Shown: positions 1 through 62,544 of the stretch, piece after piece
Numbering within the stretch: position 1 is the first letter of the stretch
Layout: every line of letters starts with the position of its first letter
Origin: a virus
Direction: 5' to 3' (one strand)
DNA: 62,544 nt
IMG/VR virus record: IMGVR_UViG_3300037502_000756
Span: 1 to 62,544 of that record
The notes under the pieces: generated by a model
Told to the model about the DNA's origin: nothing
Seen by the model: only the letters and a program-made list of their open reading frames with translations
The model's database searches: none
Program-made: the position numbers and the translations under genes

Positions 1-78
1 GCACAGGCGACCAAGCTGCACACCGAGCAGGCTCGGGTCAGCGTCGGCGTTGCGCCGGATGATCTTTGTGGTGTACAT
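1..78 (-). CDS. HTH protein, 5' fragment (cut by window end)
   Basis: First 26 codons of the Cro-like helix-turn-helix gene that is complete at 62268-62498. The start codon is the ATG complementary to 76-78. The rest is lost only because the circular molecule was opened here. It is not a second gene. Confidence 0.9.
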   Translation of the reverse strand, partial: MYTTKIIRRNADADPSLLGVQLGRLC

Positions 79-90
79 GGTGTTGGGTGG

Positions 91-112
91 GGGCGGCCCC
101 GGCGCAACCCGG
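91..112 (-). promoter_or_regulatory. GC-rich leader hairpin before the HTH gene
   Basis: On the minus strand a 7-bp stem, GCCCCGG / CCGGGGC with a 6-base loop, lies just upstream of the HTH start codon at 78. No U-tract follows, so it is not an ordinary terminator. It belongs to a family of GC hairpins found in several leftward intergenic spacers. The same element is present in the right-hand terminal repeat. Confidence 0.5.
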
Positions 113-184
113 GGCTATTGCAGGGGGAAGGAGACCTCTACGAGCGACCCCCGCGCACGGCGCTCACCGCCGCCCCCATGATCG

Positions 185-1120
185 TCAGTCGTCGGCGTCG
201 TCGCCCCAGGCGGACAGGATCGCGTTGACGTTGGGTCCGTCGTTGGTGATCGGTGCTGAGACCTTGGCTTCACGGACCACCGGGACGGCTTCCGCAGGGG
301 CTGGCACGTCCTTGGTGACCTTGAACGCGCTGGGTGCAGAGGCAGGCTTGGCGACGGGCTTCGGCGCAGCCACAGGGGCCGGAGCGGGCTCCGGTGCCGC
401 AGGCACGTTGTCCATGTCAGCGATGGTCATGGTGACGGCGCTCACCGCCTCCGGGTCGTCCTTGCGGCGCATGACGGTGTCGTACTCGGCTTCAGTCAGC
501 GGGCGCACCGCGCTGAACACCAGCTTCATGTTCGCCGTGGCGTCGAAGCGCATCTCGGTCACGACAGCGTTGACCTCGACCCCGTGCCCACCGAGGAACC
601 GAGCGTACTGCTGCAGGCCCATCTTGCGCCCTTCGCCTTGGCCGAAAAGGCTCGACGCATTGATGTTCAGGGCATAGATATCACCCTGCACATCGTTCTC
701 CAGAAGCAGCGCCACGGGGCGGCTGTAGCGGCACGCCTTGGACTCGTTGGCCCCGGAGCCCTTGATGTCCTGCGGGCACCCTGCACAGGTGCGGTTCTGA
801 GGAGTCTTCACGCTGTCGTGCGGCTTGACGCCGTCGTCGGACCAGCACTGCGGGCGACCCTTGACACCCTTCTCGTAGGTGGTGCCGTAGAACGTGCGGC
901 GATTGGCATCGGATGCACGAACGATGATGACGTTCATGGCCCGCTCTTCGTTGACGGCGACTTCCTTGCCGCCGACGAGCATGTGCCATACGTTGTTCTC
1001 GATGCTGATGCGCTTCGAGTTGCCGCCGCCCATGAGCGACTTGGTCAGTTCACTCAGTTCCCCACGACGCAGGTGCGCCGGGAGTTGGTTGCCGGTTTGG
1101 AAAAGAGTCAGTTCAGACAT
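185..1120 (-). CDS. Conserved phage protein, ssDNA-binding candidate
   Basis: 311 residues. A folded N-terminal part (about 1-220) contains a cysteine cluster, CAGCP followed by KACRYSR (about 113-133), that could bind metal. A Pro/Ala-rich linker (about 238-275) leads to an acidic tail ending WGDDADD. A folded domain, flexible Pro/Ala linker and acidic tip is the architecture of single-stranded DNA-binding proteins such as T7 gp2.5 or SSB, where the tip recruits replication partners. It lies with helicase, polymerase and primase genes, which fits. Similar proteins are common in phages but usually unnamed. The function is inferred from layout and neighbourhood, not from a diagnostic motif. 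The ATG follows a GAGG-type ribosome site. Confidence 0.6.
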   Translation of the reverse strand: MSELTLFQTGNQLPAHLRRGELSELTKSLMGGGNSKRISIENNVWHMLVGGKEVAVNEERAMNVIIVRASDANRRTFYGTTYEKGVKGRPQCWSDDGVKPHDSVKTPQNRTCAGCPQDIKGSGANESKACRYSRPVALLLENDVQGDIYALNINASSLFGQGEGRKMGLQQYARFLGGHGVEVNAVVTEMRFDATANMKLVFSAVRPLTEAEYDTVMRRKDDPEAVSAVTMTIADMDNVPAAPEPAPAPVAAPKPVAKPASAPSAFKVTKDVPAPAEAVPVVREAKVSAPITNDGPNVNAILSAWGDDADD

Positions 1121-1121
1121 G

Positions 1122-1532
1122 TTACGACCTCCTAATGGTCACGGTGTACTTCGACTCAGTGTTGAGTCCCTTGGGCATCTGGTCAGGGTGCGCCTCCAGC
1201 CAGTCCTTCATGGCCCTCTGTGCGATGCGTCGTTCGAGTAGATCGAGTGCTTGGTTCTCCTTGATGAAGTTGTGCATAGACTCCCAGTCGGAAGTCCAAT
1301 ACGAGGTCTTGACACTGCGGATCACAGTACCTGCGCCCGTGCGGATGCTGTCCGCACCGGCTTTCTTACACACATCCATGAGCATGCGCTCGATGACTTC
1401 CATCTGATCCTTGATGGCTTTGTCGTCGTCTTCATACTTCTTGGTCAGCGCGGCACGAGCATCGCGCATCTTGATGTACGCCTTGACGAGCTTCTCGGTG
1501 GGCACCTGGGGTGCCTCGGTTTCCTGTTCCAT
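1122..1532 (-). CDS. Conserved small replication-region protein
   Basis: 136 residues. A helical, charged N-terminal half (about 10-60) is followed by a conserved-looking C-terminal segment with ALDLLERRI and PKGLN. I recognise this as a family recurrent in the replication blocks of podoviruses and related phages; I know of no demonstrated activity. It lies between the SNF2-type helicase and the ssDNA-binding candidate, one base from the next start, so it is co-translated with them. A host-nuclease inhibitor (Gam-like) or recombination accessory role is possible because of the helical N-terminus, but unproven. Confidence 0.7.
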   Translation of the reverse strand: MEQETEAPQVPTEKLVKAYIKMRDARAALTKKYEDDDKAIKDQMEVIERMLMDVCKKAGADSIRTGAGTVIRSVKTSYWTSDWESMHNFIKENQALDLLERRIAQRAMKDWLEAHPDQMPKGLNTESKYTVTIRRS

Positions 1533-1561
1533 GTGGCCTCCTGTGGGGAAGGGTTCAGAGT

Positions 1562-3121
1562 TTACGGGTGAACTTTGGCCGTGTCAAGCACTTCCTCTCG
1601 GTACAAGTTGAGCAGGGACTCCATGTCCTCGGTCTTGCCGTCGAGCGAATCGTAGAGCTTGCGCTCCACGTCACTGCCACAGAGCCTGACCACGAGGCAG
1701 GGGTTCTTCTGACCCGCACGGTGCACGCGGGCGTTGGCTTGGTGATAGGTCTCGTTGCTCGTCACAGGGCCCCACCACACGACCGTGTTGGCAGCATGCA
1801 GGGTCACGCCGTGCGAAGCCGCCGCAGGCTGGATGAGCAGTACCCTCGGGTCGGGCTCGGTCTGGAAGGCTTGAAAGATCCTCGTGCGCTGGCCCACCGG
1901 GACGCTGCCGTCGATGACCTCAACGGCGATCTTGTCTTTCTTCAGCCGCTCTTCCAGCACCGTGATGGTATGCCGGTACGGGACGAAGACCAGCACCTTG
2001 TGGGTGCTCTCCTCGATGGCTTCCAACAACACGTTGTAGCGGTTGGTGATGTCGAACTCGACGGTGTTACCGTCGTCGGAATACACCGCGCCGCCTGAGA
2101 CTTGCAACAACTTATTGAGGTTCGTCGCAGCGTTGACCGAGGTCACCGTCTCCGTGCCTGCTGACATGATGAACTGGTCTTTCAGGAGCTTGTAGTACTT
2201 GATCTGCTGCGGGGTCAGCGCTATTTCTCGTGTGGTGTAGAGAAGCTCCGGCAGGTCAAGGCACTCCTCCTTGGTGAAGCGAATAGCCGGTTGAAGTACC
2301 CTGTTGACGATTTCCGCAGCGTTGGACTTCTGTTTCCATTTGAACTGCGTGACCTTCCACATCACCATGTCTCGGAATGCGTAGAAGTATCTCGGCACCG
2401 ACTCAGGGTTCAGCATCTTGGCAAGACCGTAGGCATCGGTGGGTGCTTGGGACGCGGGGGTGCCGGTCGCCATCCATAGCCATGTGTCAGGAGTAATGAG
2501 ATCGTTGATCGCCTTCCAGCGTTTTGTCGTCGCTGTTTTTACTGCGTTCGCCTCATCAATGATGATGAGATCGAAGCCTCCGGCTTTGAGATCTTCCAAC
2601 ACCGTTTCGACGCCGTCGAAGTTGATGATCACGAACTCAGCATCGGACTGAATCACTTTGGCCCGCTTGCGTCTGTCGCCGTAAGCGACATCGACACGTC
2701 GGTGCATCACTACCTTGAACAAGTCCGCCTGCCATGCCGAGGACATGATAGATAGCGGGCAGATCACCAGCACCCGCTTGATGTAGCCTTTGTTCATTAG
2801 ATAGTCAGCAGCCCACGCGAATGCTGCGGTCTTACCTGTACCTGGGTCATTGAAGCAGAAAGCACGTTTGTTCAACGTCAGGAATGACGCCGTAGTACGT
2901 TGGTGGTTGAAGGGCTTGTAAAGCCCGGGCCAGTTGTAGCGCCGCTCGATGGGGGATGGCACTCCCTTGACGCCGATGTTCTTCAGTACCCGCGCCTCGT
3001 CCAGGCCCCACGCCACCAGCACTCGTCCATCGTCCAGCTTGGCGGACTTCGGGATGCTAGCCAGCACCCGCTCGGGGTGCCGGAGCTTCAACAACAGCGC
3101 TTTGTTGTCAATGATTTGCAT
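1562..3121 (-). CDS. SNF2/DEAD-type DNA helicase
   Basis: 519 residues with two RecA-like domains in order. Walker A GTGKT is at 94-98, Walker B/motif II IIIDEAN at 186-192, motif III MATGTPAS near 217, and motif VI HQANARVHRAGQ from about 460. The last motif is typical of the SNF2/Swi2 branch of superfamily 2, in which the arginines contact ATP. These enzymes translocate on duplex DNA and remodel protein-DNA complexes or branched replication intermediates. The length matches compact phage SNF2 proteins without accessory domains. It lies 3 bases after the DEDDh exonuclease stop in a replication operon. A role in fork remodelling or recombination-dependent replication is inferred. Confidence 0.93.
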   Translation of the reverse strand: MQIIDNKALLLKLRHPERVLASIPKSAKLDDGRVLVAWGLDEARVLKNIGVKGVPSPIERRYNWPGLYKPFNHQRTTASFLTLNKRAFCFNDPGTGKTAAFAWAADYLMNKGYIKRVLVICPLSIMSSAWQADLFKVVMHRRVDVAYGDRRKRAKVIQSDAEFVIINFDGVETVLEDLKAGGFDLIIIDEANAVKTATTKRWKAINDLITPDTWLWMATGTPASQAPTDAYGLAKMLNPESVPRYFYAFRDMVMWKVTQFKWKQKSNAAEIVNRVLQPAIRFTKEECLDLPELLYTTREIALTPQQIKYYKLLKDQFIMSAGTETVTSVNAATNLNKLLQVSGGAVYSDDGNTVEFDITNRYNVLLEAIEESTHKVLVFVPYRHTITVLEERLKKDKIAVEVIDGSVPVGQRTRIFQAFQTEPDPRVLLIQPAAASHGVTLHAANTVVWWGPVTSNETYHQANARVHRAGQKNPCLVVRLCGSDVERKLYDSLDGKTEDMESLLNLYREEVLDTAKVHP

Positions 3122-3124
3122 GGC

Positions 3125-3667
3125 TCACTTCAGTGCGAACTTGTGATCTTCCGCCATCCTGATCAGCCGCAGTGCCTGCGTCTTGGCGTCGTCCAGTGCG
3201 TGGTGCCCGGTGCCTACCCGCTCGACCTTGGTCTTCATGAACATTGACGCCATCGTTCGATAGCAACGGTCATTCCAGTAATGCCACGGGGTGTCCATGT
3301 CCAGTGCACGGTAGGCAGCGGCCACCAGTGCGTTGTCGAAGTTGGCACCGTTCCCCCAGACAATGGCGTTGTCCAGCGGGGGCATCCACATGGTCAGTTT
3401 GGTCAAGGCCAAATTGATCGGTAGTTCCCCTTTGAACGCCGCCGCCCGTGCTTCAGCGGACTGCTCGCTCCACCACTTGAGGGTGCTTCTTTGCGCCTTC
3501 AGTCCCGCTGCCTTACAAGACTCTGCGTCAATGGTGGTATAGAACTCCCCGCTGATCCCATCCATGCCGAACTTCACAGCACCAATAGAAAGGATCGTAT
3601 CCCCCGGGCGCGTGCCCAAAGTCTCAATGTCGATCATGACATGTTGGCGTACATCTTTGATGTCCAT
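3125..3667 (-). CDS. DEDDh 3'-5' exonuclease (Rv2179c-like)
   Basis: 180 residues. The four acidic metal ligands and the general base of the DEDDh family are visible: D13 and E15 in IDIETLG, D111 in NFDN, H155 and D160 in HHALDDA. The sequence resembles the short Rv2179c-like exonucleases found in many phages rather than the DnaQ subunit. The start at 3667 is chosen because AGGAGAG stands 4-5 bases upstream; a longer reading from 3715 would add 16 residues with no ribosome site. The DNA polymerase has its own proofreading domain, so this enzyme more likely processes RNA or recombination ends. Confidence 0.9.
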   Translation of the reverse strand: MDIKDVRQHVMIDIETLGTRPGDTILSIGAVKFGMDGISGEFYTTIDAESCKAAGLKAQRSTLKWWSEQSAEARAAAFKGELPINLALTKLTMWMPPLDNAIVWGNGANFDNALVAAAYRALDMDTPWHYWNDRCYRTMASMFMKTKVERVGTGHHALDDAKTQALRLIRMAEDHKFALK

Positions 3668-3740
3668 GTTCTCTCCTGTGCAAACGAAAGTCGCTTGAGG
3701 GACAAAGTCCGTCAAGCTCGAAGCCCCGAAGGGCGGACAA

Positions 3741-3764
3741 GCCTAGCACCTTGCGATGCTAGGC
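3741..3764 (-). promoter_or_regulatory. Perfect 8-bp intergenic hairpin
   Basis: GCCTAGCA and TGCTAGGC form a perfect 8-bp stem with an 8-base loop in the 117-base gap between the HNH gene and the exonuclease. No U-tract follows on the minus strand, so it is more likely an RNA-processing or attenuation structure than a terminator. Confidence 0.55.
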
Positions 3765-3784
3765 GAATGAGGACAAACCCGGGG

Positions 3785-4051
3785 TCAGCCCCCGGACTTC
3801 GGTCCCTTGAAATTCCGTGCGCTGTTCGCGCTGAAGCTCTTGAGCTTCACATTCCCAGGCTTGCTCTTGCCACCGTCTTTGATAGGGACAACGTGATCTA
3901 AAGCCTTGCCTTTCCGCGAAGCCTTGCCGTTCTCTTTGTCCCAGGCACGCCGCGCCCGTTGGCGTTCGGATTGCTTTGCCCTACCGCCACCCGCCAGGAA
4001 GTCGGCATACTCTTTTTTGTGATCTCGGTCTTTAGGGTCTTTGTACGGCAT
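3785..4051 (-). CDS. HNH-like small nuclease
   Basis: 88 residues, very basic. The C-terminal half has an HNH-like pattern: ALDHVVPIKDGGKS, an asparagine in GNVKLKS, then SANSARNF. This matches the D-H...N...N-x-x-R spacing of compact HNH domains without zinc cysteines. Stand-alone phage HNH proteins nick DNA and sometimes assist terminase; here the gene sits among replication nucleases, far from terminase. Its ATG directly abuts the TAA of the upstream nuclease (TAAATG), implying translational coupling. Because the domain is short and lacks the second histidine, activity is uncertain. Confidence 0.7.
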   Translation of the reverse strand: MPYKDPKDRDHKKEYADFLAGGGRAKQSERQRARRAWDKENGKASRKGKALDHVVPIKDGGKSKPGNVKLKSFSANSARNFKGPKSGG

Positions 4052-4729
4052 TTAGTTCGCTCCATTATGCGGGCATGACACCACCACGCAGTGTCGCTTA
4101 CAAAGTCCCGAAGGGCTCGGGTTCCACACGCCCGTGCGGTGTGCGTTCTCAAGGCGCTTGACATCACTCAGCCACTGCTGCCAGTAGATCTTCTCTTGCT
4201 CAGCGGTGTACTCCGCTGGCTTGAACGAGTTCGCCACGACGAACAGCAGCCCTGCCTTGACTTTCTTGATCCCAGGAAAGTGCTTGAACACCATCAACGC
4301 CATCAGTTCAAGCTGTGCAGTGTCCGCGTACTTGGCGGACTTCCCGGTCTTGTAGTCTACGATCCGTGCAACACCAGTCTCGTGGTTGACGATGAGCAGG
4401 TCAGCGATGCCCCGGCACCAGACGTTCGGGTCTTTGAACCCACAGGGCTCGAAGTCCTTCGTCAGCCCCATCTCGTATTCGCAGAACTTCTCCCCGGGCA
4501 GCGCCCGGAGCGTGTCAAGCTGCCCCTTGACGTAAGCGAACGCCTCGGGCAGCGAGGTGCCGTCGCGGATGTATCGTTCCGCCGCCTCGTGGAAGTTCGA
4601 CCCGTAGAGCGTGGCCTCGGTGTACTCAGGCTCTTTGAAGTTCTTCGCTACCTTGATCTCAAAAAACTTTTTTGCACAAGTCTTGAACGACTTGAGGGAC
4701 GAATACGACCAAGGACCGGGCAAGCTCAT
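4052..4729 (-). CDS. PD-(D/E)XK nuclease, Cas4/RecB-like, with likely Fe-S cysteines
   Basis: 225 residues. The RecB-family motifs are in order: a histidine in SNFHEAAE (about 47), D110 in GIADLL, D125 and K127 in IVDYKTGK, then a Q/Y-type motif in TAQLELMAL. One cysteine near the N-terminus (C18) and three at the C-terminus (C210, C214, C219) repeat the 1+3 cysteine arrangement that holds a 4Fe-4S cluster in Cas4 and AddB. This suggests a 5'-3' or structure-specific exonuclease that trims recombination intermediates. There is no CRISPR array here, so it is a phage recombination enzyme rather than an adaptation protein. The start at 4729 overlaps the preceding stop by 4 bases (ATGA). Confidence 0.88.
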   Translation of the reverse strand: MSLPGPWSYSSLKSFKTCAKKFFEIKVAKNFKEPEYTEATLYGSNFHEAAERYIRDGTSLPEAFAYVKGQLDTLRALPGEKFCEYEMGLTKDFEPCGFKDPNVWCRGIADLLIVNHETGVARIVDYKTGKSAKYADTAQLELMALMVFKHFPGIKKVKAGLLFVVANSFKPAEYTAEQEKIYWQQWLSDVKRLENAHRTGVWNPSPSGLCKRHCVVVSCPHNGAN

Positions 4730-4932
4730 GAGGACGCACCTGTGCGGGCCAAGGGCCCGTTCTCCATGATGGCGAGAGTGGCCGACAGGATACGCGCCTC
4801 CACGCCCAAATGCAAGGCCACCTCGCGGGCCTCGGCGTAGCGGTGCTCCAGGCACAGGTCGTGTACCTTCCGGAGCATGTGCTCCATGTTCATCATCGGC
4901 ATGGCATAGTCGGTGATCTCTTCAGTCGTCAT
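4726..4932 (-). CDS. Hypothetical 68-residue protein
   Basis: A small helical acidic protein (MTTEEITDYAMPMM...). Its ATG at 4932 lies inside the last codons of the DNA polymerase gene, with GGAG upstream, and its TGA overlaps the next gene's ATG. Conserved position suggests a polymerase- or nuclease-associated factor, but no domain is recognisable. Confidence 0.72.
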   Translation of the reverse strand: MTTEEITDYAMPMMNMEHMLRKVHDLCLEHRYAEAREVALHLGVEARILSATLAIMENGPLARTGASS

Positions 4933-6787
4933 GCAGTTCTCCATAGTTGTAGCCCCACTTCGATTCACAGTTGATCGGGCACCCCTGTGCCCAGTCAGGT
5001 ACCCAGCGCATGCAGGATTCGACATAAGCCCGCGCCGCTTGGCGCTCTTCTTCCCGTGCCAATGCTATCACGCTGTCGTGCACGGTGAGCTTGACGGGTA
5101 ACTTGCGAGAAATACGTAGCGCCTGACTCATGACGATAATGCGTGCCAACGCCTGTACCAAATTCTCAATAAGTTTCCCACCATATATGTTTACCACACC
5201 AGTGTCATCCTTGTACCTCCACTCAATGAAGCGCTCACCCTGCGCACGGTGGAGTTGCGGATAGCTGATGTAGAGCCCGCTAGGCAGCTTGATGCCCTTC
5301 TTGCCCTCGATCAACGCCACACCCTCGCGCCCCAGCCACATGCTCTCATCGTAGTACATCGAGCGGATGGCGCCATCCCCCCGTGCCCACAGATCCACGA
5401 TGCGCGGCACGCTATCACGGTAGGTGTTGATGATTTTCTCGCACTCAATGAGTTCTAGATCGACCGACGGCGTCGCCGCCTTGAGCGTTGCTTTGAGTTT
5501 CCCTGCGCCCGTTTGGTAGCCGCAACCGAGCGTCACGGTCTTCCCGACGAAGCGCTCTAACTTATCTGCCTTAGTGACCGTCTTGCCGTAGATCTTAGAC
5601 GCGAGTTTACAGTACACATCAACGTTATTGGCGAAGTCTTGGACAAGGTCATCCTGTCCCGCCAGCCACGCAAGCACCCGCGCCTCGATGTTCGATGAGT
5701 CGCAGTCGACGATGACGTAGCCGGGGGGTGCTTCGATGCACGACTTAAGGTTGGTGTTACCACGCGAAGGGAGGTTTTGTAAGTTGATCCTATCGCCGCC
5801 CGATGAGCGCTTTGTCCGTGCATAGGCATATTTGAGTGGCACAGGGAAAGTGTCGCCCCGCTTCGAGATACCGATGAACCGCTCAGTTCTCGTCTCCTCC
5901 AGGATGCTCTTCACCCCTAACCTTGCAGCGGCCACAGCCTGCACGCGCTCGTCCTCATGGTCGAGGAGTTCCTTCATGCCCGGGTCAGTCTTGGCGAAGG
6001 CAAACGTGGTCTTGCCCGTCGTCGCGCTAATCTTCATGGGCGGCTCGACGCCGAACCCGCGTAGCACCTCTGCGAACTTCTGGTTGCTCATGAGCAGGCC
6101 AACCTCAACCCCCGCCGCCGACAACAACTCCGCCTTGCGGTCTCGCACCGCTGCGAGGTGCGCCTCCAGCTTGTCTCGGTTCAGCTTGAGCATCGGCTCA
6201 GTGAACATGCGGATGTGCAGGTCGATGAGCTTCAGCTCTTCGATGGGGTAGGGCCCCCGGAAGTCAGCCTCGGTCGGGTTGTACCAACCGTTAGACATGA
6301 GGGTCCACAGCTCATAGCACAGGTCAACGTCGAGAAGACAGTACTCGGAGTACTGTCGGAACTCCCCCGGTGACATGTCGGAGCGTTTACGCCCCATCAT
6401 GTTCATGACATAGGTGCCCTTGTCCTCCAGATGGTAACGCTTCGCCAGTGATGCCAAGGAGTTGTTCCGGGCGCTGAACATGGCACGGGCCATACTGAGG
6501 GTATCGAGCCACGCGCGGGGTTTGACCCCGAACTTCCACGCCAGGATGGCACCGTCGAACAGCGTGTTGTGGCACAGGATTGCGTACTGGTCCCAGGGCA
6601 CTGCATCGCACCACTGCTTGATTTCAAGGTGGGTGCCAGAGACGACTTCCTTCGACCCATCCGGCCAGCGGACGCCAAGCATGATGATCTCAAAGCGCGG
6701 GTCGCGGATGTACTCCTCGGTGGTCAGCTTGCTGAGGCTGTACTCACGGTCATAAAACGTCTCGAAGTCTAGCGTTATTATCTCCAT
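4922..6787 (-). CDS. Family A DNA polymerase with 3'-5' exonuclease
   Basis: 621 residues. The proofreading domain shows Exo I LDFETFYD (D7, E9), Exo II LCHNTLFDG and Exo III YSEYCLLDVD. The polymerase domain shows motif A VIVDCDSSNIEAR, motif B around KLERFVGKTVTLGCGY (fingers lysine and tyrosine), and motif C LTVHDS (H570, D571). It is shorter than T7 gp5 and E. coli Pol I, with no 5'-nuclease domain, typical of compact phage replicases. The start at 6787 is preferred because the TAA of the VRR-NUC gene overlaps its ATG by one base and the sequence before it is not conserved. It should replicate the phage genome with the AEP primase-helicase. Confidence 0.96.
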   Translation of the reverse strand: MEIITLDFETFYDREYSLSKLTTEEYIRDPRFEIIMLGVRWPDGSKEVVSGTHLEIKQWCDAVPWDQYAILCHNTLFDGAILAWKFGVKPRAWLDTLSMARAMFSARNNSLASLAKRYHLEDKGTYVMNMMGRKRSDMSPGEFRQYSEYCLLDVDLCYELWTLMSNGWYNPTEADFRGPYPIEELKLIDLHIRMFTEPMLKLNRDKLEAHLAAVRDRKAELLSAAGVEVGLLMSNQKFAEVLRGFGVEPPMKISATTGKTTFAFAKTDPGMKELLDHEDERVQAVAAARLGVKSILEETRTERFIGISKRGDTFPVPLKYAYARTKRSSGGDRINLQNLPSRGNTNLKSCIEAPPGYVIVDCDSSNIEARVLAWLAGQDDLVQDFANNVDVYCKLASKIYGKTVTKADKLERFVGKTVTLGCGYQTGAGKLKATLKAATPSVDLELIECEKIINTYRDSVPRIVDLWARGDGAIRSMYYDESMWLGREGVALIEGKKGIKLPSGLYISYPQLHRAQGERFIEWRYKDDTGVVNIYGGKLIENLVQALARIIVMSQALRISRKLPVKLTVHDSVIALAREEERQAARAYVESCMRWVPDWAQGCPINCESKWGYNYGELHDD

Positions 6788-7077
6788 TACGTGTTCTCCC
6801 AGAACCAGCGGTCGAGCAGATCGAGGGTGTCTTCGCGGACAACTATCGCGGCACCTCCCGCTTGATGGATCTTCATCATCTCCTGCTCTTGAAGGGCGGT
6901 GGGTTTGTTGAACCCGGCCTTGCACTCGATACCCAGGAATTTCCCTCGGAAACATACGATGATGTCGGGAATGCCCGAGCGACCATAGCCCCCCATGACG
7001 GGGAAGAAGTAGTACGCTTTGTGTTTCTTAATGATGTCAACGGCCTTGGCCTTGACTTTAGATTCAGGTGTTGCCAT
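6787..7077 (-). CDS. VRR-NUC domain nuclease
   Basis: 96 residues, the usual size of stand-alone phage VRR-NUC proteins. The catalytic PD-(D/E)XK signature is visible as SGIPDII (D38) and FLGIECKAG (E51, K53), followed by Q63. This family includes the FAN1 nuclease core and phage Holliday-junction-resolving enzymes, so branched-DNA cleavage before packaging is the likely role. The chosen ATG at 7077 lies inside the previous gene (14-base overlap); longer readings add a non-conserved basic stretch. It is directly coupled to the DNA polymerase. Confidence 0.93.
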   Translation of the reverse strand: MATPESKVKAKAVDIIKKHKAYYFFPVMGGYGRSGIPDIIVCFRGKFLGIECKAGFNKPTALQEQEMMKIHQAGGAAIVVREDTLDLLDRWFWENT

Positions 7078-7303
7078 TGTGTTCGGTGTCGGTGTCAGGT
7101 TGCAAATAACCAAGCTCGATGAGCTTAGCTTTACCGCGTAGATAGCGGTCACGTCTTGCCGCTTGCTCTGCGAGGTAGCTCGCAGCTTCGTTGTCAGGTA
7201 GTTCGATGGTGGTGAACCGGTGCCCGTTGGCACACTCACGCCTGCGGCGTGGCGAGCGCGTCTCCAGCACATCCGTCCAGGCCCCGCACTGCGGGCATTT
7301 CAC
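7064..7303 (-). CDS. NrdR-like zinc-ribbon protein (no ATP-cone)
   Basis: 79 residues. The first 36 residues, MKCPQCGAWTDVLETRSP then RRRRECANGHRFTTIE, closely follow the N-terminal zinc ribbon of the NrdR repressor (CPxC, VxxTR, RRRRxC, RFTTxE). The second metal pair is C24/H28 instead of CxxC. NrdR normally continues into an ATP-cone that senses dATP; this protein lacks it and has about 40 charged residues instead. It could bind DNA or nucleic acid in the polymerase operon, or mimic or antagonise host NrdR; that is inference. Its ATG overlaps the upstream stop by 4 bases. Confidence 0.78.
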   Translation of the reverse strand: MKCPQCGAWTDVLETRSPRRRRECANGHRFTTIELPDNEAASYLAEQAARRDRYLRGKAKLIELGYLQPDTDTEHNGNT

Positions 7304-7455
7304 AACAGCGCCTCCTCACCCTGGCCCCGCTCCGCGCGAGCCTGCCGTGCAAACCACCGGGCAACGATGGCACGCTCCTCGTCGGTCTTGAAGGGCCAGA
7401 GCCAGCGGTGCATGGTCAGGCCGCAGGGGTGTAGGGGTTCGTTCGCTTCGCTCAT
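7300..7455 (-). CDS. Hypothetical 51-residue protein
   Basis: Short protein with a charged C-terminal helix (ARWFARQARAERGQGEEALL). The start at 7455 gives ATGA overlaps at both ends of the gene, which supports it as a translated unit in the coupled chain. The function is unknown. Confidence 0.62.
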   Translation of the reverse strand: MSEANEPLHPCGLTMHRWLWPFKTDEERAIVARWFARQARAERGQGEEALL

Positions 7456-7592
7456 TTGACCGCCTTCAAAAAACCTATCCAACAAACCACGCCAAAGATA
7501 ACGGCGATAGTCTTGAGTAGATCTCCTTCAATTGCATATAAAAAGGCAATGCACAGCCATATGAACAGACCGGCTAGAGCAAAGAACTTCAT
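7452..7592 (-). CDS. 46-residue membrane protein
   Basis: From the ATG at 7592 the protein is nearly all hydrophobic: two segments (about 3-18 and 27-42) separated by EGDLLKT, consistent with a two-span hairpin in the inner membrane. Four-base overlap with the next gene. It could be an early membrane-acting protein such as a superinfection-exclusion or anti-host factor. It lies far from the lysis cassette, so a holin role is less likely. No family is recognised. Confidence 0.6.
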   Translation of the reverse strand: MKFFALAGLFIWLCIAFLYAIEGDLLKTIAVIFGVVCWIGFLKAVK

Positions 7593-7649
7593 CTCCACCT
7601 CCAGAACAAAAGCACCGCCACCCCCACAAGCCACGCCACAACGACGGCA

Positions 7650-7835
7650 TCAAGGATGAGGTCTGGGTTCATAGATTTTGGACTCACATGGTGTATCAAG
7701 TACCCACGGGCCGATCCACACGGTGCGGGTGGCAGTGGGGTCCAGGGGACTGTTGTTGATGTTTCTCAGGCAGTTCTTGCACTCGGGCTTGTGCGCACTG
7801 GCGCACCGGGCGAAGTCATTGGGTAGGTAGGTCAT
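7650..7835 (-). CDS. Hypothetical small cysteine-containing protein
   Basis: 61 residues with four cysteines (CASAHKPECKNC and later PC), possibly a small metal-binding fold. The start overlaps the upstream stop by 4 bases. No recognised family. Confidence 0.6.
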   Translation of the reverse strand: MTYLPNDFARCASAHKPECKNCLRNINNSPLDPTATRTVWIGPWVLDTPCESKIYEPRPHP

Positions 7836-8047
7836 GGTTGCTCCTCAATCAGACGGGCGATGCACCCACCGTAGTTGGTGTTCGGGTGGTCGTGGTCGAA
7901 CTCGCGGGCAATCTGGGCGCAGCGCTGGCGTTCGGCGGCTACCGCCGCCTGCGCCGCCGCAGTGGCGGCTTCCATGGTATCCGCCACGCCTCTGTCATAG
8001 CTCTCCATCAACAGTTGGAGGAGTTCTTTTCTGAGGTCCGTGGTCAT
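7832..8047 (-). CDS. Hypothetical 71-residue protein
   Basis: Starts MTTDLRKELLQLLMES. An Ala-rich helix (about 20-45) ends in ERQRCAQIAREFD, followed by HPNTNYGG and an acidic end. The AERxRCAxIAR pattern also occurs in the 111-residue neighbour (MERAACADICDQH) and in many small phage proteins of betaproteobacteria. Function unknown. Four-base overlaps on both sides. Confidence 0.65.
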   Translation of the reverse strand: MTTDLRKELLQLLMESYDRGVADTMEAATAAAQAAVAAERQRCAQIAREFDHDHPNTNYGGCIARLIEEQP

Positions 8048-8379
8048 GTCTTGCTCCTTGCCCTGATCTCCGCAGCGCACCGTTGCGCAATCCCTTCGAC
8101 GCTGGCGTGCTGGTCGCAGATGTCGGCGCAGGCGGCGCGTTCCATCAGCAGCCCCTCCGCAATCTGCGTGCCGAGGTGGTCCAGCAGGTCTTCGATGGTA
8201 TCGCCATGCCCGGTGGCGTAGCCCATGCTGCGCATCCATGCGGCAACCTTTTCGCGTTTGGCGGCGGCGATGAGGGCGGCGAAGTTGGCAAGCTCCCTCC
8301 ATCCGTCGTCATCGCGCTCAGAGTAGGCGATTGCCAACCCGGCCTCTCTCGCCATGCGCAGGATGTCTTCTGGGGTCAT
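8044..8379 (-). CDS. Hypothetical 111-residue protein
   Basis: Begins MTPEDILRMAREAGL, a start I recognise from small proteins of betaproteobacterial phages and prophages. The C-terminal helix MERAACADICDQHAS is related to that of the adjacent smaller gene. Probably cytoplasmic and helical. No activity can be named. Confidence 0.7.
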   Translation of the reverse strand: MTPEDILRMAREAGLAIAYSERDDDGWRELANFAALIAAAKREKVAAWMRSMGYATGHGDTIEDLLDHLGTQIAEGLLMERAACADICDQHASVEGIAQRCAAEIRARSKT

Positions 8380-8711
8380 GTCCTACTCCTCCCAATCTCA
8401 GCCGCAGCCCTGACGATGGCGCGGCGGGTGGCGGCGTAGGGGTCGCCCCTATACGTTTCAAAAACCACATCTTCTGCTAAAGACGTTGCGGGGTTTGAAA
8501 CCCAAACTTCATCGCCTGAAGGATGGACATGCAGGTCCAACTGCACCGCCAGCCGCAGTGCATCGCCGTCGTCTCTCAACGGATTCCAGACTTTGTCGAA
8601 AAAGAACCCGCCATCAGGCCGAGGCTTTGCCATCATGTTCCATGCGTCGCACCATTGGTGCGGCAACCCAGCCGCCTTCGCAGCGAGTTCCAGTAGTTCT
8701 CTGTCGCTCAT
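8376..8711 (-). CDS. Conserved phage ABA-sandwich-like protein
   Basis: 111 residues starting MSDRELLELAAKAAGL. WNPLRDDGDALRLAVQLDL is followed by an extended region and a C-terminal RAIVRAAAEIGRS helix. This W-N-P-L-x-D-D-G-D-A-x-x-L motif is widespread in tailed-phage accessory genes, usually named only as a phage ABA sandwich-type or hypothetical protein. ATGA overlaps both ways. Confidence 0.72.
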   Translation of the reverse strand: MSDRELLELAAKAAGLPHQWCDAWNMMAKPRPDGGFFFDKVWNPLRDDGDALRLAVQLDLHVHPSGDEVWVSNPATSLAEDVVFETYRGDPYAATRRAIVRAAAEIGRSRT

Positions 8712-8941
8712 GTCTTACTCCTTTCCGGCCACGATGCGGGCCGGTCTGTCCATTCGATTTCGTCTGGTCGGCGTACGACTTTGTGCGAGACTTCAAGCTC
8801 AATGCTCCAAAGGGGTTCGCCCTTGAAGCATGGCCCGCCCCAGTGCTTGCCGTCCCACCAGCGCAAGCATTCCTTGTCGCGGTATGCACTCGCAGGCCAC
8901 CAGCCGATGCTAGGCGGCGGTCCTTTGTGCCATGTGGTCAT
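8708..8941 (-). CDS. Hypothetical 77-residue Trp-rich protein
   Basis: The start at 8941 (MTTWHKGPPPSIGWWP) overlaps the upstream stop by 4 bases. Rich in tryptophan, with LRWWDGKHW resembling short phage proteins that read WYRYWxGxHW, as in the next gene (YRYWCGKHW). The two may be distant relatives. Function unknown. Confidence 0.66.
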   Translation of the reverse strand: MTTWHKGPPPSIGWWPASAYRDKECLRWWDGKHWGGPCFKGEPLWSIELEVSHKVVRRPDEIEWTDRPASWPERSKT

Positions 8942-9162
8942 TTCGGTTCCTCCGCAAGTCCGCGCCAGGGCGTTATGAGTGGAGCGCGTGCGCGAAATTC
9001 TTTGAATTTGTGCATTGCGCCGCTTGGAGTGGTCTCGCCAGCGTACCAGTGCTTGCCGCACCAGTACCTATACCATTTTGTCAGCGCGACCAAGGCTCTG
9101 ACCTCATACACCCCCGCCCTGACAGGCTTGACTTTGGCGGGGAACCACGGGGTGAGTTTCAT
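8938..9162 (-). CDS. Hypothetical 74-residue protein
   Basis: Starts MKLTPWFPAKVKPVRAGVYEVR, a beta-rich pattern common in small phage accessory proteins (PWxxxxxKPVRxGVYE). It contains WYRYWCGKHW, like the neighbour at 8708-8941. ATGA overlap. Function unknown. Confidence 0.68.
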   Translation of the reverse strand: MKLTPWFPAKVKPVRAGVYEVRALVALTKWYRYWCGKHWYAGETTPSGAMHKFKEFRARAPLITPWRGLAEEPK

Positions 9163-9386
9163 AGCGTCTCCCTATGCTCCGCCAATGCGGTGTTGATGAT
9201 GTAGAGCAGATCGTCCACTGTGCCGCCATTCAGCGTCTCGCGGATCATGTCGATGGCCCCGACAAGTTTGAGGTTGGCGGAGTGCATGCGGCGCAGTTCG
9301 GCTGCGGCTTCTTCTAGGTTGTGCGACGGGTCGTACTGATCGTCAAGAAAATCAGCCGGCCGCAGGGCTTCGGGTTGGTCAGCCAT
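9159..9386 (-). CDS. Hypothetical 75-residue protein
   Basis: The start at 9386 (MADQPEALRPADFLDD) lies inside the preceding gene's end (8-base overlap). An acidic first half is followed by two helices. No recognised domain. Confidence 0.62.
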   Translation of the reverse strand: MADQPEALRPADFLDDQYDPSHNLEEAAAELRRMHSANLKLVGAIDMIRETLNGGTVDDLLYIINTALAEHRETL

Positions 9387-9570
9387 TGTTCTTCTCCACC
9401 GGCACATCGCGCCATTCGCCGGGCGCACCGTTCACCCAATGCACGTCGTGCGCGCTGCTCTCCCACCACTGCTGGAGGATGCGAACGGTGCGGGTAGTGG
9501 AACAGCCGAATTCTTGGCTGAATGTCGGCACTTCGCGCTCCACAAAGCGCAGCTTGTTGGTCGGGATCAT
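9379..9570 (-). CDS. Hypothetical 63-residue protein
   Basis: Small protein (MIPTNKLRFVEREVPTFS...) with WRDVPVEKN near the end. The motif resembles short phage proteins of the form LRFVERxV...WRDVPxV. It overlaps both neighbours. Function unknown. Confidence 0.62.
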   Translation of the reverse strand: MIPTNKLRFVEREVPTFSQEFGCSTTRTVRILQQWWESSAHDVHWVNGAPGEWRDVPVEKNNG

Positions 9571-9965
9571 TGGTTCTTCTCCTTCAGCGCGGCCTCGACG
9601 GCGCGAGCGAATCTGAAATAACGGTCATCTCGCAGGTCTTCAATCTCCTCCTCGCTCAACGACTGCCACTCGCGGCGGGGCGGGTGGGTGTAGAGGGGCA
9701 CCGTGCGATCCGGTTTACGGCCGATGTACTCGCGGGAGTAGAACTCTCGCTGTAAGCCGGATGGGGTGTCGTATTCATAGATATAGCAGTACGGCTCCTG
9801 CTCCTCCTGCGCCAGCGCGGCGCGGAGGGCTATTTCCGCCCGGTCCGCCGAGTCAGATGCTCGCGTGTAGATGGAGTCACCCGGGGCATGCAAAGCGTCA
9901 AGGGCTTTGACGCAGCCCTCCAACGCCTCCAGCGCCTGCTGGGCGGCTTGTCTCAGGTCAGCCAT
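9567..9965 (-). CDS. Hypothetical protein, paralogue of next gene (short form)
   Basis: 132 residues. The N-terminal helix LRQAAQQALEALEG and C-terminal block PPRREWQSLSEEEI...FARAVEAALKEKN are shared almost word for word with the gene at 9958-10560. The central parts differ. The C-terminal block with its HPPRREWQ/LSEEEI segment is widespread in small proteins of betaproteobacterial phages. A tandem duplication with divergence of the middle is the simplest history. No catalytic motif seen. Confidence 0.75.
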   Translation of the reverse strand: MADLRQAAQQALEALEGCVKALDALHAPGDSIYTRASDSADRAEIALRAALAQEEQEPYCYIYEYDTPSGLQREFYSREYIGRKPDRTVPLYTHPPRREWQSLSEEEIEDLRDDRYFRFARAVEAALKEKNQ

Positions 9966-10560
9966 TGTTCTTCTCCTTCAGCGTTTGCTCGATGGCGCGG
10001 GCAAATTCTTGCGGGCCCATGCGTTTGTGATAGGTGTCGTGGATTGACTGGATCTCCTCCTCGCTCAACGACTGCCACTCGCGACGGGGCGGGTGGGCGT
10101 AGAGGGGCTCGACGATGTAGCTCTTGTCGCGCTTGCATGAGACGTAGTAGCCGTCGTCTGACAACGACCACGGCGAGCCGATCATTGGCTTATAGCGCCA
10201 CGCCACCGGCTCCTGCTCCTGCTGCGTCGAATTACGACAGCAGTCAAGCACCTCACAAACGCCGTCCTCGGCGATGTCGCAGGGGGTTTGTGCGGGATCG
10301 GCCCGCTCCTGCTCTGGCGCATACCGTTGCCGACCGACGTAAACAGCAGCAGGTTGCCCGTTGGCACCAAAGGCTTGGCAGTCTGCCGGAGTGCGGCGTA
10401 ACGCTCCGTTGTTGTCCTCAAAAACAACGTGCATTTTCGCCACTGGCTCCTGCTGCGCCAGCGCAGCGCGGAGGGCGGTGATCGTGGCGCTGCGTCCCGC
10501 CGGATTGTCTTGCTCCAACGCCTCCAGCGCCTGCTGGGCGGCTTCGCGTAGCGTGGTCAT
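9958..10560 (-). CDS. Hypothetical protein, paralogue of previous gene (long form)
   Basis: 200 residues from MTTLREAAQQALEALE. The same N-terminal helix and C-terminal PPRREWQSLSEEEI block as the adjacent 132-residue protein enclose a longer middle part. The middle contains a cysteine-rich segment (DIAEDGVCEVLDCC) and QEPVAWRYKP, a segment common in such phage proteins. The modular look suggests swapping of central segments between conserved ends. Confidence 0.75.
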   Translation of the reverse strand: MTTLREAAQQALEALEQDNPAGRSATITALRAALAQQEPVAKMHVVFEDNNGALRRTPADCQAFGANGQPAAVYVGRQRYAPEQERADPAQTPCDIAEDGVCEVLDCCRNSTQQEQEPVAWRYKPMIGSPWSLSDDGYYVSCKRDKSYIVEPLYAHPPRREWQSLSEEEIQSIHDTYHKRMGPQEFARAIEQTLKEKNNG

Positions 10561-10799
10561 ACCCCACCTCCCAACAGCGTCAAAGCGCCGACGGCCACCG
10601 TGACAGCGACCGCAACGGCGAGCATCAAGAGTGCAACCCAGTCGAACGCGTTCAGGTCGTCGTCCTGGCCGATGTCGGTGGCGGCTTCCGCCGCCTCGGG
10701 ATAGCGCCCCTGTTGGTCCGTGCCCAGCGCACGGTAACCGGACCGTGCCCACACAGTGGGCTCGGTGCCATCAGGAAACTCGGTGTCGTGGTATCTCAT
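10557..10799 (-). CDS. 80-residue C-tail-anchored membrane protein
   Basis: The first 50 residues are soluble and acidic. The last 28 (from about residue 52) form one hydrophobic segment, WVALLMLAVAVAVTVAVGAL, ending LLGGGV. This is a single C-terminal membrane anchor with the soluble domain probably cytoplasmic. ATGA overlaps on both sides. Function unknown. Confidence 0.68.
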   Translation of the reverse strand: MRYHDTEFPDGTEPTVWARSGYRALGTDQQGRYPEAAEAATDIGQDDDLNAFDWVALLMLAVAVAVTVAVGALTLLGGGV

Positions 10800-10948
10800 G
10801 GCGCTTTCCTTTCCACATGTTGTGCCAGTAGCCAGCGGCTCCCAAGCCGCCGAATGGCGCGTACCCAGGCAAGCTGGTTGCGCCTGTCCAGGCGTCGGTT
10901 ACCCGTGGCCCAGAGGGCTCGGGCCTTGCGGAGCATTTTGGTGTTCAC
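10796..10948 (-). CDS. Very basic 50-residue protein (GTG start)
   Basis: Reading from GTG at 10948, which overlaps the upstream TGA as GTGA, gives about 50 residues rich in Arg and Trp (RKARALWATGNRRLDRRN...). An upstream ATG would need an unlikely extension across the previous gene. Possibly a small nucleic-acid-binding protein. Confidence 0.58.
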   Translation of the reverse strand: MNTKMLRKARALWATGNRRLDRRNQLAWVRAIRRLGSRWLLAQHVERKAP

Positions 10949-11145
10949 GCTGCCTCCGGCATCGTTACCCTGAGATCCGCCGCCATCTCCAACCAGCCTT
11001 GCTTTGTGCTCGGTGCTGAAAGACGTAGGACATGCGTGAACCATTCCGGGTACTTACCTGTGTATGGAAACACAGCCAAAACGATAGCGGGTTTGTTGTA
11101 CCAATTCGGATACAGTGATCCGACTTCGGGGATTTTGTATTTCAT
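10945..11145 (-). CDS. Hypothetical 66-residue protein
   Basis: Starts MKYKIPEVGSLYPNWYN, with GGAGAG 7 bases upstream. A beta-rich middle (PAIVLAVFPYTGKYPEWFTHVLRL) is typical of small phage beta-barrel-like proteins. It is the first gene downstream of the tandem terminators, so this leftward sub-block may begin with its own promoter in 11146-11170 or depend on read-through. Confidence 0.65.
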   Translation of the reverse strand: MKYKIPEVGSLYPNWYNKPAIVLAVFPYTGKYPEWFTHVLRLSAPSTKQGWLEMAADLRVTMPEAA

Positions 11146-11172
11146 TTGTGCTCTCCAAAAGCGTTTAGCCAA

Positions 11173-11200
11173 CAAAAACGCCCTGCCCTGGCGGGTGTTG
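11173..11200 (-). terminator. Leftward terminator, distal copy
   Basis: Minus-strand hairpin AACACCC / GGGCGTT with one A-C mismatch, followed by TTTTT-G. It repeats the layout of the better terminator at 11213-11242, so the gene at 11264-11515 ends in two tandem terminators. Confidence 0.6.
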
Positions 11201-11212
11201 AGCGTTCGGCCA

Positions 11213-11242
11213 TGAAAAACGCCCTGCGTTTGCAGAGCGTTG
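11213..11242 (-). terminator. Leftward rho-independent terminator
   Basis: On the minus strand AACGCTCTGC, loop AAAC, GCAGGGCGTT then TTTTT: a strong stem with one G-U pair and a U-tract, 22 bases after the stop of the gene at 11264-11515. Confidence 0.85.
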
Positions 11243-11263
11243 AGTGATGAGGTCAGGGGTCTG

Positions 11264-11515
11264 TCAGGCGGTGCGCCACACGCGCAGGCCATCGGACATG
11301 ACGGCGGTGCGGGTCTCCAGGCCGACGAACTTCTTGCGTGCGTTCAGCACCTTGCGCCGCCACGAGTCCACCACCTTCTTGCCCTCATCACCCGACGGGT
11401 CGAAGGGGATCAGGAACGAGTCGCCGACTTCCATGTCAGCGAACGGGAACGAGGTCCCACGGCGACCCGGACGGGTACCCTTGGGGATGGAAACTCCAGC
11501 TTCGATTTGGAACAT
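11264..11515 (-). CDS. DUF7303-like small phage protein
   Basis: 83 residues from MFQIEAGVSIPKG. It has the family-like order: an N-terminal IPKGTRPGRRGTSFPFADMEVGDSFLIP, then KKVVDSWRRKVLNARKKF, then a strand. This resembles the widespread small phage proteins reading YPFxxMxVGDSF that I associate with DUF7303. Their role is not known; a nucleic-acid or transcription accessory role is a guess. It is a transcription unit of its own: a promoter at 11613-11641 and two terminators below it. Confidence 0.75.
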   Translation of the reverse strand: MFQIEAGVSIPKGTRPGRRGTSFPFADMEVGDSFLIPFDPSGDEGKKVVDSWRRKVLNARKKFVGLETRTAVMSDGLRVWRTA

Positions 11516-11612
11516 GTTGTCCTCTGATGCACCCACTGAGTAGCAGCGGGCGAAGGGTTAGCGCACCGGGGTCGGTGCTTGGTTGACGGCTACTCCGTTG
11601 ATTGGTGGTCAG

Positions 11613-11641
11613 ACTTTATCAGCCCGACTCGTCGGTGTCAA
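11613..11641 (-). promoter_or_regulatory. Sigma70-like promoter, leftward
   Basis: Minus strand: TTGACA (11641-11636), 17-base spacer, TAAAGT (11618-11613). The -35 is perfect and the -10 matches at 4 of 6. It overlaps the last codons of the upstream gene and would start RNA near 11606, about 90 bases before the DUF7303-like gene. Confidence 0.68.
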
Positions 11642-11906
11642 CAACGCCATCGGTGTTTATTGGCTCGATCCAGTACGAGTTTTCCCCTACTCGCACGCCG
11701 ATGTTGTACACCTGTTCAGGGTGCCCAGCGTCCAGCAGAGCCATCGCCTCGATCATCCATCGGGGTAGCGCCCCACGGCGATAGTAGCCCATCTGAAGTT
11801 TGTCGGGTGACTTAGGGTAGGTCGTGACAAGGATGAGCCCGGGGTTGTCAAGCGGAGTGGTGTTGATGTGGTAGGACGCTTTAAGGTTGCGCTCGGGGTC
11901 AAGCAT
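11619..11906 (-). CDS. Hypothetical 95-residue protein
   Basis: From MLDPERNLKASYHINTTP at 11906, overlapping the previous gene by 8 bases. Beta-strand-rich with VGENSYWIEPIN and an acidic end. No recognised family. A promoter for the next gene is embedded in its 3' end. Confidence 0.65.
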   Translation of the reverse strand: MLDPERNLKASYHINTTPLDNPGLILVTTYPKSPDKLQMGYYRRGALPRWMIEAMALLDAGHPEQVYNIGVRVGENSYWIEPINTDGVVDTDESG

Positions 11907-12198
11907 TGGACGCCTTCTTTGCGGCTTCCGCCCGGTCGTGCTCCTCCTTGGCATCGGCGTTGGCACGCATCGTTGCGAACTGCACCGGGCCCAGGGTGCG
12001 GATGGTGGGCATGTACTCGGGCTCCAGCTTTATCGCCATCGGTCGATGGTTCTGCCAGTTGTTTTGGTACCACGTCTGAACTTTGTACACGTCGTGGCCT
12101 GCGAAGAGATCAAACACCGCCATCGCGGCGTTTTTCGGGACAATGAACTCGTTGCCTCCGAGGGATAAGATCACCTTGTCGAACTGTGCTTTGCTCAT
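11899..12198 (-). CDS. Hypothetical 99-residue protein
   Basis: From MSKAQFDKVILSLGGNEFIV at 12198, with AGGAGCT upstream. A compact alpha/beta part (GGNEFIVPKNAAMAVFDLFAGHDVYK) is followed by a charged helical tail, EEHDRAEAAKKAS. The middle resembles small phage proteins with a LGG...VP...A...F pattern. No activity can be assigned. Confidence 0.68.
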   Translation of the reverse strand: MSKAQFDKVILSLGGNEFIVPKNAAMAVFDLFAGHDVYKVQTWYQNNWQNHRPMAIKLEPEYMPTIRTLGPVQFATMRANADAKEEHDRAEAAKKASNA

Positions 12199-12250
12199 GA
12201 TAGCTCCTGTGGTTGGGGTTGGGGGGGGTGACACCCGGTCCGCGCCGGGG

Positions 12251-12541
12251 TCATTTCGCCGCGTCATAGAACATCTCCGCGATACCGAACGGCGGGTCAT
12301 AGCTGTCGGGGAACTCCATTCTAAGGCTTTCGGTCCATAGCACCCATGCAGACCGAGATTCGACGTGACTCAGCCTGAACATAGGCCCCACTGTGTGGTA
12401 CCCTTCCGGGGTGATGCGGTTCTCGTACAGCGCGTACTGCGCTGGGAACCCTACGGTGATATGCCATTGCCGCCCGGGGCTCAGGGCTTTGGGCAGGTCC
12501 ATGCTCGGGATAGCTTGGCGGCGGTCACGAGGCTGCGTCAT
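12251..12541 (-). CDS. Hypothetical protein, tandem paralogue A
   Basis: 96 residues from MTQPRDRRQAIP. It shares with the next gene the ordered landmarks PGRQWHI, YALYEN, MFRLSH, and the C-terminal DPPFGIAEMFYDAAK. The pair arose by tandem duplication. The shared aromatic pattern suggests a small beta-sandwich. Function unknown. Confidence 0.7.
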   Translation of the reverse strand: MTQPRDRRQAIPSMDLPKALSPGRQWHITVGFPAQYALYENRITPEGYHTVGPMFRLSHVESRSAWVLWTESLRMEFPDSYDPPFGIAEMFYDAAK

Positions 12542-12806
12542 ATAACACCTCTGCTTTCTCAAAGGGTGGTTCATCGGACTCAGAAAGTCTGACTTGCCAC
12601 AGCACACCGTCGTTCAAGAACGCTGACACAAACCAGCCGTCGAGAAAGCCAGAGTGTGTCAATGTCGCTTTCCATTGAAACGTAGGGGTGCCATCCGATG
12701 TAACACAAGGCTCATATAAAGCGTACTTCCGTGGACGGAAGTCGTTGACGAGATGCCACTCCCGCCCGGGGCGGAGCCCGGGGACGGGCCCATCAGGCTG
12801 GGACAT
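12525..12806 (-). CDS. Hypothetical protein, tandem paralogue B
   Basis: 93 residues from MSQPDGPVPGLRPGREW. Landmarks PGREWHL, YALYEP, ATLTH and DEPPFEKAEVLYDAAS line up with paralogue A. Its start lies inside the end of the VWA gene and its end overlaps paralogue A by 17 bases, so all three are one translational unit. A role connected with the VWA/MoxR system is possible from position only. Confidence 0.7.
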   Translation of the reverse strand: MSQPDGPVPGLRPGREWHLVNDFRPRKYALYEPCVTSDGTPTFQWKATLTHSGFLDGWFVSAFLNDGVLWQVRLSESDEPPFEKAEVLYDAAS

Positions 12807-14004
12807 ACAACGTCTCCCCCACCGGGGCGCGGAGCCCCTTGGTGCTGATGCACCACAGCGTCGGGTGCTTGAGGCCAGCAGGCCACGGCGTGAAGCCATC
12901 GGTGAAGACGATCACAGCGTCGGGGTTCAGCCCGCGCCGGTCGATGTAGTCGAACAGGCTGCGCACGTCCGTGCCCCCGCCACCCTTGGGCTTCGTCGCC
13001 TTGGCGATGTCCTGCACCCGCTCGCCCTCGTACACCTCGTGCGCTGCGACAGACGCATCCCAGTAGATCACGTCAACCATCTGCGGGCAGACAGTCTCGC
13101 AGGCACTGGCCACCTCACTGAGGGCTCGACGCAGGGCGTCGTCCCCGATGGACCCGCTGGTGTCGATGCCGATGACGATGCGGTTCACTGCTTCGGTGTA
13201 ACGAGACGGTAGGTAGAGATCCTGCCCGAGCCAGCGGCGTGCGGGCCGCGCCCACGTCGAGAGGTCACCGCCCTTGGCGGTGTTGGTCAGCCACTCACGC
13301 AGCACGTCCTGCCAAGGCACCACAGGCTCAAGGAGTGACGCAACGTCCCGGGACATGCCAGCACCCGTCTTGCCTGCGATCAGCGCCCCTTGGCGCAGCG
13401 CAGTATCAACAGCCTTGGCTACCTCCTCGGCCTCGGCCTCGGTCAGAGGTGCAGGCCCCTCACCCTCGTCACCGTCGCCGTCTCCGACACCCGCAGCGGG
13501 TTGATGCTGGTCGAACTGCTGACCCTTGGGCCCGTTGCCCTGACCCCCGCCGCCTTGCGGCTTGGACTGAGCCTGTTGTTTGAGTCGCTTGTACACCTCA
13601 CCCGTGTCGAGCCCAGCGTACTGCGGATCGCAGTAAGCGTTCTCCCAGATGGTGAGGAACTGCTCGCTTGGGTCCATCGCCTTGAGCATGTTGTTGATCA
13701 CCATGTCTTTGGCAATGTTGGACAGTTGCGAGTCCTCCTTGTCGAGCTTGGCCCAGGTCGTCATGTGCATCAACATGACGTGGAAGTATTCGTGCAAGAT
13801 GACGAAGCGCAACAGCCGGTCGTCGCACTCATCAATAAACTTCCGACCATAAAAGACATCACGGCCATTGGTTGCCGCAGTGGGCATGTCATCGACAACC
13901 TGCCATGAGCCGATCATCAAGATCGGTGAGATGGCGGTGAAGCGCTCGTCGCGCATGATCTTGGCACGGGCTTTGGTGATGCGCTCTTCTGCTGTTAGGT
14001 TCAT
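12793..14004 (-). CDS. VWA-like / putative metallopeptidase (DUF2201-type)
   Basis: 403 residues. The N-terminal half has a zincin-like HEYFH (H71, E72, H75), typical of the DUF2201 N-terminal predicted metallopeptidase. After a Gln/Gly/Pro-rich acidic linker (about 150-190) comes a VWA-like domain with a complete MIDAS: DTSGS at 281-285, T345 in GGGGTD, D369 in FTDG. This is the COG3864 arrangement. VWA proteins paired with MoxR ATPases act as metal-dependent adaptors in remodelling or cofactor insertion, and the MoxR gene lies immediately upstream. The phage target is unknown. AAGGAG precedes the ATG. Confidence 0.92.
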   Translation of the reverse strand: MNLTAEERITKARAKIMRDERFTAISPILMIGSWQVVDDMPTAATNGRDVFYGRKFIDECDDRLLRFVILHEYFHVMLMHMTTWAKLDKEDSQLSNIAKDMVINNMLKAMDPSEQFLTIWENAYCDPQYAGLDTGEVYKRLKQQAQSKPQGGGGQGNGPKGQQFDQHQPAAGVGDGDGDEGEGPAPLTEAEAEEVAKAVDTALRQGALIAGKTGAGMSRDVASLLEPVVPWQDVLREWLTNTAKGGDLSTWARPARRWLGQDLYLPSRYTEAVNRIVIGIDTSGSIGDDALRRALSEVASACETVCPQMVDVIYWDASVAAHEVYEGERVQDIAKATKPKGGGGTDVRSLFDYIDRRGLNPDAVIVFTDGFTPWPAGLKHPTLWCISTKGLRAPVGETLYVPA

Positions 14005-14020
14005 GTGGTTCTCCTTCGGA

Positions 14021-14041
14021 GCCCCGGGACTGGCCCGGGGC
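14021..14041 (-). promoter_or_regulatory. Leader hairpin before the VWA gene
   Basis: GCCCCGGG / CCCGGGGC with a 5-base loop, preceded on the minus strand by ACCACAACCCC and followed by the AAGGAG of the VWA gene. It is one of the repeated stop-hairpin-RBS spacers of the leftward block; no U-tract. Confidence 0.55.
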
Positions 14042-14058
14042 GGGGTTGTGGTGGGTTG

Positions 14059-15105
14059 TCAGCCCATGATCCAGTTGTTGGCCGTGCACCACTTGGTGAA
14101 TGAGTCGTTCAGGGCTGCGAACTTCGAGCGCTGCGGGATGCGCAGGAACTGGTTGACGAACACGGCTTGAAGCTCCATCGGCAGGCGCTTCATGTAGACC
14201 ATCACCGGGTCGAGCGTGTCCTGCGTCGTGCGGGTGATCGCACGGTGCACCAGCATCATGCACATCGTCGGTGTGTCAGGCACTGGGGCCTGCAGCGGGC
14301 TCGTCACGATGGCGTTCCACGACGGCAGCTTGTTGCCCAGTTGTACGAACACATGCAGATCGGCAGCGGAGCGAGCGCCGATCAGGCCAGCGAGCAGGCC
14401 CCGCATGGTGTCGTCGTCGAGGTGCTCGGCGTCGTTGAGCACGCGACCGGCAGCGGTCATGCTGCGCGGAGAGCAGAAGGCTTTGCGGCTCGGGTCTTTG
14501 CGATGCCAGATGTAGGGGTTCTGATCGGGGTTCGCCACGTCGTCGTCCTCGGCCAGCACCTGGGGCGTCTCCGTCACCCAAGCCAGCACGGCAGGGTTGC
14601 CGTTGTTCGCCAGCGAGTAGTTGATGTACTCCTCGACGTTGGGCTTGCGCATCCTGACCACGGACATGCGGTTGCGGACATGCAAGGGCAGCGTGTCACC
14701 GACGCCCTCGGAACTCAGGTTGGTGGTTGCGAACACGACCGAGCCGGAGGGGAGCGGGCGGGTGCCGACCCGACGATCCAGCACGACGGGCAGGAGTGCG
14801 TTCTGTACTGACCTCGGAGCCTTGCCGAACTCATCCAGGCAGATGACGACAGGCACGTTGTCATGCACACCGAACACTTCGTTGGGATAGAAGGTGCTCG
14901 TCCCCGTGGTGTGGTTCACCGACGGGATCTGGATGTCGCCCACATCGATCTGAGTGCAGTCGATGTAGACCTTGCGGTGCGTCGGCATGTTGAGCATGCC
15001 GAGGATAGAGGACTTGCCCGAGCCCGAAGGCCCCTCGATGAGCACGGTGGTGTGTTGGCCGACAGCGTTGATAGCTGCTGCGCATTGGTTGATGCTGAGT
15101 TTCAT
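14059..15105 (-). CDS. MoxR/CobS-type AAA+ ATPase
   Basis: 348 residues. Walker A GPSGSGKS at 25-32, Walker B VVICLDEFGKA with D91 and E92, sensor 1 FATTN at 126-129, and an arginine-bearing NRMSVVRM region. The layout (insert before Walker B, HTTGTSTFYPNEVFG) fits the MoxR/CobS branch, whose hexamers remodel protein complexes through a VWA partner. That partner is the next gene. The start at 15105 has AGGAG 5 bases upstream. A palindromic operator (15125-15138) lies just before it, so the pair may be controlled with the phage regulon. Confidence 0.92.
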   Translation of the reverse strand: MKLSINQCAAAINAVGQHTTVLIEGPSGSGKSSILGMLNMPTHRKVYIDCTQIDVGDIQIPSVNHTTGTSTFYPNEVFGVHDNVPVVICLDEFGKAPRSVQNALLPVVLDRRVGTRPLPSGSVVFATTNLSSEGVGDTLPLHVRNRMSVVRMRKPNVEEYINYSLANNGNPAVLAWVTETPQVLAEDDDVANPDQNPYIWHRKDPSRKAFCSPRSMTAAGRVLNDAEHLDDDTMRGLLAGLIGARSAADLHVFVQLGNKLPSWNAIVTSPLQAPVPDTPTMCMMLVHRAITRTTQDTLDPVMVYMKRLPMELQAVFVNQFLRIPQRSKFAALNDSFTKWCTANNWIMG

Positions 15106-15124
15106 GATCACTCCTGTTAAACAC

Positions 15125-15138
15125 GTTTATCAATAAAG
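15125..15138. promoter_or_regulatory. Palindromic operator candidate (degenerate)
   Basis: GTTTATCAATAAAG: a degenerate copy of GTTTAC-NN-GTAAAC, between the DUF3150-like stop and the MoxR start and directly after a GGGGC/GCCCC hairpin. Confidence 0.5.
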
Positions 15139-15156
15139 GGGCCGGAGCCCCGGGGG

Positions 15157-16092
15157 TCACAGCGCGAACTTGTCGAGGATGTCGTCCATCGCACGCTTGG
15201 TGGCGTGCTGTAGTTCGGGGGACTCACGCAGCGAGTCCATGTCCACGCGGGTCAGCGCCCGCTCCAGATCACGCCGCGCTTCCTCAAGGCGCGGGTCGTT
15301 GGTGACGTTGAGATCGCTCAACATCTTGCACAACTCAAGGCCCTGCTCCAACATCGAGTCGTACAGCTTGGGACGGCGGGGCTTCTTGATCTCGACCGAC
15401 ACGACCGTGCCGTTGTCGTCGGTCTTCTTGATCTCCTCCACCCTGTCCGGGTCATAGCTGAGCACGGCCTCCATCCGCTCTCGCACCCACTCGACCTGGG
15501 TCTTCACACGCTGCCACGTGTCCTGCACCGCAGCCTGCACCCGCTCGGTCGTGGCACGCTCGTACTGCTCAGCGAGGTGACGCTGTGCCTCGTGGCCGAT
15601 GTCCACCCGGAAGTCACCCGACGAAGGCAGTGGGCTGAGGGACAGCCCGAAGCGGAACTTCGCACGCACCTCGTCAGCCAGCGGGTACTCGCTGCGGTCG
15701 AACAGCGCACCCATCTCGAAGGCTTGCTTGCTGATGGCCGTGCCGTACACCGACAGGAAGGCTTGCACCAGGGCGTTGAACTTGGACTCGTACTCCGCCG
15801 CTTTGGTCGTCACGTCGAGGTACTGGCGGGTGGTGATGAGCCGTGCACCGTTGTCGTCCCACGGCAGGGTGCGGGAGTTGAACCAGATGCGGGCTTCGCC
15901 CCGCAAGGACTTGATCGCCTCCAGTTCGGGGCACTCCGAGAACAGGTTCTTGGATACCGATGCTGCCTTCTTGCTCTTGGCACCCTTGGAGCCCAGGACT
16001 TCGTCCCGGGTGGTCTTGTCTTGGATCCGCGCTTCCCACACAGATATGTTGAGGGAGCCAAGCATGGCGGCGGTGGTGATGTCGATCTTCAT
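15157..16092 (-). CDS. DUF3150-like protein
   Basis: 311 residues, largely alpha-helical. It starts MKIDITTAAMLGSLNISVWEARIQDK, followed by a basic stretch (GSKGAKSKKAASVSKNLF), FNSRTLPWDDNGARLI, and long charged helices to the end. I recognise the LNISVWxARxxD opening and the LPWDDxGxRLI segment from DUF3150 proteins, which also accompany CobS/MoxR and VWA genes in SXT-type integrating elements. That suggests a three-component complex whose substrate is not known. It is separated from MoxR by a hairpin and an operator-like site. Confidence 0.78.
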   Translation of the reverse strand: MKIDITTAAMLGSLNISVWEARIQDKTTRDEVLGSKGAKSKKAASVSKNLFSECPELEAIKSLRGEARIWFNSRTLPWDDNGARLITTRQYLDVTTKAAEYESKFNALVQAFLSVYGTAISKQAFEMGALFDRSEYPLADEVRAKFRFGLSLSPLPSSGDFRVDIGHEAQRHLAEQYERATTERVQAAVQDTWQRVKTQVEWVRERMEAVLSYDPDRVEEIKKTDDNGTVVSVEIKKPRRPKLYDSMLEQGLELCKMLSDLNVTNDPRLEEARRDLERALTRVDMDSLRESPELQHATKRAMDDILDKFAL

Positions 16093-16107
16093 AGTTTCCT
16101 CTTTCGG

Positions 16108-16122
16108 GTTGTGGGGGCGGTG
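16108..16122 (-). promoter_or_regulatory. Leader hairpin before the DUF3150-like gene
   Basis: GGGGGC-ACC-GCCCCC on the minus strand, starting a few bases after the upstream stop codon and followed by ACAACCCG and the ribosome site. One of the repeated hairpin spacers. Confidence 0.55.
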
Positions 16123-16134
16123 CCCCCGGGGTTG

Positions 16135-16767
16135 TCAAACGCGCTTACCGTCTTCGTCAAACTCGTACTCGTTGATGGTGATGGCCTCGTCAACCTGCTC
16201 GTCGGCTAACTGGTACTCATACTCCTGCTCTAGTTGTTTGTAGATCCACCGGGCGAAGTCACGCAACGCCTCGATGATGCCCTCCTCCGCATCCGTCGGC
16301 ACGGGGCAGTATTCATCTTTGGGTTTGTAGACTTGTATCTCCATAGACATCTCGTGGCAGTAGCGACCGGACTGCCTGATATCTGCACCCAGTTGATAGA
16401 ACGCCTGTCGTTGGGCGGCGGCCAGGGCTTTGGCGATGCGGTGGAGTTCTTCGTCCTTCGGGGCGTAGGCTCTGACAGCAGCGACGCTGTCCTTGCGGTG
16501 CTTGTATATACCCTTGAACGATGCCCCGTCGCCCTGGCTCCAGAAGCCCGACCAGTACACGGACGGGCCCCACGATGACGAGCCGTCGGCACGGCGCTTG
16601 CGCTCGCACCGTATATTCAGTCCCATCAGCTCGGCCACGTCGCATGCGTCGTCGATGACGCACTCTGCGTCGAACTCGTAGCGGCTACGCCACCACTCGC
16701 GGGCCTTGGCCTTGGCCTTGTCGCTCAGTTCGTTGAACTGATAAACGGTTGTTGTCATGGTTCTCAT
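16135..16767 (-). CDS. Conserved phage protein (YQFxELSDxAKxKAR family)
   Basis: 210 residues beginning MRTMTTTVYQFNELSDKAKAKAREWW. The centre reads VYWSGFWSQGDGASF, a hallmark of a family found in many tailed phages and prophages and sometimes loosely annotated as an antitoxin of a toxin-antitoxin stability system. That label is not established. No catalytic motif. AAGGAGAG stands 6 bases before the chosen ATG; a second ATG three codons later is possible. Acidic C-terminus. Confidence 0.8.
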   Translation of the reverse strand: MRTMTTTVYQFNELSDKAKAKAREWWRSRYEFDAECVIDDACDVAELMGLNIRCERKRRADGSSSWGPSVYWSGFWSQGDGASFKGIYKHRKDSVAAVRAYAPKDEELHRIAKALAAAQRQAFYQLGADIRQSGRYCHEMSMEIQVYKPKDEYCPVPTDAEEGIIEALRDFARWIYKQLEQEYEYQLADEQVDEAITINEYEFDEDGKRV

Positions 16768-16786
16768 TGCTTCTCTCCTTTCAGTT

Positions 16787-16861
16787 TCAGATGATGCCCA
16801 GCATGAGCAGGGCTGCGGCTATGGCGCAGACTGCGAGCAGCAGCTTGTCGTCGGTGGTCAT
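16787..16861 (-). CDS. 24-residue transmembrane micropeptide
   Basis: MTTDDKLLLAVCAIAAALLM followed by LGII: four polar residues, a lysine and then one hydrophobic span of about 17. Its ATG overlaps the TGA of the DUF2591 gene (ATGA), a strong sign of coupled translation. Similar tiny single-span proteins act as membrane modulators in other phages; here the role is unknown. Confidence 0.6.
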   Translation of the reverse strand: MTTDDKLLLAVCAIAAALLMLGII

Positions 16862-17208
16862 GCAAGTTCCTCAGGGATGTCGATGGTGTCGCCCAGTTTG
16901 CTGGCTACGTAGCAGCGCATGGCTGCGATCAGGGGCGTGGGGCCGACACCCCAGCGCCCGCCTGCGCCCTTTGCGGACAGGCTCGGGCGGGCCTGCCAAA
17001 TAGAGTCCCGCATCGCGGGGATTTCGTGTCTGATGCTGACCTCTTCCCGCTCGATGATCGGGCCGCCGTGCTGCCACAGCACAGACGGTTGAAAGATCAA
17101 ACCGTCATCGAACAGCGGAATGCTCATGTCGTACTCGGGGCCGTACCATACCTTCGCCACCGCCCAGTCAAGGGCAGGGCCGGTGAGGTCTGCGGTTCTG
17201 ATCTTCAT
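16858..17208 (-). CDS. DUF2591 / NinX-like protein
   Basis: 116 residues. MKIRTADLTGPALDWAVAKV, WQHGGPIIERE and GPTPLIAAMRCYVASKLGD are signature blocks of DUF2591, the family of phage lambda-group NinX. It is common in the accessory part of tailed phages; its biochemical function has not been established to my knowledge. The length is normal. GGAGAG precedes the ATG. Confidence 0.93.
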   Translation of the reverse strand: MKIRTADLTGPALDWAVAKVWYGPEYDMSIPLFDDGLIFQPSVLWQHGGPIIEREEVSIRHEIPAMRDSIWQARPSLSAKGAGGRWGVGPTPLIAAMRCYVASKLGDTIDIPEELA

Positions 17209-17220
17209 TGCTTCTCTCCT

Positions 17221-17544
17221 TCAGCGGACGAACCGCGTGTTGACGTAGTTCTTGAGGACGATCTGCTTGGCCTCGTCTCGTGACCATGCGCGGACGTACA
17301 GGCGTGTGCCCATCGCCGCCGGGGCCGTCGCAGTGTCGGGGTTGAACGCACACCAGAGGTACGGTACGTCTGCGCCGCCGCCCCAGTACGTCCCGTCGGG
17401 TGCGTAGCCACCATCGACGAAGCGCACGCGCTGTAGGCGCAGCACGATGTGCCCGTCGTACTGGTCACTGGCACCGAGCGGTGCCCCGCCACGCTGTAAC
17501 GGGCGTGGGTTCTGCCTGAGTATGCGGTTGATGTCGAGCTTCAT
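17221..17544 (-). CDS. Conserved hypothetical phage protein
   Basis: 107 residues from MKLDINRILRQNPRPLQR. It contains LRLQRVRFVDGGYAPDGTYWGGG and a C-terminal LYVRAWSRDEAKQIV helix. These blocks recur in phages of proteobacteria, always unannotated. The fold is probably alpha/beta. Two hairpins (GGCACC/GGTGCC and GGGCC/GGCCC) lie in the spacer upstream. Confidence 0.72.
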   Translation of the reverse strand: MKLDINRILRQNPRPLQRGGAPLGASDQYDGHIVLRLQRVRFVDGGYAPDGTYWGGGADVPYLWCAFNPDTATAPAAMGTRLYVRAWSRDEAKQIVLKNYVNTRFVR

Positions 17545-17606
17545 GGTCTGTCGCCTTTCTGGCACCGTGGTGCCGGGGTTGTGGGCCTGCGGCCCGGGGA
17601 GACCGC

Positions 17607-17840
17607 TCAGCGGTCGAAGGTGATGAAACACACGGTGCACTCACCGTGTGGGCGGAGTTCGATCATGTCACCATAATCGACGGTGACGGTGCGCTTGCCC
17701 GTCCAACCTACGGCGTGCTTGGCACGTCGCACGATGCTGTACCTCGACAGTGCGTCGGGGGCTTCGAGCGTGGCCCTGCGCACCCAGGAGTAGTTCGGCT
17801 CGTGTCCGAACGTGTCGGTGACTTCGATGTTGATCTTCAT
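17607..17840 (-). CDS. Hypothetical 77-residue beta-rich protein
   Basis: From MKINIEVTDTFGHEPNYSWVRR, with AGGAGC upstream. Alternating strands, two cysteines near the end (ECTVCF). The opening resembles small phage proteins of the MKIxxxVxDTxGxEANYSWV type, unannotated in general. A hairpin whose stem includes its stop codon (GACCGC/GCGGTC) follows it. Confidence 0.68.
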   Translation of the reverse strand: MKINIEVTDTFGHEPNYSWVRRATLEAPDALSRYSIVRRAKHAVGWTGKRTVTVDYGDMIELRPHGECTVCFITFDR

Positions 17841-17872
17841 GTCAGCTCCTTCCGCCCCCTCTCGGGGGCATC

Positions 17873-17886
17873 GTTTATCGGTAAAT
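17873..17886. promoter_or_regulatory. Palindromic operator candidate (degenerate)
   Basis: GTTTATCGGTAAAT, matching GTTTAC-NN-GTAAAC with two changes. It overlaps the stop of the zinc-ribbon gene and lies next to a GCCCCC/GGGGGC hairpin in the leader of the gene at 17607-17840. Confidence 0.5.
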
Positions 17887-18105
17887 CCCACCCTTGTTGT
17901 TGATCCCCCTCGCCGCTTCGCGTGCGAAGTCCGACGTGAAGAACATAGCGCCTTGTTTGTGGGGCGTGAGCACCGTCCAGCCCTTGCGCTCGGCCTTCGC
18001 CTCCTCTTCCCCGCACCACAGGCAGAGCCTGTAGCCGAGCGACACTCGGCGAGGGTCGATGTCGTCCCCGCACCGGGGGCATTCACTGATCTTCATCATC
18101 TTCAT
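17875..18105 (-). CDS. Small zinc-ribbon protein
   Basis: About 76 residues. CPRCGDDIDPRR and LCLWCGEEEAKAERKG form a four-cysteine zinc ribbon of the TraR/DksA-like look, followed by a basic helical tail. Several ATGs are available in an ATGATGAAG repeat; 18105 is chosen because GGAGGA lies 5 bases before it, and 18096 is also possible. It could bind nucleic acid or RNA polymerase. It overlaps the previous gene by 23 bases. Confidence 0.68.
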   Translation of the reverse strand: MKMMKISECPRCGDDIDPRRVSLGYRLCLWCGEEEAKAERKGWTVLTPHKQGAMFFTSDFAREAARGINNKGGIYR

Positions 18106-18256
18106 CATCTTCCTCCATGAAGAACTCATTGGCACGGGCCATGTCGGCCACGTCGTCCTCGCTCATGTACTTCAGGCAAGCCATGATGACCGTGTCGCGG
18201 TCGAGCAAGCCTTCCTCTACCATTTCGAGGACTTTGTCTGTTGTTTGGCGGGTCAT
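18083..18256 (-). CDS. Acidic-tailed 57-residue protein
   Basis: From MTRQTTDKVLEMVEEGLL; the C-terminus is EEDDEDDEDQ, encoded by a short GAAGATGAT-type DNA repeat that also supplies the start region of the next gene. Such acidic tails can mimic DNA or bind basic partners. VDRDTVIMACLKYMSEDDVADMAR-like helices precede it. I recognise no family with a known role. Confidence 0.66.
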   Translation of the reverse strand: MTRQTTDKVLEMVEEGLLDRDTVIMACLKYMSEDDVADMARANEFFMEEDDEDDEDQ

Positions 18257-18257
18257 G

Positions 18258-18551
18258 TCAGTCCTTCGGACCCGTCGGGCGGGTCGGGTTGTAGACAAAA
18301 TGGGTCTGGCCTTCCTTGGCGGCGGTTGACCGGCTCACCCTGAACGGTGCGCCCAGGGCCTTGAGCACCTCGTTCATATGGCTTGCCGTCGTCACGGTGT
18401 AGTACCCGTGCCAATAAAAAACTACCGCACCATCGGTCTTCACCGCTATGGGGTGCCCGTGCAGCCAGTAGGTCTGCCCATCCGTCGTTGCGTTGTGGCA
18501 GGTGCCGTTGTTCCCGGCGACGAAGGCACGGGCGAGTTCGGGTTTGTTCAT
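18258..18551 (-). CDS. Conserved hypothetical phage protein
   Basis: 97 residues. NGTCHNATTDGQTYWLHGHPIA, then FYWHGYYTVTTASHMNEVLKALG. The CHNAxTDGxxYxLHGHxIA pattern with a later W-x-G-x-Y-x-x-T-T-A-S-H recurs in phage accessory genes without known function. His and Cys residues could bind metal. One base separates its stop from the next gene's start. Confidence 0.72.
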   Translation of the reverse strand: MNKPELARAFVAGNNGTCHNATTDGQTYWLHGHPIAVKTDGAVVFYWHGYYTVTTASHMNEVLKALGAPFRVSRSTAAKEGQTHFVYNPTRPTGPKD

Positions 18552-18787
18552 ACCTTCATTTCCAGTTCACCGTCGTTGTTACGCACGAAATGCGCAGCGG
18601 CCATCTCGTAGGCCAGCGGGTTGTGCGCCCAGTGGAGTTCGATCTCATCCGGGCAGTCTTCGTTACCCTTGATGATGGCCGAGCGGCACTCGGTCAGTGC
18701 CTTGCCAGGGCACGGGGGCATCGCACGCAGATGCGTTCTGAAAAGCCAAGCCATGTCACATGGCTTGTTGATAAATGTGTCAGCCAT
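18548..18787 (-). CDS. Hypothetical 79-residue protein
   Basis: Starts MADTFINKPCDMAWLFRTH. Three cysteines, and a C-terminal AAAHFVRNNDGELEMKV. Overlaps the next gene by 4 bases. The AGGAG of its ribosome site is 8 bases from a perfect operator palindrome (18800-18813), so a bound repressor or an RNA hairpin there would directly affect expression. Confidence 0.66.
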   Translation of the reverse strand: MADTFINKPCDMAWLFRTHLRAMPPCPGKALTECRSAIIKGNEDCPDEIELHWAHNPLAYEMAAAHFVRNNDGELEMKV

Positions 18788-18799
18788 TGTCGCTCCTAT

Positions 18800-18813
18800 G
18801 TTTACCAGTAAAC
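18800..18813. promoter_or_regulatory. Palindromic operator (perfect)
   Basis: GTTTACCAGTAAAC: perfect inverted repeat GTTTAC/GTAAAC with a 2-base centre, between a GCCCCC/GGGGGC hairpin and the ribosome site of the gene at 18548-18787. Confidence 0.75.
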
Positions 18814-18835
18814 AAGCCCCCTCGGGGGCACGGGG

Positions 18836-19165
18836 TCAGGTGAAATACCGTCCGACGATGGCGGTGTCCTCGGCACCCCAGCGGAACACCACGCCGCTGA
18901 AGTACGTCTCGCTCACGATCATGTGCCAGCTCGCCAGGGGCGAAGTCTCGGCCACGACCATCGCCCACCCCATCGGGTGGCGGGCTTCGCGGGTGACGAA
19001 TTGTGCGTCGAGCACGTCGTACCACACACCCTTGTACTGCACGAACCGGGCGGTGTAGTCGCCGTCCTTGGCGACGTAGTCGAAGTCGGCCCGCACCTTC
19101 TCCGGGAGGTCGAGCAGGCACGCCAGCGGGCGTGGGTGGTTGTTGGTAATGATGTTCATGTTCAT
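18836..19165 (-). CDS. Hypothetical 109-residue protein
   Basis: From MNMNIITNNHPRPLACLLDLPE at 19165; a start two codons later is also possible. It contains DYTARFVQYKGVWYDVLDAQ and TYFSGVVFRW. The FVxYKGxWYDxxDxQ block with a later YFSGVxxR recurs in unannotated phage proteins of similar length. Possibly a small beta-barrel fold. Function unknown. Confidence 0.7.
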   Translation of the reverse strand: MNMNIITNNHPRPLACLLDLPEKVRADFDYVAKDGDYTARFVQYKGVWYDVLDAQFVTREARHPMGWAMVVAETSPLASWHMIVSETYFSGVVFRWGAEDTAIVGRYFT

Positions 19166-19194
19166 CTCACTCTCTGGTGATACCCCCGTAGGGG

Positions 19195-19217
19195 CGGGTT
19201 GTGGGCACGTCAGTGCC
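19195..19217 (-). promoter_or_regulatory. Leader hairpin spacer
   Basis: Minus strand CCGGGCAC-TGAC-GTGCCC followed by ACAACCC, immediately after the stop of the gene at 19222. Same spacer design as at 16108 and 17580. Confidence 0.5.
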
Positions 19218-19221
19218 CGGT

Positions 19222-19485
19222 TCACTCCCACCAGTCGCCGCCAGCGACGTCGGGCCTGCACTGCACCCCGATCATGCGAGCCAGTTCGCCCCGCGCTTGG
19301 GCGCGGATCTTCTCGGGTTCATCCCACACCGAGGGACTGAACCTCCATGCGCCAAGCCTGCCCGATTGGCCAAGCTCGACCGATACGTTCCCGTATCGGT
19401 CTTCGACCACCTTCATGGTGATCCCCGGGGGCACGGGGCTGAGAAGCCCCTGCACGTACCCGGCACGCTGTCCCTTCGCTACCAT
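19222..19485 (-). CDS. Hypothetical 87-residue protein
   Basis: From MVAKGQRAGYVQGLLSPVPP. Contains RYGNVSVELGQSGRLGAWRFSPSVWDEPEKIR, a beta hairpin followed by a helix with ELARMIGVQC. No recognised family. It follows the DUF1874 gene by one base and so shares its mRNA. Confidence 0.66.
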   Translation of the reverse strand: MVAKGQRAGYVQGLLSPVPPGITMKVVEDRYGNVSVELGQSGRLGAWRFSPSVWDEPEKIRAQARGELARMIGVQCRPDVAGGDWWE

Positions 19486-19486
19486 C

Positions 19487-19774
19487 TCACACCTCCACAC
19501 GAACCCAATCGAACCCGAACCCCTCGGGCAGGGTCACGCAACCCTCGGGCAGGCGCCCACCGCGCAACTGAGCGACGTACAGCACGTCTCCGGGCTGCAA
19601 GGTCACGCTGATGCGTGCCATGGGCACGCCGAGCACGGCTGCAGTGTCGGCATGGCCGACGCAGCTCACCAAGCCCTCGCGCGAGGGCTCACCGCACGCC
19701 GACAGGCGCACGAAGGCCAGCAGGTGCCTCGGCACCATGCCCAGGGAAAACGCGTTTCCAATATAGGTAGTCAC
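19487..19774 (-). CDS. DUF1874 / AcrIII-1-like protein, ring-nuclease candidate
   Basis: 95 residues from GTG at 19774, with GGAGAG 4 bases upstream. Blocks in order: YIGNAFSLGM, SCVGHADTAAVLGV, RISVTLQPGDVLYVAQL, GGRLPEG, VRVEV. These match the DUF1874 (STIV B116-like) family. Viral members known as AcrIII-1 destroy cyclic tetra-adenylate and so silence type III CRISPR effectors. Their catalytic histidine corresponds to H41 here in VGH, and the Arg/Glu pair with i,i+3 spacing corresponds to R74 and E77 in RLPEG. It is the first gene behind the strongest promoter, as expected for an early anti-defence protein. Cellular DUF1874 proteins exist, so the substrate needs testing. Confidence 0.85.
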   Translation of the reverse strand: MTTYIGNAFSLGMVPRHLLAFVRLSACGEPSREGLVSCVGHADTAAVLGVPMARISVTLQPGDVLYVAQLRGGRLPEGCVTLPEGFGFDWVRVEV

Positions 19775-19791
19775 AAAACTCTCCGGTTTTC

Positions 19792-19894
19792 GCAGCACAT
19801 GCTGCCTAGAGCGCTCGTTGCACCGGCTCCGCAGGGCGTGCACCGTGCGGATGATTTGCGCGAAGCGCTCTAGGCAGGGGGCAGAACCCCCTGC
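19792..19894 (-). ncRNA. Structured leader RNA segment before DUF1874 gene
   Basis: Reading leftward: hairpin GCAGGGGG / CCCCCTGC (19874-19894, loop of 5), then a perfect 13-bp long-range stem whose arms are 19864-19876 and 19803-19815 (TGCCTAGAGCGCT), then GCAGCA/TGCTGC (19792-19805). The arms overlap by 3 bases, so neighbouring helices compete. The segment ends just before the GGAGAG of the DUF1874 gene. It could be an attenuator, a cis-regulatory RNA or a processed small RNA. I recognise no known RNA family. Confidence 0.5.
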
Positions 19895-20144
19895 GATGTT
19901 GCGACTACGGTCTCGCCCCACGCTTTCGCGTTGTGCTGATTAGGCACGCGGGATCCCCGCTCATGTCGTCGCTATTTGTTGTCGGTTGACGTTTAGGTAT
20001 CGTCAACAACCTGCACAGAGTCTTTCCTCTGCGGCCTACGCGCCAATCGGATTCTTACCGTCGGTCACGTCGAGGAACTGAACTTCACCCCGTTTGTTCT
20101 GCCGTAGGCAGGTGTGTCGGGCTAGATCAGTATCTTGCCAGCGC

Positions 20145-20158
20145 GTTTATTGGTAAAC
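20145..20158. promoter_or_regulatory. Palindromic operator, long form
   Basis: GTTTATTGGTAAAC, one mismatch in the arms, extended by GCGC on both sides to a 22-base palindrome (20141-20162). It lies inside the long leader of the DUF1874 transcript. Confidence 0.7.
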
Positions 20159-20316
20159 GCGCAAAACCCCGGCCAATAGTGCGTTACACGCAGCGCTACC
20201 TGCGTGTTCGGCACCGACGCCGGTACTGACAAAAGCTGTCGATCAGTGGACATCGCATGTGACCGTATATCACACACGAAGCCAGACAGGCGGCGTAAGC
20301 CGCTAAAGAGCATTGC

Positions 20317-20330
20317 GTTTACTGGTAAAC
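20317..20330. promoter_or_regulatory. Palindromic operator (perfect)
   Basis: GTTTACTGGTAAAC, perfect arms, extended by TGC/GCA to 20 bases (20314-20333). It sits about 45 bases downstream of the predicted transcription start near 20373. Confidence 0.75.
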
Positions 20331-20379
20331 GCACCGGGTTAGCCCGGTGTCAGCAGGTTGATCTCCCACCGACAAATAC

Positions 20380-20408
20380 ATTGTAACACAATGTGTCCTT
20401 TATGTCAA
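20380..20408 (-). promoter_or_regulatory. Strong sigma70 promoter, leftward
   Basis: Minus strand TTGACA (20408-20403), 17-base spacer, TACAAT (20385-20380): a perfect -35 and 5 of 6 at -10. A 17-base inverted repeat, ACATTGT-AAC-ACAATGT (20378-20394), covers the -10, ideal for a repressor. It should drive the DUF1874 gene and the accessory genes to its left. Confidence 0.85.
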
Positions 20409-20433
20409 GTCAATGGCGTTGTCAAGGGGTCTG

Positions 20434-21411
20434 TTAGGCACGGGTCTTCGGCCTCGACCTAGCACCCTTCGGTCTTCCACCCTTTGCACGCTGCCTCAAC
20501 GGCTCCACATTGTGAGTGTCACACCACGCCAACCAGCGCTTCCCGAAGTCGTCAGACAATGTCGCCTGATCTGCAAGTCCTTCGATCAAACGCGAAGCCA
20601 AAGTAGACATAAGCATGATGTTCCCCGCCTCGAAGGGCTTGGTCGTGTCCAACCTCCCGATCCTCGCTACGGCACCCTTGGCACCCTCTACACCACCCGC
20701 CACGTCGAACCTGTCGTAACTCAACGGCAGACCCAACACTATGCACGCTTCGGGGTACAAGCGTTGCCCTCGGTATGAGATCAGTGCATCGACGGGCTCG
20801 AACTTCCCATACGCCTTCACTGTACCTGGGCGGGAATACGTGTCGGTAAGATATGCACTGGCACGGGCTTGACTCACTGCCCACCGCAGGTGCTTCCAAC
20901 GTTCGTCCTCCTTGTACTCCTGCGAGACCTTCGCCTTGACCGGGGCTGGCGGCTCACACCCCCTGCGCACCATGCTGACACTCACGTCGAACAGCTTGGC
21001 CACCGCCTCCACGATGTTGCGCATGCTCTCGGCACCGTACTTTGCACGGAGCTTTTCCACCATCGCCTCCATGGCGCGAGCACGGACCTTGACCATGCTC
21101 TTCTTTGAGAACGACCGTTCTTCGACAGTCATCCTGTCGGTGTACATATCAGCCTCGCTGGTCCTCTGCGCCTCTTCAAACCTGACATCCCTTGGCGATG
21201 CTTCGGGCTCGATGTGCTGCGCAAGTGCGAGCGCTTTCATGTTCTCTTCATTTGCGGCGAAACGGTAGTTCAAAAAGTACCACCCGCTGTACTTTGGCAC
21301 GGGCTTGTGCCAGACCGCGGTACTGTTGTTTTCGTTGGGACGGAAGACGGGCCTGCCCGCGCTGTCGAGGTAGGTGGTCGTGAAGATCTTGTGAAGGAAG
21401 GCGTACTCCAT
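20434..21411 (-). CDS. HTH protein with HNH-like remnant and basic tail (regulator candidate)
   Basis: 325 residues from MEYAFLHKIFTTTYLD. An HTH-like stretch, EAVAKLFDVSVSMVRRG (about 133-150), lies mid-protein. The later segment from LPLSYDRFD through PFEAGNIMLMSTLASRLIEG recalls the C-terminal half of HNH endonucleases (usually SxDRxD...GN...S..AN) but lacks the catalytic histidine. The tail GGRPKGARSRPKTRA is AT-hook-like. It is a DNA-binding protein candidate, probably a catalytically dead endonuclease turned regulator. It lies between the densest operator sites and has its own promoter and leader hairpin. No named family is recognised, so function is inference. Confidence 0.65.
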   Translation of the reverse strand: MEYAFLHKIFTTTYLDSAGRPVFRPNENNSTAVWHKPVPKYSGWYFLNYRFAANEENMKALALAQHIEPEASPRDVRFEEAQRTSEADMYTDRMTVEERSFSKKSMVKVRARAMEAMVEKLRAKYGAESMRNIVEAVAKLFDVSVSMVRRGCEPPAPVKAKVSQEYKEDERWKHLRWAVSQARASAYLTDTYSRPGTVKAYGKFEPVDALISYRGQRLYPEACIVLGLPLSYDRFDVAGGVEGAKGAVARIGRLDTTKPFEAGNIMLMSTLASRLIEGLADQATLSDDFGKRWLAWCDTHNVEPLRQRAKGGRPKGARSRPKTRA

Positions 21412-21452
21412 GAGGGGCTCCGGGGGTTGGCACCGCGCAGGCGGCAGACGCA

Positions 21453-21469
21453 CCCCGACGAAGTCGGGG
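21453..21469 (-). promoter_or_regulatory. Leader hairpin of the 325-residue gene
   Basis: CCCCGAC-NNN-GTCGGGG, a perfect 7-bp stem just after the predicted transcription start (about 21472). The same core stem recurs as the terminator at 22226-22245. Without a U-tract it may be an attenuator or mRNA-stabilising hairpin. Confidence 0.55.
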
Positions 21470-21478
21470 GCAGGTCGT

Positions 21479-21484
21479 ATTATA
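21479..21484 (-). promoter_or_regulatory. -10 element, leftward promoter
   Basis: Perfect TATAAT on the minus strand. Seventeen bases upstream is CCAACA, a poor -35, so this promoter may need an activator. A degenerate operator (GTTTAGCCAGTAAG, from 21535) is located about 50 bases upstream. Confidence 0.55.
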
Positions 21485-21938
21485 GCGAAATTCTTGCGGC
21501 GTGTTGGTAATGTGGGCCTGCTTCCTATAAACGCGTTTAGCCAGTAAGGAAACGTTCTAGATAACAGGGGTGGATGTTCCTGGATGTTCCAGTTTTTTGG
21601 GATGCTGCAAGTCGTTGTCAGGGCTCAGGATCGGCGTTTTTGACGGTACGGGGTTGTAATTGGGGAAATTAATATGCGGTTTGGAGGGTCCGTGAATCAT
21701 CTGTAATTTGAAATCAAAAATAATTGGTGGGACTTTTGCGATGACGAAATAAAAACACAATAAAAATTCTAAAAACATAGGGTTACTACTACTCTAGGAA
21801 TAATGTTAGTTTTCTCTATTATAAGGAACATTGGAACACGGAGCCCCCGCCCCTGCCAAATCAACGACTTACGCGGTGCCAAAAAAACTAAATAATCGGA
21901 ACACGCCGGAACTTTGGAACACGGGCTCGCCCACTGCC

Positions 21939-21952
21939 GTTTACCAGTAAAC
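21939..21952. promoter_or_regulatory. Palindromic operator (perfect)
   Basis: GTTTACCAGTAAAC, flanked by CC...GC. Paired with an identical site exactly 80 bases to the right; a CAGCGC/GCGCTG hairpin lies between them. Confidence 0.75.
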
Positions 21953-22018
21953 GCCGCTCGCGTGCTGCCAGGGAACGGGTGTCAGCGCAGAGCGCTGCGT
22001 CCTCGATGGGTCGGCTGC

Positions 22019-22032
22019 GTTTACCAGTAAAC
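22019..22032. promoter_or_regulatory. Palindromic operator (perfect)
   Basis: GTTTACCAGTAAAC extended by GC/GC to 18 bases (22017-22034); identical core to the site at 21939. Confidence 0.75.
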
Positions 22033-22075
22033 GCGGTTCGCTACGTGCAATCCGTCCGCGCAGTGTGTGCGTGGG

Positions 22076-22126
22076 CTCGCGTGCCGCTTGTGTCCTCGCG
22101 TGCCGCTTGTGTCCTCGCGTGCCGCC
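22076..22126. repeat. 19-base tandem repeat, about 2.7 copies
   Basis: CTCGCGTGCCGCTTGTGTC at 22076 and 22095, a third truncated copy at 22114, then degenerate CTCGCGTA/CTCGCGTG units to about 22160. Non-coding; adjacent to the operators. Confidence 0.85.
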
Positions 22127-22185
22127 CTGGGTGCCGTGCGTGCTCGCGTACTCGCGTGCTTTTGACACCCGGTCCTTGCGGACAC

Positions 22186-22216
22186 AAAAAAACCCGCAGG
22201 GCGTGAACCCTGCGGG
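22186..22216 (-). terminator. Leftward terminator, second of pair
   Basis: Minus strand CCCGCAGGG-loop-CCCTGCGGG then TTTTTTTG: a 9-bp stem with a U-tract. Backs up the terminator just before it. Confidence 0.88.
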
Positions 22217-22217
22217 C

Positions 22218-22245
22218 ACAAAAAAGCCCCGACTTTCGTCGGGGC
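22218..22245 (-). terminator. Leftward terminator, first of pair
   Basis: Minus strand GCCCCGAC-GAAA-GTCGGGGC then TTTTTTG, directly after the stop of the gene at 22251. Tetraloop GAAA, 8-bp stem. It ends the short 22.25-23.07 kb operon. Confidence 0.92.
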
Positions 22246-22250
22246 TGGTG

Positions 22251-22460
22251 TCAATCGCGGGTCAACTCTAGCACAAGGGATCCAATTTCATCTGCCAGTA
22301 GATACCAACGTTCAATTCTCCGCGCTACTTCCCGAGGGTCGACCGTATCTTGTGTCGTTTGTGTTTCCTTCAAAGCTTCGAAGGCTTTTAGTTCCGCAAA
22401 TTCCCTAGCCGCAAATATCGCAGTCTCAAGCTTGATTTGATTCGAGGTTTTCAACTTCAT
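22251..22460 (-). CDS. Hypothetical 69-residue helical protein
   Basis: From MKLKTSNQIKLETAIFAAREFAELK. Almost entirely helical, with charged heptad-like stretches that may form a coiled coil. No family recognised. It is second in a two-gene operon closed by twin terminators; a perfect 22-base palindrome in the spacer before it may attenuate its expression. Confidence 0.66.
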   Translation of the reverse strand: MKLKTSNQIKLETAIFAAREFAELKAFEALKETQTTQDTVDPREVARRIERWYLLADEIGSLVLELTRD

Positions 22461-22476
22461 GATGCGCTCCAAAGAA

Positions 22477-22498
22477 TGCCCCGGCCTAGGCCGGGGCA
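22477..22498 (-). promoter_or_regulatory. 22-base perfect palindrome / attenuator
   Basis: TGCCCCGGCCTAGGCCGGGGCA between the two genes of the operon, followed on the minus strand by ATTCTTT, a weak U-tract. Probably a partial terminator that lowers expression of the downstream gene. Confidence 0.65.
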
Positions 22499-22505
22499 AG
22501 TGTTA

Positions 22506-23069
22506 TTAGGCCTTGTTCCTTTCGATCAAGGCGAGTATTTTCTGCGCACTATCACGGCAAGCCGTGATGTCATCCAGGGTCCAGGACTTCAAGCCCTGGA
22601 CATTGGCGCACAGTGCGACAAGCGCCAGCTTCCATCCTTGCGGGGTGTTGAGCGACACCCCGTCATTTGTCGCTTTGTCAGTCTTTTCCTTAGCTTTGCG
22701 GCCCGTGTCGCTAAGGCTCGGGAATTCCTCGGGAAACTTTTTGAAAAGTCCGGCCGGGGCGGGAAACCCCGCCCCGCCTTCATCTTCGCAGGCTTCAAGA
22801 GCTTTCCGGGCATCGGCGGCCTTCGCGGCCAGGATGCGCTTCGCGTTAGATGCGTAGCTGGCGCCGTTTGTGAGCGCCGCCAATTCCTTGCCCAGAGCCT
22901 CACCCTCGGCCTTCGCCGTTTCCGTACCCATTGCGGCGAGCCGCAACACTGCAGCAGTGAACCTCTTGCTGAAACCATCCATCTTACCCTTCGCCGCAAT
23001 CGCGCCGGTAGCTGCAGCTACCGCTGCAGCCCGCAGTTCTGCGGGGGTCTTAGGGGTCTTGATAGCCAT
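22506..23069 (-). CDS. Ala/Lys-rich 187-residue protein, first leftward gene
   Basis: MAIKTPKTPAELRAAAVAAATG is followed by long Ala/Lys/Glu helices (about 20-90), a GLFKKFPEEFPS break and a C-terminal helical part with GWKLALVALCANVQGLKSWTLDDI. No domain recognised. It is the promoter-proximal gene of the leftward block, so probably abundant and early. The basic, helical nature allows nucleic-acid binding, but that is a guess. Confidence 0.7.
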   Translation of the reverse strand: MAIKTPKTPAELRAAAVAAATGAIAAKGKMDGFSKRFTAAVLRLAAMGTETAKAEGEALGKELAALTNGASYASNAKRILAAKAADARKALEACEDEGGAGFPAPAGLFKKFPEEFPSLSDTGRKAKEKTDKATNDGVSLNTPQGWKLALVALCANVQGLKSWTLDDITACRDSAQKILALIERNKA

Positions 23070-23119
23070 GATATTACCTCTATCGGGTTACATCGCATCG
23101 GGATTGTTGCGATGGATGA

Positions 23120-23147
23120 ACTATAGCACTTCCACAATTCCCGTCAA
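23120..23147 (-). promoter_or_regulatory. Sigma70 promoter of the leftward operon
   Basis: Minus strand TTGACG (23147-23142), 16-base spacer, TATAGT (23125-23120); both hexamers match 5 of 6. An operator palindrome begins 3 bases upstream of the -35, the position of an activator site. Confidence 0.8.
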
Positions 23148-23150
23148 CAT

Positions 23151-23164
23151 CTTTACCGGTAAAC
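23151..23164. promoter_or_regulatory. Palindromic operator candidate
   Basis: CTTTACCGGTAAAC, one change from GTTTAC-NN-GTAAAC, adjoining the -35 of the 23120-23147 promoter. This is the clearest link between the palindrome and a promoter. Confidence 0.68.
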
Positions 23165-23238
23165 CAGACCCACCGTCCCCCCACCCCCCGCTGTGGCTTT
23201 GGAGTCCCGCCCGCTCGCTACGCTGTATTCGACACCCA

Positions 23239-23334
23239 CGATGACCACGCTAAAAACGGCGACGCACTTTAAGAACGACATAACGGCGATGACCACGCTA
23301 AAAACGGCGACGCACTTTAAAAGTTACATAACGG
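23239..23334. repeat. 48-bp tandem repeat, 2 copies
   Basis: 23239-23286 and 23287-23334 agree at 44 of 48 positions. Each begins CGATGACCACGCTAAAAACG and ends with CATAACGG. No gene overlaps. Located in the divergent control region. Confidence 0.92.
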
Positions 23335-23435
23335 CGACACAATAAAAGTACCCCCGGGGGGCACTAAATCCCCAGTGCCCAGACGAAGTCCGCTATAGGA
23401 AACACCCCCCGTCGATGGTACCTAAAGTACCCGCC

Positions 23436-23503
23436 GTGCTATGGAACCAAAATGGACAGCGAAGCGGCCTGTGCTATGGAACCAAAATGGGTAGCGAAGC
23501 GGC
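23436..23503. repeat. 33-bp direct repeat, period 35, 2 copies
   Basis: 23436-23468 and 23471-23503 agree at 31 of 33 positions (GTGCTATGGAACCAAAATGG then AGCGAAGCGGC). The second copy ends 4 bases before the -35 of the rightward promoter, so these may be activator or repressor sites for the late operon. Confidence 0.9.
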
Positions 23504-23506
23504 AGG

Positions 23507-23536
23507 TTGACACGAAGACCGCCCGTGCGGTACAGT
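23507..23536 (+). promoter_or_regulatory. Sigma70-like promoter of the rightward block
   Basis: TTGACA at 23507-23512, 18-base spacer, TACAGT at 23531-23536. Transcription would begin near 23543, just ahead of the small terminase gene. No phage RNA polymerase gene is present, so host polymerase must read it. Confidence 0.72.
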
Positions 23537-23559
23537 AGTTTTACGCCCAGGTGCGGCGC

Positions 23560-24171
23560 ATGGAAGCCACCATGATCGAAGCTGAAGTCGAAGACTTCGT
23601 CCCATTGCCTACGGGCGGAGGTTCCCGGAGCCTGTCGTACAACGAACTGAGGGCCCGTGCCCAGGCAGCGTGCAACACCGCTGGGATCTTGATTGCCGAA
23701 GGGTACGAAGACGAGCCGCCTGACCCGGACGAGGTGCGCAAAGCCGCTCGAAACACGCTGCGTGCGGCCAACAGGACTGATCCCGTGCCGAAGGAAGCCA
23801 GCGCCGCGCTGGAGACCCCGGAGGGTGCCTATCACGTCAATGCGATCCTGACCCAGTACGACATGGATGTGGTGCGCGATGCCAAGCGCCTGCGCCACTA
23901 CGTGACCAATAGGCTGGTCTTGGAGACTGAGAACCCAGACCCCCGCATCAGGATGAAGGCCCTTGAGTTGCTCGGGAAGGTCAGCGACGTGGGTCTGTTC
24001 ACCGAGCGCACCGAGATCACCGTCAACAACCGCTCGACAGTCGATCTTGAGAACTCCCTGCGCGACAAGTTGCGCAGGCTCATGGGTACTGGGGACGCCG
24101 AGGAGGCGGTCGTGCTGGCTCCGCCCATCGACCTTGTGACGCCCATTGATGTGAACGCCGTTTTGGGTTGA
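23560..24171 (+). CDS. Terminase small subunit (probable)
   Basis: 203 residues from the ATG at 23560; GTG at 23551 or ATG at 23572 are alternatives. It is acidic and helical, with RLRHYVTNRLVLETENPDPRIRMKALELLGKVSD followed by VGLFTER, the pattern seen in small terminase proteins of related podoviruses. It would recognise phage DNA and recruit the large subunit. It stands directly before the large terminase, 3 bases apart, and is the first gene after the rightward promoter. Confidence 0.8.
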   Translation: MEATMIEAEVEDFVPLPTGGGSRSLSYNELRARAQAACNTAGILIAEGYEDEPPDPDEVRKAARNTLRAANRTDPVPKEASAALETPEGAYHVNAILTQYDMDVVRDAKRLRHYVTNRLVLETENPDPRIRMKALELLGKVSDVGLFTERTEITVNNRSTVDLENSLRDKLRRLMGTGDAEEAVVLAPPIDLVTPIDVNAVLG

Positions 24172-24174
24172 CAT

Positions 24175-25701
24175 GTGTTGACCGACGCCGAACTCCAGTT
24201 CGCCTTGGCGAACATCAACAAGCTGACAACCACTGAGCAGGAACGGTTATTGGCGGTGCTAGAAGAGTTGGAGCGGCGAAAGTACGCAAAACGGTGCCAA
24301 GACGACCTGCTGACCTTCTGTCAGCACATGGACCCGACGTATATCGTCGCGGCTCATCATAAAAGACTAGCGGAGCTGTTGACAAACATAGCCTATGGCC
24401 TTAAAGACCGCATCGCGGTGTCAATTCCCCCTCGACACGGTAAGTCCCATCTCATCAGCACGTTGTTTCCAGCGTGGTTTTTGGGCAAATTCCCTAATAA
24501 GAAGGTGCTGATGGTCTCGCACACCGGCGATCTCGCCGTCGATTTTGGTCGAAAAGTGCGAAATATCATTGCAGACCCCCGCTATAAGTCCGTTTTCCCC
24601 GCCATTACCCTTGCACAAGACTCAAAAAGTGCTGGAAGGTGGTCAACTAACGCTGGTGGTGAGTATTTTGCCACTGGTGTCGGTGCCGCCCTCGCTGGTC
24701 GCGGTGCTGACCTGCTTTTAGTCGATGATCCGCACTCAGAACAAGACCTTTTGGCGGGAAATTTTGAGGAATTAGAGAAGACCTATCAATGGTTCGCTTT
24801 TGGCGCAAGAACTCGCCTCATGTCAGGGGGCAGAATCGCCGTTGTTCACACCCGCTGGCACCAGGATGACCTCATCGGACACTTAATCAAGGACGGTGCC
24901 AACAATCCCAAGGCAGATCAGTACGAAGTTTTTGAATTCCCCGCCATTCTTGACACCAATTCAGGGCCAAAAGCCCTCTGGCCGGAAAAGTTTGATCTTG
25001 ACGCCCTGGAGCGCACCAAAGCGTCTATGCCGCTGTTCCAGTGGAACGCGCAATATATGCAGAACCCGACAGGGGAGCAGGGTGCAATCATTCAACGGGA
25101 CTGGTGGAAGCCTTGGAAGCAAGAGAACCCACCGCAGTGCGACTTCATCATCATGACGCTGGACGCAGCGGCAGAGAAAAGCACCCGTGCTGACTTCACG
25201 TCGCTCTTGACTTGGGGCATTTTCAGCGATGACAATCTCACCAATGGTGAGCCGCACATCATCCTCATGAACGCTATCAACGTGCGCGTCGAGTTTCCCG
25301 AGTTGAAAGACCTCGCCATCCGCGAGTATCACGAGTGGGAGCCGGAAGCGTTCATCGTTGAGAAGAAGTCCAGTGGCACGCCCCTGTACCAAGAGTTGCG
25401 CCGCATGGGCATCCCCGTGCAAGAATTCACGCCTCACCGTGGCACCGGGGACAAGGTTGCTCGCCTGAGCGCCGTAGCTGACATCATCCGCAGCGGCATG
25501 GTATGGTACCCCGAGGGGCGACGGTGGGCTGAAGAGGTGATTGAGCAGTGCGTAGCGTTCCCGTTCGGCTCCCACGACGACATGGTTGACTGTACCTCGA
25601 TGGCTCTTGCACGCTTCCGTCAAGGGGGCTTTATCAGCCTGTCCTCCGACCTGCGAGACCCTGACATTTTCAACCGCCCACGCCGTGTGGCGTACTACTG
25701 A
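24175..25701 (+). CDS. terL: Terminase large subunit
   Basis: 508 residues. ATPase: Walker A PPRHGKSH (85-92), Walker B LLLVDD with D184-D185, coupling motif TRWHQDD. Nuclease (RNase H fold): D330 in IMTLDAAAEKS, and the C-terminal acidic pair in SHDDMVD (D468/D469, D472). It pumps DNA into the prohead and cuts the concatemer. The start is GTG at 24175, 3 bases after the previous stop; an ATG 2 bases earlier is out of frame. Compact terminase with a complete nuclease, typical of podoviruses. Confidence 0.97.
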   Translation: MLTDAELQFALANINKLTTTEQERLLAVLEELERRKYAKRCQDDLLTFCQHMDPTYIVAAHHKRLAELLTNIAYGLKDRIAVSIPPRHGKSHLISTLFPAWFLGKFPNKKVLMVSHTGDLAVDFGRKVRNIIADPRYKSVFPAITLAQDSKSAGRWSTNAGGEYFATGVGAALAGRGADLLLVDDPHSEQDLLAGNFEELEKTYQWFAFGARTRLMSGGRIAVVHTRWHQDDLIGHLIKDGANNPKADQYEVFEFPAILDTNSGPKALWPEKFDLDALERTKASMPLFQWNAQYMQNPTGEQGAIIQRDWWKPWKQENPPQCDFIIMTLDAAAEKSTRADFTSLLTWGIFSDDNLTNGEPHIILMNAINVRVEFPELKDLAIREYHEWEPEAFIVEKKSSGTPLYQELRRMGIPVQEFTPHRGTGDKVARLSAVADIIRSGMVWYPEGRRWAEEVIEQCVAFPFGSHDDMVDCTSMALARFRQGGFISLSSDLRDPDIFNRPRRVAYY

Positions 25702-25710
25702 GCCAACACC

Positions 25711-25989
25711 ATGCCTATCACCACCAAATTCATGGGGAAGAACCAGCTAGTTGACCGGCTCGCCGCTCAGCTCAGCGCCAGTGGGATGCAGGGTGATGCC
25801 CGCGAAGCGGCGGTGAACATCCTTCAGAAGCGTGGGCACATGGACGAGAAGGGCAACCTGACCGCCGCAGGCCGTGCGCGTGACAACATGACCGCAGAAG
25901 AGCGTGCCATCGACCGTGCCAAGAAGGCCAGTCCTGGCGGCAAATTCGTGTACAACCCCAAGACCAACCGTGCGACGAAACGTCGCTGA
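25711..25989 (+). CDS. Conserved small protein between terminase and portal
   Basis: 92 residues, basic. ITTKFMGKNQLVDRLAAQL at the start and GGKFVYNPKTNRATKRR at the end are hallmarks of a small protein placed beside terminase or portal in many podoviruses. A role in packaging or head assembly is inferred from position. No catalytic residue visible. Confidence 0.78.
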   Translation: MPITTKFMGKNQLVDRLAAQLSASGMQGDAREAAVNILQKRGHMDEKGNLTAAGRARDNMTAEERAIDRAKKASPGGKFVYNPKTNRATKRR

Positions 25990-26013
25990 CCCCTAACACC
26001 CCCGGAGCCCATC

Positions 26014-28470
26014 ATGGCGACAAATATCGACAAAGCGTTGTACTCGACGGGCCTGCCGCCTGTACCGGGGCTGGAGGCACCAGAGGTGCCCGACATTGAG
26101 ATCGAGATCGAGAATCCCGACAGTGTCACTGTCGGTGCCGATGGTCTTGAGATCACTCTCACCCCGGGCGATGATGATCTTGACGAAGGGTTCGAGGCTA
26201 ACCTTGCCGACACCCTTGACGAGGGTACGCTTGAGGAGATTTCAGGCAACTTGTTGGGCGACTACGACAACGACATTAGCAGTCGGAAGGACTGGGAAGA
26301 GACCTACGCTGATGGTCTGAAGCTCCTGGGGCTGAAGTATGAAGAGCGCACTGAGCCGTGGTCTGGTGCCTGTGGCGTCTTCTCGCCCATCCTCACTGAA
26401 GCGGTGGTGCGCTTCCAGAGCGAGGCCATCATGGAGTCGTTCCCGGCGCAAGGCCCGGTGAAGACCAACATCATTGGAAAGCATACTCGACAGAAAGAAG
26501 ACGCTGCAGCGCGGGTGCAGGCGGATATGAACTACCAGTTGACGGAAGTCATGGTGGAGTACCGCCCTGAGCATGAGAAGATGCTCTGGAACCTGCCAAT
26601 CTCCGGTTCTGCCTTCAAAAAGGTCTACTTCGACCCCAACCTTGACCGTCAGATCTCGACCTTTATCCCCGCCGAGGACGTTGTCCTGCCATACGGCACC
26701 TCGGAGCTAGCCTCGTGCCCGCGCATCACGCACCGGATGAGGAAGACCAAGAACGACATCCTGCGCCTCCAACACGCTGGGTTCTACCGCGACATCGACA
26801 TCGGTGAGCCCAACAAGAACGTTGATGAGATTCAAAAGCGCAAGGATGAGGAGACGGGGTTCGCCGCTACCCATGATGATCGGTTCCTACTGCTGGAAAT
26901 GCACGTCGAGCTGAGCATTCCGGGCGATGAGCACAAGGACAAGGACGGTAACCCCACCGCCATCGAGCGGCCCTACGTCGTCACCGTGATCAAGGACACG
27001 GGTGCGGTGCTTGCCATTCGGCGGAACTGGCTTGAGGATGATCTCACCTACCAGCCGCGTCAGCACTTCGTGCACTACCAGTACATCCCAGGCTTCGGGG
27101 CCTACGGGTTCGGGCTGATCCATCTCATCGGGGGCGCGGCCAAGAGCGCCACGAGCCTGACTCGCCAGCTTGTCGATGCGGGGACTCTGAGTAACCTCCC
27201 GGGAGGGCTGAAGGCCCGGGGGTTGAGAATCAAAGGCGACGACACTCCCATCGCGCCGGGGGAGTTCAGGGACGTGGACGTGACTTCAGGCACGGTGCGG
27301 GACAACATCATGCCCCTGCCCTACAAGGAGCCGTCTCAGACGCTCCTGGGGCTGCTGAATGGCATCGTGGAGGAGGCTCGACGGTTCGCCGCCACGGCGG
27401 ACATGAAGGTCAGCGACATGTCGGCCCAGGCCCCGGTGGGCACCACCCTGGCGCTGCTGGAGCGCCAACTCAAGATCATGTCGGCGGTGCAGGCGCGGCT
27501 GCACTTCTCGATGAAGCAGGAGCTGAAGCTCCTGAAGGCGATCATCGCGGACTTCGCCCCGGAGAGCTACGACTACGAGCCCGACACGGCGGTGCCGCGT
27601 GCGCGGCGCAGCGACTACTCCCTGGTAGAGGTGATCCCGGTCAGTGATCCGAACGCCGCCACGATGAGCCAGCGGGTGGTGCAGTACCAAGCTGCGCTGC
27701 AGCTTTCGACCCAGGCTCCGCAGATCTACAACCTGCCACGACTCCACCGCCAGATGTTGGAGGTGCTGGGGATCAAGAACGCGGACAAGATCGTGGAGCT
27801 ACCCGAGGACAAACGCCCGGAAGACCCCATCACCGAGAACATGGCCGTGCTGCGTGGCAAGCCCGTCAAGGCGTTCGCGTACCAAGACCACGAGGCGCAC
27901 CTCGCCGCGCATCAGGCGTTCATGCAAGATCCGAAGGTCATGATGGCTATCGGTCAGAACCCGATGGCGCAGCAGATGATGGCTGCGCTCATGGCCCACA
28001 TCGCGGAGCACGCTGGGTTCTCGTACCGGGCACAGGTGGAGATGTCGCTGGGGGTGCCGCTGCCCGCGCTGGACGAGGATGAGACCGCGCCAATCTCGCC
28101 CGAGGACGAGAAGGCCCTTGCCCCGCTGCTGGCCGCTGCCGCGCAACGCACGCTGGTGATGAACCAAGCCCAGGCGGCGCAGCAAGCCGCTCAACAGCAG
28201 GCTCAGAACCCTGAGCTTCAGATTGCCCAGGCAGAGCTACAACTCAAGGAGCGCGACAGTCAGCGGAAGGCTCAGAACGACCAGATGGACTACCAAGTGG
28301 CGATGGAGCGCCTGAGGCTCGACCGCGAACGCCTCATGTCGGAGAACCAGAAGGCCACCATCAAGACTGTCGTTGACAAACAAAACAAGGATGCGGATCG
28401 CGCCGTCAAAGTGTTCACTGCCTCACGCCCACGCCCTGTACCTAACCGCAACGGCAACCCTGGGAGCTAA
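26014..28470 (+). CDS. Portal protein (head-tail connector)
   Basis: 818 residues. An acidic N-terminus (1-85) leads to the core with SRKDWEETYADGLKLLG and LYEERTEPWSGACG-like segments, GSAFKKVYFDPNLDR, and a long conserved stretch to about 690. The last 130 residues are Gln/Ala-rich and coiled-coil (AQAAQQAAQQQAQNPELQ...). It resembles the large P22/N4-type portal family with a C-terminal barrel-like helical extension. It forms the dodecameric DNA gate at one capsid vertex, and its position right after terminase supports this. Confidence 0.93.
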   Translation: MATNIDKALYSTGLPPVPGLEAPEVPDIEIEIENPDSVTVGADGLEITLTPGDDDLDEGFEANLADTLDEGTLEEISGNLLGDYDNDISSRKDWEETYADGLKLLGLKYEERTEPWSGACGVFSPILTEAVVRFQSEAIMESFPAQGPVKTNIIGKHTRQKEDAAARVQADMNYQLTEVMVEYRPEHEKMLWNLPISGSAFKKVYFDPNLDRQISTFIPAEDVVLPYGTSELASCPRITHRMRKTKNDILRLQHAGFYRDIDIGEPNKNVDEIQKRKDEETGFAATHDDRFLLLEMHVELSIPGDEHKDKDGNPTAIERPYVVTVIKDTGAVLAIRRNWLEDDLTYQPRQHFVHYQYIPGFGAYGFGLIHLIGGAAKSATSLTRQLVDAGTLSNLPGGLKARGLRIKGDDTPIAPGEFRDVDVTSGTVRDNIMPLPYKEPSQTLLGLLNGIVEEARRFAATADMKVSDMSAQAPVGTTLALLERQLKIMSAVQARLHFSMKQELKLLKAIIADFAPESYDYEPDTAVPRARRSDYSLVEVIPVSDPNAATMSQRVVQYQAALQLSTQAPQIYNLPRLHRQMLEVLGIKNADKIVELPEDKRPEDPITENMAVLRGKPVKAFAYQDHEAHLAAHQAFMQDPKVMMAIGQNPMAQQMMAALMAHIAEHAGFSYRAQVEMSLGVPLPALDEDETAPISPEDEKALAPLLAAAAQRTLVMNQAQAAQQAAQQQAQNPELQIAQAELQLKERDSQRKAQNDQMDYQVAMERLRLDRERLMSENQKATIKTVVDKQNKDADRAVKVFTASRPRPVPNRNGNPGS

Positions 28471-28473
28471 AAC

Positions 28474-28668
28474 ATGGACGAGAAGATCCTGATGGTGCTG
28501 CGCACCAAGATCCGCGAGCAACTCAACAACATGGCCGACAACATCGCCGGAGGCTCCGCCAAAGACTTTGGTGAGTACCGCTACGCTTGTGGCGTCATCC
28601 ACGGCTTAACACTTGCCGAGCGCGAACTCCTCGACCTCATTGAGGTCGCCAAACGCAACGACGATTAA
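28474..28668 (+). CDS. Conserved small protein after portal
   Basis: 64 residues, two helices: MDEKILMVLRTKIREQLNNMAD, then YACGVIHGLTLAERELLDL. I recognise the YxxGxIxGLxxAExxLxDL pattern from short phage head genes of unknown role. Starts 3 bases after the portal stop. Confidence 0.72.
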   Translation: MDEKILMVLRTKIREQLNNMADNIAGGSAKDFGEYRYACGVIHGLTLAERELLDLIEVAKRNDD

Positions 28669-28677
28669 CCCCCAACC

Positions 28678-28752
28678 CCGGGTCTTCGACCCGGACCACA
28701 CGCCGTGGTGCTCGGGCAAGCCACGGTGCCAACTTGCCCGCAAGAGAGAACC
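28678..28752 (+). promoter_or_regulatory. Two leader hairpins before the GroES-like gene
   Basis: CCGGGTC-TTC-GACCCGG (28678-28694) and GGGCAA/TTGCCC (from about 28714) lie in the gap after the small gene. The first follows CCCCCAACCC and precedes ACCACA, the same design as the leftward hairpin spacers, but on the plus strand. Confidence 0.6.
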
Positions 28753-29124
28753 ATGATTGATGAAGTCAATGACACCTTCGACGCCGAAAAGGCTCACCAA
28801 CTGCCTGAACCCTCGGGCTACAAGCTCCTGTGTGCCCTCCCGGAGGTGGAGGACAAATACGAGAGCGGCATCCTGAAGGCGGACACGACCGTTCGTGTCG
28901 AGGAGCACAGCACCGTGGTGCTGTTCGTGCTCAAGGCGGGCCCCCAAGCCTATGGCGACGTGGACAAGTTCCCCAGTGGCCCCTGGTGCAAAGAAGGCGA
29001 TTTCGTCATCACCCGCGCCTACGCGGGCACGCGCTTCAAGATTCACGGTCGTGAGTTCCGTCTGATCAACGACGATCAGGTGGAGGCTGTGGTGCAAGAC
29101 CCTCGTGGGATCACGCGAGCATGA
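28753..29124 (+). CDS. GroES-like co-chaperonin
   Basis: 123 residues from MIDEVNDTFDAEKAHQ. It contains GYKLLCALPEVEDKYESGI, EEHSTVVLFVLKAGPQAYGD, CKEGDFVITRAYAGTRFKI and FRLINDDQVEAVV. The order (N-terminal strand, mobile-loop region, V-x-x-x-G-x-x-A, GD-x-V, Y-A-G-T, final strand) is that of Cpn10/GroES. Phage GroES replacements such as T4 gp31 refit host GroEL to fold the capsid protein, and the gene lies in the capsid region. The mobile loop around ESGILKADT is shorter than in T4 gp31. Confidence 0.85.
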   Translation: MIDEVNDTFDAEKAHQLPEPSGYKLLCALPEVEDKYESGILKADTTVRVEEHSTVVLFVLKAGPQAYGDVDKFPSGPWCKEGDFVITRAYAGTRFKIHGREFRLINDDQVEAVVQDPRGITRA

Positions 29125-29357
29125 AGCCCCCAATTGAAGAAAATGAGTTCCTGGGCGTAACAGATGATTTCTTCTGGTACGAATTAACGCAGATGTCGGA
29201 GCAGCTTCGCAAGTTGGCAAACCGCTTCGAGAACATGGAGCGCGTACTGAAGGCTCGTTCTTACGAACAGAACACGTATCTCCATTATTTGGAAACCCAA
29301 AAACGTGAACTGAAGGCAGAAGTTGAACTGCTGAGGAGCAAAGATGAGCGAATTTAA
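29121..29357 (+). CDS. Coiled-coil protein before the scaffold gene
   Basis: 78 residues, highly helical: WYELTQMSEQLRKLANRFENME and ETQKRELKAEVELLRSKDERI form heptads. It overlaps the co-chaperonin by 4 bases and the scaffold by 14. It may be an assembly factor or head protein. No recognised family. Confidence 0.68.
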   Translation: MKPPIEENEFLGVTDDFFWYELTQMSEQLRKLANRFENMERVLKARSYEQNTYLHYLETQKRELKAEVELLRSKDERI

Positions 29358-30294
29358 GTTCCCTGACGAGGTCGAGCCCAAGGACGACAAAACCACCGAC
29401 AAGGTGGATTTCGAGGTTGAAGACGAGACTCAGATCGAGATCGTTGACGACACCCCCGAGCAAGACAAGGGCCGCAAGCCCTTGGAGAAGCCTGTAGAGG
29501 AGCCCACGGACGACGAACTGGCGCAGTACGGTGAGAAGGTCCGTACTCGGATCAAGGAGCTGACGCACGCCCGCCACGACGAGCGCCGTGCCAAGGAGGC
29601 ACTGGAGCGGCAGCATCAGGAAGCCGTCCGCGCTGCGCAAACGCTGTTTGAAGAAAACAAGAAGCTGAAGACTCAGGTCAGCACTGGTACGACGGCTTTT
29701 GTCTCGCAGGCTCAACGTCTGGCGGATGTCGAGGTGGAGAAGGCCAAGGCGGCGCTGAAGGCTGCACACGAGGCCGGAGACACTGAGGCGTTTGTCGAAG
29801 CACAGACCAAGCTCAACGAAGCGGTGTTCATGCAGCAGCGGGTAAAGGCATTGAAGCCCACCCCCTTGCAATCCGAAGAACAACGTGCTAACGTTGCGCC
29901 CCAACAGCCATCGCAACAAGCGCCGGTTCCGCAGATCGACTCAGCCACTGAGGCTTGGAAGCAACGGAACCCGTGGTTCGGGCAAGACGATGAGATGACG
30001 AGTCTTGCGATGGGCGTGCATAACCGACTCGTCAGGTCCGGGCACACCCCGGGGTCGAAAGAGTACTTCGATACCATCGACTCCAGGCTCCGGCAGATCT
30101 TCCCGGACAAGTTTGAGGCTCCCAAGCCTGAAGCGGCCAAACGGCCCGCAACCGTCGTAGCACCGACGCAAAGAGCTACGTCAGCCAAGAAGATTCGGTT
30201 GACGCAATCGCAAGTAGCAATCGCCCGACGCCTCGGCGTCCCCTTGGAAGAGTATGCCCGCAACGTGGCAAAACTGGAGCAACAGAATGGCTGA
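29344..30294 (+). CDS. Scaffolding protein (probable)
   Basis: 316 residues. A very acidic first 70 residues (DEVEPKDDKTTDKVDFEVEDE) are followed by a long coiled coil (about 60-165) with Lys/Glu/Ala-rich heptads, a Pro/Gln linker, and a basic C-terminal helix region (KKIRLTQSQVAIARRLGVPLEEYARNVAKL) likely to bind capsid. This is the typical scaffold design. It lies between portal and major capsid genes. Scaffolds are expelled during maturation. Confidence 0.88.
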   Translation: MSEFKFPDEVEPKDDKTTDKVDFEVEDETQIEIVDDTPEQDKGRKPLEKPVEEPTDDELAQYGEKVRTRIKELTHARHDERRAKEALERQHQEAVRAAQTLFEENKKLKTQVSTGTTAFVSQAQRLADVEVEKAKAALKAAHEAGDTEAFVEAQTKLNEAVFMQQRVKALKPTPLQSEEQRANVAPQQPSQQAPVPQIDSATEAWKQRNPWFGQDDEMTSLAMGVHNRLVRSGHTPGSKEYFDTIDSRLRQIFPDKFEAPKPEAAKRPATVVAPTQRATSAKKIRLTQSQVAIARRLGVPLEEYARNVAKLEQQNG

Positions 30295-30730
30295 GACCCG
30301 CACGCCCCGAGAACTCGCTACCCGCGAGAAGACGCAGCGTCGTTGGCGTCCAGCTTCTGTCTTGCCCGAGCCGACCCCGGAGCCCGGTATGGGCCATCGG
30401 TGGGTGATGACACATCTGGTTGGGGAGTCTCAGCCAACGAATGTGTCGCAACGACTGCGTGAGGGTTACGAGCCCGTCAAGGCAGAAGATCACCCTGAGT
30501 TGGCTTATGAAGCCAACGCCAAAACGGGGAACATCGAAGTCGGTGGTTTGATGCTATGCAAGATGCCGCAGGAAATGTTGGATGAGCGCACCGCGTTCTA
30601 CGCCAATATGACCAACAGCCAAGCAAGTTCGGTGAACAGCAAGTTCACCAGTCAAAGTGATCCTCGCATGCCGTTGTTCTCCGAACAGAAGAGCAGCACG
30701 TCGCGTGGGTCTTTCGGTAACGGTTCCTGA
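30287..30730 (+). CDS. Conserved head-region protein
   Basis: 147 residues from MAETRTPRELATREKTQRR, overlapping the scaffold by 8 bases. GMGHRWVMTHLVGESQPTNVSQRLREGYEPVKAEDHPEL and GGLMLCKMPQEMLDERTAFY are characteristic of a protein found between scaffold and capsid genes in many podoviruses. A minor head or assembly protein is likely. The long flexible Ser/Gln-rich tail (from about 115) ends in FGNGS. Confidence 0.76.
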   Translation: MAETRTPRELATREKTQRRWRPASVLPEPTPEPGMGHRWVMTHLVGESQPTNVSQRLREGYEPVKAEDHPELAYEANAKTGNIEVGGLMLCKMPQEMLDERTAFYANMTNSQASSVNSKFTSQSDPRMPLFSEQKSSTSRGSFGNGS

Positions 30731-30741
30731 TAGGAGCAAAC

Positions 30742-31668
30742 ATGGCTTATCCCATCATCGACGGGCCCTACGGCCTACAGCCGATCAACCTGCGTGGCGG
30801 TATTCCGTTCGCCGGGTCTACTCGGATGATCCCCATCGGTCAAGGCTACAACACGGGTCTCTTCACGGGCGATGTGGTCGGTCTGTCCGCTGGCAACACC
30901 ATCATCACCCCGTACAACGCCAACACGCGCACCGCTGCTACGGCGGGTGACATCATCGGTGTGTTCCTTGGTTGCGAGTACACCCCGGCTGGTGGCCCGA
31001 TCTTCGGCAAGCTGCGCAACGAGCAGTGGCCTGCCGGGACCAACGCCCCGGATGCGGTGGCCTACGTCGTGGACGACCCCAATGCCCTGTTCAAGGCTGT
31101 GGTGGTCACCCAGGCTCAAGGCTCGGCCAACACCCAGGCCAACACCGGGACGACCGTCGGCTACATGTCGCCGTCGTTCTTGGGCTCCAACGCCTTCCTC
31201 GTTGCAGGAAACGCGGGCAGCACCACGACGGGCAACTCGACAATGGCTGTGTCGGGCGCAAACCCCACGGTGTCCTCGTCGGTGGCTGGCAACATCCGCC
31301 AGACGGTTGGCACGGGCTCGGCCACCTCGCCCTGCCTGCGCGTGATTCAGCTTGTCCCTGACACGGCTGTCACGGTGCAGACGGCGCTGTCCTCGTCCCC
31401 TGCGGGCGCTACGACCTTCACGGTTTCCTCGACCGTAGGCATCCAGCCGGGTATGCAGTGCGTCATCGCTGGCATCAGCGGCACCACGGCGGGTTCCCCG
31501 GGCAGCAACTTGACGGTCACGGGCGTGGTCACTTCGACCTCGACTATCACTGTCAGCGCCAACGTCACGGCCACCAGCGGTGTTTCGGTCAGCTTCGTCG
31601 GCTACCCCGAAGTCATCGTCGGCTGGAACTTCGGCTATCACTCGTACCTGCTCGCCGCTGGCGTCTAA
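30742..31668 (+). CDS. Capsid decoration-like protein
   Basis: 308 residues. MAYPIIDGPYGLQPINLRGGIPFAGSTR, then a beta-rich body with CEYTPAGGPIFGKLRNEQWPAGT and many Thr/Ser/Ala/Gly residues; from about 220 a FTVSSTVGIQPGMQCVIAG-type Ig-like repeat domain. This belongs to the capsid-stabilising or decoration proteins placed before the capsid gene in podoviruses. The extra Ig-like segment (about 205-285) may display on the surface and bind host or mucus carbohydrates. Confidence 0.78.
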   Translation: MAYPIIDGPYGLQPINLRGGIPFAGSTRMIPIGQGYNTGLFTGDVVGLSAGNTIITPYNANTRTAATAGDIIGVFLGCEYTPAGGPIFGKLRNEQWPAGTNAPDAVAYVVDDPNALFKAVVVTQAQGSANTQANTGTTVGYMSPSFLGSNAFLVAGNAGSTTTGNSTMAVSGANPTVSSSVAGNIRQTVGTGSATSPCLRVIQLVPDTAVTVQTALSSSPAGATTFTVSSTVGIQPGMQCVIAGISGTTAGSPGSNLTVTGVVTSTSTITVSANVTATSGVSVSFVGYPEVIVGWNFGYHSYLLAAGV

Positions 31669-31680
31669 GGAGCATCCATC

Positions 31681-32592
31681 ATGGCAATTTCTCGTGCACA
31701 ACTACTGAAGGAACTGCTCCCTGGTCTGAACGCCCTGTTCGGTCTGGAGTACAAGCGCTACGGCGAAGAGCACAAGGAGATCTACGAAACGGAGACCTCC
31801 GACCGTTCCTTCGAGGAGGAGACCAAGCTCGCTGGTTTCTCCGCTGCCCCGGTGAAGAACGAAGGTCAGGCGATCCGCTACGACAATGCCCAAGAGGCGT
31901 GGACGGCGCGGTACAACCACGAGACCATCGCTATGGGTTTCTCCATCACCGAGGAGGCGATGGAAGACAATCTGTACGACAGTCTGAGCACCCGCTACAC
32001 CAAGGCTCTGGCCCGGGCAATGTCCTACTCCAAGCAGGTCAAGGCCGCGAACATCCTGAACAATGGCTTCAACGCTGCCTTCCCGGGTGGTGATGGGGTC
32101 AGCCTGTTCTCGACGGCGCACCCGCTGACCTCTGGTGGCACCAACAGCAACCGCCCCACGGTGGCCTCGGATCTGAACGAGACCTCTTTGGAGGCCGCGG
32201 TGATCCAGATTGCTGCGTGGACGGACGAAAAGGGCCTGCTGATCGCTGCCAAGCCCCGGAAGCTGATCGTTCCTCCGGCCCTGATGTTCGTTGCAACGCG
32301 CCTGCTGGAGACCAATCTCCGGGTGGGTACGACTGACAACGACATCAACGCGCTGAAGAACAACGGCAGCATCCCAGAAGGGTATGCCGTGAACCACTTC
32401 CTGACCGACACGAACGCTTGGTTCCTCAAGACCGACGTTCCGAACGGCCTGAAGCACTTCGTGCGTGTGCCCCTGGCGACTTCGATGGACGCCGACTTCG
32501 ACACGGGGAACAACCGCTACAAGGCGCGAGAGCGTTACTCGTTCGGATGGTCTGATCCCTTGGGGATGTTTGCTTCCCCCGGCGCAAGCTGA
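31681..32592 (+). CDS. Major capsid protein
   Basis: 303 residues of the Mu-gpT-like/HK97-fold type. Landmarks: FGLEYKRYGEEHKEIYETETSDRSFEE, NHETIAMGFSITEEAMEDNLYD, LFSTAHPLTSGG, KPRKLIVPPALMFVATRLL, and the C-terminal RERYSFGWSDPLGMFASPGAS. There is no cleavable delta domain, consistent with a separate scaffold. AAGGAGCA lies upstream and a strong terminator follows, as expected for the most abundant virion protein. Confidence 0.94.
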   Translation: MAISRAQLLKELLPGLNALFGLEYKRYGEEHKEIYETETSDRSFEEETKLAGFSAAPVKNEGQAIRYDNAQEAWTARYNHETIAMGFSITEEAMEDNLYDSLSTRYTKALARAMSYSKQVKAANILNNGFNAAFPGGDGVSLFSTAHPLTSGGTNSNRPTVASDLNETSLEAAVIQIAAWTDEKGLLIAAKPRKLIVPPALMFVATRLLETNLRVGTTDNDINALKNNGSIPEGYAVNHFLTDTNAWFLKTDVPNGLKHFVRVPLATSMDADFDTGNNRYKARERYSFGWSDPLGMFASPGAS

Positions 32593-32644
32593 ACCAGAAC
32601 AAACCCCGCACGCCTCTCAACGATGCGCACCAGCGGGGTTCCTC

Positions 32645-32672
32645 AAGGCCCCTTTGGGGGCCTTTTCTTTTT
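32645..32672 (+). terminator. Terminator after the capsid gene
   Basis: AAGGCCCC-TTT-GGGGGCCTT followed by TTCTTTTT: 8-bp GC stem with a U-tract, 53 bases beyond the capsid stop. Confidence 0.92.
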
Positions 32673-32760
32673 GGCCCGAGTATGCTAGGCTCGGGCTTGC
32701 CCGAGACCAACTTCCCTACCGACCGACTCGGCGGACTCGTCCTCAAGACGGCGCAGGCTG

Positions 32761-32788
32761 ACAAAACCCTTGACGGGGTTTTGTTTTT
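32761..32788 (+). terminator. Second terminator, overlapping a promoter
   Basis: ACAAAACCC-TTGACG-GGGTTTTGT then TTTT. The loop sequence TTGACG is itself the -35 of the promoter at 32770-32798. Confidence 0.82.
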
Positions 32789-32798
32789 AGGCTAGTAT
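32770..32798 (+). promoter_or_regulatory. Sigma70 promoter of the GIY-YIG gene
   Basis: TTGACG (32770-32775), 17-base spacer, TAGTAT (32793-32798). It starts RNA near 32805, so the AGGAG at 32806-32810 would be at the 5' end. It isolates the endonuclease from capsid transcription. Confidence 0.72.
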
Positions 32799-32822
32799 GG
32801 CGTTCAGGAGATTTTGGCCCTT

Positions 32823-33560
32823 ATGCCCTACGCAACACAGCATACTGGTGTATACCGCATAGTCAACCATGCGGAGCGACTGTGTTATGTTGGTTCGTCC
32901 CGCAATTTGTTTAAGCGCCGAGCGGAGCATTTCCGTCTTCTTCGCAGGGGGGAACATCCAAACGAACGTCTTCAAACCGCCTTTAACGTCTACGGAGAAG
33001 ATGTATTTGAGTGGATTGAAGAGGCATCTTGCACGGAAGAGCAGGACGCTAGAGAGATAGAACTGCTGGTACTTAAAGGTGAGCTTACGTTTGAAGAAGC
33101 CCCCGGTTACAACATTGCCTTAGATGCATTCCCCATGATGGGGCGATTGCATAGTGACTACACAAAGCAAAAAATTTCAGAGACCAAGCGGGCACAAGCC
33201 AAAGCACTAACGCCAAACGAAGCGAAGCATCTAGCGCAAGCGCAAACTGACAGACGCCTCAAAGACCCCGCACACCGGGCCAAAATCGAATATGTGGTCA
33301 ACAATGACCACCTGTCTTACGCCGAACGGGCAAGAGTTGTCGGGCTCCAGCCTTCTTCTGTTCGCAAACTGTACTTGCAGCACGCCGCTGCTTATGGTAA
33401 AACGCCACCGCCCCGGCGTTTAAGCTACGACCGGGGCGTCTCGGACAAGGTTGAGTTCATCCGGTCCAACCCGGACAAGACTTTTAAGACGCTCGCCAGA
33501 GAGCTAGGATGTTCCGCAAACAGCGTCAGTGTTCTGGCTAGACGCTACAAACTGAGGTGA
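32823..33560 (+). CDS. GIY-YIG homing-type endonuclease
   Basis: 245 residues. The GIY-YIG core is GVYRIVNHAERLCYVGSSRNLFKRR (GVY at 9-11, YVG at 22-24, catalytic Arg at 27 or 31), followed by H36, an Asn (HPN) and Glu residues of the later motifs. The remainder (150-245) has repeated HTH-like NUMOD modules: SYAERARVVGLQPSSVRKLY and TFKTLARELGCSANSVSVLARRY. The enzyme nicks DNA at a target site and spreads its gene. Lower GC than its neighbours and its own promoter mark it as an insertion. TTG at 32814 is an alternative start, better placed for AGGAG. Confidence 0.93.
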   Translation: MPYATQHTGVYRIVNHAERLCYVGSSRNLFKRRAEHFRLLRRGEHPNERLQTAFNVYGEDVFEWIEEASCTEEQDAREIELLVLKGELTFEEAPGYNIALDAFPMMGRLHSDYTKQKISETKRAQAKALTPNEAKHLAQAQTDRRLKDPAHRAKIEYVVNNDHLSYAERARVVGLQPSSVRKLYLQHAAAYGKTPPPRRLSYDRGVSDKVEFIRSNPDKTFKTLARELGCSANSVSVLARRYKLR

Positions 33561-33564
33561 CCAT

Positions 33565-34038
33565 ATGTTCTCGACCTTCTCCGGCCCGATCCGCTCGGGC
33601 ACCCAGCGTTACGGCGCTGGCCGCAACACGGGCCTTGTTGTCCTGACTCAATCGCTCGACACGGGCGTCGTGACGGCGGGCACGGGCAACGTGGATCTGC
33701 CGCTGGGCATCCTGCCCCAGGGTTCGCAGATTGTGGACATCGCGGTCGATCAGATCGTGGTCCCGGGCGGAACTTCGACCTCGACGGTGTCGGTGGGCAA
33801 CACTTCGGGCGGTGCCGAGTTGATGGCGGCGGTTGTCACCACGGGCGGTGGGCGGTTCCGGGGCACTTCGACCACGGCGACACAGCTTGCTTGGCAGACC
33901 TCGACCACGGCGGACACGCCGGTCTTTGTGCGCTACGCGGTGGGAGTCGCAGCGGGTGTAGGGCGGGCTGTCATCACGGTGAGCTACGTCCAGCGTGCTC
34001 CGAACGGCGCTCAGAATCCCACCACGTTCGAGAACTAA
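33565..34038 (+). CDS. Beta-rich virion protein (decoration or head-tail)
   Basis: 157 residues, starting MFSTFSGPIRSGTQRYGAGRNTG. Mostly Thr/Val/Gly with alternating strands (LPLGILPQGSQIVDIAVDQIVVPGGTST...). The opening resembles small phage structural proteins of the FSGPxRSGT type. The position directly after the capsid gene suggests a surface or neck protein. No catalytic motif. Confidence 0.72.
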   Translation: MFSTFSGPIRSGTQRYGAGRNTGLVVLTQSLDTGVVTAGTGNVDLPLGILPQGSQIVDIAVDQIVVPGGTSTSTVSVGNTSGGAELMAAVVTTGGGRFRGTSTTATQLAWQTSTTADTPVFVRYAVGVAAGVGRAVITVSYVQRAPNGAQNPTTFEN

Positions 34039-34048
34039 GTCCATAAGC

Positions 34049-34082
34049 CCCGCCTCTTGACGGGGCGGGGCAGGAGCCCCGC
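34049..34082 (+). promoter_or_regulatory. GC hairpin before mini-ORF
   Basis: GCCCCGCC / GGGGCGGGGC with a TCTTGAC loop (about 34049-34072), then CAGGAG leading to the ATG at 34083. No U-tract follows, so transcription probably continues. Confidence 0.55.
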
Positions 34083-34133
34083 ATGGCAAAGACCAACTTT
34101 AGCCCCGCGCTTCGCGCGTCCCGGGAGTGCTAG
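34083..34133 (+). CDS. 16-residue mini-ORF, duplicated gene start
   Basis: MAKTNFSPALRASREC then TAG. Its first 23 bases repeat the start of the next gene (MAKTNFSP), which begins directly after the TAG. Ribosomes loading at the good AGGAG translate this peptide and can restart on the real gene. It is either a duplication scar or a true leader peptide; GCGCTTCGCGC inside it is a small hairpin. Confidence 0.55.
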   Translation: MAKTNFSPALRASREC

Positions 34134-34388
34134 ATGGCAAAGACCAACTTTAGCCCGACGTTCCCGATGTTCCCCGGGGACGCGGCTGCTGTCACGCCCA
34201 GTGATACCAGAAATTTTGTCGAGCCCAGCGTGCTGTTCATTGGCACAACGGGTGCTGTAAGGGTGTTGACCGCACAAGGCAGCGATGTGACATTCTCTGC
34301 CGTCCCAGGGGGCACCATACTCCCCCTACAAGTGCTGCGTGTTTACGCATCTGGTACTTCCGCGCTTAACATCGTCAGGATTTTCTGA
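34134..34388 (+). CDS. Conserved small virion protein (spike-base-like)
   Basis: 84 residues: FPMFPGDAAAVTPSDTRNFVEPSVLFIG, then beta strands to VLRVYASGTSALNIVRIF. This SD-x-x-N-x-x-PSVxxxG...VPAG...VxRV pattern recurs in phage structural genes, generally next to fibre genes. The last base of the stop overlaps the next ATG. Starts immediately after the mini-ORF. Confidence 0.72.
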   Translation: MAKTNFSPTFPMFPGDAAAVTPSDTRNFVEPSVLFIGTTGAVRVLTAQGSDVTFSAVPGGTILPLQVLRVYASGTSALNIVRIF

Positions 34389-35806
34389 TGTCGTTTGGTT
34401 TCGGATTCTCACTGCCTGCAGTAAGATTCCTTGTTGCAGGTTACAACCCGTTTAATCAAAACGGGCCGACGTTGGATCTGTCTTTTATCGGGACAGCGCC
34501 TAGCGTCACAAATCTTAGTGACCCAAATGGGTTTACTCTAGATGCAGATTTCATTGTTCCGCAATATCAAATCGCCGCAGAGTACGTGATTTGGGAGGAT
34601 GGTATGGGTCTCGTCAGCAAAACCTTCTCGCAGATCATCACCTTCACCCGCGCCAGCACGGCGACGTACTTCGACGCCACGGGTACGCTCCAGAGCGCAG
34701 CGATTGATGTGCCACGCTTCGACTACAACCCCTCGACGCTGGCTGCTCAGGGGTTTTTGATTGAGGAGGCGAGGACGAATAGCATCCGCAACAACACGAT
34801 GCAGGGGGCGGTGGCGGGGACGCCGGGGACGTTGCCGACGAATTGGGGCGCGTTTACAGCACTTACCGGCTTGACTCGGCAAATTGTTGGGACTGGAACC
34901 GAAAACGGTATCACGTACATTGAAATTCGGTTGAGCGGCACACCAAGTGCTGCTGGCGATTATCAAATATTTACGGAGTCGTTGACACAAATAGCGGCGT
35001 CTTCCGGTCAATCGTGGAGCAGCAGTTTCTATTACAAATTGCAAGCCGGTTCGTTGACTGGCGTATCGGCAGTTCAGGTAAGCGTTGTTGAACGTGACGC
35101 TGCAGGGGCGTTTCTCACGGGAACTTTTACAAACGTCGCAACGCCTTCATCTACTTTGGTTCGCGGTGATACTTCAAGAACGCTTTCAAATGCGTCAACA
35201 CAGCGCGTGTCCGGTGATATTCGAATTATCTTGACCGGCGTTGCCATCGACATCACCCTCCGCATCGGCCTGCCCCAGCTAGAACTCGGCGCATTCGCCA
35301 CCTCCGTCATCCCCACCACCACCACAGCCCTGACGCGCAGCGCCGATGTGGCGAGTGTGAATACGTTGTCGCCTTGGTTCAATAGCGCGTCGGGTACTTT
35401 GTATGTTGAGGCCACAACACCACCTGGAATAGCTGGGTTCCCCAATAGTATTGGCATCAGTGATGGAACCAGTAACAACCGAACGCTTACATATGTGTTT
35501 ACAAACGGGTTTTATTCTGGAATCACAACTGGCGGTGTAAGCCAAGGAAACGCGCCTGTTTTTGTTACGCCTACTATTGGCGCGGCGTTTAAATTTGCTG
35601 CAGCGTACAACACAAATCTGCTTCAATCGGCATTAAACGGTACGGCTGGCACGCCGGATACAACAATTAACTTGCCGTCTGGCTTAAATATTATGCGTAT
35701 TGGAGCAGCAAGTTTAAGCTCTAACTTCTATAATTCTCACATACAAAGAATTACTTATTACCCGCGTGCTTTTTCACAAACAGAACTTCAGACCCTTACA
35801 ACATGA
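34388..35806 (+). CDS. Head fibre/spike with lectin-like domain
   Basis: 472 residues. N-terminal about 90 residues vary. A conserved FTRASTATYFDATGTLQSA followed by DVPRFDYNPSTLAAQGFLIEEARTN marks phage fibre proteins of the head-spike type. From about 320 a LamG/concanavalin-like jelly roll follows (GTLYVEATTP...ITYYPRAFSQTELQTL). The C-terminal part has lower GC and different codon use, as expected for a fast-evolving host-recognition module. It probably decorates capsid or tail and binds surface glycans. Confidence 0.8.
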   Translation: MSFGFGFSLPAVRFLVAGYNPFNQNGPTLDLSFIGTAPSVTNLSDPNGFTLDADFIVPQYQIAAEYVIWEDGMGLVSKTFSQIITFTRASTATYFDATGTLQSAAIDVPRFDYNPSTLAAQGFLIEEARTNSIRNNTMQGAVAGTPGTLPTNWGAFTALTGLTRQIVGTGTENGITYIEIRLSGTPSAAGDYQIFTESLTQIAASSGQSWSSSFYYKLQAGSLTGVSAVQVSVVERDAAGAFLTGTFTNVATPSSTLVRGDTSRTLSNASTQRVSGDIRIILTGVAIDITLRIGLPQLELGAFATSVIPTTTTALTRSADVASVNTLSPWFNSASGTLYVEATTPPGIAGFPNSIGISDGTSNNRTLTYVFTNGFYSGITTGGVSQGNAPVFVTPTIGAAFKFAAAYNTNLLQSALNGTAGTPDTTINLPSGLNIMRIGAASLSSNFYNSHIQRITYYPRAFSQTELQTLTT

Positions 35807-36261
35807 ACCCGCGCTTTTGGAGCAAAACCACCGCAGCCGGGAACGGCTGCATTGAGTGGCTTGGCGCACACTTGCCGGCAGGCTATGGCTTGTTCAAGAT
35901 CGCTGGCACGCGGCAGAACATCCTTGCGCATCGGTATGCGTATGAGGAGAAGTTTGGGCCTGTGCCATACGGCATGTATGTTTGCCATCGTTGCGACAAC
36001 CCGCGCTGTGTCAATCAGGATCATCTGTTTGCTGGCACGGCGAAGGACAACGTGCAGGACATGATCCAAAAGGATCGCCGCGTCATCAAACCCACGCCAA
36101 ATCAAAGCAATCCGAACGCAGTGCTGACTGATGCGCAGGTGCTTGAAATGCGTGCTCTACGCGGCGTTATGACTCAGCGGGCGTTGGCAAAACGCTTTGG
36201 CATTGGCACATCGCAAGTGTCTAGAATCATGCGTGGTCAATCACGCAGCATCACGGCATGA
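35803..36261 (+). CDS. HNH homing-type endonuclease
   Basis: 152 residues. The HNH core YVCHRCDNPRCVNQDHLFAGTAKDNVQDM carries the CxxC-like zinc ligands, catalytic His pair and Asn. It starts MNPRFWSKT, typical of the NUMOD4/HNH_3-like family, and ends with an HTH (MTQRALAKRFGIGTSQVSRIMRG). It overlaps both the fibre gene and the next gene by 4 bases, a neat insertion that does not break translation. It is a free-standing mobile endonuclease. Confidence 0.93.
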   Translation: MNPRFWSKTTAAGNGCIEWLGAHLPAGYGLFKIAGTRQNILAHRYAYEEKFGPVPYGMYVCHRCDNPRCVNQDHLFAGTAKDNVQDMIQKDRRVIKPTPNQSNPNAVLTDAQVLEMRALRGVMTQRALAKRFGIGTSQVSRIMRGQSRSITA

Positions 36262-36788
36262 CCCACGACCCCTTCGACCCCTTCAACGCCCTGATCGAGG
36301 AAACCGACCGCGCAGTGCTGAACGAAGAGCATCGTTGGGTTCAGCAACAGTTTTACGGAGAAACCATGTACCGCGACTACTACATCCGCGCACTGCCCAA
36401 GGACTGGCCCACGCTGATTGCGCTGGGGGTGAAGCTCGGGGCGCTGTCGGTGCACAAAACCGAGGACGGCGAGTCTGTCGTCTCGGCCACGACGCCTGGG
36501 GCCTGGGACTTCATCGGGGTGCTGTACAAGCCCACGGGGATGCTGCTGCCTGCAAGCGATGAGAGCGGCGATGCGGTGCCCGAGATGACCGAAGTCACTG
36601 ACGAGAAGGGCACGGCCTACTGGCATGCCAACCTGCGCACCACGGTGCATCTGGGTGAGGTGGCGCGGGAGATGGCCAAGACCGACAAGGCGGTGGCCAA
36701 GGCGATGAAAGCCCTCAGCAAGTACTTCCTGCTGGACGACGAGGGCAATCCTCGGGCTCCGGCGCAGCCATCGAGGGGTTACGCATGA
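36258..36788 (+). CDS. Conserved phage protein of unknown function
   Basis: 176 residues from the ATG that overlaps the HNH stop. The family I recognise begins at the internal Met (MYRDYYIRALPKDWPTLIALG, 36366), which has GGAGAA 4-5 bases upstream, so translation may start at 36366 and the first 36 residues may be residue of the HNH insertion. Later segments AWDFIGVLYKPTG, YWHANLRTTVHLGEV and KYFLLDDEGNPRAPA are conserved in phage structural blocks. Function unknown. Confidence 0.75.
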   Translation: MTHDPFDPFNALIEETDRAVLNEEHRWVQQQFYGETMYRDYYIRALPKDWPTLIALGVKLGALSVHKTEDGESVVSATTPGAWDFIGVLYKPTGMLLPASDESGDAVPEMTEVTDEKGTAYWHANLRTTVHLGEVAREMAKTDKAVAKAMKALSKYFLLDDEGNPRAPAQPSRGYA

Positions 36789-36973
36789 TCGCCGCCGCTC
36801 TGAAATCCCGCACCGTCTGGTTCGCCATCGCGCTGGCGGTGCTGTCCGTCCTGCAAGGCTTCGTGCTGCAACTGCCGATCCCGACCTGGGGCCACGCGGT
36901 CGTGGGCAGCGTGATCGCTGCGGCCATCGTCGTGCTGCGCATCATCACCACCCAGCCGCTGTCGGAGAAGTGA
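36785..36973 (+). CDS. Small two-span membrane protein (holin-like)
   Basis: 62 residues: TVWFAIALAVLSVLQGFVL, a short turn with PIPTW, and VVGSVIAAAIVVLRIITTQPLSEK. Two membrane spans and a charged end, as in small class II holins. This family is frequent in phages and sometimes named holin without proof; a different holin candidate lies at 45248. ATGA and 1-base overlaps with its neighbours. Confidence 0.76.
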   Translation: MIAAALKSRTVWFAIALAVLSVLQGFVLQLPIPTWGHAVVGSVIAAAIVVLRIITTQPLSEK

Positions 36974-37227
36974 TGGCTAAGACCCCCGCCTGGACCCGCA
37001 AGGAAGGCAAATCCGAGTCCGGTGGCCTGAACGCCAAGGGCCGTGCCAGCTACAACAAAGCCAACCCGGGCAAGCCGGGGCTAAAGGCTCCGCAGCCGGA
37101 AGGTGGCCCGAGGCGCGATTCGTTCTGTGCCAGGATGAAAGGGATGAAGGCGAAGCTAACAAGCGAAAAGACGGCAAAAGATCCGAACTCCCGTATCAAC
37201 AAAAGCCTGCGGGCATGGAAGTGCTAG
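36973..37227 (+). CDS. DUF6321-like basic protein
   Basis: 84 residues, strongly basic. TPAWTRKEGKSESGGLNAKGRASYNKA and SFCARMKGMKAKLTSEKTAKDPNSRINKSLRAWKC match the DUF6321 pattern of phage proteins. It opens a cluster of small Lys-rich proteins between the membrane protein and the adaptor genes, probably packaged or DNA-binding virion components. Function unproven. Confidence 0.82.
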   Translation: MAKTPAWTRKEGKSESGGLNAKGRASYNKANPGKPGLKAPQPEGGPRRDSFCARMKGMKAKLTSEKTAKDPNSRINKSLRAWKC

Positions 37228-37238
37228 GCGGAGCCGAC

Positions 37239-37484
37239 ATGGACGCAACTCTCCTTTGGAACACCCTTCTGACTGTCCTTCTGGGCGTGGTGGCATTCTT
37301 CATGGCCTCTAAGTTCCGGGAGCTTGACCGGCTCAGTATCCTGTTGAACCGTACCCGGGAAGAAGTTGCCCGTGATCACATCACTCGTTCCGAGTTCCGA
37401 CAGGATATGAAGGAACTGTTGGACCGCTTTGACAGGCTAGAAGCCAAGATTGACAACCTGAAAGGACGCCCCCATGCCAGCTAA
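37239..37484 (+). CDS. Membrane-anchored coiled-coil protein
   Basis: 81 residues from MDATLLWNTLLTVLLGVVAF (GGAG five bases upstream). One N-terminal span (about 5-23), then a charged coiled coil to the end, with REEVARDHITRSEFRQDMKELLDRFDRLEAKID. It resembles the small DUF2730-like phage proteins next to lysis or head genes. A membrane-tethered role such as spanin-like bridging is possible. It overlaps the next gene. Confidence 0.7.
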   Translation: MDATLLWNTLLTVLLGVVAFFMASKFRELDRLSILLNRTREEVARDHITRSEFRQDMKELLDRFDRLEAKIDNLKGRPHAS

Positions 37485-37641
37485 GTCCCCCAAGCAAGAG
37501 CGCTTCATGCAAGCGGTCAAGAACAACCCCGCCTTTGCCAAGAAGGCCGGTGTCAGCAAAGGCACTGCCGAGAAGTTCGTCGGTGCCAAGGCCCACAAGG
37601 GCAAGCCCAAGAAGATGGCTATGGGCGGCAAAGCCTGCTGA
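37474..37641 (+). CDS. DUF3008-like small basic protein
   Basis: 55 residues: MPAKSPKQERFMQAVKNNP, then AKKAGVSKGTAEKFVGAK, the pattern of DUF3008 proteins (MPAKSKAQxRLMQAVxNNP). It ends KKMAMGGKAC, a variant of the KGG motif seen in its neighbours. It overlaps the previous gene by 11 bases. Function unknown. Confidence 0.78.
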   Translation: MPAKSPKQERFMQAVKNNPAFAKKAGVSKGTAEKFVGAKAHKGKPKKMAMGGKAC

Positions 37642-37650
37642 GGAGCAATC

Positions 37651-37968
37651 ATGCCCGGAACCTACCGCACTCCCACGGCAGAAGAATCTGCCAAGCTGGA
37701 GAAGTCCCGCAAGATGATGCGCAAAGGCATCGAAGGCGAGAAGGACTTCCTGTCCAAGATTCTGCCCACGATGGCGAAATCTGCCCGAGATGATCAGCGC
37801 ATGGCAAAGCGGATGCGGGAGTCGGTAGATCCCCGTGCCCGGGAAGGCGAGGCTTACAACCAAGCCGGATACCGCAAGGGCGGCATGACCAAAGGCTACG
37901 CCAAAGGCGGAGTCACCCGCGCAGATGGCTGCGCAGTCAAAGGCCACACACGTGGCAAGGTGGTGTGA
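37651..37968 (+). CDS. Basic protein with C-terminal KGG motif
   Basis: 105 residues. A helical basic body (KSRKMMRKGIEGEKDFLSKIL) then RKGGMTKGYAKGGVTRADGCAVKGHTRGKVV. The final Gly/Lys/Cys module is repeated at the end of the next gene. Such tails are common in small virion-region proteins of aquatic podoviruses. Role unknown. Confidence 0.75.
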   Translation: MPGTYRTPTAEESAKLEKSRKMMRKGIEGEKDFLSKILPTMAKSARDDQRMAKRMRESVDPRAREGEAYNQAGYRKGGMTKGYAKGGVTRADGCAVKGHTRGKVV

Positions 37969-37969
37969 G

Positions 37970-38680
37970 ATGAAGACGACCTACACGGGCCCCGTGAAGA
38001 ACCGTGGCGTCAACGCCGAAGGCAAGGCGAACGTCAGCCGTGAAGAGCTTGAGGACTTCAAGCGCCAGTACGGCCAGGACAAGACGCTGCGCGATTTGCT
38101 GAACGCGGACAAGACGGGCAAGACTCCGGCTTCGGAAAAGTCGCCAATGGCGCGGGGCCCGCAGGGAGCCAATGTAGCGCCGCGTCGTGCTGAGATCCCC
38201 TCGGGCGGCGGTGCCAAGGCACCGGCTGACACGGGCATGGGTGGCATGTCGGACACCACGCGGAACGTCTTGACCACGCTAGGAGCGCTTGGTGTGGGTG
38301 GTGGGGCCGCTGGCCTAGGTGCCCGGGCGCTGATGCGCCGTGAGGCCGCAAAGCGGGCTGCTGAAGCAGAAAAGCTGGCGTCGAGGGTTACGCCCACCAT
38401 GCGCCGCTCGGGCGAGGGTGTTGACGAAGCAATGAAGCAGGCCCGGATCGAGATGGCCCGTGAGCCTCAGATGGAGCGTGCCCGGGCACTGAGTGCGGCG
38501 GAGCGGAAGGCCCCTGCGATGCAGGGCGACAAGGCCAAGACCAGCCCCCGTGCTCGCACCCGGGATGTGGATGAGGATGTCGAGTTCCGTCGCGGCGGCA
38601 AGGTGAAGACCTACGCCAAAGGCGGCAGTGTCCGTGGTTCCGGATGTGAGACGCGGCACAAGAAGACGAAGTACGTCTGA
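37970..38680 (+). CDS. Basic structural-region protein with KGG tail
   Basis: 236 residues from MKTTYTGPVKNRGVNAEGK. A Gly/Ala-rich hydrophobic stretch (TTLGALGVGGGAAGLGARAL, about 103-122) could span a membrane. A charged helical part follows, then RRGGKVKTYAKGGSVRGSGCETRHKKTKYV. A cationic protein with a central hydrophobic segment could be an ejected or membrane-active virion protein, but this is inference. It follows the previous stop by one base. Confidence 0.7.
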   Translation: MKTTYTGPVKNRGVNAEGKANVSREELEDFKRQYGQDKTLRDLLNADKTGKTPASEKSPMARGPQGANVAPRRAEIPSGGGAKAPADTGMGGMSDTTRNVLTTLGALGVGGGAAGLGARALMRREAAKRAAEAEKLASRVTPTMRRSGEGVDEAMKQARIEMAREPQMERARALSAAERKAPAMQGDKAKTSPRARTRDVDEDVEFRRGGKVKTYAKGGSVRGSGCETRHKKTKYV

Positions 38681-38690
38681 GGAGAGCGCA

Positions 38691-38933
38691 ATGCTTTCGA
38701 GCAGGGGTATGGGCTGCATCCGCCCGGAACTCAAGAAGCCCAAGGCATTTGCCAAGGGCGGCGAGAGCCGCGTGAACGAGGCGGGCAACTACACCAAGCC
38801 TGGGATGCGCAAGAGCCTCTTCGAGAAGATCAAGGGGCAGGCTACGCAAGGTACTGCCGCAGGACAGTGGAGCGCGAGGAAGGCACAACTGCTTGCTAAG
38901 CAGTACAAACAACGCGGCGGTGGGTACAAGTGA
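38691..38933 (+). CDS. Conserved basic phage protein (MLSSRGxGC family)
   Basis: 80 residues: MLSSRGMGCIRPELKK, FAKGG, NEAGNYTKPGMRKSLFEKIK, then GQWSARKAQLLAKQYKQRGGGYK. These blocks are among the most conserved in small proteins of podoviruses and cyanophage-like genomes, with no assigned role. GGAGAG lies upstream. Confidence 0.82.
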   Translation: MLSSRGMGCIRPELKKPKAFAKGGESRVNEAGNYTKPGMRKSLFEKIKGQATQGTAAGQWSARKAQLLAKQYKQRGGGYK

Positions 38934-39163
38934 AAGCCCCACAGAAGTCCTTGAAGGATTGGACCCAACAAAAATGGGGCACCAAGAGCGGTAAGCCATC
39001 CTCCAAGACCGGCGAGCGCTACCTCCCGGAGGCGGCGATCAAGTCCCTGAGCCCTGCAGAGTACGCGGCGACAACGAAGGCGAAGCGGGCAGGCAAGGCC
39101 AAGGGACAGCAGTTTGTGAAGCAGCCACCGAAGGTGGCGGCAAAAACGGCGAGGTATCGGTGA
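38930..39163 (+). CDS. DUF5872-like basic protein (GTG start)
   Basis: 77 residues. KSLKDWTQQKWGTKSGKPSSKTGERYLPEAAIKSL and GKAKGQQFVKQPPKVAAKTARYR match the DUF5872 pattern (W-x-x-x-K-W...GERYLP...KGKQFVKQP). The start is GTG overlapping the previous TGA (GTGA). Part of the Lys-rich cluster. Function unknown. Confidence 0.85.
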   Translation: MKAPQKSLKDWTQQKWGTKSGKPSSKTGERYLPEAAIKSLSPAEYAATTKAKRAGKAKGQQFVKQPPKVAAKTARYR

Positions 39164-39339
39164 TGGCTGAGAAGTGGATTCAAAAGGCGATCAAGCGCCC
39201 GGGCGCACTGCGCGAGAAGCTCGGTGCCAAGGAAGGCAAGCCCATCCCGGCGAAGAAACTCGCCGCTGCGGCGAAGCAGCCTGGGACGACGGGGCGTCAG
39301 GCGCGTCTGGCACAAACCCTTAAGGGGCTCAAGAAGTGA
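39163..39339 (+). CDS. Conserved 58-residue basic protein
   Basis: MAEKWIQKAIKRPGALREKLG followed by IPAKKLAAAAKQPGTTGRQARLAQTLKGLKK. This tiny protein recurs in phages with DUF5872 and DUF6321 genes. Its ATG shares a base with the previous TGA, and its stop overlaps the next GTG start. Probably virion-associated and DNA-binding, from charge. Confidence 0.8.
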   Translation: MAEKWIQKAIKRPGALREKLGAKEGKPIPAKKLAAAAKQPGTTGRQARLAQTLKGLKK

Positions 39340-40031
39340 CTACCTCCGGCACCGCGTCGTTCAATATGGATTTGAATGACATTGTGGAAGAATCAATGGC
39401 CCGGTGCGGCGCAGAGTTGCGCACGGGCTGGGATTTGCGTACAGCAAGAAACTCGTTGAACCTAATGCTGATGGATTGGGCGTCGCGGGGGATAAATCTT
39501 TGGACGGTAGCTCAAGACACCATCAACCTGACCCAGGGCACCAACACCTACAACCTGCCGCAGAACACCGTTGACCTCTTGGAGCATGTCATCCGCACGG
39601 GGGCAGGCAACGTTTCAACGCAGGTCGATCTGACCATCACGCGCATCTCAGTCTCTACCTACTCGTCCATCCCCAACAAGCTGCAGCAGGCACGCCCGAT
39701 TCAGGTGTGGGTGAACCGCCAAGCCCCGACGCCTCAGATCGTCGTGTGGCCTACGCCCGATCAAACAGGTGTTTATCAGTTCGTCTACTGGTATCTCCGG
39801 CGCATTCAGGACGCTGGTGCAGGCGGCACCTACACCCAGGACATCCCTTTCCGCTTCCTCCCGTGCCTTGTCAGCGGCCTTGCGTACTATCTGGCGCTGA
39901 AGATCCCAGGTGCGATGGACCGCCTTCAGGTGCTTAAAGCACAATATGACGAGGATTGGCGAATCGCCTCGGAGGAAGATAGAGAGAAAGCCGCAGTACG
40001 GTTCGTACCTCGGCAGCAATTCATTAGCTGA
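39336..40031 (+). CDS. Head-tail adaptor (P22 gp4-like / packaged DNA stabilisation)
   Basis: 231 residues, GTG start. SFNMDLNDIVEESMARCGAELRTGWDLRTARNSLNLML, LWTVAQDTINLTQGTNTYNLP and PTPDQTGVYQFVYWYLRRIQDAG are typical of the P22 gp4-type adaptor family that docks under the portal and stops DNA leaking out. The length and the RTARRSLNLM-like helix fit. GTGA overlap with the previous gene. Confidence 0.88.
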   Translation: MTTSGTASFNMDLNDIVEESMARCGAELRTGWDLRTARNSLNLMLMDWASRGINLWTVAQDTINLTQGTNTYNLPQNTVDLLEHVIRTGAGNVSTQVDLTITRISVSTYSSIPNKLQQARPIQVWVNRQAPTPQIVVWPTPDQTGVYQFVYWYLRRIQDAGAGGTYTQDIPFRFLPCLVSGLAYYLALKIPGAMDRLQVLKAQYDEDWRIASEEDREKAAVRFVPRQQFIS

Positions 40032-40033
40032 TC

Positions 40034-40759
40034 ATGGCTAACCGCTTCGCTAACGGAAGGAAGTCATTCGGCTTCTGTGACGTTTGTGGCTTTCGTTTTG
40101 ACCTGAAGAAGCTCAAGAACCTAGTCGTCAAGACCAAACAAACACAAATCAAAGCCTGCCCGCAGTGCTGGACTCCAGATCAGCCACAACTGCAGTTGGG
40201 CATGTATGAAATTTCGGATCCCCAGGCCATCCGCGACCCACGCCCAGACACGAACACTTGGTTCCAATCAGGCGCCACTGGGCTGCAACTCACCAATACC
40301 TCCGGCACTGGGCCGGATCAAGACGGCTTCCCGGGCGAGGGTATGCTGATCACCCAATGGGGCTGGAACCCCATCGGCGGTGCGAGAGATTTCACTGATC
40401 CGTTGACCCCCAACGCGCTTGTGGGCGTGGGGCAGGTTGGACAAGTGACAACGTCGCCTACGGCTCCTCCAGGCGGTATTTATGTCAATTACTTGGCGAC
40501 TTCGACAGGGATGCTGCAAGCGGCAGTTGGTATTAACCCGGGTAATGCACTGTTTAATCTGACGTTTATTGGCCCGCGTCGGCTTGGTGACATAACTAAT
40601 AGCGGTACGGTAGTTTTAGCAGACTTTCAAGCATACGCGAGGTTCTACACAACAACTTCCGTCAATCCTCCGGCGTATAACCAATACATCCAGTCGGTGC
40701 TCAACCCCTACATGATTGCGAATCCCGTGACTTACGCCGCCTACTTGATCTTTACCTGA
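40034..40759 (+). CDS. Zinc-ribbon virion protein
   Basis: 241 residues. The N-terminal zinc ribbon GFCDVCGFRFDLKKLKNLVVKT...KACPQCW is followed by LQLGMYEISDPQAIRDPRPD, a Gly/Thr-rich linker and a beta-rich C-terminal domain. The zinc ribbon plus DPQAxRDPRPD block is a standard structural protein of this phage group. The C-terminal half may be a receptor or neck domain. Two bases after the adaptor stop. Confidence 0.8.
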   Translation: MANRFANGRKSFGFCDVCGFRFDLKKLKNLVVKTKQTQIKACPQCWTPDQPQLQLGMYEISDPQAIRDPRPDTNTWFQSGATGLQLTNTSGTGPDQDGFPGEGMLITQWGWNPIGGARDFTDPLTPNALVGVGQVGQVTTSPTAPPGGIYVNYLATSTGMLQAAVGINPGNALFNLTFIGPRRLGDITNSGTVVLADFQAYARFYTTTSVNPPAYNQYIQSVLNPYMIANPVTYAAYLIFT

Positions 40760-40779
40760 GCGGGCGCTTCCGCTATCAT
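40751..40779 (+). promoter_or_regulatory. Weak internal promoter candidate
   Basis: TTTACC (40751-40756), 17-base spacer, TATCAT (40774-40779) in the 56-base gap before the gene at 40816. The -10 is good, the -35 weak. Confidence 0.35.
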
Positions 40780-40815
40780 TCACCCGGGCGCAGCCCGAAA
40801 CTTCAAGGAGTTCCC

Positions 40816-40989
40816 ATGAAAGACGCCATGAAAGCCCTCCGGGCGCATGCCAAGAAGCCTGCGGGCGTAGCCCACGGCCCCGGTGCCAAGCTCGCCCAGG
40901 GTGGGATCACCTCGCCGATGGCCCAGAAGATGGGTCGCAACATGGCTCGCGCACGCAACCAAGGCGCTGTCGGGCGCAAAAAGGGGTGA
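40816..40989 (+). CDS. Small basic protein, 57 residues
   Basis: MKDAMKALRAHAKKPAGVAHG, then KLAQGGITSPMAQKMGRNMARARNQGAVGRKKG. AAGGAG lies 6 bases upstream. Related in style to the KGG cluster (AQGGI). No function known. Confidence 0.72.
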   Translation: MKDAMKALRAHAKKPAGVAHGPGAKLAQGGITSPMAQKMGRNMARARNQGAVGRKKG

Positions 40990-40993
40990 GACC

Positions 40994-41176
40994 ATGATGA
41001 AGGCCAAGCCTGTTCCGACCCCTGCGGTCAACACCCCCAAGGGTGTCGAGCATCTGAACCCGTCCATCGGTGATGTGCGGGCCAAGGAATACCCACCTGT
41101 GAAGACCTCCGGGATCAAGGTGCGCGGCGGTAAGGCGCAGACCAAGGGCTTCATGGCCCGGGGGCCGATGGCGTGA
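40994..41176 (+). CDS. Conserved 60-residue protein with RGxGAxxKG tail
   Basis: MMKAKPVPTPAVNTPKGVEHLNPSIGD, then VKTSGIKVRGGKAQTKGFMARGPMA. The ending (RGxGAxxKGxxxRGPMA) is a conserved phage signature of unknown role, always before the adaptor gene that follows here. Its TGA overlaps the next GTG. Confidence 0.78.
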   Translation: MMKAKPVPTPAVNTPKGVEHLNPSIGDVRAKEYPPVKTSGIKVRGGKAQTKGFMARGPMA

Positions 41177-41826
41177 ATTACTCGGCGCTTCTCACCGCCG
41201 TGCAGGACACCACTGAGAACACGTTCTCCGCGACGGACTTCGCCACTCTGACTCGGCTTGCCGAGCAGAAGATTTACCAGTCTGTCCAGCTTCCGATCCT
41301 GCGGAAGGACGCGACGTTGCCTTTGACGGGCGGCGTGCAGACGCTGAGCCTACCGGCAGACTTCCTGGCGGCGTACAGCCTCGCGGTGTACTCGACGCTC
41401 CTGGGCGGCGGCAACCGGGAGTTCCTCCTGAACAAGGATGTGAACTTCATGCGCGAGAGCTATCCGAACCCGGCCACTACAGGCACCCCAAGGTACTACG
41501 CCCTCGACGGCACAAGCACCCCTCTGATTCAAAAGATCATCCTGGGCCCCACGCCCGGGGCCAATTTCAGTGCGGAGTTGAACTACTTCTACCAGCCTGA
41601 GAGCATCGTCACTGCAACGAACACATGGCTAGGCGACAACTTTGAGTCTGTGCTGCTCAACGCGGTACTGGTCGAAGCTGCGCGGTTCATGAAGGCTGAG
41701 CAGGATGTCATGGCGATGTACCAGAACCAGTTCAACGAGTCGTTCCTGCTGCTGAAGAACCTTGGTGACGGGAAAAATCAGACCGACGCTTACCGCAGTG
41801 GTCAGGTAAGAAATCCTGTGAAGTGA
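41173..41826 (+). CDS. Phage adaptor / neck protein
   Basis: 217 residues, GTG start. DTTENTFSATDFATLTRLAEQKIYQSVQLPILRKDATLPL, LPADFLAAYSLAVY, DVNFMRESYPNPATTGTPRYYALDG and ILGPTPGANFSAELNYFYQPESIV are the ordered landmarks of a widespread adaptor-type protein in podoviruses, taken to be a head-tail joining or tail-tube component. It overlaps the preceding gene by 4 bases. Confidence 0.84.
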   Translation: MNYSALLTAVQDTTENTFSATDFATLTRLAEQKIYQSVQLPILRKDATLPLTGGVQTLSLPADFLAAYSLAVYSTLLGGGNREFLLNKDVNFMRESYPNPATTGTPRYYALDGTSTPLIQKIILGPTPGANFSAELNYFYQPESIVTATNTWLGDNFESVLLNAVLVEAARFMKAEQDVMAMYQNQFNESFLLLKNLGDGKNQTDAYRSGQVRNPVK

Positions 41827-41833
41827 GATAACG

Positions 41834-42253
41834 ATGCCAATCCTGCAAGGTATGTGTTCCTCGTTCAAACAGGAGTCCTGGCTGGGTATCCATGATCTGG
41901 ACACCGACACGCTGAAGATGGCCTTGTACACGGCCAACGCGAACCTGAGCCAAGCCACGACGGTTTACACGCCGACCGACGAAGTGCCTACAGGGGGCGG
42001 CTACCTTGCGGGTGGACTTCCCATCACTGGGGCTCAGGTGCTTCTCTCCGGCACCACGGCGTATCTGACGTTCAACAACCCGGTGTGGTTCAACGCCTCC
42101 TTTGTCTGCCGGGGCGCATTGATCTACAACGCCAGCAAGGCCAACCGCACCATCGCGGTGATTGACTTCGGCGCGGACAAGACAGCGTCGGGCGCGTTCA
42201 CCATCCAACTCCCTGCGGCAACCGCCGCGTCCGCGCTGTTGCGCTTCGCTTGA
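41834..42253 (+). CDS. Conserved virion protein
   Basis: 139 residues: SSFKQESWLGIHDLDTDTLKMALYTANANLS, YTPTDEVPTGGGYLAGG, and NRTIAVIDFGADKTASGAFTIQLP. This family recurs immediately before tailspike genes of phages with a podovirus-type tail; probably a tail-fibre base or neck protein. Beta-rich. GAGATAACG precedes the ATG. Confidence 0.78.
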   Translation: MPILQGMCSSFKQESWLGIHDLDTDTLKMALYTANANLSQATTVYTPTDEVPTGGGYLAGGLPITGAQVLLSGTTAYLTFNNPVWFNASFVCRGALIYNASKANRTIAVIDFGADKTASGAFTIQLPAATAASALLRFA

Positions 42254-42260
42254 GGTCACT

Positions 42261-44201
42261 ATGCCATCTACCTTCACTCCCCGTCTTCGCCTGACCAAGC
42301 CTGGGATCAATGATACGGGCTGGGGCACCACGGTCAACGACGGCACCTTCGAGTTGGTTGACACTTCTATTGCCGGGACCGCTACGATCACCATGACGAC
42401 AGCGGACTACACGCTGTCCACAAACAACGGTGCAGCCGACGAAGCTCGGGCAATGGTGCTGAACTTGACGGGCACCCCTGGAGCGGCGCGGAACGTCATT
42501 TGCCCTGCGGTAAGCAAGGTTTACATCGTTACAAACAACACCGCAGGCGGCTTCGCGCAAACGCTCAAGACATCGTCTGGCACAGGTATTTCGGTTCCAA
42601 ACGGATATACGATTGTGCTGCGTTGCGATGGGACCAACGTAGTTACTACGGGTGTGGCTGATACGGCTATTCCGTTCCTCCAAGCCGGCTCCGGCGCCGT
42701 CGTCCGCACTGCGCAGAGCAAGATGCGTGATGTGGTGAGTGTGAAGGACTTCGGGGCGGTGGGGGATGGGGTTGCGGATGATACGGTGGCGATTACCAAT
42801 GCGCTTGCCGCAGCAAAACGTGTTTATATTCCGACAGGTACTTACTCGGTTTCGCAGGCGGTACAAGTGCGCGATGGGCAGGTGTTGTTTGGAGATGGTC
42901 CATATAATTCTGTAATTACTCGCACAAACACAGGCTCACAAACGATTGACGGAAAGACTGTTGTCGCTGCCTTGTATGTCAAAGGCTCTCACAATGACGT
43001 AAACAATATCCAAATCAACGCAGAAATTACAACGTTGTCAGGCATCTACCTAAACTGCAACAATTCTTCGTTTACTAACGTCCGAATTGTAAACAATTTG
43101 CGTGGGCTTGATAGTTCCACATCGGAAACGTGGATGACCACGTTTAGAAACGTCCACGCCGTTAACAGTGCAGGAACAGCTTTTGATTTTAGTGGCACCG
43201 AGTTCAAGACATCATTGACTTTTGATTCGTGCTGGGCCGAAAACGTCGCAAACGCTTGGGTGTTCAACCGAGCACAATATTGCACGTTGAATAGTTGCGG
43301 TGCGGATTGGGCCAACTACACTTCTTCAGGAAACCCATACGGCACTGGATATGGCAATCGGGCTTCTAGTCTAGGCGTCTATTCTTTTAATGAATCCTGC
43401 CGTGTTGTGATGAACGGCTGCGGAACGGAAAACTCATACGGCAATGGCATTGTGAGTTTTGGTGGCGGTTCAAACCAAGTAACAATCAACAATATTCACA
43501 CGTTTGCAATTAAATCCGAGTTTGTTCCTGACTATGCAAGCTATCCAAACTACGCGGTTGGCCCAATAAATACGGGACTTGGCCGCAACAGTTTAGTCAT
43601 CAACGGTGGGTTGCTAGACTTTTCAAACACCGTGGTCCCCGTTAGCTACCCAGCTAAACCAATCGCTACGCTGGTGGCGTTTAATTATTTGCAGGGAACT
43701 TACGGCGTTCAGAGCGAAAAAATGGTATTCGTTTCTTCTATGTTCGCCCCCGCCGGGACGCAGTTTGCAGGCCAAGGCGACACACTGCGTTACTGCACTT
43801 TCTTATGGGATCAGTACAACAACCCTGTCATCACAGGTTTGCAGACGCATGACTTTCAAGTCACACGCTCGCAGTCGATCACTGGCTCTGGCACAGTCAT
43901 CTCAATCCCTTTTGTTTCGCAGGGAAATCAAAACCGCAAGCACACACTACGAGTTTGGGGCATCAACAACTCATCAAACGGCAATCTTTCCCTGGCTTTC
44001 TCGGTGAACATTGGATGCGCATCGCTGACTTCTGTGGTAAACGTCACATCCGGCAATTTGTTTGGCGTTACGTCTGTTGCCGCGTCTGGATTGAATGTCC
44101 AAATTACTTTGCCATCATCTCTTACAAATCCAATTATTTGTATTGAGGCGGTGAGTGAAAGATCGACGCTAATTGATATTAGCAACATTTCCATCGCTTA
44201 A
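42261..44201 (+). CDS. Tailspike with pectate-lyase-type beta-helix (depolymerase candidate)
   Basis: 646 residues. The N-terminal head-binding part (MPSTFTPRLRLTKPGINDTGWGTTVN, about 1-130) attaches to the tail. SVKDFGAVGDGVADDTVAI (about 158-176) is the standard pectate-lyase-3 superfamily entry to a right-handed beta helix. Repeated N-x-V-x-N-x-x-G-type coils follow to about 480, then a jelly-roll-like C-terminal domain (TGSGTVISIPFVSQ...). Such spikes cleave or bind host capsule or LPS. GC drops after the N-terminal part, a sign of swapping of the host-specific domain. Confidence 0.9.
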   Translation: MPSTFTPRLRLTKPGINDTGWGTTVNDGTFELVDTSIAGTATITMTTADYTLSTNNGAADEARAMVLNLTGTPGAARNVICPAVSKVYIVTNNTAGGFAQTLKTSSGTGISVPNGYTIVLRCDGTNVVTTGVADTAIPFLQAGSGAVVRTAQSKMRDVVSVKDFGAVGDGVADDTVAITNALAAAKRVYIPTGTYSVSQAVQVRDGQVLFGDGPYNSVITRTNTGSQTIDGKTVVAALYVKGSHNDVNNIQINAEITTLSGIYLNCNNSSFTNVRIVNNLRGLDSSTSETWMTTFRNVHAVNSAGTAFDFSGTEFKTSLTFDSCWAENVANAWVFNRAQYCTLNSCGADWANYTSSGNPYGTGYGNRASSLGVYSFNESCRVVMNGCGTENSYGNGIVSFGGGSNQVTINNIHTFAIKSEFVPDYASYPNYAVGPINTGLGRNSLVINGGLLDFSNTVVPVSYPAKPIATLVAFNYLQGTYGVQSEKMVFVSSMFAPAGTQFAGQGDTLRYCTFLWDQYNNPVITGLQTHDFQVTRSQSITGSGTVISIPFVSQGNQNRKHTLRVWGINNSSNGNLSLAFSVNIGCASLTSVVNVTSGNLFGVTSVAASGLNVQITLPSSLTNPIICIEAVSERSTLIDISNISIA

Positions 44202-44219
44202 GGAAATGGCACGATCCAG

Positions 44220-44489
44220 ATGACCCCCCGCCCCGCGCCCCACCTAATCCGCTGGTTCCTCCGCACCACCGGCTACGCTGGCATCTGCCTAGCCCCGTGG
44301 GGGATCTTCATCCTGGCAGAGCACATGTACAGCCAGCGCCTGATCCGGCATGAGCAGGCGCACTGGCGGCAGTGGCAGAGAATGGGCACGGTGCGGTACT
44401 ATGCGACTTATATCTGGCAGGTGCTGCGGTACGGCTACCGCAACGCCCCGATGGAGGTCGAGGCCCGAGCGGCGGAGAACGCGACATGA
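44220..44489 (+). CDS. Small HExxH membrane-associated protein
   Basis: 89 residues. One N-terminal hydrophobic span (YAGICLAPWGIFILAEHM, about 19-36), then RHEQAHWRQWQRMG containing a HExxH zincin signature (H45-E46-x-x-H49), then YYATYIWQVLRYGYRNAPMEVEARAAE; the Glu of MEVEA could be the third metal ligand. This H-E-x-x-H-W-R-Q...G...E-x-E-A form is common in small phage proteins beside endolysins. A peptidase on the membrane or cell-wall side is plausible. Confidence 0.74.
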   Translation: MTPRPAPHLIRWFLRTTGYAGICLAPWGIFILAEHMYSQRLIRHEQAHWRQWQRMGTVRYYATYIWQVLRYGYRNAPMEVEARAAENAT

Positions 44490-44962
44490 ACTTCGACAAC
44501 GCCTTCAAAGAACTCCTCAAGCATGAGGGGGGTTTTGTTGCTCACCCCTCCGATCCGGGCGGTGCCACCAACATGGGCATCACCGAGGCTGTCGCACGCA
44601 GGGTGGGCTACCGGGGCAGCATGAAAGACCTGCCGGTCGATCTCGCCAAGCGGATCTACCTCGAAGACTACTGGAGCGCCGTCCGTGCCGAGGAACTGCC
44701 CCCAGCGGTGCGCTACGCCGTCTTTGACGCTGCGGTGAACTCCGGGGTGCGTCAGTCGGTTTTGTGGCTCCAGCGGGCCCTTGGCGTGGCTGACGACGGG
44801 GTTCTTGGCCCCCGGACCCTGGCTGCTGCTCATCAAGCCAACCCAGAGGTGCTGCGGGCGCGTATGATCGCGCAACGTCTGCGCTTCCTTTCTGATCTCA
44901 GCACCTTCCCCACCTTCGGACGCGGCTGGATTCGCCGCTGTGCAGATGTCCTAGCCATGTGA
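44486..44962 (+). CDS. GH108-type muramidase (endolysin)
   Basis: 158 residues. LLKHEGGFVAHPSDPGGATNMGITEAV contains the catalytic Glu (E14 in HEGGF) and the DPGGATNxGIT signature of glycosyl hydrolase family 108. VDLAKRIYLEDYWSAVRAEELP and AVFDAAVNSG, then LQRALGVADDGVLGPRTL, a peptidoglycan-binding-like C-terminus. It cleaves the N-acetylmuramic acid bonds of peptidoglycan at lysis. No signal sequence, so it needs the holin. The ATG overlaps the previous stop by 4 bases. Confidence 0.95.
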   Translation: MNFDNAFKELLKHEGGFVAHPSDPGGATNMGITEAVARRVGYRGSMKDLPVDLAKRIYLEDYWSAVRAEELPPAVRYAVFDAAVNSGVRQSVLWLQRALGVADDGVLGPRTLAAAHQANPEVLRARMIAQRLRFLSDLSTFPTFGRGWIRRCADVLAM

Positions 44963-44969
44963 GGTCAAC

Positions 44970-45248
44970 ATGCTCCGCTTCGCTCTCGCCGTCTTCTTGG
45001 CCCTCGGGCTGGTGGGCAGCGCGACATCGAAGCTGATAGCGGAGGTGGTGGAAGGCAATGCCCGGGTCGAGCTTCACGACGTTCCAGGCCCGTGCCAAGG
45101 TAATGCCCTGTGGGCGCAGTACCAAGAAGGCAAGATTCGCATCTCAGGGTGCTGGATTCTGGCCGGTGAGATCGTCCAGATCGCGTGGCTGGACGGTGAT
45201 GTCTCACAAATTGCGGCGCGTGCGTTCCGCGAACCAAGGAGTCTTTGA
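44970..45248 (+). CDS. Secreted/periplasmic lysis-cassette protein
   Basis: 92 residues. A signal peptide (MLRFALAVFLALGLVGSATS, cleavage likely near residue 19-21) precedes a small beta-rich domain with two cysteines (GPCQGNALW and ISGCW) that could form a disulfide. Position between endolysin and holin suggests an outer-membrane or periplasmic lysis helper (o-spanin-like), but there is no lipobox. Its stop overlaps the next ATG. Confidence 0.7.
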   Translation: MLRFALAVFLALGLVGSATSKLIAEVVEGNARVELHDVPGPCQGNALWAQYQEGKIRISGCWILAGEIVQIAWLDGDVSQIAARAFREPRSL

Positions 45249-45649
45249 TGAACCCGCTCTTCCTCGGCCCCATCCTCGAAGTCGGCAAGACGCTTCTTGA
45301 TCGGTTTGTCCCGGACCCCGAAAAACGCCGTGAAGCAGAGGCCGAGTTCCTCAAGCAGGCGATGGATGGAGAGTTGAAACAGGTCATTGCTCAACTGGAA
45401 ATCAATGCCAAGGAGGCTATGCACCCTAGCACCTGGGTTGCTGGATGGCGTCCGTATTTTGGTTGGGTTGGCGGTACTGCTTTCGCTTACGTGGGTATCA
45501 TCAAACCGTTGCTGACTTGGTGGGCAAGCATCAAGGGATGGCCCGTGCCGCCCGACATTGATACTGAATTCTTGTGGGTAGTTGTGTCCGGGATGCTGGG
45601 CATCGGCGGGCTCCGCACTTACGAGAAGGCTAAAGGCGTGACGAAGTAA
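45248..45649 (+). CDS. Holin, 3-TM family (Phage_holin_3-like)
   Basis: 133 residues. An amphipathic charged N-terminal helix (about 5-60) is followed by HPSTWVAGWRPYFGWVGGTAFAYVGIIKPLLTWW and TEFLWVVVSGMLGIGGLRTYEKAKG. The R-P-x-x-x-W and LGLGGLRTxEK endings are typical of the 3TM holin family. It opens the inner membrane to release the muramidase. It follows the GH108 gene as in other lysis cassettes. Confidence 0.9.
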   Translation: MNPLFLGPILEVGKTLLDRFVPDPEKRREAEAEFLKQAMDGELKQVIAQLEINAKEAMHPSTWVAGWRPYFGWVGGTAFAYVGIIKPLLTWWASIKGWPVPPDIDTEFLWVVVSGMLGIGGLRTYEKAKGVTK

Positions 45650-45653
45650 CATC

Positions 45654-47645
45654 ATGCCGCTGAAAGCGCTTCGAATCCGCCCGGGGGTGTTCCGAGAGAA
45701 CACCCGTTATGCATCAGAAGACCGTGGTTGGTACTTCTGCGACAAGGTGCGCTTTCGCTCAGGGCAACCAGAGAAGATCGGCGGCTGGCAACAGATCAGC
45801 AATGCTCAATTCCTCGGCGTCTGCCGTTCTCTCTGGCCCTGGACGAACTACATCGGCGTAGGAACGAACCTCAAGTACTACATCTACTTCGGAACTTACG
45901 ACGACATCACACCGATTGATGTCTACACGCTGACCAACCCGTTTACAGCGACACTCAGTTCAGACTCCATCACCGTGGCGCATACATCCCACGGTCGCGC
46001 TATAGGTGACTACGTCCAGTTCGACAACGTCACCGGGCTTGGAGGTAACATGACCCAGGCCGTGCTGGAGCTTGAGTATCAAGTCGCCACGGTCATCAAC
46101 GCCAACAGCTACACGATCAACGCCCGTGACCCGAGCACCGGGGCCCCGGTGCTTGCCAATGCGACCGATGTTTCTGGCTCTCCAGGCGGCGGAACAGTCA
46201 CCGCAGAGTATCAGCCGAACATCGGTAACGACATCCAAATCTCCACAATAGGCTGGGGGTCCGGTGGCTGGGGGTCCGGTGGTTGGGGCGGCTCAGGCTC
46301 CGGTGCTCCGCAGATTGGCATTTGGACGGCATACAACTTCGGTGAAGACCTGATCATCAACCCCAAAGGCCAGGGCATCTACTACTGGGACGCCTCAGCG
46401 GGGACATCTGTGCGCGGGGTCAACATCTCGACACTCCCGGGAGCCAGTGACACGCCCAGCAAGGCGAACTTCGTCGTCGTCTCCGACGCTTCCCGCTTCG
46501 TCCTGGCCTTCGGCACGACGGACTACGGATCGCCGTCCCTGGACCCCATGCTGATCCGCTGGTCGGATCAGGAGACCGCAGCAAACTGGACGCCCGCAGC
46601 CACTACTCAGGCGGGTAGCCTGCGCCTGTCTCACGGCTCAGCCATCGAGGCTGTAGCCCAGGTGCGTCAAGAGATTCTGGTCTGGACGGACACCTCGCTG
46701 TACTCGCTCCAATACCTTGGCCCGCCCATCGTCTGGGGCTCACAAATCCTTGCGGACAACGTCTCCATCGTCAGCGACAGAGCCTGGGCGACCGCCGCAG
46801 GGGTTACCTACTGGATGGGCTACGAGAAGTTCTACATGTTCGACGGGCGTGTTCAAACGCTCAACTGTGACATCCGCCAGTTCATCTTCAACGACTTCAA
46901 CTACAGCCAGAACCTGCAAGTCTTTGCTTCCACCGTTGAGCAGTTCAGTGAAATCTGGTGGTTCTATTGTTCTGCCAATTCCACCGTAGTCCCAACGGTA
47001 GGCTGGGGATCTGGCGGATGGGGATTGGGAGGCTGGGGAGGCGCGGGCAGCGGCCCGCAGATAGACCGCTATGCGGTCTACAACTACGCCGAGAAGATCT
47101 GGTACTACGGCACGATGGCTCGCACCGCTTGGGTGGATGCGAGCGTGGTCTCTGATGTGCCTATCGCTGCGGACTACAACAACCGGCTGAACTTCCAAGA
47201 GACGGGCTGTGACGATGCGTCCACAGTATCTCCCCAGCCTATTGAGTCCTACATCACATCGGCTGAGTTCGACATCGACGACGGGCACAATTTCGGGTTC
47301 GTCTGGCGGGTGATCCCAGACGTTACGTTCAACGGGTCTACAACGGTCCTGCCTGCTCAGCCCAGCGTTGAGTTGTCGCTCTTGACCCTTCAAAACTCCG
47401 GTTCAGGCTATACGCGGGGTGTGGACCCGGTGGCTACGGATGCGTCCAACATGTCTGTGGCGGGGAGCAACGCCTTCCCTGTGGCGCGAGTGGCGACAAC
47501 GACGGTGGAGCGGTTCACCCCGCAGGTCAACATCCGCATCAGGGCACGCCAGATGGCGATCAAGGTGGGGTCTACCGGGTTGGGGGTTCAGTGGCAACTT
47601 GGGGTGCCTAGACTCGATCTCAGACCTGATGGGCGCAAATCGTGA
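45654..47645 (+). CDS. Large tail protein (hub/nozzle-like)
   Basis: 663 residues. MPLKALRIRPGVFRENTRYASEDRGWYFCDKVRFRSGQPEKIGGWQQIS is the clear start of a family found as a large tail protein in podoviruses. A middle Gly-rich repeat, GWGSGGWGSGGWGGSGSG, occurs twice (near residues 200 and 445). The P22 gp10-like tail-nozzle family has a similar opening. It probably forms the nozzle or hub under the adaptor ring. Confidence 0.84.
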   Translation: MPLKALRIRPGVFRENTRYASEDRGWYFCDKVRFRSGQPEKIGGWQQISNAQFLGVCRSLWPWTNYIGVGTNLKYYIYFGTYDDITPIDVYTLTNPFTATLSSDSITVAHTSHGRAIGDYVQFDNVTGLGGNMTQAVLELEYQVATVINANSYTINARDPSTGAPVLANATDVSGSPGGGTVTAEYQPNIGNDIQISTIGWGSGGWGSGGWGGSGSGAPQIGIWTAYNFGEDLIINPKGQGIYYWDASAGTSVRGVNISTLPGASDTPSKANFVVVSDASRFVLAFGTTDYGSPSLDPMLIRWSDQETAANWTPAATTQAGSLRLSHGSAIEAVAQVRQEILVWTDTSLYSLQYLGPPIVWGSQILADNVSIVSDRAWATAAGVTYWMGYEKFYMFDGRVQTLNCDIRQFIFNDFNYSQNLQVFASTVEQFSEIWWFYCSANSTVVPTVGWGSGGWGLGGWGGAGSGPQIDRYAVYNYAEKIWYYGTMARTAWVDASVVSDVPIAADYNNRLNFQETGCDDASTVSPQPIESYITSAEFDIDDGHNFGFVWRVIPDVTFNGSTTVLPAQPSVELSLLTLQNSGSGYTRGVDPVATDASNMSVAGSNAFPVARVATTTVERFTPQVNIRIRARQMAIKVGSTGLGVQWQLGVPRLDLRPDGRKS

Positions 47646-48994
47646 GTATCTGGGCCAACATCATCAAGCGGTTCAAGGCACCGGCACTGCCATTGCCCAC
47701 GCGAGAGTACGACCCAAACTACGTCAACCAGCTTCTCAGCGTCCTTCGACTCTACTTCAACCAACTCGACAACCTTCTGGGGCAGATCGTGGATGCAGCG
47801 CCTGTAAACGTCCAGTTCTATGGCTCCGCCCTGGATGCCTTCGGTCGGGCGCGGTTCAGCCAGCCCTACACCCTGTTTGACAGTCAGAACAGGTATGCCA
47901 AGAACGACGACTTCGATGAAGCTCTGACCGGCTCGGGTACGGTGACCTACGTCGCCAATGAGTCCACGGTAGAGCTAAACACCACTACCGCGTTGGGTGA
48001 CAAGGTCATTCGGCAAACCAAGCGCTCGTTCTCCTACCAACCCGGCAAAAGCCTTCTGGCGTTCAACACCTTCGTGATGAGTGCGGCCCAGCCTGATCTT
48101 CGGATGCGGGTTGGCTATTTCAACGACCAGAACGGCGTGTTCTTTGATCGCAGCGGGTCAACGCTGTACTTCGTGCGCAGGACGTATGTCTCTGGCTCTG
48201 CGGTAGACACCCCCGTAGCTCAGATCGACTGGAACGGCGACAAGCTGGACGGCACTGGGGATTCTGGCTTCACTGTTGACGTCACCAAGGCACAGATCTT
48301 CTGGCAGGACTTCGAATGGCTTGGGGTCGGGTCTGTCCGGTGTGGCTTCGTCATCAACGGGCAGGTCATCATCTGCCATACCTTCCAGAACGCCAACAGC
48401 CTGACCAACGTTTACATGACCACCGCCATCCTGCCGGTGCGGTACGAGGTTGAGAACGTCGGGTCTATCACATCAAACGCCAAGCTCAAGCAGATCTGCT
48501 CGACGGTGATCTCGGAAGGTGGATACGAGAAGAAGGTCGCTCCGCTGGTTGCTCGGATGACAACGGTAAACGCAAGCATCACAACGAGCTTCATCCCGCT
48601 GGTGTCCATTCGGTTGGCTTCAGGACGCACGGGTGCGGTTGTCATCCCGGATATTTACAACGTGCTGCCTACCGCAACGTCGTCTACAACCTTCGAGATA
48701 GCCTTGATCAAGAACCCGACGCTGACTGGTGCATCTTGGGGGGCCACGGACTCTGCCAATGTCGAGAGAGATATCTCTGCCACCGCTTTGAGCGGCGGGA
48801 CGATCATTGAGTCTACATACGTTCTATCCTCCAACCAAGCCCGAGGCACGGTGCTGGGTGGCGGTGATTACAACTGGGATCTCCAGCTTGGAGCCACTAT
48901 CGGCGGCACGAGCGACATTTACACAGTCGCCGCCAGAACGTTGAGCGGCACGCACAGTGCCATCGGCTCTTTGTCCTTCTGGGATCTGACTTGA
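47642..48994 (+). CDS. Tail-associated protein (fibre-linker like)
   Basis: 450 residues, GTG start overlapping the previous stop. The first 60 residues (YDPNYVNQLLSVLRLYFNQLDNLLGQI) are a conserved attachment helix pair; the remaining beta-rich part (QPYTLFDSQNRYAKNDDFDEAL...) varies between phages. It is probably a receptor-binding or tail-decoration protein joined to the tail nozzle. No enzymatic motif seen. Confidence 0.74.
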   Translation: MSIWANIIKRFKAPALPLPTREYDPNYVNQLLSVLRLYFNQLDNLLGQIVDAAPVNVQFYGSALDAFGRARFSQPYTLFDSQNRYAKNDDFDEALTGSGTVTYVANESTVELNTTTALGDKVIRQTKRSFSYQPGKSLLAFNTFVMSAAQPDLRMRVGYFNDQNGVFFDRSGSTLYFVRRTYVSGSAVDTPVAQIDWNGDKLDGTGDSGFTVDVTKAQIFWQDFEWLGVGSVRCGFVINGQVIICHTFQNANSLTNVYMTTAILPVRYEVENVGSITSNAKLKQICSTVISEGGYEKKVAPLVARMTTVNASITTSFIPLVSIRLASGRTGAVVIPDIYNVLPTATSSTTFEIALIKNPTLTGASWGATDSANVERDISATALSGGTIIESTYVLSSNQARGTVLGGGDYNWDLQLGATIGGTSDIYTVAARTLSGTHSAIGSLSFWDLT

Positions 48995-49002
48995 GGTAAG
49001 AC

Positions 49003-50094
49003 ATGAGTCCTGGTGAAGTAAGCGATGCGATGGACGCTGCGGCGGCAGATGCTGCTGCTGGCGCTACTGATGCAAGTCTTGGTGATGCAGGTGCGGCAAA
49101 CGCTGCTGCAGCAATTTCAAACGCGCTAGCCGCAAGCAATAATTTTGATGTAGCGGGCCTTGCAAATTTATCTGATGTTTCTGGGCAGACTATCGAAGGT
49201 GCGCTGGGGCAAATGCTGTTTGATCTCGGTCTTCAGCACGACGTCAGTACACAGCAAGGATTCCAAAACGCAGCTCCAACGCTTCAATCGCTGCAAAACC
49301 TTGGTTTTGGTAACGTAGAGGGGATGAACCCCAATAACCCCACGCAAAGCATCGACGAGATGTTTGCGGCGCAGAACTTTGCGAACAACCTGCCGACATT
49401 CTTCAACTTCATGGTGCCCGGGCTTGGCACCGCGATGAACGTCGCCAAGAACGCAGTGCAGTCTTTTGGCGGGCTGCAGTCGGGCACCATGACGCCTGGG
49501 CAGGCGCTGGGTAACCTGGGGCTTTCTGCTTTCGGTTTCGGCAACAGCAGTTTCAATCAGGGCCCCGCCATTGGCAGCATGTCCACGGGGCAAGCGGCCA
49601 CTACCATCGGCCTCAGTGCCTTGGCAAACCAGCTTGGCATCCCGGGCGGCGCGGCGATGCTGGGCAACATCCTTGAGGGGCAGTTTGGCCCTGTTGCGGG
49701 CGGTCTTGCAGCGGGCCTTGCCAACCAAGCGGTGGGGCAGGCTACGGGCCTTGGGCCCCTTGCAGGGCTCGCCATGCAGGCTACGGGTATCTCGCCCGCC
49801 ATCGGCAAGGCTGTGGCCGAGGCGGTGCCTTCTGCGCCGCAAGGTACGGGGCTCCTCAGCGCCATCACGAGCATGTTCGACCAAGGCACAGCCGGTGCAC
49901 CAACGGGCTCGACCTCCCTCACAATACCCACGGGGGATGCGGCCCCGTACTTTGAGGACTTCGCCCCGGCCCTGACCCCCGCGCCCGTCACCTCGCCAAA
50001 AGCGCAGGAAGCGTCGCCGCTTATGCAGAAACTGATCTACGGCACCGAGCGAGGGGCTTACGGCCCGCTGTTCAAGTACGACATTGGAGATTGA
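49003..50094 (+). CDS. Ala/Gly-rich internal virion protein
   Basis: 363 residues. MSPGEVSDAMDAAAADAAAGATD, then many Gly/Ala/Leu hydrophobic stretches (GGAAMLGNILEGQFGPVAGG, GLAAGLANQAVGQATG). The C-terminus ENGAYGPLFKYDIGD-like (RGAYGPLFKYDI) resembles YGPIMRYA of the next gene. Low-complexity hydrophobic proteins here are typically injected with the DNA. Function inferred from position. Confidence 0.7.
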   Translation: MSPGEVSDAMDAAAADAAAGATDASLGDAGAANAAAAISNALAASNNFDVAGLANLSDVSGQTIEGALGQMLFDLGLQHDVSTQQGFQNAAPTLQSLQNLGFGNVEGMNPNNPTQSIDEMFAAQNFANNLPTFFNFMVPGLGTAMNVAKNAVQSFGGLQSGTMTPGQALGNLGLSAFGFGNSSFNQGPAIGSMSTGQAATTIGLSALANQLGIPGGAAMLGNILEGQFGPVAGGLAAGLANQAVGQATGLGPLAGLAMQATGISPAIGKAVAEAVPSAPQGTGLLSAITSMFDQGTAGAPTGSTSLTIPTGDAAPYFEDFAPALTPAPVTSPKAQEASPLMQKLIYGTERGAYGPLFKYDIGD

Positions 50095-50095
50095 C

Positions 50096-50797
50096 ATGAA
50101 TGACCCCTTCTTCCCTCCCGGGTACTATGAAAGCGGCGAAAACTACGACTATGACTACAATCCTTTCCCCGTAGACTACTACGACCCCGGTGCACATTCA
50201 ACTTACAAAACGTCGTATGACGACCCAGGGGCGTTTGACTTTGGCGATGTAGTCGGCGGATTTGGACGGGCCTTGGGGGGCATGGGCCGCTCCGCACTCA
50301 ACTTCGCGCAGACCCCCCAGGGGCTGCTATCCATCCTGGCCGCGCTTGCTGCCGCTGCTGACCGGCGTCGAGGGACCAAGCCTTCAGGTGGCGGGGTGTC
50401 CTACGGGATGACTCCCCCGCGTCAGTTGACTGCCACCAAGGAGAAGGGTGCCTACGGCCCCATCATGCGCTACGCCGCCGAAGGTGGGCTCATGCACGCC
50501 TATGCTCACGGGGGCCATGTCAACATGGAGGACGGTGGCTTCGTGATGACCAAACGCGCCGTCGATGGCGCGGGCGGACCACGGGGCCTTGCGGCGCTGG
50601 TGCCCGGTGCACAACCGATTCGGGGGCCAGGGACTGGCACAAGCGACGACATCCCTGCGACAATCCACGGACCTAAGGGTCAGACTCCGGCCCGGGTGTC
50701 AAACGGTGAAGCCTACGTCCCCCGAGACACTGTCCAACGCATGGGTGGTGCTCAGCAGATGTACAACCTGATGAACAACCTCCAAAGGAGAGGATGA
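50096..50797 (+). CDS. Internal virion protein with GG motif tail
   Basis: 233 residues from MNDPFFPPGYYESGENYDYDY, a Tyr/Asp-rich opening. The middle repeats Gly-rich hydrophobic segments; then KEKGAYGPIMRYAAEGGLMHAYAHGGHVNMEDGGFVMTKRAVDGAGG. The later GGPRGLAALVPGAQPIRGPGTGTSDDIPATIHG-GPKGQTPARVSNGEAYVP block is a phage virion signature. It should be ejected or neck-associated. Confidence 0.76.
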   Translation: MNDPFFPPGYYESGENYDYDYNPFPVDYYDPGAHSTYKTSYDDPGAFDFGDVVGGFGRALGGMGRSALNFAQTPQGLLSILAALAAAADRRRGTKPSGGGVSYGMTPPRQLTATKEKGAYGPIMRYAAEGGLMHAYAHGGHVNMEDGGFVMTKRAVDGAGGPRGLAALVPGAQPIRGPGTGTSDDIPATIHGPKGQTPARVSNGEAYVPRDTVQRMGGAQQMYNLMNNLQRRG

Positions 50798-51783
50798 TGG
50801 CTGGATACACCGATCCTTCGGGGAATTGGATTACCGTTGACCCGGTCACGGGCGCAGGAGCGGGTGCCGCTGGCGGTGGAACCGGGACTGATGTCACTAC
50901 CACCACGGGCAACGAGATCCCCATCGATCAATCGACCCTCTCTCCCAACTTCGCGCCGTATGTCTACGGCATGCTCGGCAAGGGGTGGGAAGCGGCAAAC
51001 ATCCCGTTTCAAGACTATCGGTACGAAAGCGGAGCCCCCGCGCAACGCTTCGCGTTCAGCAACATCAACCCTGCCACGGGACAGTACGAGGGCGGGTATT
51101 CGCCGCTGGAACAGCAGGCGTTCGCAGGACTCGGCGCACTCGGTCAGTACAACCCGACGCAGTTCAGCACCGGGCTAGGGCCGGTAGGTTCTGTCCAGAG
51201 CTACATGTCGCCGTACATGTCGGCGGTGACTGACATCGAGTCGCGTGAAGCGCGGCGACAGGCTGACATCTCTCGGCAGTCGGAGCAAGCGCGTCTTGCG
51301 CAGGCTGGTGCTTACGGCGGCAGCAGGCAGGCCATCATGGAGGCGGAGCGCCAACGCAACCTCGGGCAGCAGATCGGAGACATCACCTCCAAGGGCTTGC
51401 AGTCCGCTTACGACCGGGCGATGGAACAGCGCCTCAAAGAGTCGGCGCTGGGCCTGGAGGCTCAACGTTTCGGTGAGCAGGCGCAACAGTTCGGGGCCAA
51501 TTACGGACTCCGCTCCCTTGCAGACCAGCTTGCCGCAGGCAAGGAGCAGCGTGCAATTGCACAACAGCCGCTGGACTTCGGCTATCAACAGTTCAAGGAG
51601 TCGGTGGCTGCACCGCGCGAGGCCGCGACATTCATGTCGTCGCTGCTGCAAGGTCTGCCGACAAGGGCCAATCCGTATTACGGGGGTACGCAAGGAGAGT
51701 CGGCAGCGGCTAGCGCAATTGGCGGGGGCCTTGGGGCTTACAACCTAATGAACTATTTCGGCAACATCGGGAAGAAGCCATGA
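50794..51783 (+). CDS. Virion protein, Ala/Gln-rich helical
   Basis: 329 residues. MMAGYTDPSGNWITVDP, then SPNFAPYVYGMLGKGWEAANIPFQDY and GFNPTQFSTGLGPV-type region, then a long helical part with YDRAMEQRLKESALGLEAQRFGEQAQQF. The YxGxxxAxxxxPYxxYxG... pattern is widespread in internal virion proteins of podoviruses. Coupled to its neighbours by ATGA overlaps. Confidence 0.74.
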   Translation: MMAGYTDPSGNWITVDPVTGAGAGAAGGGTGTDVTTTTGNEIPIDQSTLSPNFAPYVYGMLGKGWEAANIPFQDYRYESGAPAQRFAFSNINPATGQYEGGYSPLEQQAFAGLGALGQYNPTQFSTGLGPVGSVQSYMSPYMSAVTDIESREARRQADISRQSEQARLAQAGAYGGSRQAIMEAERQRNLGQQIGDITSKGLQSAYDRAMEQRLKESALGLEAQRFGEQAQQFGANYGLRSLADQLAAGKEQRAIAQQPLDFGYQQFKESVAAPREAATFMSSLLQGLPTRANPYYGGTQGESAAASAIGGGLGAYNLMNYFGNIGKKP

Positions 51784-52109
51784 TGCAGCAACCACAAATG
51801 CCTGGACAAGCGCCCACCATGAGCGGGCTTTTTTCTGCCATGCAGGCGAAGCGGGGCGTGCAGCAGCCGGTGCCGAGCACGGTTGACTCGCTAGTCAAAC
51901 TGCCGCCTGAAGTGCTGAAGCAGTTGTACCTGAACCCGCCGGAAGGCGTGCCGACGTACGCCATCATTGCTGCGCGTGATCGCCAGATCAAGATGCAGCA
52001 GATGCGCGAGGCGCAGCAGCTTCAGTCCGCGCAGCAGCAACTGGCACAGCAGCCCCGCACTGTGGCCGAAGGCGTCATGGGTGCGCTCAACTTGTTGAAG
52101 ACGGACTAA
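51780..52109 (+). CDS. Gln-rich virion protein
   Basis: 109 residues; MMQQPQMPGQAPTMSGLFSAMQAKRG, VDSLVKLPPEVLKQLYLNPPEGVPTYAIIAARDRQ, then a Gln-rich coiled coil (EAQQLQSAQQQLAQQPRT). The LPxEVLxQLY...VPxYAIIAARDRQxxM segment also marks a family of phage internal proteins. Structural role by position. Confidence 0.74.
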   Translation: MMQQPQMPGQAPTMSGLFSAMQAKRGVQQPVPSTVDSLVKLPPEVLKQLYLNPPEGVPTYAIIAARDRQIKMQQMREAQQLQSAQQQLAQQPRTVAEGVMGALNLLKTD

Positions 52110-52112
52110 ATC

Positions 52113-53681
52113 ATGATGAACGCAGGTCTCGGCGCTATTGCCCCCAATGCCAACCCGATGGCTGCGCAGCCGCAGCCGTTTGAAAAGCTATTGGAGGTTG
52201 ACAGAGCAGTCAAGGCGGTGAATCTCGCCCGTGCCGCTCAAGGAGAGCGGGCGATGGCGCAGGCACAACAGCGGCAGCCCACGGTGTACGAGCAACGGTT
52301 GATGGCGCTGAACCAAGCTCTCGGTGCGTCAGACTACGGCTTCGCTGGTGGTGGGATCGTCGCTTTCGCGGGTGGTGGCGACACCAGCCCGGCAGACCTC
52401 GAAGCTCTCGATGCTGACATCATGGCAGACACGATGTTCGGTTTCGGTACAACTCCTGAAGCAGCGGCGGCGGACGAACTGCGCGTGCAAGCTGCACCGA
52501 CGCTTAAGAGAATCCAGGAACTTGAATCACAGATAAGGGTACTTGAGAGGAGAAGCCCATATAACGCACAGCTACCTCCACTGCGTCAAGAACTGGCTAA
52601 GCTTAAAGGGTCTCTTGCCTCGGTACCCGCTGCCCCTGCGGGTGCTGGTGTTGCTCCTCGCCCTGCCCCTGCGGATACTGGTCCCCTTCCGCCCCTGCCC
52701 GCTTCCGTTCCGCTTAAGAGAATCTCATCCCCGACACCCTCTGCTGGTGGCCCTCCGGGTGCTGGTGCTGGTGCTGGTGGCCCTTCGGGTGTTGGCCCCA
52801 GTGCCAGTGCAGGCCCTGCCCCTGCCGCAGGCCAAATTGACCTATCGAACCTCAGCGCTGCACAAAGAGCCTTGGCGGACCTTGTCGGTCAACGCGGTGC
52901 GGTGTCTCCTGAAGTAGCTGCGGCCCGGGCGGAGTACGACCGCGTATCGCGCACCGCTCTGGACCCTGCTGAACAACAACTCCGCGAGTTGGAGGCACAG
53001 CAAAAGCGTGGGATCTTTGAAGACCCTGAAGCGTTGGCAGCGATGCTGTCGGGTATGAGCGGTGATATGCGCCTTGGTGAGGCGCTGATGGCGATGGGTG
53101 CGGGCGCTGCCAAGACCCGTGCGGGCCGTGAAGCGCGTGTCCGCGATGCCCGGGATAAGCTCGCTCAACTGCGTTCTGATCTGGCGCTGACGCAAGCCCG
53201 GGAGCGTATGGCCCGCGCTGAAGGCGATGACCGCGCAGTGCGTGAAGCCCAGATCAAGCAGGCTGAGATCAAAGCTCAGATCCAAGCTACCTTGGTTGAT
53301 CTGCAGTTTAAGCAGGAGGACCTTGAGGTCAAGCGACGCCAAGTCGGTGCGCAAGAGCGCACTGCCCGAGCTGCGGAGGCTTCCGCTGGCACCCGCGCCG
53401 CAGGCGCTGATGAATCCGCTGAACTCAGGCGCATGCAGACTATGCGTGCAGATCCTAGGTATGCAGGATTGGCGAAAGCCTACGAAGAAGCAGTCGGTCT
53501 TCTGAACACCGCGCCGAACAACCCCAAACTGCAACAACGTGTCCGGGATGCTGAAGCAGCCATCAATAAGCTTGCTCAAGAATACGATGTGGCTAGAATG
53601 AGTCCAACCCCCGGCCCTGCGCCGGGCGCTACCACCCAAACTCAAGGGTGGGGTCAACACCAAGTTGTGCCAAAACCATGA
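52113..53681 (+). CDS. Coiled-coil internal virion protein
   Basis: 522 residues. An N-terminal block with FAGGGIVAFAGGGDTS (about 77-92), a very Pro/Ala/Gly-rich linker (about 170-260), then a long coiled coil (about 270-470: DPAEQQLRELEAQQKRGI, RARDKLAQLRSDLALTQARERM...). It precedes the giant injected protein, as internal core proteins do. It may form the ejection channel or core. Confidence 0.78.
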   Translation: MMNAGLGAIAPNANPMAAQPQPFEKLLEVDRAVKAVNLARAAQGERAMAQAQQRQPTVYEQRLMALNQALGASDYGFAGGGIVAFAGGGDTSPADLEALDADIMADTMFGFGTTPEAAAADELRVQAAPTLKRIQELESQIRVLERRSPYNAQLPPLRQELAKLKGSLASVPAAPAGAGVAPRPAPADTGPLPPLPASVPLKRISSPTPSAGGPPGAGAGAGGPSGVGPSASAGPAPAAGQIDLSNLSAAQRALADLVGQRGAVSPEVAAARAEYDRVSRTALDPAEQQLRELEAQQKRGIFEDPEALAAMLSGMSGDMRLGEALMAMGAGAAKTRAGREARVRDARDKLAQLRSDLALTQARERMARAEGDDRAVREAQIKQAEIKAQIQATLVDLQFKQEDLEVKRRQVGAQERTARAAEASAGTRAAGADESAELRRMQTMRADPRYAGLAKAYEEAVGLLNTAPNNPKLQQRVRDAEAAINKLAQEYDVARMSPTPGPAPGATTQTQGWGQHQVVPKP

Positions 53682-56600
53682 CGACCTATCGCATCTCGGC
53701 CCCCAACGGCAAGACCTATCAGATCGAGGGGCCACCGGGTGCGACACGAGAGCAGGTCATCCAAGCGGTGCTGGCGCAGGCACCGGAAGCGGGGCAAGCC
53801 CCCGAGACGACCTTTCTCGGCCAAGTAGGCGAAGCCTTCAAAGGTGTCATCCCCGGTGCGATTGGGCTCGTAGAGCAAGCCGCGATTGGGGCCTCAGCCC
53901 TCCTGCCGCAGGAGCAAGAACGCGCAGCGCGTGAAGCCATCGCTGGGGTAGCTGGCGCTGCCAAGGCACCCTTCGCCCCGGCTCCGGGGTACGAAGGCAC
54001 CGTCGGGCGTAAGTTCGGTGAGGCTGCGGGTTCGTTCATCCCCTTCTTGGGGTTAGGCCCGTTGGGTCTGGCGGGGCGTGCGGGTGCCGTGGGCCTTGGC
54101 GTTGGAGCCGGCGCAGGCGAGGCGCGGACGCGAGCCGAGACCGAGGGTGCCACTGAAGAGCAGCGTGCCGCAGCGACCGCGCTGGGCACCATCCCAGGGG
54201 CCTTGGAAGTCTTCGCCCCGTTCAGGATTCTCAAGCGCATCCCCGAGGGGGAAGTGCTGACGGCGGTGGACCGCGTCAAGCGTGTCGCGCTGGCGGGTGG
54301 TGAAGAAGCCGCTCAGGAAGCTGCGTCGGGCCTTGCCCAGAACATGATTGCCAGAGGGGTCTACAAGCCGGATCAAGCGCTCATCGAGGGTCTTGGCGAG
54401 CAAGCAGCCTACGGCGGTGCCGTGGGTGGTCTGGCGCAGGGTCTTCTTGACTTGGCTCTCGGGCGTCGAGCCCGGGGTGCGGGTGCTGGTGAGCCTGCCC
54501 CGCCCGAAGGCCAGACGGCGATTGACGTTGCCAAGGCACAGCGGGAGCAGGCCAAGGCCGAGCAGGAAGCCGCCCGTGCCGCACCGACCAACACCGCGCA
54601 GGCCACGATTGACGAGACGCTGACGCAGTCAATCTCTGAGGCTTACCCGAAGCTGACGCAGGCAATCGAGGCGCTGAAGCAGCAGCCTGCTACCAAGGAG
54701 CGCAACGAGGCGATCAAAGCTCTGGAGGCTGAGCGTGGGCGCAGGCAACGCGAGGATGCTGAGCAACGTATTGGTGGCAAGCGAGCCGCTGAAGGGTTCC
54801 TCAGCGCCGAGGAGGCAGCGGCAGCGGGTGTATCACCTCGGGAAGAGTTCGATCCCACTCAGGCACGTCGTGAAGAGATCGCTCGACTGCGCCAGCAGCG
54901 TGAAGACACGCTGGTCAACGGCAAGCCCCCGGCACTGAAGAGCCCTGCGCGTCGCAGATTCGATGAGCTTGATGCCCGTCTGCTTGAGATTGGTGGTGGG
55001 CGATGGACGCCGCCCACGGCACCGACGACGCCTACGGCGGAAGCCGAAGAGCCCAAGGTCCGTAAGGCGGGTGCCCCTGCAACCGGCCTGCAGCCCGCCG
55101 ACATTGACACGCTGGGCATCACCAAGAAGCAGCCGATCTACCGACGCATGCTTGGGAAGGACATGCACGACCCCGCGCAGCGGGACGTTGTCCTCGCGGA
55201 CATCGAAAGCTATCTGACCAAGGGTCTGGGTAGCGAGGAGTCGCGTGCCAAGCTGACGGAGTTCAAAGAGCGTTTCGCTGAGCCCACGGTGCCTACGGCA
55301 ACCGTCGCGCCGTCCGTGGTGGCTGCGCCCGAACCGGCACCTGAGGTGCCCACCGCTGCGCCGCCCGTGGCGGCTGCGCCCGAACCGGAGACCCCAAGTG
55401 CTGTCAGAACTGAGCCCGAAACAAGTGGAGCAGGCGCTCCAGTGGCTGGCGAGCCCAGTGCAGGAGCCGCCCCCGCAGGGGCTGGAGAAGCTGAACCAAG
55501 CAGAGTGGTTCCTCTTGAGCCGGATGCTGGACCATCTGCTGCTGGAGAAGGACAGCAACCCGCTGCAGTAACTCCTGCGCCAGAGGCGCAGGCCCCTGCC
55601 AAACTCACCGCCGCCGAACGCGCCGACCTCGTTGAGCAAATCGAGCGGGTATCGGGCAGGATCTCTCAAGACGAGTATGACGCGTTTTATGCACAGCATA
55701 CTGACGCAGAGGGTGAGCGGGTTAAGAACAAGCCTGAGAGTATCAAGGCTGCGCAGGATCTGATTGCTAGATACGCCCCTGCGGAGTTACCAGCGCGTCC
55801 AACTCCAGGCGTTGTGTCGCCCAAACTTACCGATGCAGTAGAAAACGGGGATGCTGAAGGTGCCCTTCGCGCAGTTCGTGAAACGCCTGAGGCTACGCCG
55901 TTAGACCAAGAGATTGCTGGCAGGTTTGCAGGGCTTGGTAGATACCTTGGCCTTCCAAAGATCGAGGTAGCCCCGCAAGAACGCGTCAAAGGCAGCGGAC
56001 AGTATGACCCAGCTACGGATACTATCACTATTGCGGATGGGCAGGTAGATACACATACGGTCTTGCATGAGACTACACACTCCTTTGTCCATAAACTAAT
56101 AGTTGCTAATGAGCAAGGTCTGCGTAATGATGCGGGATACCGTGATCTTAAGAAGCTCTTTGACTTTCTAAACAACAAATACCCTACTCTTTCGCAAGAG
56201 TACGGGATGTCTAGTGTGGCTGAATTCGCATCGGAAGCGATGTCGAATCCGCAGTTTCAGAAAAAGCTAGGCATGATTAGGTACCAGACTCGAAGCGCAT
56301 GGACTGCCTTTGTGCAATCCGTCCGCAAGCTACTCAAGCTCGGTGCCGGAGACAGTTCTGCATTGGTAGAAGCGGTTGCGTCGGTTGATAGCCTACTTCG
56401 CGTTGGACGCGAGTATCAAACTAAGGGTCCAGAAACCGGAGCACCTACGGCAGCGGTGCAGCGCGGTCTTGTCGGAGAAAAAGAAGAGTCCACTCTAAAG
56501 GACAAGCTCGACGCCAAGTTCGGCGGGAACAAAGCTATTGGCTTCCGTGCCAAGGCGATGGACAACCTCGCGGGCGTGGACTATATCTTCACCAAGGCTT

Positions 56601-59113
56601 ACGGCAACCGTATCCGCGACAACCGGGGGGACTACAACCCGGTGTTCCTCATGTCCCGGGCACTGGACGCGCCGCGTTTCGCCAAGGAGGTGCAAGAGTT
56701 CGGCACCATGCGCCGCGACCCCACCGGACTGCTCAGCGTTGACACGCTGAAGTACAAGGATGAGGACATCAGCTACAAGCAGGTGCTGGAGAGCATCGCT
56801 GCTGAGGCCAAGGCCCGGGGCGTCAACCCTGAGACCTTCCTCAAAGACATCGGTGAGTCGCTGGCTGCGCACCGCGAATACGAGCTGATGAACGACCCGC
56901 AGGTCGAGAAAGACATCGAGTTCTTCCTGACGCCCGAGGAAGCCAAGGCAGCGGAAGACGCCTTCCAGGCAGACGCGTTCATCAAGGGAGTGAGCGAGAA
57001 GCTCGACGCCATCCGTTTCGCTCTGATCGACACGATGGTGGACTCCGGGCGCATCACGGCTGAGAAGGCCAAAGAGTGGAAGGAAGCTACGGGCTACATC
57101 CCCTTCTCTCGTATTGATGAGTTCGACAACCTGATGCAGCGCCCCGACGCGCCGTCGAATGTCAAACTCGCAGCGTTCAAGCAGATCAAGGAATTTAAGG
57201 GCTCCAAGGAACGACAGACCGAAAACCCCGTCACGAGGTTCTCCAACCTCATGAATTGGATGGTCAATGAGTCCATGAAGGCAGATGCGGTTGGCACCGC
57301 GCTGTCTGAAATGGAGCTGCTAGGCTACGCTGAGTTCGTCGCTAAACCTGACGCCGTTGACAATAATAAGCGCGGTGCGCTCGTACCGACGTACATCAAG
57401 GGGCAGCGTAAGACCTTCTACGTCCCTGACCCTGCCAACCTCGCGGCGTTTGTGGGTGCACCGACGAACAACATCCCAGGCTTCATCAAGGCTGCTCAGA
57501 AGTTCTCACAGTTCCTGCGCGTCGGTGTGACTGCCACGCCGCCGTTCGCCATCAAGCAGGTGCTGGACGACATTACCCGGGCGTATGTGCACTCCGGGGT
57601 CAAGAACCCTGGGGCGATGCTGCCGCGCATCCTGCTTAACTTCCCTCGAAACTGGTGGAATGAGATCAAGGGTACTCAGTCCGCCGCTGTGAAGGAGCTT
57701 GCCAAGTCAGGCGTGGTGCCTGCCTACGACACCATCGTCGGTGACAACGTCCGAGACATCTTGCAAGAGACCGGGCTCGCACCCCGTTCGGTCGGCAAGG
57801 CGATCATGCGCATCATGGAGGCCGGTGCCAAGGCATCGGACGTGTCTGTGCGTGAGGCGATCTTCAACCAGACGATGAAGGAGACGGGCGACAAAGCGCT
57901 GGCTGAGCTACGCGCCCGGGAGATCATCAACTTCAGCCGCAGGGGCACAGCGCGAACTACCGACTATCTCATCCGCACCATCCCCTTCTTCAACGCCTAT
58001 GCCCGGTCGATGGACAAGCTCCTCCTGGCGGCGGCAGGCAGTCCGAGCGCACAGCGCACCATCGGCGCAACGACGGGCTACGCCCGGAACCTGTTCTACA
58101 AGCGCATGGGCGTGCTGACTGCGATGGGCTTCGCCTACGCACTGCTGATGTCCGACGACGAGGAGTACCAGAACCTGCCTGACCACGTTCGGGATCGCAA
58201 CTGGATTCTCCCGGGCGGCAAGGAACTCGGCTTCGTGCCGGCCATGCCAATACCCGCTGAACTGTCGTTCTTCTTCAAGGCTATTCCTGAACGTGTGGTG
58301 CAGTACTACAAGCTCCAGGGTACCCCCGAGGAGCGCGACGGCATGCGGGTGCTAAAGGAACTGATGCTTTCCGGCGTGGACATCTTCTCGTCCCCCAACA
58401 TCACACCGCAGGTTCTGAAGCCTATTCTTGAGAACCTCGTCAACTACTCGTTCTTCCTTGGTCGGCCACTGGAGTCTCAAGCACAGTTGGCGCTTGATCC
58501 GTCTGAGCGGTACGGCACCGGCACATCGGAGGCGCTGAGAGAGGTCTCGAAGACCATGACGGATATCGCAACGTCAACGGGGATTGAAGCTCTCAAGGTC
58601 TCCCCGATCATGCTGGAGAATTTGGTGCGCGGCATGTTCGGCATGTCTGCTGGCATCGCTCTCAGCGTCGCTGATGTCATGGTCAACCCCACGCGGACTG
58701 ACCGCCCGCTGCATCAAACGCTGACCGCTCAACTCACGGGTGCATCCGCTGTGATGAAAGACCCTGTGGGGATGCGCTTCCTTGACGAGATCTACAACCT
58801 CGACAGGTCTACGGAGCAGGTCTATAACACCTACAACCGCAAGCTCAAGAGCGACCCCGACGACGCGGAGAAGTACCTGAAGTCCAACTTTGGTCTCTAC
58901 GTCGCACGCAGTGAGGTGCGTAGCACGATGGAAGCCATCCGCGAGCTGAACGCCCAGGCACGGGCCATTGACAAGATGACCGACCTGACCCCTGAAGAGC
59001 GCCGCCTGCTCATCAACGATCTGCGCACTCAGCAGAATGACCTCGCCCGGGCTGTGTATCGACTGCGCCGTCAGGTTGCTGAGGAACAGCGCATCATGGA
59101 CGCGAGCCAATAA
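53678..59113 (+). CDS. Giant injected virion protein (1811 residues) with HExxH domain
   Basis: A huge last structural gene. The N-terminus MTTYRISAPNGKTYQIEGPPGATREQVIQAVLAQ is the standard phage opening. Two hydrophobic Gly/Ala stretches follow (about 60-180). A middle Pro/Ala linker contains many EAP/PEV repeats (about 440-665). A zincin-like domain has HETTH at 797-801 and EFASEA about 50 residues later, as in the gluzincin-like domains of large polyvalent proteins. The C-terminal 600 residues match the LPD38-like end (RRGTARTTDYLIRTIPFFNAYARSMD...). It is probably ejected into the host with the DNA, carrying a peptidase activity. Its start overlaps the previous gene by 4 bases. Confidence 0.85.
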   Translation: MTTYRISAPNGKTYQIEGPPGATREQVIQAVLAQAPEAGQAPETTFLGQVGEAFKGVIPGAIGLVEQAAIGASALLPQEQERAAREAIAGVAGAAKAPFAPAPGYEGTVGRKFGEAAGSFIPFLGLGPLGLAGRAGAVGLGVGAGAGEARTRAETEGATEEQRAAATALGTIPGALEVFAPFRILKRIPEGEVLTAVDRVKRVALAGGEEAAQEAASGLAQNMIARGVYKPDQALIEGLGEQAAYGGAVGGLAQGLLDLALGRRARGAGAGEPAPPEGQTAIDVAKAQREQAKAEQEAARAAPTNTAQATIDETLTQSISEAYPKLTQAIEALKQQPATKERNEAIKALEAERGRRQREDAEQRIGGKRAAEGFLSAEEAAAAGVSPREEFDPTQARREEIARLRQQREDTLVNGKPPALKSPARRRFDELDARLLEIGGGRWTPPTAPTTPTAEAEEPKVRKAGAPATGLQPADIDTLGITKKQPIYRRMLGKDMHDPAQRDVVLADIESYLTKGLGSEESRAKLTEFKERFAEPTVPTATVAPSVVAAPEPAPEVPTAAPPVAAAPEPETPSAVRTEPETSGAGAPVAGEPSAGAAPAGAGEAEPSRVVPLEPDAGPSAAGEGQQPAAVTPAPEAQAPAKLTAAERADLVEQIERVSGRISQDEYDAFYAQHTDAEGERVKNKPESIKAAQDLIARYAPAELPARPTPGVVSPKLTDAVENGDAEGALRAVRETPEATPLDQEIAGRFAGLGRYLGLPKIEVAPQERVKGSGQYDPATDTITIADGQVDTHTVLHETTHSFVHKLIVANEQGLRNDAGYRDLKKLFDFLNNKYPTLSQEYGMSSVAEFASEAMSNPQFQKKLGMIRYQTRSAWTAFVQSVRKLLKLGAGDSSALVEAVASVDSLLRVGREYQTKGPETGAPTAAVQRGLVGEKEESTLKDKLDAKFGGNKAIGFRAKAMDNLAGVDYIFTKAYGNRIRDNRGDYNPVFLMSRALDAPRFAKEVQEFGTMRRDPTGLLSVDTLKYKDEDISYKQVLESIAAEAKARGVNPETFLKDIGESLAAHREYELMNDPQVEKDIEFFLTPEEAKAAEDAFQADAFIKGVSEKLDAIRFALIDTMVDSGRITAEKAKEWKEATGYIPFSRIDEFDNLMQRPDAPSNVKLAAFKQIKEFKGSKERQTENPVTRFSNLMNWMVNESMKADAVGTALSEMELLGYAEFVAKPDAVDNNKRGALVPTYIKGQRKTFYVPDPANLAAFVGAPTNNIPGFIKAAQKFSQFLRVGVTATPPFAIKQVLDDITRAYVHSGVKNPGAMLPRILLNFPRNWWNEIKGTQSAAVKELAKSGVVPAYDTIVGDNVRDILQETGLAPRSVGKAIMRIMEAGAKASDVSVREAIFNQTMKETGDKALAELRAREIINFSRRGTARTTDYLIRTIPFFNAYARSMDKLLLAAAGSPSAQRTIGATTGYARNLFYKRMGVLTAMGFAYALLMSDDEEYQNLPDHVRDRNWILPGGKELGFVPAMPIPAELSFFFKAIPERVVQYYKLQGTPEERDGMRVLKELMLSGVDIFSSPNITPQVLKPILENLVNYSFFLGRPLESQAQLALDPSERYGTGTSEALREVSKTMTDIATSTGIEALKVSPIMLENLVRGMFGMSAGIALSVADVMVNPTRTDRPLHQTLTAQLTGASAVMKDPVGMRFLDEIYNLDRSTEQVYNTYNRKLKSDPDDAEKYLKSNFGLYVARSEVRSTMEAIRELNAQARAIDKMTDLTPEERRLLINDLRTQQNDLARAVYRLRRQVAEEQRIMDASQ

Positions 59114-59118
59114 AAAGA

Positions 59119-59148
59119 GCCCCCGGGGAGCAAGCTCAACCCGGGGGC
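59119..59148 (-). terminator. Convergent terminator between the two blocks
   Basis: GCCCCCGGG / CCCGGGGGC stem, and on the minus strand a TCTTTTTATT tract. It ends the leftward primase transcript and likely also rightward transcription. It lies 6 bases beyond the last structural stop. Confidence 0.86.
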
Positions 59149-59192
59149 CAACACAGGAGGGAGATGCTGGCCGTCATGCACCAGCGGCGCGA

Positions 59193-59435
59193 CTATAGCA
59201 CCCTCCAGACCCTGATGCCAAGCAGGTCAGCCTCGATCCGCTCTTGGTACACCATCTGCATGCCGCGCTGCGCATAGTGGGCCTTGACCTCCTCGGCAAG
59301 GTACTTGGGCTTCAGCGTCGGCAAGAAGAAACTCTGGCCCGGTGCCAACCACTCCGGGAGTCGGTACTCAGCCCCGTTGTGCACCAGTCGGCTGTCAACC
59401 AGCCGAGGTGGCTTCGAGGGGGAAGTCTTGGGCAT
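59193..59435 (-). CDS. Hypothetical small protein after primase
   Basis: 80 residues: MPKTSPSKPPRLVDSRLVHNGAEYRLPEWLAPGQSFFLPT, then EVKAHYAQRGMQMVYQERIEADLLGIRVWRVL. It overlaps the end of the primase-helicase by 41 bases, and its C-terminal V-x-x-E...GxRVWR pattern recurs in small phage replication-region proteins. A partner of the primase is possible. No catalytic motif. Confidence 0.7.
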   Translation of the reverse strand: MPKTSPSKPPRLVDSRLVHNGAEYRLPEWLAPGQSFFLPTLKPKYLAEEVKAHYAQRGMQMVYQERIEADLLGIRVWRVL

Positions 59436-62208
59436 CGAGGTTCAGGTGCTTCTTGGCCTCGGTGAATTGGATGACATCGACAACGCCGAAGTCCGCACGC
59501 CAGCCAGCACCCATCCGCTTCTTGGTGATTGTCATCTCACCACCAGTCTCCTGCTTGTACGAGCCGTACAACTCCTTTACGTTGATGAAACTCTGAGCGC
59601 ACCACTTGGTGAACTCTTTCTTGGAGATAAACAGTGCATCGCTGTCAGGCTCGTAGCGGATCAGCAACTCACCCAGCGGCTCAAGGATCGGCCTGTCGTT
59701 GATACCCACAGCAGTGGGCTTCTTGTTGATAATTAGCACGTTGCGGATGTTCTTGTTGATGTAGGTCGCCACGGTGCCAACTGTCGAGGTCGCGGACATC
59801 TCTTGTTCAAACGTCGCCTGCTTTACGCACTTCAGGAGTTTCTCCATAATGCGACTGACGTTGAACTTGACAAGCCCAAGGCTATTGACTATCAACCCAG
59901 CGGTAACGATACACACCACGTTGTTCAGCTTGAAACGCTCAGTCTGAGTCCATTGGCCCTTAGAGTAAATTGCGTCCCGTGTGTTTTCCCAAACGGTCCT
60001 AACTTGATCTAAGTTCGGGATGATATAGCGGAGGAAGACGTCAGCGGCATGACCGTAGTTATCGAGCAGTGCATTGAAGAGCTTCTGCTTCTCTAGCACG
60101 TCAGAGGGAACGGGTGTACGGAGGTGGATTTCGAGGATACGCGCCAGTTCTCCCGCTGGGTCGCTCTTGATCATCAACAGTCGGTCCTCAACGGAGGAGT
60201 TGCTAGACCAGATAGACATCTGCTTCCAGCGTATATTGTTGACACGCTCTGCGTTGCGTCCCGCCTCCATGCGATCACGACCACGCCCCTGCGTGTTGTT
60301 GTAGACCAGATCCGACAGTTCATGCGGGTCGGCGTTGGTCATCTCATCCAGGGTGCCGACAATGCCGTTCATCAGCCCGAGCCGGTGCACCTTGGTCAGG
60401 GTCTTGTCTTGTGCATCCTTCATCAGAGACATGGGGTCTCCGAAGATCGAAAGCGCCATCCGCAGGATGGTCGTCTTGCCGGTGCCCGAGCGCTTGGAAT
60501 AGAAGTTGATGATGCCGCCGTTTTCAGGCGACAAGTTCATCAGCACACTGCCGAACCCTGCGAGCAAACCCGCCGCATGGTAGTCCATGTCAGGGTGGTC
60601 GTATTGCTGCGCAATCTCAGTCCACTTCTCCAGGGTGCCCTTGGGGGTGAACCACGGCACGTAGTGCTCGACAGGCTTGGCTACGGGGGTGTAGACCACA
60701 CCCCGCTTGGTGTACTCACGGTTGCCGACGACGAAAGTGTTGTCCTGTGTCCAGCCGAATCTTGTACGCATATTGTCAGCTTTCTCTTTGAACTGAAGGT
60801 CTCGGATCATCAGCCCGAACATCTGCTGCAGCGCTATGAGTTGCTTAGGCTCAAACGCGATGACTCCCTCCCGGTTCACTGCCTCCCTGAATTTGTCTGA
60901 CGCTGCGATCTCGCTTTGGAGGAGACTGAACTCACGAATGTCGCCGTGGGGAAGATGGTGCCTAACCCACAGCGTATCTCCCCCGCCCGTTGTGTCACGC
61001 ATGCGTTTGTAGATATAGACATCGTGGTCGTAGATCTTGACGCGCCTAGCGTCGTTTTCAAACTTGACCTCTTGATACACACCGCCGTGGGTACCACGGA
61101 AGAAGGGCCAAGGGTAAGCAGGGATCTCGATGGTGCCGTCAGCACTCTCCACTTGCACGGGCTCAGGCGGTGCTACTTTGATCTCAGAGCCCAGTTGGAT
61201 CGGGGACTTGATCTTGCCGAGGTGCGGGCACCCGGCGCAGAGCTTTGCGTTGTCGAGTCCTTGAAAGGTCTCACAGGTATAGGGGCCCTTGGTCAGTGCA
61301 GCTTTGCGCTCAGTCTCCTCAGGGCTGTAGTTGGGGTGGTTCTTCGATATGTCATGTATGGCCCAGTCCCGGTCTTCACAGTGCTGAGCAATCGACAGCA
61401 CAGCACGCCACACGGGCTCAGGGGTGGACTCTTGGTTCTTCGCCGCCTCAGCAATCTGCGCACAGCCTTCACCGTTGTTGGACTTGATCCAGATAGTCTC
61501 GAACTTGCTGACCCGGTTGGGGTCGATGTAGAGCTTCTTGGTCTCGTCGGACACGCCACCCGACAGCGCACGGGCTTGAGCAAACATGTCCACCTCGGGG
61601 GCACCGAGGGCATCACGGATGGACTCGAAGGCGTGGTACTTGACCGGCGTGAGCAGGGCGACAGGGCTGTCATTCTTCCGGTTTAGGGTACCGGGGATGC
61701 GCAGTACCCGAACGATGTCGGCGGTGCACGCGCCGTCAACTTCAAAACCTTCTTTGACACAACGGGCCTTCAGGGCTTCGGCTGTCGCCTTCCACTCATG
61801 GATCGGTGCCGGGTCTTGGAGATACCAGTGTGCGTGAATGCCATTACCTGAGTCGATCAGCGTGGGCTTCGGTAGACCTACTGTCTTACAAAACTCACGT
61901 AGAGCTGTAAGGCCAGCGGCCTTATTAGCATGGGGCTTCTTAGGCCCGCAATCTACATCGACATAGAACTCCCTCTTGGCGACTGCGTTGTCAGCGTCGG
62001 CTTCCTTGGCTGCACCGAAGCCTGCAGTAGCGTAATAGACATCCCACCCGTTATTGTTAAATTCTTCTACCGCATCCGCCATATCAGCAGCGGACGTGTA
62101 CATGCGGTTGTATACCAGAGCTTCTTTAAGCGGGATCTTCTTGACTAGCCTGAGGGAGTATCGCGTGCCATGTGGTAGTACGTTCTCAAGGAACTCTTGT
62201 GGAGACAT
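59395..62208 (-). CDS. AEP-type primase / DUF927-like helicase
   Basis: 937 residues. The N-terminal archaeo-eukaryotic-type primase domain has FYVDVDCG (D84, D86) and IDSGNGIHAHW (His at 125 or 127). A small cysteine cluster, CETFQGLDNAKLCAGCPHLGK (about 311-331), follows. The helicase half carries Walker A GTGKTT at 575-580 and VGTLDEMTN as Walker B, resembling DUF927 replicative helicases. It makes primers and unwinds DNA for the family A polymerase. It lies across the circle join from the replication cluster, consistent with one leftward operon. The acidic N-terminus and the C-terminus show no extra domain. Confidence 0.9.
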   Translation of the reverse strand: MSPQEFLENVLPHGTRYSLRLVKKIPLKEALVYNRMYTSAADMADAVEEFNNNGWDVYYATAGFGAAKEADADNAVAKREFYVDVDCGPKKPHANKAAGLTALREFCKTVGLPKPTLIDSGNGIHAHWYLQDPAPIHEWKATAEALKARCVKEGFEVDGACTADIVRVLRIPGTLNRKNDSPVALLTPVKYHAFESIRDALGAPEVDMFAQARALSGGVSDETKKLYIDPNRVSKFETIWIKSNNGEGCAQIAEAAKNQESTPEPVWRAVLSIAQHCEDRDWAIHDISKNHPNYSPEETERKAALTKGPYTCETFQGLDNAKLCAGCPHLGKIKSPIQLGSEIKVAPPEPVQVESADGTIEIPAYPWPFFRGTHGGVYQEVKFENDARRVKIYDHDVYIYKRMRDTTGGGDTLWVRHHLPHGDIREFSLLQSEIAASDKFREAVNREGVIAFEPKQLIALQQMFGLMIRDLQFKEKADNMRTRFGWTQDNTFVVGNREYTKRGVVYTPVAKPVEHYVPWFTPKGTLEKWTEIAQQYDHPDMDYHAAGLLAGFGSVLMNLSPENGGIINFYSKRSGTGKTTILRMALSIFGDPMSLMKDAQDKTLTKVHRLGLMNGIVGTLDEMTNADPHELSDLVYNNTQGRGRDRMEAGRNAERVNNIRWKQMSIWSSNSSVEDRLLMIKSDPAGELARILEIHLRTPVPSDVLEKQKLFNALLDNYGHAADVFLRYIIPNLDQVRTVWENTRDAIYSKGQWTQTERFKLNNVVCIVTAGLIVNSLGLVKFNVSRIMEKLLKCVKQATFEQEMSATSTVGTVATYINKNIRNVLIINKKPTAVGINDRPILEPLGELLIRYEPDSDALFISKKEFTKWCAQSFINVKELYGSYKQETGGEMTITKKRMGAGWRADFGVVDVIQFTEAKKHLNLDAQDFPLEATSAG

Positions 62209-62267
62209 GGGGACACGGGGTTAGCCACGGACGCGGCGAGCGTCATGGACGGTGCATAGATGCCCGG

Positions 62268-62498
62268 TCAGGGCAAGGCGAGGGTCGAACGGTAATACGC
62301 TTCGACCTTGGGGCGCAAGTGCTTCGAGACATCGCGCCGGCCTGAGAACCACGAGTAGACCGCTGCCTTGGTCACGCCCAAATCTGCAGCTATCCGGTTG
62401 ACAGGGACGAGCTTGTAAATGCACAGGCGACCAAGCTGCACACCGAGCAGGCTCGGGTCAGCGTCGGCGTTGCGCCGGATGATCTTTGTGGTGTACAT
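62268..62498 (-). CDS. Cro-like helix-turn-helix protein
   Basis: 76 residues: MYTTKIIRRNADADPSLLGVQLGRLCIY, then VNRIAADLGVTKAAVYSWFSGRRDVSKHLRPKVEAYY, a XRE/Cro-type HTH (about 34-60) with a basic start. It is the gene cut by the terminal repeat; the complete reading continues across the join. Possible regulator of the leftward block or of the operator palindromes. It precedes the primase by 60 bases. Confidence 0.8.
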   Translation of the reverse strand: MYTTKIIRRNADADPSLLGVQLGRLCIYKLVPVNRIAADLGVTKAAVYSWFSGRRDVSKHLRPKVEAYYRSTLALP

Positions 62499-62544
62499 GG
62501 TGTTGGGTGGGGGCGGCCCCGGCGCAACCCGGGGCTATTGCAGG
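62421..62544. repeat. Terminal direct repeat, right copy
   Basis: Identical to 1-124 over all 124 bases. Contains the start and first 26 codons of the HTH gene (from 62498) and the GC hairpin upstream of it (62511-62532). See the left copy. Confidence 0.97.

Follow-up and report, generated by a model that had tools for sequence, protein, structure and literature searches.

A conserved structured RNA leader with a boxA-like element at the head of a leftward phage operon

The leader and the genes around it

We analyzed a viral DNA record of 62,544 nt (hereafter the window; IMG/VR record IMGVR_UViG_3300037502_000756), in which a gene block of ~20 kb lies leftward of a long untranslated leader. 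The identified genes to the left of this leader, all on the minus strand, encode an SNF2-type helicase, PolA, a PD-(D/E)XK nuclease, an AAA protein, and an exonuclease. The features of the leader and its first gene are as follows (window positions, in the order of transcription).

20408-20380, minus strand: sigma-70 type promoter TTGACA-17-TACAAT, 11 of 12 consensus matches; a TTGACATAA..TATAAT promoter is common to related leaders
20349-20373, minus strand: predicted 5′-end hairpin with GGGAGAUCA in its loop
20315-20332, minus strand: palindrome GCGUUUACCAGUAAACGC just 5′ of boxA; a sister clade also has a palindrome with a UACCNGUA core before boxA
20301-20311, minus strand: boxA-like GCTCTTTAGCG, two mismatches to GYTCTTTAANA; relatives have zero or one mismatch at the same place
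20228-20303, minus strand: block of ~75 nt not seen in relatives, starting within boxA (delimited by eye)
20141-20162, minus strand: hairpin with a conserved UUACC..UAA and a covarying stem
20010-20077, minus strand: core RNA of 68 nt (model R1), two adjoining hairpins, one with a UAAGARN loop and one with a GAAAGA loop
19985-20007, minus strand: hairpin GUUGACG/CGUCAAC, which only some relatives have; its covariation is weak
19789-19894, minus strand: whole 3′ domain of 106 nt (model R2)
19874-19894, minus strand: 3′ domain helix 1, GCAGGGGG/CCCCCUGC
19802-19877, minus strand: 3′ domain helix 2, a 14-bp long-range stem
19792-19805, minus strand: 3′ domain helix 3, GCAGCAUGUGCUGC, which has GCAG in common with helix 2
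19784-19779, minus strand: Shine-Dalgarno sequence GGAGAG ahead of the GTG at 19774
19487-19774, minus strand: DUF1874 gene (95 aa, GTG start), the swappable first gene of the operon

The original prediction placed a promoter ahead of the leader and no gene inside it, and the comparison agrees on both points. A scan of 18500-21500 finds no promoter but this near-consensus one, where shuffling predicts 0.7, and transcription is predicted to start at about 20373 on the minus strand, which leaves ~598 nt untranslated before the GTG. Within this stretch the DUF1874 frame continues upstream without a stop as far as 19921, and 20122-20334 contains a frame of 70 aa. We rejected the leader as a coding region, since both open stretches are altered by indels and by covariation and the frames are broken in relatives; there is no conserved gene here. 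Behind the leader, promoter-like sites in 1-19800 are at chance level (five found, 4.9 expected), and the minus strand of the ~20-kb block has few predicted intrinsic terminators. Judged from the comparison of relatives, which shows it at the level of sequence, the region is a transcribed untranslated leader of a leftward early/replication operon, with its RNA structure under selection.

Three further features of the window were noted. P339, a conserved gene upstream of the leader (20434-21453, minus strand), has an HTH-like stretch by eye and no Pfam or PHROG match; it is possibly a regulator. The gene at 22251 has next to it, at 22193-22246, a pair of strong hairpins that adjoin one another, carry T/A runs, and resemble a bidirectional terminator pair. 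On the plus strand, 32604-32639 holds an abiF RNA (Rfam RF03085; 44.6 bits against a cutoff of 37) that stands alone: it is immediately preceded by the major capsid gene and followed by a terminator-like stem, and the next plus-strand gene encodes a GIY-YIG domain, not AbiF. This RNA could be a phage-carried mimic of the RNA antitoxin, directed against host AbiF.

Loci of relatives were gathered by TerL and DUF1874 searches and the leader was then traced by blastn, which finds it as mosaic pieces in the TerL-related set. We extracted 20 leaders, the window's included. Their common order is promoter, a 5′ end that usually carries GGGARAUC, often a palindrome, boxA, hairpins, and the 3′ domain, which adjoins the first gene in nearly all leaders that are long enough. 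The distance to the start codon varies from 431 to 671 nt, and the middle hairpin modules are exchanged between relatives.

The leader had been described by its place before the DUF1874 gene. It is not a device of that gene, since the first gene is swapped while the leader stays, and DUF1874 also occurs without the leader. Relative L062 has 84% identity with the window over the aligned leader, and its first gene encodes an unrelated 67-aa protein; other relatives have first genes of MNIITNN, MNDN, and MTLNT types, among further ones. Conversely, DUF1874 reaches 96-97% identity in contigs with no R1 or R2 match (for example, L006 and L007). The gene (window 19487-19774, L006-L041) is nearly unchanged among phages whose TerL proteins are only ~47% identical, which indicates that it moves as a cassette. 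DUF1874 weakly resembles STIV B116 and SIRV1 gp29 (PDB 6SCF, the AcrIII-1 ring nuclease).

Conserved RNA structure of the leader

A succession of hairpins had been predicted, and these belong to a real, selected RNA structure. The leader folds far below its shuffles (z = -6.65 with 20 shuffles and -8.8 with 25), whereas control segments taken from this operon (fifteen, each of 580 nt) have z values between -0.45 and -2.97, and the 16 relatives' leaders that we scored have z values of -3.4 to -8.6. In relatives the stems are clearly conserved, with compensatory changes.

The core has the most regular pairing. Its two hairpins are separated by one nucleotide and comprise 22 pairs, and across 13 distinct sequences all 281 of 281 pair cells are standard (100%); sliding the partners by 1-3 columns reduces pairing to 20%-47%. 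Compensatory change occurs at seven pairs (1.9 in shuffles; 0 of 500 shuffles reach seven); since the relatives share descent, such counts of changed pairs, here and below, do not represent independent events. The loops and bulges are almost invariant (36 of 68 columns). About 45 of the 281 pair cells are G-U (manual count from the pair table); these would be A-C on the opposite strand, which shows that the leftward RNA, and not the DNA, is selected.

The 3′ domain, aligned in 16 sequences, is 98% paired and has 38 doubly changed cells (11.7 in shuffles), mostly in the long stem; a second measure, of further pair types, shows no excess over shuffles. The long-range stem had been described as perfect over 13 bp: the stem is real, and its length is 14 bp (19864-19877 with 19802-19815). 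It reads CUGCCUAGAGCGCU in the window and CUUAAAGG or CUUGAUGCGC in relatives. Neighboring helices do share bases, as had been noticed, since two hairpins are closed by bases of the long stem: GCAGGGGG/CCCCCUGC by CUGC of its 5′ arm and GCAGCAUGUGCUGC by GCAG of its 3′ arm. The domain accordingly has two mutually exclusive pairings, ~4 kcal/mol apart (-70.2 versus -65.9). In L076, L080, L083, and L090, the 3′ domain has an extra hairpin, GGUGGUUAGGAAAGACACCACC, that repeats the core motif GGAAAGAC.

A covariance-model search with homologous leaders, the check proposed with the original prediction, places each element at the leader position: R1 and R2 each match once per locus, with a few further weak matches (E near 0.1-1). 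Over twelve whole records, R2 finds one copy in 10, the window included, and is absent from two, both picked for carrying DUF1874. R1 does not find the full core in relatives L052/L055, L080, L083, and L089, which retain boxA and the 3′ domain.

The prediction also named two operator palindromes. Both are exact (20143-20160 and 20315-20332). The one at 20143 is also an RNA-type hairpin with a covarying stem: the hairpin 20162-20141 is 97% paired, with 18 doubly changed cells (6.3 in shuffles) and UUACC..UAA kept. One of the two supposed operators is therefore an RNA hairpin, and we rejected the view that the palindromes serve as DNA operators alone. Two further copies (21937-21954 and 22017-22034) may be DNA sites; the pattern has 12 matches versus 1.4 expected. 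With these, the palindrome GCGTTTACCRRTAAACGC is present four times in the surroundings of P339, once with a mismatch. In short intergenic gaps of other relatives the palindromes are different ones (GTTAAAC..GTTTAAC and GTTAACCGCAGTTAAC), resembling dispersed operators or boxB-like hairpins. At the extreme 5′ end of the leader, GGGARAUC recurs in most relatives, and RNAalifold gives no consensus structure for the set of 5′ hairpins.

Searches outside the group returned no homolog. Against Rfam 15, the leader and its relatives have no match at the gathering score, and permissive scans to E 5 yield chance microRNA models only. The leader has no DNA match in named phages by blastn; R1 and R2 are absent from the ~25 kb examined in HTVC023P and DSL-LC04, which are among the nearest TerL records; and a search of 84,980 genomes of bacteria and archaea with exact patterns of the core found none.

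The boxA element and a sister clade

BoxA was not part of the original prediction. The consensus that we used, GYTCTTTAANA, is a published gammaproteobacterial one (PMC5725501). It is matched exactly in 13 of the 20 leaders and with one mismatch in six, so that all 19 nearest relatives are within one mismatch; only the window has two. The window copy, the most degenerate and with an altered 3′ flank, owes its mismatches to the ~75-nt block unseen in other leaders, which begins there. The element lies 23-85 nt past the predicted start. In 80 TerL-related loci (759 kb, both strands), 16 of 16 distinct exact matches are in leaders or their sister-clade equivalents.

The sister clade (L095, L097, L102, L113, L115, L116, and L121; TerL about 69%) has the order promoter, GGGAAAUC, palindrome TTTCCTACC[A/C]GTAGGAAA, GTTCTTTAAAA, and several hundred untranslated bases. 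Its leaders do not match the window leader by blastn or by R1 or R2, and their folding is weaker (z = -1.2 to -4.3). The same layout with unmatched sequences and RNA models indicates that this architecture predates the present core.

Possible roles of the leader

Across the sequences compared, the leader RNA is conserved, covarying, strand-specific, present in single copy, and independent of the first gene, with boxA in nearly all relatives. The reading we favor, at roughly even odds (probability about 0.5), is that a boxA-headed leader promotes processive transcription of the ~20-kb leftward operon. We infer that RNA polymerase would begin at about 20373 and transcribe the 5′ hairpin and then boxA, on which host NusB and S10 (NusE) with other Nus factors would load, as on rRNA and some CRISPR-array transcripts. 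The polymerase so modified would resist Rho over the untranslated leader and the ~20-kb block, which is without another clear promoter. Since few intrinsic terminators are predicted in the operon, a need for antitermination would rest on Rho. The core and 3′ domain may aid the complex as putRNA does, or they may protect or process the 5′ end of the mRNA, two roles that are indistinguishable here.

A promoter-proximal boxA, a structured untranslated leader of 430-670 nt, and a long operon behind it fit such an operon-wide elongation leader. Against it stand the degenerate boxA of the window, the scarcity of predicted intrinsic terminators, the repressive action that a boxA can have, and the swapped middle modules, which fit a train of hairpins as well as they fit one machine.

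Known systems offer partial parallels. In rrn operons, NusB/S10 and further Nus factors are recruited by boxA and enable polymerase to cross long untranslated RNA. The rrn leader (boxB-boxA-boxC; NusB/S10/SuhB) likewise has a strong promoter, boxA GCUCUUUAACAAUU within ~25-85 nt, and long untranslated structured RNA; unlike it, the present leader belongs to a phage early operon, continues into an unknown fold and then mRNA, and has a degenerate boxA in the window. In Legionella, boxA ahead of a long noncoding CRISPR array raised the precursor transcript ~10-fold (PMC7862264). That arrangement, boxA before a long untranslated transcript, is shared; here, however, what remains untranslated is a leader of conserved structure, and protein genes follow it. 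At suhB, boxA is repressive (PMC5725501), so we infer the sign of the leader's effect. As at lambda nut (boxA-boxB with the N protein), a boxA lies close to where a leftward early transcript begins; in the leaders inspected, however, no 15-nt purine-loop boxB follows boxA, and among the early proteins scanned (not every early gene) none matches an N-like family in PHROGs. GOLLD and ROOL are also large structured phage RNAs; in contrast to them, this RNA has no Rfam match and is part of an mRNA leader.

Put RNA acts through the β′ zinc-binding domain of RNA polymerase. HK022 putRNA acts on polymerase alone, and putL and putR are RNAs of ~70 nt with two adjacent stem-loops, located downstream of early promoters (PMC9378689). 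The core (20077-20010) has this size and layout, its loops and bulges are almost invariant, and each locus has a single copy, where the early operon begins. The 68-nt core might therefore be a protein-free antiterminator of the put kind, binding RNA polymerase directly so that terminators are ignored, with boxA as an auxiliary. We consider this doubtful. Several relatives with boxA and the 3′ domain have no full core, and R1 run on HK022 (20-40 kb, filters off) scores 10.8 bits at best, at a site near 39.8 kb that is remote from the early promoters. Since R1 thus finds no put in HK022, we rejected homology and regard the resemblance as one of form; the phage leader, moreover, adds boxA and a 3′ domain.

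A switch acting on the first gene (riboswitch, attenuator, or protein-bound translational control) would use the GCAG/CUGC alternatives to open or close the ribosome site. The small energy gap between the two exclusive pairings, the conservation of the shared bases, and the position of the 3′ domain against the Shine-Dalgarno sequence would suit it. We find it improbable, as the Shine-Dalgarno sequence lies outside the alternative stems in both states, the first genes are unrelated between relatives, and no Rfam match appears even at E 5, chance microRNA models aside. The RNA sensor that had been suggested finds no support in a translational output, since Shine-Dalgarno exposure is not conserved across relatives (0.05-0.74). 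Nor does the suggested attenuator: no terminator was found in the leader, whose sole terminator-like site on the minus strand is the palindrome before boxA, without a real U-run.

The hairpins could instead stabilize or process the mRNA and take no part in elongation; they would then block decay from the 5′ end or be substrates of RNase III. Strong terminal stems beside the Shine-Dalgarno sequence and the free exchange of middle modules fit this reading, but it leaves the conserved loops (UAAGARN and GAAAGA) and boxA unexplained, and we rate it as very improbable. Least probable of all is an independent noncoding RNA released by processing to act on a host target, as the original prediction had also proposed: the RNA is large, ornate, and single copy with no visible protein role, but no terminator or conserved 3′ end separates it from the mRNA, and the Shine-Dalgarno sequence follows directly.

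Phages that override termination by RNA alone or by host Nus factors are known mainly among lambdoid phages. A conserved leader RNA of uncultured phages that carries a host-type boxA and a core fold absent from Rfam would extend this to an environmental phage group. A bolder proposal, which we advance tentatively and think unlikely as it stands, is that these leaders form a new family of large, boxA-headed phage RNA machines in uncultured phages, in which a conserved two-hairpin core unrelated to put acts directly on host RNA polymerase and drives the whole early operon. This would be a second class of natural antiterminator RNA. With their pairing known, the 68-nt core and the 106-nt 3′ domain make a portable test object for polymerase processivity on long phage operons.
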